A DNA stretch of 64,000 nt. Origin: Colius striatus (lineage: Eukaryota; Chordata; Aves; Coliiformes; Coliidae). Where the stretch lies: positions 5,340,513-5,404,512 of the forward strand of contig NC_084781.1 of assembly GCF_028858725.1 (NCBI RefSeq). Direction: 5' to 3'. Below the pieces are notes generated by a model. It had not been told where the DNA came from. It worked only from the letters and a program-made list of their open reading frames with translations, and did not search any database. Positions 1-64,000 of this stretch are shown here, in pieces. Position 1 is the stretch's first letter; every line of letters starts with the position of its first letter. Made by a program: the position numbers and the translations under genes.

Positions 1-17982
<17,982 letters not shown>

Positions 17983-18300
17983 GCTGGGCGCGGGGGGCGG
18001 CGGCGGCGGCTCCGGCGCGATCGGCGGCGGCGGCTCAGGTCTCGTCTGCGGCGCCCTGGAGCCGCGCCGCGCCGCCCCCTCGGCCCTCCTCCACCAACCG
18101 CGCGTCACCGACCGCGTCAGCCCGGGCGGGGCCTCGCCATGGCAACGGCAGCCACCGCGGCGGGGCGGCCGCCCGGGCTTCCCTCGCTCCTTCCCGCCCG
18201 CCCCACCGGCCCCGGCGGCGGCTCCGCGTGGAGCCCGCGGCTGCTCTGCCCCACACCCTGCGGCAGGGGAACGCTGCCCCATCGGCCTCTCGGCTTGGGT

Positions 18301-20389
18301 AGCTGGGAGAGAGATGGTGAGGCCACCGGGAGCTTCTGCTTAGCGGGATGAGGAGCCCTGGACTGGGGTCTCCGTGGCCCCAAGGGTGCAGTAAGACCTT
18401 GGGCTGCTGCACATGGGTTACAGATTAGGGGTGCTCTGCCACAGTTTCCTAACAGAAGTGCCTCCTTCCTGGCAGCAAGCAGCAAACCAAGTTACTCCAG
18501 ATGAGAAAGTACATCAGCGTCCCCAAATCCTCCTCAGCAGGACGATTGTTCTATTCTAGTTTTGATCCTACAGGTTGTTCATTCTGTTCCCTACACACCT
18601 GGAAACAGAATGTGCCTACAAAAAGCAAAAAGAAGAGCGCAAGAAACAAACCTCTCTCTTGCTTTCCCTTTGTGTTCACGTCTCGTGTATAAAGCTGCCT
18701 CATGCTTGTGGAAAGTTGGTTAAATTTATTACGTGCCAGAAAGCAATTGAAGACCTCTGAAAAGTTAACAACTGTCCTTTGCTGCACTTGCTGTTCATGA
18801 GATTCCTCTAAGGAATGACATTTTGAGATGATGCTGCTGCTATGGGTAATAACTGCGCCATTACCGTTCTATTTATCCCCTGAAGAAGTTCTGCTAATGA
18901 CTAACTGATGAGTTAGTCAGACATCCACCCTTTAAAATGACTGATAGGTGCATGAGCAAGCTTACCATTATCCTACTTGAATAGAAAATGGCATGATCAT
19001 GAGATGCCACTTGTGAAGTTTCACTCCTGTTTTACCCTATAGGATCCTTCACTTTTTCTCAGAAGCCTGAAACACCGACCAAATAAGAATCAGGATGTGT
19101 TACAGCTTGGTGTGTTCAGAGGAACTTGTTCTACATTGTGCAAAATATTCCCTGATGTTTATTCTCAATCACTTTATAATAAATACATTTTTTAGTAATA
19201 AAATATTTATTTGTTTGCTGCCTATTTTCATGTCAAATCTCACCAGAACCTGGTGCAGTTGGATCTTATGTTTGCAATGGAAAACCTCTGCAGCAACCGC
19301 CTTGTGTTGTACACCGGAATGGCATTTTTGGCTCGAAAGTTCAGGTTACAAAAACATTGCTTAATAACCCTGCTAGAGGACCTGCGGCCACAGAAAGCAT
19401 TTCTTTGTACAGCAGCCTTTAACGGCTATTGATGGCTTTTGCTGTGGCTCAAGGAAAGCAATTCAAGAGCTTCTCACAAGTTGGCACACAGGAGCGCCTC
19501 AGGCCGTTTGCAACGAGCGGCTGGCGACACAAACTGTGGCGCACATGTGCCCTCGTGTGGTCACACACAGTACTGCAGCTGTCAACGCTCCACCAAACCG
19601 AGATGGCGAAGGAAAGCAATGATAAAATCACCTTGCCTTCTAATAACTTCCAGAGGTGCTAAGCTGACATGCAGCTGACTGTGCCTGAGCAGCTCAAAAG
19701 ACCAGGGCACACAGTTGCCAAAATATAGCTTTACAAGTTTATGCACCTAAGCTCCAACATCTGCCTTTTTTTTCCCCCCTTGTTTCCTTTTTTCATTGCC
19801 TAAAAGATATTTTAGTGCCTGCCAAAATAAAATACAAGAAAAAAAAGGAATTAAAGCATAGAAAAGTCAAAAACCACACAATTTCTTGATAAAAGAACAC
19901 TAATTATTGCATTGGAAACCCCAGACATTGCAGTTGCCCAGCAATGACCACTCTCCTCTACCAGGGTTTTGCTTTTCAGGAGCAATCGTTGCTAACTGGG
20001 TGTCATTTTCAAACCAGGTAGAAGTTTTTTTTGTTTTGTTTGGGTTTTTTTACTTTTTTCAAGGCTCCATCTTGCACCACTGTCTGGTGGAGGAACCAAG
20101 TGGGATTGGCAAACACTGTGATGCTGCAGACATACAGGACAGAGCCACTGTGAACATCAGCCTCACCTACAACATTTAGAAAGTGAGAGAAGCAGTTGTG
20201 GGAACTTAACAAAGTATTTTCATGTTTGCAACAGATAGATTCTTTAAAAAGAAAATTATACAGGGACAATGCAAAACCAGGATCAACATCACATGTACTA
20301 TTATTTTCAAAAGTGCATAGGGAAGGCAAGTAAACTTGTACTGATAGCCACTTTGTCATCCCTATTGCAAGGCTTTTTTGTCCAATTCC
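18301..20389. other. Intergenic region and LAYN 3' UTR
   Basis: This interval lies between the SIK2 island and the LAYN stop codon. The part next to 20389 must contain the LAYN 3' UTR, since LAYN is transcribed leftwards. I see no coding exon. A more GC-rich, CpG-containing patch near 19.49-19.62 kb is unexplained. Confidence 0.5.
19206..19211 (-). terminator. Candidate LAYN poly(A) signal
   Basis: AATAAA on the minus strand about 1.2 kb past the LAYN stop. A second copy lies at 19158-19163. I saw no canonical signal nearer the stop. Placement is tentative without transcript data. Confidence 0.3.
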
Positions 20390-23300
20390 TTAATATCCAT
20401 AAATCTCATTCTCCACCCAAGCTGATTCCTTGCTCGTCCCTACACGATCTCCACACAGCTCATAGATATCATTGGTCACAAAACCACTTTCAGTACTGGC
20501 CAGTGTCACAAAGCCACTCGTTGATGTATTCATGGCTGCATCATCATAATCCCTGGAAAGGCTGTCAAGCGCTTTATCTTCCTGTGCACGGAAGGAATAA
20601 TTCTTAGAGTCAGGCCTGGTTCCAGCCAGATCTGCTTCTGATTGCTTTTTGATTACTTTGTAAATATCCAGATTTGGACTGTTCCTCCTGGGGTTAGCCA
20701 GCCACATGTCCTCCTCCTTTGGGCTTGCATCTATTTGCTCTCGTCTCCTTAGGGATGGAGGAAAGAGGATAAGTCATAATGTGCTTTTTTTCAGAGGCAA
20801 ACACAAAACAATGTCATGTCACTCTCACAGTAATTTAACCATGACCCTTGAGGAAAGCTGACACTAAACCTGGACTTGTGATTGTATTTGTTGCTGCTTG
20901 GCATTCCAAGTGTGTGGCAGCAGGCTGCATATCTGAGGTAGTCCCATGGCAGGACCTGCTGAGGTACCCCTTGTACCCTGCTGCCACCTCAGATGCTGAG
21001 GCAGCAAAACTCAACACTCAACACTGACACTCTCAAAACCACAGCCAGCATCCCCACCAGAGGTATGATGCACACAGAGAAAGCAAGGGGAGGAAATGGG
21101 TTATTGTCAGTTGTTCCAAACATATATCCTTTTATTTCTATTACTGTTTTTCACTTTTGAAGGGGTAATTCAAATCTTTAGTAAGAAAACTTAAGTGCTA
21201 ACCCTTTAAAATCATCATCTGGTTTTACACTGTTCCCTAACTACTGTATGTCTGTGAACATAATAAAATGTAATAATGTGATTTACTTAAAATTTCAGTT
21301 CACAAGTAACTGAGCCTGGAGCACCTATGCCACTTGTTAAATATTTATTTGTGTGAAAGCAGTCCTTTCCAGAGCATATTACAGAATTCTGTAAAATGAT
21401 TGCCAGGACAAGATATCACAGGCTCACTAATTACCCAAAAATGTCACTTACCTCTTCACAAAGAGCCAAAACCAGAAGATGGCTGTAATGACCATCAGGA
21501 GAAGCAGCACAGGGATGCTGGGAATAAGGATGTAGGCAAGACTCTGAAGAGGTTCTAGGGATAAAAATGAGATTCTGGCTTTTATTCACTTCCAGTTGCA
21601 TTTACATTCACAGAACTTCATAGAAAAACTTAATGGCTGCAAAAAGTAGCACCATCACACCTCAGTGGGCTTCTAGTCCTGTTCATAATCTGGCAGCATC
21701 TACTTCTTCTCAAAGAGAGCAAGTGTAACAGAGACTGAACATCTAGTTCAGTAGCTTGGAGTAAAATAAACTCAAATCCTCAAGATGAGGACCAACAAGC
21801 CTCCCTTTCTCGCTGTAAGAAGACAGTAGTAGTGCAAGTTAATGCTGTCTTTTAAAAGCTTAGGAACCTTCATCCAAAAGGTTTCACAGAGAAAAGTGTC
21901 TTTTATGATGAGTGAATTTGTAGAAGTCAGTGTGGTGAGAAGAAAGGGTTTTTCATAGTTAATAATAGACATGAAAAAAACATTGGCAATTTAAACACTC
22001 AAAAGGGATTCGATAAATTTTGCACAGCTTTAGCACATTCTGGGAGCCAAAACAACCAGTTGACTTTTGTACTGGAAAAGATCTGAAGGATTTTTTTCTT
22101 CTTCTGATGCAGTTGTCTAAATTCAGCCTTGTACATTCAGGGTCAAACACATCAAACTGAAGTGCTGACTGCTTGCAGCCATGTGTGAGAAAGGTGGGCC
22201 TGCACAGTTAGAGAACAGGCCAGCTGCTGAATGCACAACATACCTTTGGTTTCTACAATTGTTATATTAGCACTTTTCTTATGGCGTTCTTCTGGGAATC
22301 CTGGGCTCAAGGGTGCTGTTGCAACATCTGAAAAGAAGTGGCTTAATTAATATTGCAGATGTTATTTGAAAGAGTTTGAGAATCATAAGTGAGGGCAAGA
22401 AGAGATGGAAGAGTTTGACAGCTGCAAAGATGTGTAAGGTGGACAGATACTCTTTTGCTTAGATTCTGCAGCATGACCAGTGGTACAGGACACTGCAACA
22501 ACAGCAAGACTGTGTTCCTGCAGAATGAACTATAAAACAGCACAAGGAAAGTGCAAACTGCAGGGAAGCTTCTTGCTCAGTCTGTGAATGTCCTTGACAA
22601 TCAATGTAACACAGGGCATTTCTACTGAAAGCTAGCCTAGTGTGAAAAAAGCCCCAAACAAATACCTGTAACTTACCTTCTTGAGAATTCTCTGTTGGAG
22701 CACTTGTTGGCTTCTCTGAAAGAAAAAAAAGGTATGCATGATTTCCTCATTTACTTGAAGGAGACCAAGTGTACTGAAGAGTCTAATAAAATCAGCACCC
22801 TTCTTTAGTGTTCTCTCTTCCTCAGGCCCCATTTTTGATATTACAAATACTTAATAAAAATCCTTTGAGAGTTCATATAAGTCACATGGCAACTAGCTAC
22901 AGATATTAGATAGAGATTTTTTTCCTTGAGACTTCCATAAATTTAAAGATATCTGTCTCCCACCAGAACTTTTGAGTAAGACAGAACAGGAGACTCTTGG
23001 AGACTGGGGAAAGGTTGATTTTTAAAGCTACAGAACAACTCATTACCCAGAGAATATTTGCAAATGAAGTTATTTTTCATGTTGCATCTGTCATCGTTCC
23101 ATTGAAACATGTAAGGACCTCCAACACCTGGTGGGGCAGATGGCTGGTGGTACATCACAACACAGATTTCACTCCCACAGGATGGCTCATCATCATACCA
23201 GTTCCTAAGAAAATACAACAAACATGTCAAGTAAGAGCTTGAGATCACTTTCCCTGGTACTGCAGAAACTCAGATGGGAACACAGCATACAGGGGATCAC

Positions 23301-26173
23301 AGAGGGCAGAAACAAACAGGTTTACACCTCAGCACACCCCACCCTCACCTCCTGCTTCCCCTGTGTGAAAATAGGAATAACAACAATATGATTATGTACA
23401 GTGTCTCTTCCCTTTTTGTAAATCTTACTTTCCAGAGAAGAAAACTCACTGAGCCAGGTGTTGAGCAAATATTAGGGAGGGACAGGTTGAGTACTTCAGT
23501 GCCTGAAACTCCTCTGCAAGACTGAGTAAAAGCTCAGGAGAACTTTGACTTCTCTACACAGTTTTAGACATTTTAGTATTGTTTTTGGACATGTCTAACC
23601 AGGGGTTTTTAAGACCAGACTGCTCATTCTCCCACCTCCTTTAGCATTCAAAAAAAAACCAATCTAGCCTAGAAAATCTAGGTGTCTTATATGGAACAAC
23701 AAAGAGAGATCAGGGTCTCTACAGGGTAGTTTGTCTACCCCTTGCATCTGGATGGCATGAATAGTTCTCTTCAGTGACCACAGAAGGAGCATAGGTGACA
23801 GCTGGGACAAAACTGCTCAGTTCCTTTTAAAGAACTCCTTCTGATTGTTAAAGGCAGGTGACAGTCCCTGACCAGTTTGCTTCCCGGTCTCACTCACGGA
23901 TACCTACCGGAACTTGGATGAGCTGCCATCTGACCAAGAGTAGAGGTTCTGACACTCTGTACCATTGTCCACCTCCTCCTTTTTCCTCCTAAGCCCTATC
24001 CAAAAATCTCCATCAGAAGCTAAGAGACTCTCAATAAATTTTTCCATCAGTCTTTGCTCTGCTTCTGTTTCAATACTGACTAGATGTCCACCATCAGCTC
24101 TGCAGGCAAGATGTGCTTCTTCATAGCTGATCCTGCGTGAAGCATCATGAAAATAAACTATTTTGTAGCATGGTTTCTGCGTTCCACCCCGGCAAACTGT
24201 CTGCCCTGCAGAAACAGGAAAAAACTTGTTTCAGGAACTGTGCCTGTTAGTACCAAGTATGAATGCTAACACTTTCATTTGGTCAAGTTTTGCACTATGC
24301 AAAAGTTTCTATGAAAAACATGACACAAGGAAAAAGTCTCTTGTATTGTCATCCTGGAAAATGGCATCTCCAACCTTTTCTTACTGCATGGAACAGTTTA
24401 GGTTGAGCTATGCAACACTGTTCTTTCATGTCTTGCACTTCTCAGCTCATGAATTTTCTGTGATTTGAAGACCCTAAGAGTTCCTTTACAAAGAAGCAGT
24501 GCTGTGCCAGAGAGCAAGCTGACGTTCAGTCTCTTAACAAGAATTCCCTTACAAGGGTTCAAGGAGGCTTTTAAAAATGATTATGATTTTTAAAGAGTAT
24601 AAATGTCTAAAATTAGAGATGCTCTTACACAAGCAGAGATAAGAATAATTTATCTTGTGGTGCACATGTAATAGTTTCGTGGAGTATGTGCTGCAGCGTG
24701 TCAAGATGTGTTCAGAGTCCAATTGTAAGCATTGCTCTGCACTGAAACAGTTCCTGACTACTCAGGAAGTAAACAATGTCTGTTTTTCAGACTGTCACAA
24801 GCCAAGGACTTTCTCATGCATGAAACAGCAGGGCTTATTTTGATTCCAAGGAAAGTAAAGATCTAAGTGAAAAGATACATAAACTAAAATAATGCAGTTG
24901 TAAGTTTCTCAGCAGAAGAGTTGCAATATTTAGGTTGTGCAAACAAATAGTTTTGCTTTTACTCAGTAAATATTTCTTTTCAATCTGCTTTCAATCACAA
25001 TCTGAATCACATGTAAAAATAGAGAAGAAAAGCATTTAGCAAAAGTTGTAATATATTCAGAACAAATGAGATGTGAGTATAGGTCAGGATAAACCTCTCC
25101 ATGGGATAGATGTCAGCTTTCTTACAGGTTCCTGCATGGCCGCTTCTGTGAGTTGGAATTTAAAGCTCTTTCATACTGGAATTTTTGAACAGCTAAGTAC
25201 TCAGAGTGTGTTAACAATTTACACAGAAATTAAAACCAGCTGTACTGCAAAAGCAGTATTTAAAAGTACATCTCCAGGCATAGCCTATGCTTTTCTCAGC
25301 AACATAACACTCATGCAAAAAGGCAAAAAGCCCTTACCTCTCCTGAGGGATATGTCCACTGCTATTGTGAAGATATAAGAAAAACACAGATGGCACATTG
25401 TTATTAAAAGCTTGCAGCAACTGTCTAGAAATAGTCACAAACTGCACTCATTCGTTTCTGATACTCAACCACAGTGTTCAGGCTCTTTGCTGAATACGCC
25501 TACTGGCTACTCTATGCCCTAAAACCAGACTAGACTATGTAGTTTGGGTACTGCCTCCAAAAAGAATCGCTGGTCCAACCTTGAGGTCACATATATTTTT
25601 CTGTTCTATGAAAGGCATCTAAATAGGCGACATTCCATTGCACAAAACCAGGAGGACAAGAAACTTTGTAGAGGAAGGCAACCTAGCGCTGGCTGGAAAC
25701 TCAGCCAGGCTGCTATTTACCATCGAGGGGCGGATGACAAGAGCAGTTCTGTTAGCCAGGGCAGCATTCAGCACTAGAACCAAGACAGAAATGCAGCAGA
25801 GAGAGTAGAAGCTTTCGTCATGAGAGGAGAATGAAACCGGACTATCGGCGTACCCCTTCACGACCAGAAAGGCAGAGACGCTTCCAGGCAGGCGGAGCCG
25901 AGCTCCCGCTGTGCAGGCAGAGGGCAGAAATGCCCGCACAGGGCAGCGCACACGCCGTCCCGTCCGCGCCTTCCCCGCGCAGCCAAGCCCTCCAGCGCAG
26001 GCGAGGAGCAGCCGGAGCGCAGACCAGCCTCGGGCCAGCGGACGACCCTTCACGGGGCCGCGAGTGCGCTCCCCGGCCCTCCCCGGGACCCTGCCCGCAG
26101 CCTTACCGCTGAGCAGCCGCGTCCCCGCAGCGCAGCCCAGCGCGGCGGCCACCAGCGCCGCGGCCGCCAGCAT
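20390..26173 (-). CDS. LAYN: LAYN layilin, complete, eight coding exons
   Basis: Layilin is a type I membrane C-type lectin that binds hyaluronan and, through its tail, talin and ERM/merlin proteins. Exons in transcript order: 26107-26173, 25338-25361, 23908-24205, 23047-23204, 22677-22715, 22244-22327, 21452-21554, 20390-20747; all junctions are in phase. Exon 1 encodes a signal peptide (MLAAAALVAAALGCAAG). Exons 3-4 encode the lectin domain with CYKIVYFHDASRR, DGDFWIGLRRK, RNWYDDEPSCGSEICVVMYH and the WNDDRCNMKNNFICKYS core. Exons 5-6 encode a short stalk with one NIT glycosylation site. Exon 7 is the membrane helix (LAYILIPSIPVLLLLMVIT). Exon 8 is the tail, with repeats around NSPNLDIYKVIKKQSEADLA, ESGFVTNDIYE and the C-terminus WVENEIYGY. 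An in-frame ATG lies upstream at 26332, but the chosen one gives the signal peptide directly. Confidence 0.97.
25338..25361 (-). CDS. LAYN: LAYN 24-nt microexon (exon 2)
   Basis: This 24-nt exon sits between an AG acceptor (ACAATAG) and a strong donor (GTAAGGG). It enters and leaves in phase 1. Joined to exons 1 and 3 it gives LLS-AVDISLRR-GQTVCRGG, which lines up with human LLSASDLDLRGGQPVCRGG as I recall it. Because its length is a multiple of three and phases match, skipping it would join exon 1 to exon 3 in frame and remove eight residues just after the signal peptide. Confidence 0.85.
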
Positions 26174-26450
26174 CGCCTCCGGCAGCCTCGGGGTGCGCCG
26201 GTCGCCGGCTGCCTGCGCCGTCTCGCCCCATCGAGTGGCCCCTGGCCCGGCCGCGGCGAGGGGAGGGCGAGCGGGGAGGAGCCGGCGCCGCCTCCCGCCG
26301 CGGGCTCCGGGCCAGCGGGCAGAGCCCGGCACAGCGTCCTATGCGGCGGGGAGGCGGCGGCGAGCAAAGACGGGACCCGCCTCCCTCTGTGAGCATCTCT
26401 CCTCCGGAGGCAGCTGCCTCTCCCGCTGCGGGTACGAGCGAAGCCTACAA
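25850..26450 (-). promoter_or_regulatory. LAYN CpG island promoter
   Basis: A GC- and CpG-rich block covers LAYN exon 1 and about 270 bp upstream. Long open frames on both strands here are compositional. It probably holds the LAYN transcription start between about 26.2 and 26.45 kb. Confidence 0.75.
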
Positions 26451-28838
26451 CCCTCCTGCTGCCCCGTTCTCAGCTATCCCCTGTGCCACACTTCAAACGC
26501 TCAGCACTTCTGCGTGTTTTCTCAGCGCTCCAGCTTTGCAGCATCCCTGTCCCACAAGGCGTGAGTACACGAGACATCTCCATCCATCCCAACGTATGAG
26601 GGATAGAGCCACATCTACAGTCCCTGAAACTAAAGGCTGGTTTTCCCCATAGGGATGTGCAGCTGCTCTCAGAAACGTCTTCAGGGCTGAAAACAAAACA
26701 CGGGAACTTTGTTTCCGAAGTTAGTCAATGCTGAGCCTGCTTCCTGGTGGTGTGCAGCTGCTTCTGGGAACGCTATCTCTCCAGCTAACATTTGAGCAAT
26801 AAAGCCAGAACATCTTTCCCCTCAAGATAGGGCCCAACTGTGTAGACTGAGGGGGAAAAAACCCACAAAACAAAACTTATTTTAACTATTTTCTTTACTG
26901 CACTGCATCAGTTTTCATCTTCAGTTTATGTGGGCAAGAAATCTGCTCCTTCTAAAAAGACAGAAACATGTTAATTATTACTACTTTGTTCTAAATTTCC
27001 TGTTCATACTGGAACCAAAGACTACACTGTCAGCATTGAAGAGTTTTGTTTCAGGCCTAACTTTAGTGCATAGAATTTAGACAAAGCAGACATATTTGGT
27101 TAAGCATATTAATAAACTTTGAGAAGAGATAGTACTTAATATGAACCATTTAAAAAGCTTAAATAAGGAGGAAGAAGGCTTTTATGTCTAAAATGAAGAC
27201 GTCATTTCTGAAAGTATTGTTTGAAATCTTGTTTCGCAAGTTGGTCCTCAAACCACTGCCCTTATCAGCTTTAACATTTCAGTTCCACCCTCTACTGTTG
27301 AGTAATGAAATTGTATTAATTAGGAAATATAGTTCTTCAGAAAAGCAGATGTTTAATCTTAGATGAGGTAAAAACTCATCTATCTCTGCTTTGTATCTGG
27401 TGAATTACAAGCGAAGGGAAGAAGTGCATTAATACAATACAGACATCTTACTCTTGAGTTTTCTTATCCTGATAAATATCCATCTGGACCAAGCAGAACC
27501 CTTATAAATCAGTAAATCTAGAGTTCATTAATGATAATAATAAACCCCCCTAAATGGACTTCTTCCTTTTACTGCTCAAATTGAGTTTATGAGAGGGAGG
27601 AAAGCATGTGAAATCTGCAGCTAGTCTGGTAACTTTGTTATAAACCAAGCTTTAGTGTTTTAGTGGAAAAAAAACCCTAGAGAACAATGAAAAAAAATGA
27701 AAGCAGTGGATCCACTGTGGATACAACATTCACTTCCCAGATCTACACAACAAAGCTTCTAGGTTTTGCTCTCCCAGGGGATATGCTGCAGGAACGGGAT
27801 GTCTGAATCAGGTCTGAAATCTGCATTTAGCAGTACGTGACACCTGTGAGTGATAATAATGTGAACACTGTTATATTCAGTTTTCATTTTCTTAGACTTA
27901 TGTGAGGCTTATAGCATGTTCTTTAGCAGGAAAAAGTAATTTACTCATTGAAATTAATCAGCCAGCTCTAATTCTGCCAAATGCCCAAAGCTGCAGAGCT
28001 TTGCTATCATGGATGGTTACTGAATTTTTAAAAATGAACAGAAGATTCAGGGAACTGTTGCTAGCTTCAGCCAGAATTCAGAAGGAAAGCTAATTGATGA
28101 TAATGAATGAGATGCATTTTGGAATTATTAATTGGAGAAGGAGGACTGCTGACTTGCATGAAAGTCTTGCAGACCTCAGCACCTTTCTGCATCTCTTGCA
28201 GATAGCTCTCATCTGGGCTGCTTCCCAAACCCAGGCTAGAGGCTTTTCAGTAAAAATGTGCAATGTTTTATTACAATGAGAAAAAAAAGAGCATAACTAC
28301 AGAGTCAGGCTGAAATTGTTACTACAAGATTGAATACTATTTGTCTTAGCTTATGTTACTTGTGTGAACTGCATTCATGGTGTATATATATGGAACACTG
28401 ATTACTTAGATTAAAAGAGACCTCATCAGAAGTTTATCTCAGTGTCTCAATAGCAAGCATGACTGTTGTCTGCATCTTCTTTTCTTGGCAAAGTGGTAGG
28501 AGAGACTCTAAATACTTGCTCTTATCCCACTGTTTTGCAGGAGATGAGCCTCAGTGATCTGGATACCGTGTCACTCGCTTTGTTTATTTTTCTGCCCAAC
28601 TTAATGCTTGAGAGAGAATGAAATGTAATGAAAATGTGGAGCTGTCTCAGATAGGACAAATCAGCAGATGTGCCTGGGGAGCCTGGACCCAGCTTAGGGT
28701 ACACACTGCTTGTCACAGTAAACATGGAAGACCAAAAGGCTGACCACATTGTGCATCTTATGCAGTCAGAGGTTAGTCTGTCTGCCTTCCTTTGTCAAAA
28801 CTCTCATGCATCTGATTTCCACTGAGATATCTTCCAAA
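26451..28838. other. Intergenic region between LAYN and miR-34c
   Basis: In mammals HOATZ (C11orf88) lies here, in the same orientation as LAYN. I searched the minus strand for its conserved stretches (an AKQFW-like segment and an EEILQLLRKQREER-like helix) and found neither. I see no other exon with convincing splice sites. Confidence 0.45.
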
Positions 28839-28912
28839 CCTTTTTACCTGGCTGTGTGGCTAGTGATTGTTACTTTTGGCAATCAGCTAACTACACTGCC
28901 TAGTAACTAGGC
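28839..28912 (-). ncRNA. MIR34C: miR-34c precursor hairpin
   Basis: Reading the minus strand, 28879-28901 is the mature 5p sequence AGGCAGTGTAGTTAGCTGAT plus TGC. The 3p arm at 28847-28868 reads AATCACTAGCCACACAGCCA plus GG, differing by about one base from the vertebrate sequence I recall. The arms pair around a short loop, and the flanks (CCTAGTTACT and CCAGGTAAAAAG) match the vertebrate precursor. miR-34 family members share the GGCAGTG seed, are p53 targets and are needed for multiciliogenesis. The linkage upstream of BTG4 and next to LAYN is as in mammals. Confidence 0.97.
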
Positions 28913-29468
28913 TGATGTAAGAGACGGTTCCCTTTCAACACCTTCTTTGATGAAGACTGGAGTTTTGTTAAAAAGTCCTCTTAGAGTAGGTTCTAGCACT
29001 ATTGTTTTCTCCATTATTTTCTGAAGGGAAATGGTCAAAGTAAAAAACATTTATAGCATACTCTGAGTTTGACATTTAACCATTGCTCAAAATCCCCTTC
29101 ATTTAATAGCTTCTTGAATAAGACATGAAAGCTAAATGAAAATTACTTTCCCAATACCTATCAGATAAAGGTACAAGCAAATCAATCTTGGTGCATAAAG
29201 AATTAAGTATATAGTAAGTATAATAAGTGGCTAAACAATTTAAACACAACAGACAGCATTCTTGCTCCAGGAAAGTTCCTGAGGATTTTGGCACCAACTT
29301 CAAGGGATACGAGATTTTACTTGCTATTGCCAACATATACCATTCATTTCTGTGGGATAGCTAAAAATATGGAAATAAAGCTGTAAATGAATCATTTTTT
29401 CAGTAAGGATAAGGATGTCACAAGGAAGCTTTGCAGTAGTTTTCTGTACTGAGGTAACAGGGAATCCT

Positions 29469-29552
29469 GTGCCTTGTTTTGATGGCAGTGAAGTTAGTGA
29501 TTGTGAAGCAATGTATACAATCAGCTAACTACACTGCCTACAAACCAAGCAC
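29469..29552 (-). ncRNA. MIR34B: miR-34b precursor hairpin
   Basis: On the minus strand, 29518-29540 reads TAGGCAGTGTAGTTAGCTGA plus TTG (5p), and 29482-29503 gives the 3p arm CAATCACTAACTTCACTGCC plus AT. The flanks GTGCTTGGTTTG and AAAACAAGGCAC pair at the stem base as in other vertebrates, and the 84-nt length fits. The 5p sequence is closer to miR-34c than human miR-34b is, having GTAGTTAGC rather than GTCATTAGC. It lies about 0.6 kb upstream of miR-34c on the same strand, so the two are probably processed from one transcript. Confidence 0.97.
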
Positions 29553-32500
29553 TAGTCTTGTGCCTGAGTAATGGCATTCAATCCTAGGAAGAAAGGAAAG
29601 TGCTTACAAAAATGATATCAACATACTCTGTCTTCTCAAACGCTCTTAGAGCAACCAGCAAAGTTGGTCATGTTACCCTTAGTGCTGTTCTACTGAATAC
29701 TGATTCTTTAGATCACAAATTCTTTGCTCTGAATAGTTAAAAACTGGAGTGAGTGCATCACAAAGATCGTTTCAGTTAATTTTACTAGCTTTCACCCATA
29801 AATGTCTTACTGTTAAAATGCACAAAAAGAATCCTGGACTTACCCTCAGGAAGCTTACCTTGCAACAATTCTCAAACAAACTGCATTTAGAATAAAATGT
29901 TTCAAAAGATTTAATGAACAGGGAAAAAGGCTTCGCTTCTTCACTCTTCATTTCCTTCCCTTTCCATGGCTAGCTCAGTAACCTATTCGCTGAGCACTCA
30001 GCAGTCCTTCACTGGTAGATGTGCCTCTGGGGATGGCTCTTTAGGTGGTCCCTGGGTGCCTCATCTCTTCCCCTGGGACTCCTGGTTTGGAGTGTCCCCA
30101 GTCTGGGCCGTGGGTCAGCCCCATGCCTGTAGCCTTTGTGTACACTCTGTTGTCATGGTCACTCAGCTGGGGCTCGGGCATGGAGACCAGACTATTGCTT
30201 TGAAATGTGCAGATGGCTCCTGTCATAGGAAGCTTTGTTGCAAAAGAGGTTTCTATGGGCAAAGTCAATACAAAGCACGCATGGTGTTTCTATCCTGCTC
30301 CTGTGGACAAATGGCTACAGGTTGGGTCACAGATTCCAAAGGTGGTCCAGGTGTGTCACAGGTAGCAGTTCAGGCACACCTCTCTAGGAAGATGCCCCTG
30401 AAAAGACAAACAGCTCCTGGCACTAAACTGCAGTGAGAGGCACATGCTACACATTTCACCCAATGGTGACCACAACACTCTTTCTTGGGGACCTAGCCAG
30501 CCATTTCTGTGTGCTTGCTCTTGACCTGTTCAGCTCACTGCAGTCCTCTCACTCCCTTGCATTTCAGATCTTCTTTCTACTTTCTTCCTCACAGTCAGCA
30601 CTAATGCAGCCCCATCCTGCTGCCACTGAAGTTGGAGTGAGGGGCAGAAAGCAGATAGATAAGTCTGGATTGGTACAATGCTGACTGTCCCACCTTAGGC
30701 TGTCCTTTCCTCCATGCTAGTCACACCAGCAACCAAGACAGAGCAAGAGAAAAGACATTTTGTGCTCTCCATCACCCCCAGTGAGAGGAGAAACTACAAG
30801 GGAAAGAGAACATGCTCCTTGCTATGTTAACAACAGTGGCAAGATGTGATTCTTGGCTGGTGATTTGTTTTGTCACACCATTGCAGTTTGCCTGCTTACC
30901 TGCACAATTATGGATGTCCTCATAGAGCTTGTTTCAAAGACCGTTTACATTGGGCAGTGCTTTCTTTAGGCAGGAGTCTTCTCCTGATCGGTGCAATTAG
31001 CATGGTCATGCTGTCATGTGCTTTGTAATTGTGCTTTGCATAATTAAATGCAATACCCATGGTAAAACCACTAACCAGAAAAATTATCTGCAAGCATCTA
31101 TCAGTTTTTTACAGAACACACACTGAGTGATCAAGTGGAAATAAAAACCTTAATCAGAACACAGCTTATTTCCAAAATACCTTTCTTAAGTTTAATCAAA
31201 CCCAGAAAGTGTCAAATTTATGAGCAATCAACATATTTAACTTTTAGTTGTGGCTTTGATTGAAATCAGTTCCTGATCTGTTTCATTCAAAAATGATCCT
31301 TTGCATAGAGACTGTGTGATTGAAATAAAAGTGTAAGTTTGTAATATCCAGTTATGAGGTTTCTTCTGTGCTCAGACGTAACGGTGAAGTCAGTTGAACT
31401 GGTGCTGTGTATGTGCAGCACTGCTATTGTTTGTACTTAGCTGTTACCTCATACTTCTGAAGTGATCAGGCCAGAATACAGCCTGACAAAGCAAATGCAA
31501 AGTGCTTTTCTCTGAGAAGGTTGTCACCTAGAACGTTTTCCCACATGGAAATAGCTCAGGCTTACTGATTTTTGTATCAACAGTTACAAACTTCAGCTTC
31601 TTACCTGGACAAACTCTCTCTTGAAAAAATGATCCACCATCCACAAAAATCAAATAGCTTGTAGAAGAACGATTGCTACTAGCAGATGCACTTTGCTCTG
31701 TTAGTTCCATGTACTCAATCCTTCAAAGCAAGAAAACTGTACAAATTCTGCGAGGGTGGCTCTTGCCAGTAGGGTGTTTAGAGAAACAGTGTTTGCTCTT
31801 GGTTTGGCCTGCAGTTACTAGAGAAACTGTGTCCGACTCTTTCCCTTTGTCCTTCATGCCTAGGCTTGCCTGGTGACCCAGGAGACCCATAATTTAATCT
31901 GGCTAAGAATGCTTGTGCTGAGTTAGGGGCCTGATCTGAATCCCACTGAAGTCTTTGAAGAGATTGCCATTGATTGCAGCGAGATCTGGGTTGTCCCATG
32001 AATGTCCAGGCACTGTAATGCAGTGTTTTTAGTTGTTTGGGTTTTCTCTCTTCTTAATAAGAATTTTAAACCAACAGCACCATTTGACAAAAGGTATAAA
32101 TCATAGAATGGTGGGGTTGGAAGGGACCTTTAGAGATCATCTAGCCCACCCCTCCTGCAGAAGCAGGGTCACCTAGATCAGGTAGCAAATGTTTACTCAT
32201 TTTTCTCATGCATCATATCAGTCATTGGCTATTCATCATGTTCTCTGCAAAATGTGCTGGGATGTTAACAGTTTCTGTTTGCATGCAACTGTGAATGAGC
32301 AAGAGCATAATTTGTTCACTGTTACTTAAGGGATGTCACATGGGGATGGATTGTTTACATTTTGGTTTTGATGTTTTGGTCCTTACCTGTTTATTATCCA
32401 GACACAGTACCCAGAGATACATTTTCTTCAAGTCAGTGACAATTGACAACATTGTGAAGGATTTGAGTTCAGTGAATGTACTTAAGAGACAGCTTTTCTC

Positions 32501-35330
32501 ATCACTCAAATGGGGAGCCAGAAATACCCTCTGCTATTCTGCTTTCTGTGCCATTAACAGTAATACTTCGGAACTCTTGCATGGTATTACAAATATCAAG
32601 TTTAAAATTCTGTATCAACAATAACCTTAATAATTAGAGGCAGTTGGATGAATTGCCAAGAACCTTGCTTTAATTTTCCTGCATTTGATGTTGTAGATGT
32701 GTGCAGTTTGGCCTGGGTTTTGCCTCTTAACATCCAAGAAATAGCACCTTGTTGCGTGACTGATTGCCCTGCTGTACTCTGGTTTCTCAGGTGAAGTTTG
32801 TTTACTGTTGCCTTGCAGTTTATATGTTAACTATGGGAACAAATAGCTCAACAAAAGAAGGTGTTGTAGAGATTCAGACTTCTCTTTGATTGTCCTTTGT
32901 GGAATCTGGTCACTTCATTCTTTTGTCAGAGAATTTCCTAACTGGAGGGCCTGCCTGGACAAGTTGAGGAAAGTAGGAAGGCAGAAGTTAGTTCAAATTC
33001 CAACAACTGATGTGTCCTACTGATTCAAACCAGGCTGGCATTTACTGATGAAAAGACAGTAACTGGATAATTCCTGAGACTGAACTGTATCATGGTCAGA
33101 TATTACATGAAAGTTGTGATCAAATCATGGACCTCAGGGAAGGAGATGAACTCCCTATGATACCTGCTGCTGTTTTGCCATGGGAATGTTATTTTTGCCT
33201 TGATAGGTCAAGAATAAAAGGAAAAATAAGGTTTAGAGGAAGAAGTCATATTTTTATTAGATTATAATATGATATTGTGAAAAAATTACATGAAGGTAAA
33301 GAAACCAGACTAAAAGGCAACTTCCTAACATCTGCAAGACAACATTGTCTCTGGAGGAGTCACCATCTGTATGGCTGTGATTGTGAATGAAACCCTGAGT
33401 AGACTAAACTGTAATAGAGAAGAGCTTAAAAAATGATAATTATGTGTCTATTTTAGGTGGCAAATCTTGCTCCCATTTGATATTTTCCTGGACATTGGTT
33501 TTGTCAGCAGAGTTATTTTCTTAGAAGTAAAGACACTAGAAAAGGAGTTGGTTCATAACATTTCCCTCATACTTTACATCAGTGTATTCACTCTTCAAAT
33601 GAGAAACAAAGCCCCATTTTTCATAATGCTCACTTCTTACACAGCTCAGCTGAAATCTGGAATCTAAGTGATTAAAAGTTTCAAATTGAGAACTTTTTTT
33701 TGTTGCTGTTGTTCTTTTGTCATCTGACCACACAATGGCTGTTTAAGAGCAAGTTAACATTGCTGTGCCTGAAAACATGGTCTTTGCTGTTTACAAGGGA
33801 AAATGTTTAGGTTCAAAAACGACCCATCAGTTCTGCGACATTTTTAAAACAAGTTTCATCTCTAGAATGAAATTCAGGCCTCTGGCATGAAAGTCCAGTT
33901 TGTCTGTTGAAGAATGCTTGTCTGTGGCCCAGAGCTAATTTTGGTGTGCTGGATGCAGACAGCCAGCACTGAGCAAAAAATCTTCACAGGCTGAAGAGAA
34001 AGAGGCTAACCAACTGCTAACAAATGTCTGGAAATTCTTCCTGGCAAGGCATAACAGTGGTTTCCTCTTGTCCTACATCATTCTCCAACAAGCGTGGAAC
34101 AGGCTACCGTTGCCCTCTTATGCTATATGGGAAAGGGAAGGAATGACTCATAGCTCATGTATGGAACCAAATCCTCATGTGTCATCACAAGCAGCCAAGT
34201 ACAGTGCAGAGCACTGGGTAAGGACACTCTTGTGGAGAAAACACTGGTGTACTACACTCCTGGCACTGCTCAATGCTTATTCTGAAGATTCATTATCTCA
34301 GTCTATCTCAGACTTTGATTTCTCTTTCATTTGAGTAGTTATTGAAAGGTCTCTGTTTGTCAAGGAAGAATTTTGATGGGTAAGAAAAAGAGAAGGCTCT
34401 TTTTTTGGTAATTTATTACTCCTTACTCAAAGCCAGAGTTTCTACTAAATGTCTTAGTACGATTTTGGGGGGTTTTTTAACCATGCAGAATGAAAGTGTA
34501 AAGAGACTGACTGTGTAAATGGAGGAGAATGTAAATCCAGAAACAGCCAGACATTTATGGTTTAAGGTACACTTCTGCAAAGATATCCACCTCTGCAAAT
34601 TTGTGCCTTCATGCTTTATTTTTGTCATCCTCTGTCTTGTACCACAACCTCTTCGTGAGACTGAAATGTAAGCACTTGAATTGCTTGGCTCTAACATCTA
34701 CAGTCACTTTAAGTGCCAGGTTAATACTCAGCTCTTTTTACCTTAATTTATTCTTTTGTTTTGACAGTTCCTGATTCCTGACACTGGAGGCACAACTCCC
34801 TGAGACAGCAAAATTAAAAATGAACACATCAACTATTCTCTGAATGTGCCCCAGCTAAGTGTTAAACAATGCAGCACTCAGATTGGAGAAACAACTCAGG
34901 TATTAACTCTTTAACAGTTAGAGACATTCACACTCTGTATGAAATACCTCAAAAATGAAATAAATCTGTAATGAGAAGGTTGAAATGGATGATGATGGAA
35001 ACTCATGTTATGATGAGTACAGAGTCATCCAACTTTCAAAACAGAGAACACCAAACGTGAGAACTTCACAAGGAGACTAACTGTGTTGTATAAAGTCTGC
35101 TAGAATCAGTCAAGTTGAATTTGAACTATTCATTGATAAGCCTGGTTCTATTTTTCTCATGGTGAATATTTCACTTGAACATTTCACAGATGTTTAGAAC
35201 ACAGATTGATGGACATAACAGAATACAATCCTGAGTCAAAGATACCCTAAAAGAAGGGGCTGAAACTGGAATAAAACCAAGTAGATTGGAAATAGCTTTG
35301 AAGCCAGCATGCTTGTTACTGTAATGGGGA
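29553..35330. other. Intergenic region between miR-34b and BTG4
   Basis: The primary miR-34b/c transcript must start somewhere here, but no CpG island is visible. A GC-richer patch at about 29.97-30.44 kb holds a 156-codon plus-strand open frame with no recognisable domain or splice context; it may be an old repeat. One CR1 fragment lies at 32.10-32.18 kb. No other gene seen. Confidence 0.5.
32101..32183 (-). mobile_element. CR1 LINE 3'-end fragment
   Basis: TCATAGAATGGTGGGGTTGG, then AAGGGACCTTTAGAGATCAT, then CTAGCCCACCCCTCCTGCAG match the familiar 3' portion of avian CR1 in its reverse-complement form. It is about 85 bp and isolated. With the fragment near 7.0 kb it marks the genome as avian. 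Confidence 0.88.
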
Positions 35331-35331
35331 A

Positions 35332-35386
35332 CACCTGAATGTTGTTAACACTCCTCAGAGCCACATGGGTTTCTGCTCTATATAAA
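35332..35386 (+). promoter_or_regulatory. BTG4 TATA box with upstream E-boxes
   Basis: TATATAAA lies at 35379-35386, preceded by E-boxes CACATG (35362-35367) and CACCTG (35332-35337). There is no CpG island. Oocyte genes driven by FIGLA use CANNTG sites close to the TATA box, so this layout fits the oocyte-restricted expression known for BTG4. The assignment is inferred from position; transcription should start near 35.41 kb. Confidence 0.6.
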
Positions 35387-35409
35387 CCCTAAGCAAGCTA
35401 TGCTAGAGG

Positions 35410-35554
35410 AAGAGTGAAGGGGATTTTGGGTGATGGGGTTTTCACTGCCTTTGTAAGTGATAGAGGTTCTTGTAGTTCTTAGTCTCTCTTGGTTGCTCTT
35501 TGAAGCAGTCTATAAAGTACATCTCAGGTATTTTCAACAACTGCAGTCTGCAAA
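35410..35554 (+). other. BTG4: Probable BTG4 5'-UTR exon
   Basis: Between the TATA box and a good donor (CTGCAAAG|GTAATG, GT at 35555-35556) lies a likely untranslated first exon. It would splice to the acceptor CCCAACAG at 35893-35894, 29 bp before the BTG4 start codon. The 5' boundary is only an estimate from the TATA position. Confidence 0.5.
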
Positions 35555-35923
35555 GGTAATGTTTGTAGCCTTCATTTTGTACAAAAGAGTTATGTAACTG
35601 TAAGAGCTGCTGATTGATGTCTGTAGTGTGTTAGTGATGTGTAATAAGGAGTGTTATCTTTTAAATGTTTTTCTTCTTAAATATTCTCTTAACTGGCTGT
35701 GAGTTCCTTCTAGCAACACATCAAATTGATTTCACTACTCAAAATTTACTGGACTGGCAATTGTGTTTATCTAGGTTCTGTCTGTCATGGCTTGTGCAGG
35801 GTTTGTAATATCTGTCCTTGGAGCTTGATAGTACCTTAATGTTATTGATTCTCAGTAATGTAGTGTCTCATCTCTACTGATTATTGCCCAACAGCTAAAG
35901 CACCCTGTGCTCTTCAACTTAAA

Positions 35924-37498
35924 ATGAAAGAGGAAATTGCTGCTGCAGTCTTCTTCATCACAAGGCTAGTGAAGAGGGAAGACAAGTTGAGCAAGCGTAA
36001 AATAGAGAAATTTGCAGCTAAGCTGACAACAATACTGTTTGAAAAGTATAAGAATCACTGGTACTTGGACAATCCATCCAGAGGACAAGCCTTCAGGTAG
36101 CAGGCTACTTTGTAGAAGGGGAGGGCGAAAGGGAGCCTTTGCATGATACTCAAGATGCAATGAATACCTTTTCACTGTCTGGAGCCCTTCAACTGGAAGT
36201 GGCACAAAACTGAAAGAACCACTTGTCTCTCTCTTCAAATTCAGGAACAAAGTGTTATTAACTAGTAAAGAGATACCTATTTTGAAAGCAGTGTCACAGT
36301 TTGTGCATGTGTATGGCTAGAGAGTTAAGGTGGAAATTGAAGGACAATGTGTGTGATGTCTTGAGCAGCCCTCTGACTTCTTGAATGAAGAATTCAAGTC
36401 ATCTTTAACTTGTGGAATTCTTGTAATGGCTTAATTCTCTTAATTACTGATAACATGAGTTGTTGCATTATGGGTTTAAAAAATCAGTCTTGTTTGGTGT
36501 TATAAATCAGCTTGTCAGGCTAATTTGCTGGTTAGGATTATGAGTGAGAACTTACGAGAGAGTAAATAGTGAGCTGAAGTGTACTTCTGTAAGAGCAGAT
36601 CTTGTAAAGTTGTAGAGAAATCTTAACCCACCTGCATTTTATCCTTACCTAGGTGTATAAGGATAAACAAACATCAAGCAAGAGATCCACTGCTGGAGCA
36701 AGCTTGTGTGGAGAGTAATGTGGACTTCAATAACCTTGGCTTGCCAAAGGAAATGACACTGTGGGTTGATCCATTTGAGGTGTGTTGCAGGTGAGTTGAA
36801 ACCGTGGCTTCCATGTTAAGTGTCTTGTATCAACTTTATCAACTCCAAGCCCACTGCTAGAGTCTTAGCATCTGAGACTGTACCTCCTTCCTAGTATAGG
36901 ATGGCTACTAACACATGCCCATAGTGCTAGTGCAGAGCTGCATGATACAAATACAGTCACTTTCAGATATGGTGAAAAGAACCGACCCTTCACAATTGCG
37001 CACTTTGAAGGAGAGGAGAACCCAGAGCTTCCTCAGCAGATCAGCTATGCTGTTGACAGGGCAGCACTAGACTATCATTCGGGCATCTCTTCAGATGAGG
37101 AGAGCTTCCATAAAGAGCCAAAAGCTATCCCTACTGTCAGCAATCCTAACAGTGTCTACCAGGTAAGGATGTGGTGATTTTATGTGGTTTTCAGTAAGAA
37201 CCAGCTTCTGCCCTCTAGGTTCCTTCATGAAGGAATGTAATAGCCTTAACAACTGATGACTGGCCTAATCTTCTCTTTTACCCAAGCACTCCTTATCATG
37301 GTCTTATTTCTTGCTGTTTAGTTAAGTGACTACTGCAAGGCACCCATACAGCCCTGGTCTCAGTATCTTCATAGGAAGACCTTTATGATTGATGGCTCTT
37401 CCTATGCCCAGCACAAGGGTTATAAAGCCTACCGGCCAGCTGCCGCTTTCACAGGACTGCGTGTTGATAGATACCACTGGATCAATACCAAGCGCTAG
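35924..37498 (+). CDS. BTG4: BTG4, BTG/Tob family, complete, four coding exons
   Basis: BTG4 bridges the CCR4-NOT deadenylase (via CNOT7/8) to translating mRNA through eIF4E and drives clearance of maternal transcripts at the egg-to-embryo transition. Exons 35924-36096, 36653-36790, 36967-37162 and 37322-37498 join in phase and encode 227 residues (human 223 as I recall). The BTG domain fills roughly residues 1-125: start [17 protein letters not shown], box A region [20 protein letters not shown] and [19 protein letters not shown], then [18 protein letters not shown] and box [21 protein letters not shown]. The acidic linker and the C-terminal tail ([13 protein letters not shown] ... GYKAYRPA) also follow the mammalian protein. 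The gene is divergent from the miR-34b/c unit, about 6 kb away, and converges with the large unnamed gene. Confidence 0.97.
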
Positions 37499-37730
37499 AG
37501 CTGTGCCTGCATGTGTTCTAGGCTGTTGAAACACTGAGCTGTGGTATGAGATGAAGACTGGCACTGCTAAGATCCTTAAAAATTGAAAGCACTGACTATT
37601 TCCTCTCTTACTTTGTTTATCTGAAACTTTGGATTTTATTGTATACATTTTAATGTTTTATTGATATTAATATAAGATGGAAAATTAATGTGAGACTCCA
37701 CTTGTAAGTTAAAAAGGAAATATATATATC

Positions 37731-37736
37731 AATAAA
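37731..37736 (+). terminator. BTG4: BTG4 poly(A) signal
   Basis: AATAAA occurs 233 bp after the BTG4 stop, in an AT-rich 3' UTR and followed by a T-rich stretch. It is the best candidate for the 3' end. Confidence 0.65.
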
Positions 37737-37741
37737 TCTAC

Positions 37742-38889
37742 TCCTATTTTTTTTAAAAGCTGTCTAATCTGCTGTCAATGCCCTGAAGGGGAGTTAAACT
37801 TCTCAGAGAAAACACAAGGAAGAAGACAAATATTCTCTGAATGATAATCTGCTTCCTTCGGGCAAAGGCAGCAAGAGTAGCTGTGTTCTGAGGAAAGCAC
37901 CTCCATGTCACAAGCAGCAGCATCTCTTTGCTTCCCCATGAGTGAAGCTTGGATAGATGCAGCTGTGCAAGACTTCCTTGTAGGCTTTTTCTTGCTGACT
38001 CTGGCTTACATCTCAGAAGAACACTATCAGGGCCAGGAGAGGAGCCTAATAGAGGATGATGTAGCTTTCCACAGCTCTCACCTAACACAGCACCTTCTAG
38101 AATGATGCAGCTGTTAACTCTAAGGATGTTGAGCTGACAGTACTATGGCTTGCAGGAAATCTTTTCTCTTAGCTTGAAACAACTTGAGCCAAGCTGTCTT
38201 CTCCCTAGTCCAGAATTCCAGACAGAGGGAGACTACTCTTTCAGGTTACAGAAGTGATGTCAAGAGCTTCTTTCCTGCTGGTTAAGCTGAAAGTGATAAA
38301 CTAGCTTTTCAAAACTTCATGGCTCATGTAAAGACATTTCCTTGTCACTTATTGCATCCTTTCTAGTTGCAGTCCAACTATTATTACATAGTAAGTGATG
38401 ATGAAAAAACCCTTGCAAATAAGCAGCCCTGAAGGGAAAGCATTTTGTCCTGTAACAGCAAACAACCCTAACCCCAAGAAAGAATAAAAATGATAGTACA
38501 GTTTTTAGCTGAAGTCTCACAGTAGGTGGGAGAAACTAACAGTTGTTGTGTCAAGCCCTAAGTGCTCAATAAACTGTGTTCTAGCTTACTTATCAAACAT
38601 GATATGGAGGGGGGAAAAACATCAAAAAGAGGTCAAGGGCTCTAATCAAGTATTCTCAGTTGGGTATCAGTCATGCTTCATGATGAGTTGGTCTATATTT
38701 CTTCAGAACAAGCCTGCACCAGTCACATTTACTTTTGCACAACAACTTGATGATAAAATTGGTATTAATAAGGCTTGGTAGATCACTCATGCAAAAAGTG
38801 AAAATCCTAATAGAGAGAATTTCCCCTGTAGAAGACCTTATTGTTTAAAGTCTGGGGTTTGTGTGTGACTGTTGTGCTGTGTGGGGGCA
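37742..38889. other. Intergenic gap between two convergent genes
   Basis: About 1.1 kb between the BTG4 poly(A) signal and the probable 3' end of the minus-strand gene. I see no splice-flanked exon; the open frames are unremarkable. Confidence 0.5.
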
Positions 38890-38895
38890 TTTATT
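38890..38895 (-). terminator. Candidate poly(A) signal of the large minus-strand gene
   Basis: AATAAA on the minus strand, only about 30 nt past the predicted stop codon (38925-38927). A functional site here would give a very short 3' UTR; a later signal cannot be excluded. Confidence 0.45.
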
Positions 38896-38924
38896 AAACT
38901 GAGTAAATAAGAGGAGAGGTTTCT

Positions 38925-41900
38925 TCATTCCTGTGAGTCAGAAGCAGCGTTTCCAACTAATTGTATAGGGCTGATCCTTTCTGAATGTGAAGTGGGCAGA
39001 ACAAGTGATGCTATTGAAGCTGAAGCAGTTTCCTGACTTGCTTCAGTCTTTAATGTCTCTGAATGAGCAGCAGATGCTTTCAAAGTGTTCCTTGATGAGT
39101 AACCTGTAGAAGAAACATGAGAGACTCTATTTACTCCTGAATTTTTAGAGTTTAGGTGTAGTCAAACCCTACTACACGTGTCTTAGACTTCTTTTTTTTT
39201 CCTTAACCCTACTGTATTCAGTAGAAGTCAGTTAAACTAACAGTGTTCCTGGCTGTAGGGAAACTAAATGACCTTTCAAGAAGTCATTTATCAGTCTCTT
39301 CTAGTTCTATGTCCACAAAAGAGTGTTTTCTATTTTTTTTTAACAAAAAAGTGTGTTTTATCAAAAGTTCACTGAGAATTGTCTTGATCTGGATATAAGA
39401 ATTCTGAAAGTCTGTTCATGTTGCTTCTTGAGAAGGGAAACCTGTTTTATACCACTGCTTCCTTTTCAACTGCAAATCAACTTCAACAGCAGATACACTT
39501 TAACTCAACAGAATCTTCTTGCTTGTGATTCAGACAGTCACTTCCATTGTAGAATTTGTCTCAAGAATAATTGTGTAGATGGAAACAAACCCTAAGGACA
39601 TACCAATCAATTAATGTTTTGCTGCAGACTGATAACCTAGGAGGTGCCTGCAGTTGATATAGGAACTCCCCAGAGTATTAATTTGGAGGAAAAGAGATGG
39701 AAAATGCACATCTTTCTACTCTGGTTCATTTAATTTTTGTTACTATCTCCAATCCTACTTTACTAGAGTGAAAATAAAACTGATGATTTCCTCCATCTTC
39801 TTGAACTGAAAATAAAATGATAATCCTACTCTTAATTATGCTGGAAATAGTCAAGTTGCACAAGCTAAAATATTGTTACTGAAATGAAAATCAATACTGC
39901 CTCAAAAAAAAGCCCAAAAGCTTTTTAATTCTGTGTGTCTCAATTATTTTAATGCAGTCTCACTGTATAAATAGCCACTAATAAGTTCTAAAGTGCTGAT
40001 GAATCTGCAGGCTTTCCAATTCAGCTAAAATCACCAATGTTTTCAAAAGGAATCAGAGGTGACAGAGAAATGGAAAAAGCAGTAGCTGTATTGCAAAACT
40101 ATTACTTAATTCCTGATGCACTCAAGTACCTGACAGCAATACATGCTCAAAACCAAATCCCCCCATCTCCATTATACATATTTCCTCTGACAGTAAGCAT
40201 GCTGCATTGGTGTTTATCCACTGTATATTTCCAGCAGCCTCCTGAGTGAGTTAGATCTGATAGTAATGAAGACATCCAGTATGAAAAGATCTTTGAAACA
40301 TCAATGATTCACACTGCAGCTGTACAGATAGTTGCCCTAGCAGAGATTGTGGCTCTTCAGAATGAAGAAGGAAATGCATTTTTTTTGCAAGTGGTACTTT
40401 TGCTGGGACATCATCAGAGGAACTTCCTTAGAAATTCCACCATGCTTTTTGTTTCTAGGCTTTCAGAGAAGCATACTTCACAATAACTGTATGTTTCACA
40501 CACTAAAACTTCTTCATCAGTTGAACAGCCTCTGTTTTTCCATCTCCATTTGCTCATAGGTGGCAGGCAGACCTATGCATCAGTAAAATCCTGGTCACAA
40601 TGGCATTTACAATTTTAATATTCTCAAGAGGGGAAGTAAAAGCTTTGCTGTTGATTTCTAGGTTTATACTGTGTTTTTTCTGTTATCAAATTGAGGTTAG
40701 ATTTTTCCATTCTGCAGGAGCTGCAAGACTAAAAAAGCTAAATTAATTCAGGTGCATAAACTATGCATTTTCACATTTACAAACATTAATTTCACAGGTA
40801 AACCAGCTCAATGCTGATACACAGAAAATGCAAGAAATCGAGTTCTGTGCAGCCCTTTTCTCAGTCTTCCCTTTGAGTTTTAACCACCTTTCAGCTTCTA
40901 ACATATTAGTTTAATGAAGTCGCAGTTGTGGGAGTATTGTAAGTGTAGAGAAAGACATTAATTGTTTTGCAAAGTATATATTAACCTTTGTGAGGCCTGG
41001 CAGGAGAAATTTTGAGCCTTACAAATTATTTCAGGGCTGATCCCACTTTGCAGCAAGTTTACACAAATGATAAAGGGTTTGCTCATTAAGTCTCAGGAAA
41101 TCTTGAATTCTTACAAAGTGAAATGGAAATCTGTTCTCAGCTTCCAGATGGGAGAAGCTCTTTGATGATTTTCAAAGTTGAAAGATCCAAACAACATGTT
41201 GTTTAAGGCTAGAATAAAATATGATAACTGATAGAACCTTTATCTTCTCTCTTACCTGATGTCTCATGTGATGTACTACTTTTGCTATTTTTTTCCATCA
41301 TCTGAACTAAACACTTGAGTAGGATCAGGGTTTTTTGGATGACCTTGTAAGTACCATGTGAGGTCCCACTAATGCCATAAAATCTGGTTGTCTGATAGTT
41401 TTCAAAGCACTGTTGTGACCCAGAGAAAAGCACCTGAAACAGCACAAAGCAGACAAAGACCATTTCATGTCTGTCAAAAATAAAACTGGAAAAAAAGTGT
41501 ATACATTCTTTACCTTCTCATGAAAAATTGTGTTCTAATGATCCTATCTCATTTGGACTAACAAGCTTGAAATTAGATAATAGTGATGGTCTCATGGACA
41601 GAGAGTGGTGAACTTTAAAGGAAGGACTCTGAAGAAAGGGGAAGAGGCTTAGGGAAGTGCAATCATCTTTTTATTGTAAGTGATCCAAAATGGAATGTGG
41701 AAACCAATTGATGCAAAGAGTAGGGATCAGGTACTGAGACCATGGAATGAATGGAAAGTGTAGGGTCTGCAGTTCTTGAGAAGCTTTGAAATTTGGAAGG
41801 TCCCTTTAAGAGAGTGAGACTTGTGGTTCTTTGCACTCAAGCAGTTTTGAAAATCATTTTGCATCCAGAAAAAAATTCACAATAGTTGTGGGATGCCTAA

Positions 41901-43720
41901 TGTCTTGCTTCTTCCCTAGGAAGTGCAGAACCTCAGGTGTCTGTCTGTTTAAAATCTCCCTCCAAAAAGACAAATTGGCAGCTTTGCAGTTGGACTGGAT
42001 AATTGTTGAAGTTCCCTTCCATGTGAACTACACTATGCTATCGTAGCCTTTTTTCTAACTCTGTGGTTGAAAAACTGCATTTCAAAGTCAAATCTGATTG
42101 AATTTGAAAGTCTTTGGTATGTACATTATGAAACAACATTTTCAGTTTTCATTTCAGTGTTTTGTTATTTTATAGGGCTCTGATTTCCTGTAGCAGTGTT
42201 CTTGGATGGATATTCCCAGAACATGGCAGCTGCTCTTGCTTTTCTTAGATGTTAATGAACTTGATTGTGTTTTAGTTGCCTTAAGGTGAAGTCAGTACCT
42301 TTGCCTGCTGTGTTTGGATATTTGACAAGTCTCTCAAGTATTCCAGTTTGGTGTATGCAGTCTCCACACTAGCTTGATGTTTGAGTATACACTCCTGAGA
42401 CTCGGAGGCTAGGGCATGTATGACCTAGAAGAAATGAAACAAAATATGAACTTGCTTCAAGTGAATTGCAAATCCTAACTTTTGTTTGTGACCTCACCTT
42501 TCTGAGTTTCAGATTTGTTACTGTCTCAGTACTTGAGATGTGGCTCCTTTGCTTTTCTCTCTCTAGCAGCTGCATGTATGTTCGTTCTTCTTCTAGTTGC
42601 ATCTTTTTAATGAACTCCATCAGCTTCTCCAGTGCCTTTCTGACCTCTGACAGAATGTGTATTTCCTGTTCTTTTTCATCTCCATCAGCTATAAACAGCA
42701 AGTAATAGCAGTAGCACCCATGTGATAATCTACTGGAAATTCACATAAAAATGCTCAAGTAATATGCCTTCTCAGTGTGCTGCACAGCATCACATTCTTG
42801 ATCTTACAGAATAGCCCTATTTTCAGATCCTACCTATGTATTGTCCCGCTTCAAGAGGCCGTAAGTAGTTTGTAAGGCTGAAGCTAACTTGTCAGAGGGA
42901 GCAAACATAACAGAAAATTATGTATAGCCCTGTCTCCCTCTGTTCTGTTTGGAGCTGCCCTTTTGTACCTTTGAATAGCAAGGACAACTCGGTGGCCAGC
43001 TGGCTACTAAAATATTTTGAGGTTCGTCTCTCAGCTTCGTGCAGGGAGGATCCCTTCAGAAAACGACACATTTCCTCAATGTCTTTCACTTTTTCCTTGT
43101 ATTTTATCTGTAAGAAATGGAAGAGGAGAGAGAGTTTTCAATAATGTTGCACACTTGTGAGAGAGTGACCTGTTGTGATACTGTTTGATAGATGAGAGCA
43201 AGAAGTTGGCTAATCTGGTTATTGCTTTTGCCTCGCCTTTTAATTATTCTGCTTGTGTAGAAAGTAACTGCAAACCTGCTGTTGCTGATACCACTATGAG
43301 TTGTGCTGTCCTTGCCACCTGTAGACACATGCTGAATCTGAACAGTTTGTTATTCTGTTGGGACATCTGACACTGTTCTCTTCTGCTGGGAAAGGTTATG
43401 CATCTCCATTTACATTTGTGGTTTACACCATACTGGGTAGGGAAGTGACTTGGGTCCAGAACACCACTCTACTGGGTGTAGCACTGGTGATATTTGGATT
43501 TGATACCTGTAACCAAGATTTCCTTAAGGAAATTCTGAAGAATTTTCTTAAAGCCAGCTGCAAAAAGAATGCACCATACCTTCTGTGCCTTTCCTTCTTT
43601 TGCAGCATCAAGGACATGAAGAAATAGAGAGTTCAGCTCTTTAAGAAGGTCTTCTTCCTGATTTCTTCTGCAATACCAGTATTTATGTCTTGCATTTATT
43701 TCCTTTTCCAGAAAGTCCAG
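38925..43720 (-). other. C-terminal coiled-coil exons and serine-rich tail
   Basis: Exons 43580-43720, 42969-43107, 42498-42688, 42299-42424, 41256-41433 and 38925-39103. They encode LDFLEKEINARHKYWYCRRN, KYKEKVKDIEEMCRFLKG and a long charged helix DGDEKEQEIHILSEVRKALE...KKMQLEEERTYMQLLEREKQ, consistent with coiled coil. The last exon is Ser/Thr/Ala-rich (NTLKASAAHSETLKTEASQE) and ends VGNAASDSQE. A 2.15-kb intron (39104-41255) precedes the terminal exon and shows nothing else recognisable. Confidence 0.7.
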
Positions 43721-46700
43721 CTGTAAAGCAATGACAGACATAATAGTTCAGGTTTGCAGGAAGCTGAAAGAAAATGATAAACTTAATTGAAGCTAGTGAT
43801 GAAATCTCCATCCAATGTTTTTCACAGGATATACTCAGTTTTGCTGCCACAGGGGATGCATGCTTTGCAGTCCTAAATCTGTGCATGTTATAATTCATGG
43901 CCAAATGCAAAATGAATTTTGGAGTAGAGGAAGGATACGAGATAGAAGGTACAAAGATCAGCAGAAGAACATACAAATAGAAGAGAGAGAAACGGCAGGT
44001 GATGAAAAGAGGAGAGGTAAGTAAAATGTCATACATATATTCCAGTGTATCTTGTACCATAAGAAAATACTACTTGAGGGGCATAAAAAGAAGGGGAATT
44101 TCCTCTCAGTAAAGGAAAAGCACCAGCAAAGTATTTCCCACAGATATCAAAACCTGTAAGTAAAGATAGTTTGCTGGAGTTATTATTACCAGATCTGGAT
44201 CTGTAGCTCTTCTTGGCAAAGCTCCAAGAGACTGAACAGTAGGAATTACATTGTGAGTCCAGGAATTGATTTGAGCACCTATAACAGGCCCAATTTCACC
44301 TGTAATTGGACTTATGGTTCTGGTACCAATGGTGATGGGAACAAGGCCTGTGGATAAAGAAAACCTGAGTTTAGTGCTTAGAATTTAGCACATCGATTCC
44401 AGCTTTTATGAACATTCTGAATGAAATAGACACTCACTCTGAAAATAACACATCCTTATATTTTTGTTGTTTACATCATCCAATGCAATTTCATTCTCTA
44501 CCTTTTCCATTTCTGTCTTCCATGGTTCCTGCAAGTGGAGAAGGCTGCCTAGTATTCCAGTCACAGTCTATTCCCAAAATTGGCACCATCAAACTGGACC
44601 CACCAGGATCTGGGATTTTCATTCCAAACACTGCAGGGATCCACATCTCTGTGCCAGGATATTTGATTATGCCTAGTTTATTCAAAAAAAGATGAAAAAC
44701 ACGTGCCATTAAATAGTCTTGTGATGAAAAGAGCTGCTTTCACTTTCAGACGCTTAAAATGCTGTTGTTTCTTCTGCAGCTTCCAAATAATAGCTGCCTG
44801 AGTTCTAGAGTAGCTACTTTGACAAAAAAACTTCCTAGAAGTTTGAAGCACTGATGTCTTGGCCAAACCCTGTGGTGGAAATACGTGCATTGCTGTAGCT
44901 TTCAGTGTATTGCCACGTGTTTACTCCATAACACAGACTGGTTGTTTTATACCTACCGAGTTTACCACCGTTACTCTTGAGACTTGAAGCTATTTCCTGC
45001 TTTTTCTCCAGGGTTTGCAAGCAATGTATTGCATGATAAAACCTAGTGGTGAAAGACTTCTTCATATCTTCTACTGAAGCCTTTAGCTCTGCTAACCTGT
45101 CTGCTGCTAGACAGATATCTTCCAAAATTGATGCCTTAAACTGATTTAGAGCATTCACCACATCGGTTTGTGATATCAGCCATTCAGCTTCCAACACTGC
45201 TTGGTAACTTCCACTGTGGGGGAGCACCTTATCTTGCTGGAGATGAACTCCATGTACCCGGGCAAATTTCCCACTCAGAGGTTCAGTGAAGGAATCTCCA
45301 AGAAGCATTAGGTTTCCAGAAGGACCTGCTAGCCCACCTAGAGGTACAACTTCTCCTGTAGTCAGGGAAGAGGAAATGAGAGTCAAAGCATTACCTGGCA
45401 ACTCATTATTACAGTCCAGTCCTTCTCATTCAGAAAGAAGCACAATGATCATTTACTTTGATGGAAGCATGATGGGACCCTTGAGGGAGGAATTTGAGGT
45501 TGTTTAAAAAAGTAATTTGGCTCATGAACTCTTCTCAAAGAAGTCTCCTAGTTTCCACTTTAGAACAAGATTAAAGCCTCCACATCTTTTTTTTGGGGAG
45601 GATCTAGTTTACCTCCTACTGTGAGTCATGAAGGATATGGACATTGAAAATAGGATATAAAGCATTGAAAATGCTTTTTAAAAATCTAGAATTTCAACCT
45701 GCCAAGTCCCTGAATAATTTATTTCATCCAACTTGTAATATTTTAACAGGGCAATTAGACTAAGAGTGAAATCAACTTCAGTAGCTTGTGTCAGAGTTAA
45801 CGAACGATGACCTCAGATGCCTCTCACAGTTTCACTTGATAGCTTTATTGACCCTTAAAACCAGAGCTTTTAAAATAAAACTATAGAAAAATGGAGGTTT
45901 AGTGCCTGTAAAAGCTAAGGTGCACAACTGTTCCACAGTTAGGCAAAGGTGTGAGGCGAACATAAAGACTTTTTAGGCTCATTCTGGTCTGTGCCTCAAG
46001 TCAATTAGGGGCAGGTTAAATGAATGGTGTGTACCGTACTTACTGTATAATGAAGAATCATTCTGAACACTGAATCATTCACCTACCAGTGTTGCTATCC
46101 AGTCCAACTCCGAGTATTGGAACAATTTTGCCTCCCTCTGGCTCAGTCATAGGACCCCCAATCTCCAAAGGAGTCAACATGCCAGTAAGGGGGTTGAGGT
46201 ATGTTCCACCAACAGTCAGCTTTTGCCCAGTGTGAGGATGGATCGTAACCCCCAGCACTGGAACTTCTATTTCTGTCACTGGATCTAGCATGAGTCCTCC
46301 CATACCAAATATTTTTTCAGGACACAGGACTGGAAGTTTTGTCTTCACAGGTAGACCAGTGTTGGGACAAACTGGGTAAGGGATGTAAGGAAATATGGGT
46401 ACCTCAGGCTTATGACGCTTACCTATGTGTAGAAGCAGAAGAAATTTAACATGGTTATGTGAACTAATGCTGATAGCAAGGAAGTATTAAAGTTCAGAAG
46501 GAAGACTATGGAGCTTTCAGAGGATGCTGATAGGGAAAAAAATTTTTGCTTTCTCCATTCCCTTAAAGTTGCAAGATTCTTATCACACAATGGTTTTTAT
46601 AGTTTAATGAACTATAAGGGACTCAAATCTGTCAGAAATGAGGAATACCTCATTACAAGCCTTGTAACAGCTAATACATCTTATCCACAGCAAGTCTTAC

Positions 46701-49700
46701 ATCTATCTGAAGAACAGTATCTTCTAATGCCATATTAATGAAAAGCTTTGTCAGACTTTCTTCAGATTTTGTAAGGCAAAAAGTATGTGCAGACATAACA
46801 AGTTGGGGGGTATTTTTGTATGTGTTTTTTTAAGGTTGTGGGTTTGTTTGTTTCACTCTGTTTTAGCCAGTACCCCCACTACAACTGTACTCCACAAAAA
46901 GGTGTCAATTGGTTATTGTATTGTGGCACTTACCTGAGGCAGAATCAACAGTGCAGACCAGCCTAGAGCTGATGGGATCATAACCAACATTGCCACCTAT
47001 GGGAAGTACCTTTCCAGTCTGGGGATGAAGAAAATGACTGCTAGGTACCGGCCCAGGGCATTGACTGGTCAGCATCATGGTGCAATGGGGGTAGGGGGTT
47101 AACAATCCAGAGACAGGGTCCACACAGACAACATCAGGTGCCTGGGAAGTGCCATTTGAGTCTGAAAGTTTACAATAGACAGGGAGGGGGGAGAAAAAAC
47201 AGCCTGTAAGCATTGCAGAGGTGGGGGGGTGGAGTTGTGTGCAAGGGCAGAGACGGGGTGTCAATAGAGAAACTGATTGATGGGTAAACCTTTCTTCTGA
47301 TAAGCTTTTACAGAAGGTGTTTCTAGGGAAAAGTCTATAGTACCTGGCAATTAGATTATGCATGATATTCACTATACCCAGTCTACATGACTTTCATAAC
47401 AGTGAAGAGACTGATGTTTCATGGATGTTGTTTCAGGGTTTTAGATTTCAATGTCTCAGCCTGCAACATTCCTTGTCCTTTTAAAACTTCTGTTCCTTTT
47501 AGAAGGGTGAAAGAAAGAGGTGTCCTGCTGGTATCAGAATGCCTTTTACATTTTGTCATACCAAAACATGTGACAATATTGGAAAGCTGACAAGCACACA
47601 GGAACAAATTCATGGAACTTATTAGACTTGCCTTACAGGATAGTTCCTTTCCCTCTCTGTTGCTAGGGCATACTTAGTAGTACTCAGTCAAAGATTGTGA
47701 TTAACACAAATCTGACATTTCAATTGAATTTCTAGAGGTTGTAGTTACCCACTAGGTCCTGCTTGGTAAGTGTCCTGCTTTTAGCTTTGTTCAGAAGGTG
47801 TGCTCCCATTCCTTCACCCAGCACTCCCCAAGCTTTGAGGCGGTGACTCTCCTTTACTATTATGCTTGACATCTTGCTGCTTGCAGTCTCTAGCTGGGCT
47901 AAGAAGCTAGAATTGAAGAGATAAAGGTATGACTACTGGATACCTGAAGATAAGGTCAAACAATTTAAAGGGAGTAGTAAAGGAAGAATTTTGATGGACA
48001 CACAAACAGTGTCTGCACTTTGGCAGCTGGAGAACTTGATTAGTATTTGTTCTGGCTAATGCAGTAAAAAAAACACTTTCCCCTTTCTCTGTTTTATCAC
48101 TGATTACACCATCTTGATTCTTCTGATAAGACATATCAGGGCATGGATGGCACACTGATGAGAACTGGTGTGATATCCCAGAGCCAAATCAGTTTGTAGC
48201 ACAAGGACGGACCCTCAAAATATTCTTGTCTGTGAGATAATGATGGGAGTCTCTTCACAATTTATGTCTCTTAGATTTTCTAAGCTTGCTTTACAGAAGT
48301 GTGAAAATTGTGTTCTGCATCAGCTCATCTGGATCAAGAATCAGTTTTCAGCTTCCAGATAGATGTATTGTCAGCCATAAGGCAACCCAATCGCTTCCCA
48401 CAAATGGTTCCTAGCGAGGAAAAGCAAAGTGCAGCATAACTTGGCAGTATGTTACCTTGCAAGCTCTGGCTGAGACAGCATTGTTTGCTTTCCTTCACAA
48501 GCCACCTTATTTGTCAGCATCTCTGCCAGTCTCAGGATCTGTCGCAAGGCAGAATTGAAAGCGACGTGATGCTCTTCCTGACATTTCAGATCATGCTGCA
48601 ATAAGTGCATCTGTTTCGTCACAATTTCCTCGTATTCAGCAGCCAACTGTTTCCTTAGCTGCATCTCTTCTTCTGCCTAGGTGAGAGAGAAGACTCAAAC
48701 AGCCTTTTTTTAAATGTTGGTGTGTTTTGTCTAACTGTAAACAGAGATTGCAACTTTTCTGCCCTTTATCAAAATGGCAAAGATTAGAAATTTAAAATAC
48801 TTTTGATGAGTTCATTTAAATTTGAGCAAACATATGCTGACAACTTTAACATGTGCAATTGCAATTATCTAGCACCTCAGTGACCAGCACATAGCAAGCT
48901 AAGAATTTAGGACATCCTTTTAGCAAGTGATGTAAGTCCTTAAGGAAGAATTAGCTTTTGCAACTGTGCAGTATGTGCACTTCTCTAAGTGTAACAATGA
49001 GCATATTTCAGTTTTCCAGACATGAAATTGTTTCATTCTTAGAATTTCTGTAACAATGTAAACAAGTACAGTTCTGATGTGGGGAAAAAAGAAGTTGCAA
49101 TACATGCTCAAGCAGAGGAATTTATGGTGTTTTCAAAGCTCAAATCTCTGCTACCAAAGCAGAGGAGAGCTCCCAGGGAAGAGATGGGATGTATGGCTGT
49201 ATCAGATCAAGAAAAGAAAAAACATTAGTGCTATTTCAGAGAGACATTTCTGTGTTAGCACAAAGCAACAGCAGCAACTTTAAATGCTTTTAAGACCTAG
49301 TAAAGTTTGCTGTTCACATATATTACAATGTAAGCAGTTTTGCAGCCTATGAAAAATGAAGTGTCTACCGTTCCAAAAGTGAGATTTTACATGCCCATGC
49401 CTAAAATTATGAAAAGATAATACTGAGAATTTAATTTCTTGTTCTGTATTGTTGAATTGAGCTCTACCTGCTGTTTTGCTTTCAAGTAAGCTTCTGTCAC
49501 TGCACTGTCATAAACCTCCATCTCTCCTGGGGTGCTCAGTGTCTCTATCCAAAGGTGTTTTAGTGAAGATATTTCACTGGTAAGCTTGTGATACATAGTT
49601 TTCACCTGAGGTTCCCCAGTAAAAAAACAAAAAACAAAACAAGAACAGAAAATAAAAGAAAATATTCAGTTAGGACTGTAAGAGGTAATTTGGAGATGGT

Positions 49701-52700
49701 GAAGTCTCTCTTCAAAACAGACGCCTTTTTATGCAGTTGAAACACATGCTGGTGTCTGAGCTTTTGACAAGACACATGAATGCCAGTTTGTGTCAGATTA
49801 GGGTAGGATGATTTCTTCCCACTACTCATTTGTTAACCGCATGCTGTAACGCCAGCTCCCTCTGCTGTCCTTCAAACCACAACTGAGGTTAGCTGAGTCC
49901 TGCCGGCAGATTCATTATGAGGACTATGAAATGCTATCCCATTGTTTTAAGACGACAGATTAATATAAAACTCAAATAGCAGAAGGCAACTCCATCTCTG
50001 TTCTACTGTATATTAGTTTACTGATGTTTATTTGTCCTCAATTTAATCTGCAGCTCTCAAGCATTTGACTAGGAAATCCTTTTTTTGTTTTGTTTCATAG
50101 ATGAAAAATTGAAGCTGAAAGATGAAGTTGCTTTCCCAAAGTGATAATAGTTGAGTGCAGAACCATATGAAAACTAAAATGTTCTGCCTTAAGGTGACTA
50201 CTCTTCCCACTGTATTATGGGGTAAAAAATAACCACTTAAGAATATGGGTATGTATTTGTATTTCATGTTCTAAAAAGACAAAAGTTTAAATAAATCACG
50301 TACCTAACAGCCAAAGGCTAAAGAAACTGTTAACAGATAAAATTACACACTTTAGGCTCTTTATACATAAATATGAGTAGCCTCAAAATAGAGTTTACCT
50401 CTTCTTTGAATTGGCCCAGTTTGGTTGTGACAGACAGCGACTGTCTCAGCAAAATTTCAAAGAAAATATCGGTATTAAATGACTCAAGGTCTATCTGTTC
50501 TTCGGGCTTCCAAACATCATCCCTTTTCGGGAAGCATGCTGAAATATGGATATTATTTATTAGTATTTTTTTCAGTTGAGACTGTTGAACTTGGCAGCCA
50601 TTGCATGCCACTAAACAAGGGATTCTTACTCCACTTTATACAAGTAGCCAGGCAGCCACAATGTTGTTTAGCCTTTTTGTTATCTGATCTGTTCCATCAC
50701 TGATGCAAGAGTCATCATGCATGTTACCTTTGTTCTGCAGTGAGGGGTGACATTTTTTAATGGAAAAGACCGTTGATACATTGGAGGAATAAGAGTCCAG
50801 ATTGTACTTCAGCTGCTGTCTTCGATATGGAGGGCAGGTAATGCCTTTCTGTGACCAGCTAAGTTCCTGACAAAGAAGCTGTAAAACACAAGAAAATTAA
50901 ACAACTGAATTCCTTTTCCTATTTTAACATATTCCATTAATGTTATTCACATATTATCCACTCAACATGCAGGATGGATCATTGAGTCTGTTTTCTAATT
51001 ACATCATTAAAGTAATCTGTTCTAAACCAGAAGAATTAGGTATCTCAGCAGATAAGGCTGAAACCAAGGAGAGGGAAGTACAGTTATCTGTTGTTTGCAT
51101 CTGCTGGATGAATAAATTACGTTTTATATCATTATCTCAGTATCCTGGTTGCAGAAAAAGCCTGTTCATTTCAGAACATGCTAGAAACATAAAGGAATGG
51201 CTGTTTAGAGGATTAAGAGCCTGAAGGACCATTTTGGCTTTAAACTGTGAAACAGCACATCTGATCTCAGTTATATTGTGGTCACTGGGACTGTTGCCTG
51301 AATAAGGGGTGCAAAACTGAAGGTCACATGAATGACCATTGAAGAATTGTGTTAATGACTGACAGTTCTTCATAACAGCTTTCCAGGACTTAGCTTCTTT
51401 GTTTTGAGGCAGATGTTAAAGAAAAAATAATTATCATCTCATTGATGACCTCACTCCTTCCTAAAAAGATGTGAGTTGTGAAGAGCTTTCTTATGGTTTG
51501 ATGATATTAATCATAACATAGGAATGGAAGCCACCTATACTGCAGTGTCTCTAAGAGACCTGTGTAATAGGTAAATATACTGGGGCTTTGGTGGTGCTGG
51601 AGCAATTCACAGGGATGAATTTTACCCCATATATAAATCATCATGCTGAGTTTATTCCAATTTTCAACATTATAGATGATGCTTAAGGGATAGCTTGTGA
51701 GTTCAATGGGCAAAATCTTTTATTATCCTCTAAGAAAAATATTGTGTGACTGTTACTTACTGTCAGTACCACAGAGGTGATAAGCAATACAAGAAGTCCT
51801 GCAATTACTCCAGTAATTGCTGTCCAGTCAGGTTTCAGTAGGAGATCTTGTTTTTTTGCAATGCCCACCTGTACAGCATATCTGGGTGTTGTGGGGAAGA
51901 ATGGCCCCTCTTCATAACACTGTCCTCCAGGCGGCATAACCCTGATATACTTAGTGAAGTGAGAATAAATAGAAAGGCCAGTCACTTGTCATTGCATCTC
52001 ATTTACATATGCATGCATATTTAAATATAAAGTGTTATTTTGTCTCACTGAGCCAAAGCTTTGCAGCAGTTGCACCATTTTGCACTCATATATGCAGCAC
52101 AGATGTATGCAAACTCACATACTTGGTGCTGTACTCACTTGTACAGTACGATTCACAAAACTGAAACGATGCTTACTATTATTTGAAACCTTTCCTGTGT
52201 TTCCAGACATTGATATGAAACATGAAAGGCTTTGCTAGGAGGGACACTGTAAATGCAAAAGTAGGGTTTCTTGATACAAACCATTTTTTTATGCCGATTG
52301 CTACTCAGCTGGAGCACATAGGCTCCAGGGTACTGGAACTGGAAAAGGAAGAAGAGGAATTTTTGGGAGGCTTCTCTTACTTCCTCTCTGAGGCTTCGGA
52401 TGTCTCCCCAGTCAAATTCAGTGTTGGTATTGAACAGATTGTTTCTAAAGAGCAAAAGTACACAAGTTAGCATAAGTCTGTGGGAAGCCAAGTTGCAAAG
52501 AGTGTGAGCACAGGTCAGAAACTGCATCAGCAAAACATCAGGAACAGTATGTCTGTATGTATTTCATTGTGCTTATTTTAATGTTATTTTCTTAATGACT
52601 AACATTGTTTCCTATTGTCCCACAATGTCTTACCTGTCAAAAAGACATTGAAGTATGTTTAATAATGAGATTTCTACTCCTCCTACTGATGTTTTCTCTT

Positions 52701-55700
52701 AATTTAATGTAGACAATAGTGAAAACTTCAGCTTTGTTCTTTGTAGCTTATAGGAATGTGCATTAACTAAGTTTTTCTACATTCAGCATTTGTACTTACA
52801 CATCATAAACTGGGTAATGCTCCTTGGAGACAATGAACATGATGATAACGTTAACATTAATGCACGTGGTAGGATTTAAGATGCCAGTAAATATGATTTT
52901 TGATGTGGAGTTTAAAGACCTCAGGCTTTGTTCCTGGAAAGACCTGTTTTCTTCATGGTCAGTTTTAACTGTAAAAGCACAGATCTTGTTAGATTTGGAT
53001 CAATACTGGTCATTTTCTGTATACAGAACAACTACAGGATATAGCATTTCCTTTTCATATCTATGACTAGGCTTTATACAGGCAAATCTGGTTTCCAGAG
53101 TAAGGTTTGCTGTCAAGACAGCATGCAAACACGCCACTGGCATTTTCTTGATGTTGTGTAATTGTGCACCACATTTTCTTGTCTTTTTGCAAAAACTCTG
53201 CTGAGGTACCTCTGCTAAAAAAGCAGCATTTCCTACAAAACTGGCAGCCTTCATAAGGGGTCTGTCCCTGGATGTTTATCATATCTGGCTTGCCTACAGA
53301 TCTGAAGATCTCTCCACAGGCATTAAAGAAAGACTCCCTGTTCTCCAAGAGGAATGCAGGCAGAAGGATTAACAAGGAAGTGATTTGATATGCCAGAACC
53401 TAAGAAGAGGGTGGTGTAGATCAGAACCTAAGAATGGAGCTAAACTGGTACAGGTCCACTAAGCTAAAGGAGAGATGTGTGAGGAAATGACAGAGCTCAT
53501 CTCTAGTAATTGCTCTGGTGTCTCTCCTCCCTGCACACTGTGGGCTTGGTGGTGTGCTAGGCTGTGTGCACACACAGCACGTCACTTGCTCCCTGAGGGA
53601 AAGGCCAGCTCTGGTGGGAAGCAGTCTGTGGACCGGTGGATTCGAGCTGTGGCTGCAGAGAAGGTAAAGCTTTTTGTTTGATTTCCTAATACTTAGAGTG
53701 AACAGCTGCTCCAGAAATTTTAAGACTGTGAGATCTGTTTGATTTAACTATTGTTATTTCCTGGGGATGATTGATATGACAAAACACAATGAAAGCTTAG
53801 AGAAGCTGTATTAAATCCATGCTTTGGAGCTCTAGGAGAACTTACCTGGAGCTGTTGCTGAAGAAGGTCTGTGTTTGAGATGCGATGAAGCCTCATTTAA
53901 CATGATGAAGTTGTGAATTAGTTCTGGGTCAGGATTATACACACCTAAAAATCCTTTCCCTGAAGTAGTATAAAAAGCATCAGTCATTTCTGGTTTTCTG
54001 TATGTTGGACTTTGCTTTTCCTTCTAGTTTATAGAGTATCTGTTCATCAAGTAAGACTTACAAAGTCTTACTCGAGGCCTTTGGGGTTTGCTTGGTGTTG
54101 CAACGCCTGTTCCTTAAGTAGCAATTGATTTAACCTGGCTGAAGTCAATGAAACTGCAAAGCTATTATGGGCAAATGTTTCCATCCTATTGTTATTACTA
54201 AATGTTCATGTGATTGTGTGAATAGTGCTTTTGGCCTATGGCTTGGTTCTGGAATTGGGGGAAAAAAAATGTTTAGCTGTCTCTAATTCTACTTGGTAAA
54301 TCACATTAAAATCTGAGAGAAAAATCTGTACAGATAAAGGACCTGATAAGGAAGAGATATGTGCCAGCTCTGTTTATTATAATTTAAGAGATAGGAGAAA
54401 ATGTCTGTATATCTGTCCTTTCTTGTAATATTGTAAATGTACAGATTTCAGAGGAGTGTTCTGGGATTGAGTGGAATTAATTTTGTATGGAGTGAGGAAT
54501 TGGCACTGCTGCATGCTATCAGGATATAAGCATCAAGATCTCTTATTGTGTTATATCATGGAAAGGTCTGTTGTGTATAAAAACCAGTTAATACCCAGAT
54601 AATACTATAGTTATTCTTTCCCTTACCACTCATTTTCACGATGAATGTTGGGTGGATGTGTTTGCTTTGTTCTGAAGTGCATACGTCTTTTAAAGAGAAG
54701 TATGGTCGTAGTAGAACTGCTCTTAATTCTTCTAAGAAAACAGCAGTCTGATAGAAGAAGAGTTCAGATTTTTTTTACATGAGTTTGTTATACAGTTGCT
54801 ATGTAAGACCAGGCACAAAAGTACACTGTGCATATAACAGAATAGTGTCAGGAGGGGTTTTTGGTTGCTTTCTATAATTTTATAAGAAAAAACAAACAAG
54901 AATGTTCTTGGTCAAAAGGTTACTAAAAGTCTAGCAAAAACAGATAGACTGTGAAAATAACTGTAGCTTTTACCTTGCTGCCATTTCTGTGAGTGATAAA
55001 AAGCTGAGCATTTCTCTCTGTACAAGCAACCTGCAGAGTATCTCTTTGTTGTCTTCTACACTGAAAATTACACACACTTTCCAGACTGTCAGTTTGACAA
55101 AGGCAGAGGCCAAGAACCTTGTCATAGCCTTGATAGTCTCTGGGGACAGTACAAACCTGCAGGAGGAAAACAAGTAGCAGCATGAGTAATATCCAGGTGT
55201 TTCTTAAGTGAGGAAGGAAATCTGGGCTTCCTATTTCAGGTTGAAGAAGAGGCAAAGCATCCTGTGACAACACTAATAACACTTAGTTGCCATGCTGTCT
55301 GTGCCTTCTGAAGAAAGAGCTTGGGAGTTTGCTTTAAGGACAGGTTTTGCAAGGTCTTTGGGTTTAATTAATGCTAAAATTGAAATACCTTCTCTGAGCA
55401 ATAATGAACCCATCCTTTCTTGGTCAAACACCGTCCTTCTTGATTTCGGGATGCTGAATCTCGACAAATGTCATATGCTTGTCTGACACAGTGTCTTCCA
55501 TCACCTAAGGACCTCCTGTAACCTGGGGGACAGGTGCAGTGAGCATCACGGGGCTGGAAAAAAACCCAGGTATTTGTTTAGGAACCTGCAATCTCATGCA
55601 GATACTGTTCTGTACCTTGCTACATTACGCATTACACCTTATCTGACCAAGGTCAGATGTCCATCCACATCCAGTTTTACCTTACAGTAAAGGAGAAGGA

Positions 55701-56644
55701 TTGATGTAGCCCTGAGGAAACTCAGAACATAGGTAGGTCTGGTGTCCCCATCCCTCTCCCTGTGGTTCTGTGTAATTGGAAATGAGGTGTAAGACTGATG
55801 CTTGTCAATACTAAAGAGAGAGGGACTGAATAAGACAGTGCAGGTGAGGTAAAGACAATGAGGAACAACGCATGAAGCAGTGCTAATGTGTGTCAGAACT
55901 GAACAGCATTTGCAGGACTGCTCCTGTACCTGAAACACCTGTCCTTTCCCAAGGCAGATGCATTTCTCTTGCCCTTCTGCAGGCTGCACTGCTTCTGAGC
56001 CACATGGAAGACATGCTCTTTGGCCAGGCATGGGATTAAAGAAGTCCACTGGACACATCAAGCAGTCATGCAGTGTCAGTGCTGCTCCTTCTGAGCGAAA
56101 AGTTCCTGGTGGACACGGAACTGGTGTCGTGCTTCCATCTGGGCAGAAAAAGCCTTTGAACAACATAGAAATTGTCAATATTTCATGCATAAACCCAGCT
56201 ATACTTTGTAGATAGATGAGTCTTTCCAGTTTAAAAATTGTAGCTTAATTATATCACACCATCAGTTAAATGAATCCTGCTTCAATACAAATATTCCCCC
56301 ATTTCAATATTGTTTTGCTATGTAGTATAGAAAGGAAGGCTTCTGATATGCAAATCTTATTAGAGTAAAATTGAATGCTCTATACTTGTTGTTTAAGCTT
56401 TTCAGCAAGCCAAATGGTTTATCTAAGAGCTCCTGTAGCATTCAGCAAAAGTCAAGTCTGACTGGGTTTTTATAGAGTAGTACATGACTGAGAAGCATTC
56501 TAAAGAATCTGCTAATCTCTGATAAATTGTCTATAAATACCTGCTGGACACATTGGTGAATTCTGTTCTTTTCTTTTGCAGTAAATTCCACTCTGGCATT
56601 CCTCATCACTTGAAAGTTGTAGGTCCCCATTGTCACAAGGCAAC
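38925..56644 (-). CDS. Large uncharacterised single-pass membrane protein with TG-repeat cytoplasmic tail (5' incomplete)
   Basis: Not identified by name. Twenty-five exons, in transcript order: 56541-56644, 55930-56153, 55389-55553, 54974-55156, 54627-54747, 53846-53959, 52800-52968, 52282-52444, 51761-51949, 50728-50878, 50399-50538, 49468-49605, 48456-48676, 47749-47906, 46934-47161, 46087-46422, 44957-45355, 44502-44672, 44190-44347, 43580-43720, 42969-43107, 42498-42688, 42299-42424, 41256-41433, 38925-39103. All have GT/AG sites and matching phases, giving 4,486 nt with TGA at 38925-38927. The order is cysteine-rich ectodomain (about 1-455), membrane helix (about 456-478), then about 1,015 residues predicted cytosolic. 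From memory, this layout resembles large unnamed proteins predicted in fish and marine invertebrates under an ephrin-receptor-like domain label; I could not search. The true N-terminus and signal peptide are missing. The donor GTTTGT after 52282 is weak. Function unknown. Confidence 0.88.
44190..47161 (-). other. TG/LGV/GG repeat block on phase-1 exons
   Basis: Five consecutive exons encode a degenerate repeat of the form LGV-x-x-HP-x-TG-x-x-x-x-V/I-GG. Copies include FLHPQTGKVLPIGG, VPVLGVTIHPHTGQKLTVGG, LNPLTGMLTPLEIGG, VPILGVGLDSNTGEVVPLGG, VPILGIDCDWNT and TISPITGEIGPVIGA. The exons 46934-47161, 46087-46422, 44957-45355 and 44502-44672 are all symmetric phase 1-1 (228, 336, 399, 171 nt); three of the four introns between consecutive block exons fall at or next to a glycine codon in the repeat region. 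Exon 44957-45355 also carries a helical segment (LNQFKASILEDICLAADRLA). The repeat slightly recalls plakin-type DPxTG motifs but I do not equate them. Confidence 0.7.
47749..50878 (-). other. Juxtamembrane and helical cytoplasmic exons
   Basis: Five exons (50728-50878, 50399-50538, 49468-49605, 48456-48676, 47749-47906). They encode KRDDVWKPEEQIDLESFNTD, a predicted helical stretch FFEILLRQSLSVTTKLGQFK, then VKTMYHKLTSEISSLKHLWI, and a likely coiled coil AEEEMQLRKQLAAEYEEIVT...MHLLQHDLKCQEEH...LRLAEMLTNKV. The last exon ends in KSRTLTKQDLV before the repeat block. No catalytic motif recognised. Confidence 0.65.
51761..51949 (-). other. Transmembrane exon of the uncharacterised gene
   Basis: This 63-codon exon starts YIRVMPPGGQCYEEGPFF, continues GIAKKQDLLLKPDW, and ends in the hydrophobic run AITGVIAGLLVLLITSVVLT. 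That is a clear single-pass helix, extended by LLC from the next exon. The cysteine-rich modules lie upstream and the coiled-coil/TG-repeat region downstream, so a type I orientation is inferred. Confidence 0.88.
52282..56644 (-). other. Ectodomain exons: GCC2/GCC3-type and EGF-like cysteine-rich modules
   Basis: Exon 1 seen (56541-56644) reads LPCDNG...SSDEECQSGIYC...MCPAG and joins to GFFCPDGSTTPVPCPPGTF, the hallmark of ephrin-receptor-like GCC2/GCC3 repeats. Next come CLMCPVDFFNPMPGQRACLP and CICLGKGQVFQ, then HCTCPPGYRRSLGDGRHC (EGF-like), CRDSASRNQEGRC, and LCLCQTDSLESVCNFQCRR. The membrane-proximal part has few cysteines: FTGILNPTTCINVNVIIMF, EHYPVYDVNNLFNTN, then FQYPGAYVLQLSSNRHKKM. 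NGS and NST sequons are present (RNGSK, LNSTSK). Exon 54974-55156 happens to be open in a second frame, but the cysteine spacing and phase favour the frame given. Confidence 0.75.
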
Positions 56645-57386
56645 CTTGAAAAAATAGAGAAAATAAAGAGGAAAAGGGCCATTTATCTGTCACACTGAGT
56701 AGCTTGAATTGCCAAATGTAGTAGGTAGCAGACACTCATAAGGAGAGCTTTCCTTTTGGCTGATGAATATTTAATAGTTAGTGAAAGTTAAAACATGCTA
56801 ATGTATGGGTGTGAAATATTCATGGGGGTTATTTGAGCCTATTGTATTCACTCACAGGTCATATCACAGAAATTGTACTCTGTCCAACCTAAAACATTCA
56901 CATATGAAAAGTGATTGTTGCAGCACTTCAAAGGGATTTATGACTATAGACAATTTGCTGCTGCCCTTTGGAATCTGAAGTTTTCAGGGTCCTTACAGCA
57001 GCTGTGATTTTCCAGTCTATGGATCCTCATTTCCCATAAGCTAGCATCAGTTGGCATGGGATATGCTGGGTTTTGCTGCATGGTTTATGATGAGCATAAA
57101 CAAACTAACAAACTGTTAAGCAATTGGTGTCTTTTCGGTGTTTTCTGTAGGAAATGTAGTTATTGGTGGCGGCTTTGCACTCTTGGTTGGCAATATCCGT
57201 GTCAGATCCTAGAATGAAGTTGGGGGACTCGCTTGCGAATGCTCTCCCCTTCTTTCCGTCTTTGTAAGGAGGTTTAAAACCGACAAAGCCAGCAAGCAGT
57301 GATCCAGCAAGCCAGGCTTCTGCGCTGCCAGGCGAGCGGGTTCTCTCGGCAGAGGGCAGCCTGGGGCCGGGCAGCGAATGCCGCTC

Positions 57387-57454
57387 GCCAGCGCCCGGCT
57401 TGTGCCAGCGCCCGGCTTGTGCCAGAGCCCGGCTTGTGCCAGCGCTCGGCAAGC
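57387..57454 (+). repeat. 17-bp tandem repeat in a CpG-rich patch
   Basis: GCCAGCGCCCGGCTTGT is repeated about four times (57387-57403, 57404-57420, 57421-57437, and a diverged copy at 57438-57454). It sits in a small GC/CpG-rich patch at about 57.22-57.49 kb amid AT-rich flanks. The patch lies just upstream, in minus-strand terms, of the first exon that joins the large gene in phase, so it could be a promoter; no start codon exon with matching phase was found in it. Confidence 0.8.
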
Positions 57455-57683
57455 GCCAGGAGGCGAACTGCGGTGGTCCCGTCCTCGCTTTGGCGTGAAA
57501 TGCCTTGTGCCCTTCTCGATGTGCGCAAGGAAGTGATAAACCTCTCTATGTCACATAAAAAACAGAGTGTCCAAGTGTAATGAGATGCAGGTAAAGTGAG
57601 TTCGTGTTCAACACTGGTTGGTGTTTGTGGCCAACTTCTGAAACCTTTGCCCTTGTAATTAAAGGACTACCCCAGCCCCTTAC

Positions 57684-57942
57684 CTGCATGTGTCATGAAG
57701 GAGGTATCATAAATCCAGCAGAGACTTCGATTTTCTTGTGAAGTATACAATCAAATATTCAAGAGCATTTCTGGATGACATTTCACACTGCTTTCCTCTA
57801 TTCACACCTTCTGTGTTTAAGATCTTTAATATATCATCTAGTTCAAAGAGCTGTAGTTGGATGAACTTTTCTAGGGACACAATAAATGAGTAGTTTCCCA
57901 ATATATTTTGAATGGCAGTCATTATTCCACCAGTTAGTCAGC
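57684..57942 (-). pseudogene. Candidate upstream exon of the large gene with in-frame TGA
   Basis: The minus strand shows two possible acceptors (exon start 57942 or 57870) and a strong donor (CATGCAG|GTAAGG, exon end 57684). In the frame that joins exon 56541-56644, it reads ILGNYSFIVSLEKFIQLQLF...DDILKILN...EYLIVYFTRKSKSLLDL, then a TGA at 57707-57709, then YLLHDTC running into RLPCDNG. The sequence is convincingly protein-like on both sides of the stop. Using the longer start would add another TGA at 57938-57940. Either the exon has decayed, is not used, or is read another way. Confidence 0.4.
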
Positions 57943-59307
57943 CTAGGAAATAAATAGGAAGCAAGAGAGGGGTGTTCAGAGAGAGGAGATATTTATTGGT
58001 TTTCAAAAGTGAGGACTGCATAACTGGCAAATTTTAGGCAAATCTCTGATTTTGCAGTGAAAGCTTAGTTAGTAAACTTTAAAAAAACCCCAAACATAAA
58101 TGGTTGGAGTCCCCAGCTAAAGGTTGTGCTTTATAGGGAAATGTGCAATAGACTATCCACTGAAACAGTCTGATTCTTAAAGTAGGATTTACTTAGATCT
58201 CAGTTGCCTGAACTTTAAATTACAGTCCAAAACTTTCCCACTCTAGTGACTGCCTAATGCTGGAATTGTCTAAACTCACACTGTTTGAGTTTGCATTCCC
58301 CAAGCCTAGAGATCTCTGTCTCTGAGCATGCCTGGAATTGCCCCCACTGGAGAAATCCTGTGCATAGGTACTGTCTAAAACAGATCGGAATGCAGGAACT
58401 AGCTGTGATTCTGCCTATTCTCCTGTCCCCTGCAGGGCTTTGCTTTGGTGCATAGTCTCAGAACACACCTAGTAAGTTCTGATAATTAAGGGCAACCGTT
58501 TTTGTTCTTCTTTGTAGTTTGGGGTTTTTTTCTATAATCACAAATAAAGCCAGAGCCATCTGCCAGCCAACATCCATAGAGCTGGAACACTCAGAAGTGA
58601 ACTTTCAATTCCTTTCTTTCCCAGAGGTTTCAATCGACGTGTGTTAACCCATAAGCTAATGCCTTGCTCCTAGTCAGTATCTGTAAGCAGAGAGATGAGA
58701 TCAAATGGTAGATCATAGAGATGAATGCCTAATCCAGTTGCTCTGTTCAGCTGGAGCTGTGCAGCTGCTGGTGCCACAGGCTGGAGAAAGCAGTGAGTAG
58801 TTCTATGGCTGTGTTCAGCTCCTTCCCTCCAGCAGTGCATCTGTATTTCAGCCAGCTGCTGCAAGGCTCTGGATTCCACTTCAAGTTTAGAAGTTCTGCT
58901 GCTGGATTTTCTTTTTCATTTTTTTTTCCCAGGGAAGATTAGCTTAGGCAGGCCTCTCCCAATCCTGGATCTGATATACTTCAGCCTTTGGCAGTGCAAA
59001 TGCTTAGCACTGTGGAAATGACCTCAGAGGCTCCCTGAGGCATTAGCTTTACAGGTAGAGAATGCGAGAGGAAGTGAATAGCTTTTCATCGTATAGGAAG
59101 TATTCTATAGTCATGTATCTGACTACTATTTGCTACCCAAACCAGTGTCCAGTGGTGATAGATCTAGCATAAAGAAAGAGTTTGAGATAGCCTTTTCCCA
59201 GTTCTTATGTTAGCTCTTGCTCACTGCTTTGCGCAGATACACGACTTCCCTTTTCCACAGAACTGGTGCGCAACGTTGTCTGTGTCAAACGGTCATTTTC
59301 CTGGCAG

Positions 59308-59419
59308 TTATTGGAGTTCAATATCCCCATAAAACATGTCATGACTGTAATCAAGACCAAGAATTAGTGCCTGAGTCGGTGACCCTTTAGTCATTACCTG
59401 TCTCAACTTGTCAGTCCAG
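59308..59419 (-). CDS. Candidate exon, possibly ectodomain or terminal exon, ends in TAA
   Basis: A strong minus-strand acceptor (CTCTTTTTTCTGTCCTTTAG) precedes an open frame reading WTDKLRQVMTKGSPTQALIL then GLDYSHDMFYGDIELQ and TAA at 59308-59310. No GT donor follows. It is either the last exon of a separate gene or a decayed exon of the large gene whose donor is lost; the bases after CTCCAA (TAACTG) look like a donor lacking its first G. I cannot assign it to a family. Confidence 0.35.
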
Positions 59420-60303
59420 CTAAAGGACAGAAAAAAGAGGGGGAGGTTAAGTACAAGCAGCTCTCGTTTCTCTGTTTAATTTTTAAAGATGGAAAAATTA
59501 TCAGGCTATTGAATAAATAGTCTCTAAGAGCACTATATTATTGAACACAGAAATTGGAGATTTCACACCTTCTCAAATAGCTCCTGAAGAGAACAAAGCA
59601 GTCTCTTGCTGTTCTTCTCTGGTATGGAGCTTGTAAATCCTCCCTGATACACATGCAGTTTTTTAACTCATGTAATTATTTTGATTAGGAGTGTAGGTTT
59701 TTCTTCCCCTCACTGAACTTAATCACTGGCCTTTTCAGTCAGTTTCATGTTACAAAACTCACATTATCATTACCTATTTTTCTTACTGGCCACTAGGGTT
59801 TGAGAATTAGCTGTTATTTTACTTACATGATATCTGACTAGGTAAATACAATGTGTTTGTAAGGCTCATCATTAGTAAAAGCAGACAAACAAAATTTTGG
59901 TCCTATTTCTCTGTAAAATTAAACAAACATTTCTAAACAAAGGGAAGGCTCTGTCCACGTAGCCACAGGTGGTGTATGTTCTTCTGCAAATATTTGATCA
60001 ACCTACTTCATAGTTATACTATGTCTTTATTTTTTCCACATAAACTTTATTCTCCACATAATGTTTACAGTAGCCTTTGACCCTTCTAAAGAAGCCCAAT
60101 TACCTTTAGATAATACTTGGTTTACAGTTCCCTGGGTTTTCTGAAGAGAAGCTTATGCAAATGCTGAAATAGCTTTAAAGACTTCCAGGGAAAGGCTGGG
60201 CTGTGACATTTGGCTAGAAACCAAGGCAATTTTTATGTTTTTTGGTGACACTACCCATAAGTGACCCTCAGCAGACTAATTACTCTAAAAACATGCCACT
60301 TAC

Positions 60304-60432
60304 CTTGAACCCTCCCAGCTCACTCCAGAGTGAGAACATTACCACAGACTTGGAGTACTCATTGTGCTCCCTTTGAGTTTCACAGTTGGTTGAACTGAGA
60401 GCAGAGGGTGAAATTAATTTGATGCCCCCAAT
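60304..60432 (-). CDS. Candidate exon, 43 codons, phase 0-0
   Basis: The minus-strand exon has a good acceptor (TTTTTTTCTCAG) and donor (TTCAAG|GTAAGT). Only one frame is open, giving IGGIKLISPSALSSTNCETQ then REHNEYSKSVVMFSLWSELG and GFK. Direct joining to the candidate exon at 59.3-59.4 kb is out of frame; a 38-nt stretch near 60.15 kb (HLHKLLFRKPRE) would restore it but has a weak donor. Owner unknown; it may belong to the ectodomain of the large gene. Confidence 0.4.
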
Positions 60433-61323
60433 CTGAGAAAAAAATCAGCCTTTCAACTAGTTCCTGCAGACCTGTTTCCTGTTTAAATAAGTAGTTGCTG
60501 CAACATATTTATTTCCCTGTGCTTGTGTTTTCTTTGGTTCATGTTTGCTTTTATTTTTCATTGCGATTTTTTTGTTTGGTGGGTGTGGTTTTTTTGGTCT
60601 GCAATGGGCTTAATCCCTGCAAGAGAGGGTGGAATCTTTCTCCACATAAAATACAAGTGTGTGACAGCATAAGCTGGAGCTTTGAAGGTTGTTTGTCATC
60701 TTCAGAAAAACAAACACCACTCACTAAATCAAGGCTGTGTAAGCGATACAACATGTGGAAGATTTTATTTCCCAATTTACTTTTCATTATTCTCCACTCT
60801 TTACTGCTGCTCTAGGTTTCTTTTCTCTTTGGGGAATCAAATAACCAGAAGGCTTGCTGTGCTGGAAAAGAGAAGACTGGTTCTTCTGACATAATCCTGA
60901 AAAGCCACCTAAATCATACTGAAAATTTACACAAATGAGGATATCCACAAATGAGGAAAATCCAAAGAGAGCTTGGATTTTTTCAAGTCCTAGGGACAAT
61001 GCAGAGGCTGGAAGTTGCAAGGGCTTGCTTTGCTTTGACTTTGTAGTTGCATTTTTACAATAGCAGTGTTTTATAGCAAAGTGGATTAAAACCTTGGAGG
61101 ATATAAATTAGCATCTCTGTATCTGAGCTTTGCTTCTGGGAAAGGAGGTAATGTGGGGAATATAGTAAGGCATGGCTTTCACTTCCACAGGGAATCAAAA
61201 CCCAAAGTTTTATGTGATCTGTAAGAAAATGTGTCTGAGGTTTTTGTTTTACAATATACAATTGTTTAGTTGGAAATAGCCCGTTGTGAACATAAAAAAC
61301 CAAAAATTCAGTATTAAAATTAC

Positions 61324-61374
61324 CTCTATTACATTCATAAATGTCATCAAGGTAGACTTTAATACATTCTTCTC
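61324..61374 (-). CDS. Weak candidate exon, cysteine-containing
   Basis: A 51-nt stretch flanked by CTAAG and GTAATT on the minus strand reads EECIKVYLDDIYECNR in one frame, which looks like a cysteine-rich module. The polypyrimidine tract is poor and another frame is also open, so this may be chance. Confidence 0.2.
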
Positions 61375-64000
61375 CTTAGCACACACTCTGGCTATGAACT
61401 AGAACTGCTGGGTTCTGCAGAAGCTTATCTTTTTGATATATCAGAAAAAGGGATTGCCTTTGTGAGTAATAATTCCAGTGAAATCGAAAGGTCATGTTAT
61501 CTAGGAGTCAAAGCATGCACACCTGGAAGCATTAGAAAATGCAATCAGAAACTGTTGAAGTGCTTCAAATTCTAGCAGATTTCTGTGCACTGGTATTTCC
61601 TAGAGCCTTTACAGCAGGCAGGTATTCCTTGATTCATTGAAATCTGATTTCATCACAGGCTAAGTGGAGTTGTAGATGTGCTTTTTAGTTCTGCTCTCTA
61701 ATGAAGCTTTATGGAAGGAGCAGAAAGAGATGCATTAGAGCCTGGTGAAGAAAACAAAGACTGAAGTTTTCAGAGGGCTGTGCTTTGTGGGCTCTGAAGT
61801 GTTTTGTTAAGTCCCAGGGTTCGTTAGGATGGAAATCTTTTTTGGCTGTTGTGTAGACCTTTGCAGATAGGTTATTGTGTGTTTCTGTGCCTCTAGAGAC
61901 CCATTAGCTGTGAATAGCCTTCTAGAAGTAAATGTGAAGGATTCAACAACTGGTTACTCATCAGTAGCAAACAGATCCAGAGAGTTTTATTTAAAACAAA
62001 GGAAAACCAAACCAATCTTAATATTTCAAATCCACTGCTAGATTTTTGTATTGATTTATGCTGCACCCTTCTCTTTAAATCTGAAATGTGTAAATACACA
62101 TTCTCTGTTTCATAGTAACCCTCTGGTTACTGTTAGGATTTCTGCATGTGCTTATCACACCACACACATTTCAGTGTTTGTGTTCAGAGATGTTATGTTT
62201 GAACCAATGAAACTTCTGTAAACTTATTTGACTACTGATGGTAGAGATAACAAATAGAGATCATTAAGCTCTAGGAGCTACCCAGACGGGCTTCTCATGG
62301 GCATAGCAGTGAAATATGGCCAAGCATGGAGCAGAGTGCCTGGAGCCTTCCTGATATCAACTGGTTAACATCATCTTGGGATTTTACTCCTGAGAAGTGA
62401 TGTTTTATCCACTGGAGCCTAAACACTTGCTGGTAAGCCAAGTGAACCCCAAAACCTGCACCACTGAAGTAAAGATGAAGTGGCTTCAAAGCAGGTGACC
62501 AAAAATGTATCTTGGAAACCTAGGGAAGTAGAAATAAGCATTATTTCCTGGGCCTTGCTGAAAGCTCAGAAAGAACCCCCTTCCCTTCACCATCTTTCTT
62601 CAGGAAAAACAATTCCTGATAACCTCAGTGTAAACTCCTTCCTCTGCCTAGAAACAACGTGGAATGATGGATGGGGGAGGGTGAAGGGGAAGAGAAGCCA
62701 GGAAAATGATGGTGCTTCAGGGCACTGATGCTATGTGACCTCATGTATGTAAGTAACCAGGGCAAGTAAGGATGCCTGAAACTCCAGTCCACCTGGACTG
62801 ACTTGAGACAAGAGAGGCTTCTTTAGGGCTGATCCTGCAACCTAAGAATGCAAAGCTGCATAGCATGTGAAACTCACAGGCAAACAGAATGATACAGTGT
62901 GCAGCAACACTGAACTGCAGCTCCTGGCTTAGCTGCATATGTGGCCAGGGTGATCTGGGGCACAGGGATTGACACAGCTTGAGAGCTCTACTATCCAGGA
63001 TGACCAGGAACCAATGTCCTGTCCGCTCTCCTTTCCTTGCCTCTCTCCACTCTGATCCCTCTCATTTTTTCAGTTAGTGAGACTTCTTTCTGTAAGTTCA
63101 TTTCGTCTGTCCTGCCTAGCACAGCTGCAGAAACATGTCTTGTTTGAAATGGAATAATTTGGTTTCCAAGGTTCTCTGGCCACAATGAAAGCAGGAAAAA
63201 AAACTTGATGGGTGAGACTGTTCTAAAAGAATCTGAATTGGCCAAGAGCTCAGCCTCTCCCTCTTGCTTGGCTCAGAAACTTGGCTCCTCCAGCTCTGCT
63301 TGCAGTTCAGCCTGGTTGTCATCACGGGGAGATGGGGAGTTGTGGGAAACAGGACGTAGAGCGCTGTAGAGGAAACGTCAGTGTTTCTTCTTGAATGGCA
63401 GCTCTTCTTCAGTGTCCCCCTGACTCCTGTTCCTCATCTGAAAGATTACATTCTTTTTCCTTGTGTGTTAGAAGGATTTTTATTTAAATTTATTTAAATC
63501 CCATGGATGTGTTTTACTTACAATCATGACATTCTTCTCTGATATTGTGTGTTAGTGGGCAACAGTTCAAATGCTTCTCAGCTAAGGTTTTGGGGATCTG
63601 GGAATCGATAGCTCATTTAAGCAAAATCCATCAGCTTTAGAGAGCCTTTGCAGCAATAAGTGTGGGTATGCAGCAAAACATGATTTCAAGGGTATATTTT
63701 TGAGGATAAAAACGAAACAGGAGGTACGTTTTCAGCTGTGGTCAGATCTGATGTGGTACCAGTCTAGGGTGACAGGATCAGAAAGCAACTGAATCCCTCC
63801 AGATCAGGATACACTTCTGCAAAAAAGAACTTGGGTCCTGTTGTACCATTTGGCATAAGTAGTGGGAAAGGAGAATGATGGAGCGTTTCTGCCATCACTA
63901 GCTTCTGAAAGCAGCTCCTGGGGAAGATGTTTGCTTAAGACACCTTCCAGAGTCAGTGGTCTGTAACAGGGTCCTTGCTGCCTGCAGAATTTTATGCCAC

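Follow-up and report, generated by a model that had tools for sequence, protein, structure and literature searches.

A 25-exon gene beside BTG4 in Colius striatus predicted to encode a single-pass membrane protein with a long repeat-bearing tail

The window, that is, the whole stretch of 64,000 nucleotides of Colius striatus DNA that was analyzed, contains on its minus strand a chain of 25 exons that is a genuine protein-coding gene. The features surrounding it were:

4413-4619, minus strand: SIK2-type kinase exon (Pfam domain)
22943-24230, minus strand: C-type lectin exons of a LAYN-like gene (Pfam domain)
28842-28908, minus strand: mir-34 precursor
29476-29546, minus strand: second mir-34 precursor, scoring on the plus strand too
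35924-37499, plus strand: BTG4, tail to tail with the 25-exon gene
38890..38895, minus strand: polyadenylation signal AATAAA
57101..57700, no strand: CpG-island-like stretch and possible promoter, 0.4-1.0 kb upstream of exon 1 (assigned to the gene by position)

The names SIK2 and LAYN are presumed from synteny together with the Pfam domains. The initial annotation had placed the gene between BTG4 and the POU2AF genes. The BTG4 side of that placement stood, as BTG4 adjoins the gene, but no POU2AF motif was found in the window, so the location as a whole is a presumption from synteny. No paper on the 25-exon gene was among those listed in literature searches, and a term search showed that BTG4, LAYN and POU2AF1 are all unnamed in the main text of PMC5577775.

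The exons had been joined by hand in the initial annotation, which described a consistent phase throughout. A script rebuild of the chain reproduced this, returning 1,494 codons and a stop in a single open frame, whereas the other two frames contain 92 and 81 stops. The 24 introns ranged from 73 to 2,152 bases and were all GT-AG (24/24 donors GT; 24/24 acceptors of exons 2-25 AG). Relative to all GT or AG sites on the strand, the median donor lay at the 96th percentile and the median acceptor at the 97th, with the weakest at the 79th and 75th, respectively, as scored with weight matrices which, like the codon tables used, were not trained on Colius striatus. The exons were as follows, with the evidence for each in brackets:

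56541..56682, minus strand: exon 1, ATG-started with the signal-peptide-like MALFLFIFSIFSRLPC; alternatively an internal exon from 56644
55930..56153, minus strand: exon 2, Ephrin_rec_like cysteine repeats (rebuild, Pfam)
55389..55553, minus strand: exon 3, cEGF-like stretch, under the Pfam cut-off (rebuild, Pfam)
54974..55156, minus strand: exon 4, cysteine-rich ectodomain (rebuild)
54627..54747, minus strand: exon 5, ectodomain (rebuild, chainer)
53846..53959, minus strand: exon 6, ectodomain (rebuild, chainer)
52800..52968, minus strand: exon 7, ectodomain (rebuild, chainer)
52282..52444, minus strand: exon 8, membrane-proximal ectodomain, weak donor (rebuild, site scores)
51761..51949, minus strand: exon 9, juxtamembrane region with the single transmembrane helix (residues ~470-492, continuing into exon 10)
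50728..50878, minus strand: exon 10, cytoplasmic juxtamembrane (rebuild, chainer)
50399..50538, minus strand: exon 11, helical segment 1 (rebuild)
49468..49605, minus strand: exon 12, helical segment 1 (rebuild, heptad scan; missed by chainer)
48456..48676, minus strand: exon 13, helical segment 1 (rebuild, heptad scan, chainer)
47749..47906, minus strand: exon 14, last part of helical segment 1 (rebuild; missed by chainer)
46934..47161, minus strand: exon 15, first part of beta-repeat segment 1 (rebuild, repeat profile)
46087..46422, minus strand: exon 16, central part of beta-repeat segment 1 (rebuild, repeat profile, chainer)
44957..45355, minus strand: exon 17, last part of beta-repeat segment 1, then helical segment 2 (rebuild, chainer)
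44502..44672, minus strand: exon 18, beta-repeat segment 2 (rebuild, repeat profile)
44190..44347, minus strand: exon 19, beta-repeat segment 2 (rebuild, repeat profile)
43580..43720, minus strand: exon 20, helical segment 3 (rebuild, heptad scan, chainer)
42969..43107, minus strand: exon 21, helical segment 3 (rebuild, chainer)
42498..42688, minus strand: exon 22, helical segment 3 (rebuild, heptad scan)
42299..42424, minus strand: exon 23, helical segment 3 (rebuild, heptad scan; not recovered by chainer)
41256..41433, minus strand: exon 24, last part of helical segment 3 (rebuild)
38925..39103, minus strand: exon 25, serine/threonine-rich C-terminus and stop (rebuild; a terminal exon, outside the chainer's model)

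The hand-joined chain ran from 56644, the first base past a CAAG acceptor, to its stop at 38925, and the AATAAA begins 29 bases past the stop codon. An in-frame ATG lies at 56682 with a TAA directly upstream, and from this ATG the gene has 4,524 coding bases, or 1,507 residues and a stop, with the signal-peptide-like N-terminus MALFLFIFSIFSRLPC. The 5' end is ambiguous because the bases that encode this N-terminus also form a pyrimidine-rich tract ending in CAAG, and the acceptor at 56644 scored 4.7, the highest among nearby candidates. Exon 1 may thus be ATG-started or internal, the signal peptide and the acceptor being indistinguishable. A search for a signal-peptide exon further upstream, which assumed a single phase and applied a donor cut-off, yielded one poor candidate (59569-59654); it was rejected together with two internal upstream candidates that were as poor.

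To reconstruct the gene we used an exon chainer, a dynamic program that considers splice weights, open frames and phase only, and which was run on 56760-38860 blind to the hand-joined answer. Phase chaining was adopted because a gene finder based on human codon usage performed poorly, recovering 4 exons exactly and merging the gene with LAYN. With site weights the minus strand scored 1006, whereas the plus strand scored 148 and 20 order-3 Markov shuffles scored 170-493, and three parameter sets without site weights gave 419, 823 and 494 versus shuffle maxima of 228, 347 and 195. Eleven of its 22 exons were identical to hand-joined ones (3, 5, 6, 7, 9, 10, 13, 16, 17, 20 and 21) and seven had one boundary in common (1, 4, 15, 18, 19, 22 and 24); three overlapped exons 2, 8 and 11 with no common boundary, and one fell inside an intron. 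The chainer had no counterpart of exons 12 and 14 and only an overlap with exon 23. The earlier proposal of a real protein-coding gene is therefore backed both by the open, phase-consistent chain and by a chainer score far above those of the shuffles.

Compositional measures were also obtained for the joined chain, in which GC by codon position was 0.518/0.403/0.415. Compared with 164 open AG-GT pseudo-exons from elsewhere, the 25 exons scored higher in amino-acid composition (p = 3e-5, a value qualified by the pseudo-exons overlapping one another and occupying 57 distinct bins). By per-codon score the chosen frame ranked top in just 14/25 exons, a mildly positive result (p = 0.016), and when the codon scores were summed it reached 151.9 bits versus 66.4 and 55.7 for the other frames.

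The order of segments described initially, a cysteine-rich ectodomain followed by a single helix and then a helical tail with TG/LGV/GG repeats, was evident in the joined translation, its hydrophobicity and its heptad runs. Residues ~16-438 contain 27 cysteines, an odd count, so an exon may be absent from the model or one may be wrong. Pfam identified Ephrin_rec_like in three stretches when the first 177 residues were scanned alone (23.6 bits versus a cut-off of 23.1), but at 21.4 bits, under the same cut-off, when the whole protein was scanned; cEGF was under its cut-off in both the whole-protein and ectodomain-piece scans. No TNFR cysteine-rich module was among the Pfam matches of the whole protein or its pieces, nor was any kinase, SAM, death-domain or other signaling or enzyme domain. 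Sub-cut-off matches to Dickkopf_N, EGF_3, PH_PLEKHM2, Lsm_C, CymA and Arteri_GP4 were taken as chance. By eye, an FDWG...YPGAYV pattern can be seen near the membrane, which we take to resemble the cupredoxin strands of ephrins and plastocyanin. At E up to 10 the membrane-proximal domain matched no Pfam model, cupredoxin models included, and in the PDB this piece had 3 matches, all to unrelated proteins (E 0.38-1.7). There is one strong hydrophobic stretch (best 19-residue window 475-493; membrane helix ~470-492), which, with the signal-like N-terminus on the tract that doubles as a putative acceptor, suggests a single-pass type I topology in which the ectodomain would lie outside and the ~1,000-residue tail inside.

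Based on composition and on proline-free, heptad-rich runs, the tail was divided into helical (~541-745), beta-repeat (746-1000), helical (1000-1082), beta-repeat (1083-1188) and helical (1189-~1440) segments. A crude script, used in place of a standard coiled-coil program, placed heptad-rich proline-free stretches at 568-609, 619-680, 704-734, 1004-1065, 1286-1326, 1347-1394 and 1450-1482, through which the protein may pair. The repeat unit is ~16 residues long (xxxxPxTGxxVPxxG). A profile scan identified seven two-unit repeats, all within exons 15-19 in the joined frame, at 39-54 bits, versus 8.8 bits for the next-best site in six frames; as the profile was built from the same units, these values are informative only as to exclusiveness. 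In addition, residues 885-952 and 1106-1173 align without gaps as an internal duplication, with 21/68 identical and a score of 85 versus a best of 57 in 40 shuffled proteins. The two copies cross the 16/17 and 18/19 joins, respectively, which indicates that the exons were joined correctly. The 15/16, 16/17, 17/18 and 18/19 joins are all phase 1 and each splits a glycine codon, as exon-wise duplication would leave them, although glycine codons are commonly favored at phase-1 introns anyway.

The repeat tail is the part of the protein that is unmatched in Pfam and the PDB. PDB sequence searches gave no match for the repeat piece and, with E values of up to 1 admitted, none for the whole protein either. 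The repeat profile gave 7 PDB matches (E 0.16-2.4), all to unrelated proteins. AlphaFold2 returned no confident fold, with a mean pLDDT of 33.3 for exon 16 alone and 40.6 for a five-exon alignment.

Searches for relatives in prokaryote genomes (61 pattern stretches) and viral contigs (1 pattern stretch) yielded 0 confirmed relatives, as expected, and none was found among plasmids and phages. The closest relatives are presumably unnamed animal proteins with an Ephrin_rec_like (GCC2/GCC3) ectodomain and a long tail, such as PANTHER "gene 32742-related". The likeness would consist of a cysteine-rich ectodomain, one helix and a long uncharacterized tail. The gene probably belongs to this family, which sequence databases list without a name, and it is probably already present, nameless, in automatic annotation. 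Judged by title and the opening of the abstract, none of the papers listed in a search under these family names dealt with the family.

Among named proteins, Eph receptor tyrosine kinases are single-pass, as is predicted here, and have an ectodomain with Ephrin_rec_like cysteine repeats, to which this ectodomain shows weak similarity, but the protein studied here has no Pfam kinase, SAM or ephrin-binding domain. ELAPOR/KIAA1324-type transmembrane proteins share a cysteine-rich, GCC2/GCC3-like outer part and a single helix; they are set apart by their short tail, versus ~1,000 residues here. The plakins (desmoplakin, plectin) are alike in having a long rod and repeats with a DPxTG-like turn, and as membrane-to-cytoskeleton linkers they have a role like the one proposed below. 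However, plakin units are ~38 residues long with helices, whereas the units here are ~16 residues with no helices between them, and this protein carries its own transmembrane helix. No plakin-repeat model was among the Pfam matches of the whole protein, nor among those of the two repeat pieces at E up to 10.

The most likely reading, which we put forward tentatively and at somewhat less than even chances, is that the gene encodes a type I single-pass membrane protein of ~1,507 residues acting as a membrane-to-interior tether or scaffold. The gene structure, the segment order and the internal duplication are the parts of it that were observed. In such a protein the Ephrin_rec_like-bearing, cysteine-rich ectodomain would bind an extracellular or neighboring-cell partner, the single helix would anchor it in the membrane, and heptad-rich helices would pair up the ~1,000-residue inner tail. 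The two short beta-type blocks, which may have arisen by repeat-block duplication, would act as rigid spacers or as faces on which a partner from the cytoskeleton or cilium docks. Several points count against this reading: the Ephrin_rec_like miss in the whole-protein scan, the odd cysteines, the absence of a confident fold, the absence by a loose pattern of an RFX-type motif near the putative promoter, and the fact that any large membrane protein without enzymatic domains tends to be guessed a scaffold by default.

A bolder form of the tether reading, which we consider doubtful, is that the tail repeat is an undescribed cytoplasmic beta-repeat alternating with coiled-coil rods, and that the receptor-like family carrying it is ancient and was lost in mammals; the protein would then link membrane to cytoskeleton through a tail of a new type. 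If birds, fish and invertebrates do have orthologues and mammals lack them, this would be a large conserved membrane protein beyond human and mouse biology with a tail repeat absent from Pfam. The gene model, with its segment boundaries, is directly testable in chick or zebrafish. If the gene is merely an unnamed annotated one, the value of the work would lie in a cleaner description of the tail.

The Ephrin_rec_like similarity and single-pass topology are also consistent with a signaling receptor, in which a ligand on the cysteine-rich ectodomain would cluster the tails and the repeats would recruit effectors, like an Eph or TNF receptor without a kinase or death domain. We think this unlikely, as Pfam identified no signaling domain and a tail of such length and rod-like form would be unusual in that role.

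Similarly improbable is the ciliary form of the tether reading, a cilium- or sperm-specific membrane protein that would tie the ciliary membrane to inner structures. Ciliated tissue had been suggested initially, and the mir-34 pair and BTG4 adjoin the gene; mir-34b/c serves multiciliated cells. However, a neighbor's function is weak evidence, and a loose pattern found no RFX-type motif in the several kilobases around the putative promoter, which thus gave no pointer to cilia.

The gene might instead be decaying in Colius striatus, with its frames open still and its expression gone, and the weak splice sites at exons 8 and 18, the odd cysteine count and the absence of exons 12 and 14 from the chainer's result would fit this. 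We consider it very improbable in view of 1,494 codons without a frameshift or stop, 24 canonical introns, and a polyadenylation signal and CpG-island-like stretch at fitting positions. Finally, that the chain is a chance set of open stretches hand-picked from non-coding DNA, which the choice of exons by eye, the mildly positive codon test and the failure of the human-codon-usage finder might suggest, is considered excluded by the chainer scores on the minus strand relative to the shuffles and the plus strand, and by the 68-residue internal repeat that crosses the hand-joined junctions.

Two features were recorded upstream of the long gene, the 25-exon minus-strand gene predicted to encode a single-pass receptor-like protein:

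57685-57942, minus strand: segment of 258 bases with an acceptor, a donor and an ORF
57387-57450: tandem repeat of a 17-base unit, within the CpG-island-like stretch

The acceptor of the 258-base segment was strong (score 5.7), and its donor was the strongest of the region (score 8.1). The ORF within it (57707-57922, minus strand) has an ATG and encodes 71 residues, for which no match was identified in Pfam. With the bases read by eye, this segment and the long gene's first exon gave no in-frame join. The repeat comprises 3.8 copies of its G+C-rich unit.

The mammalian position of HOATZ is between LAYN and BTG4; a single crude pattern identified no HOATZ-like motif in the LAYN-BTG4 interval (26700-35900). 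Two mir-34 precursors were identified:

28842-28908, minus strand: mir-34 precursor, 63.8 bits
29476-29546, minus strand: mir-34 precursor, 73.1 bits

Both are upstream of BTG4 and divergent from it, which is the usual vertebrate layout, and the 29476-29546 precursor also scored above threshold on the plus strand.
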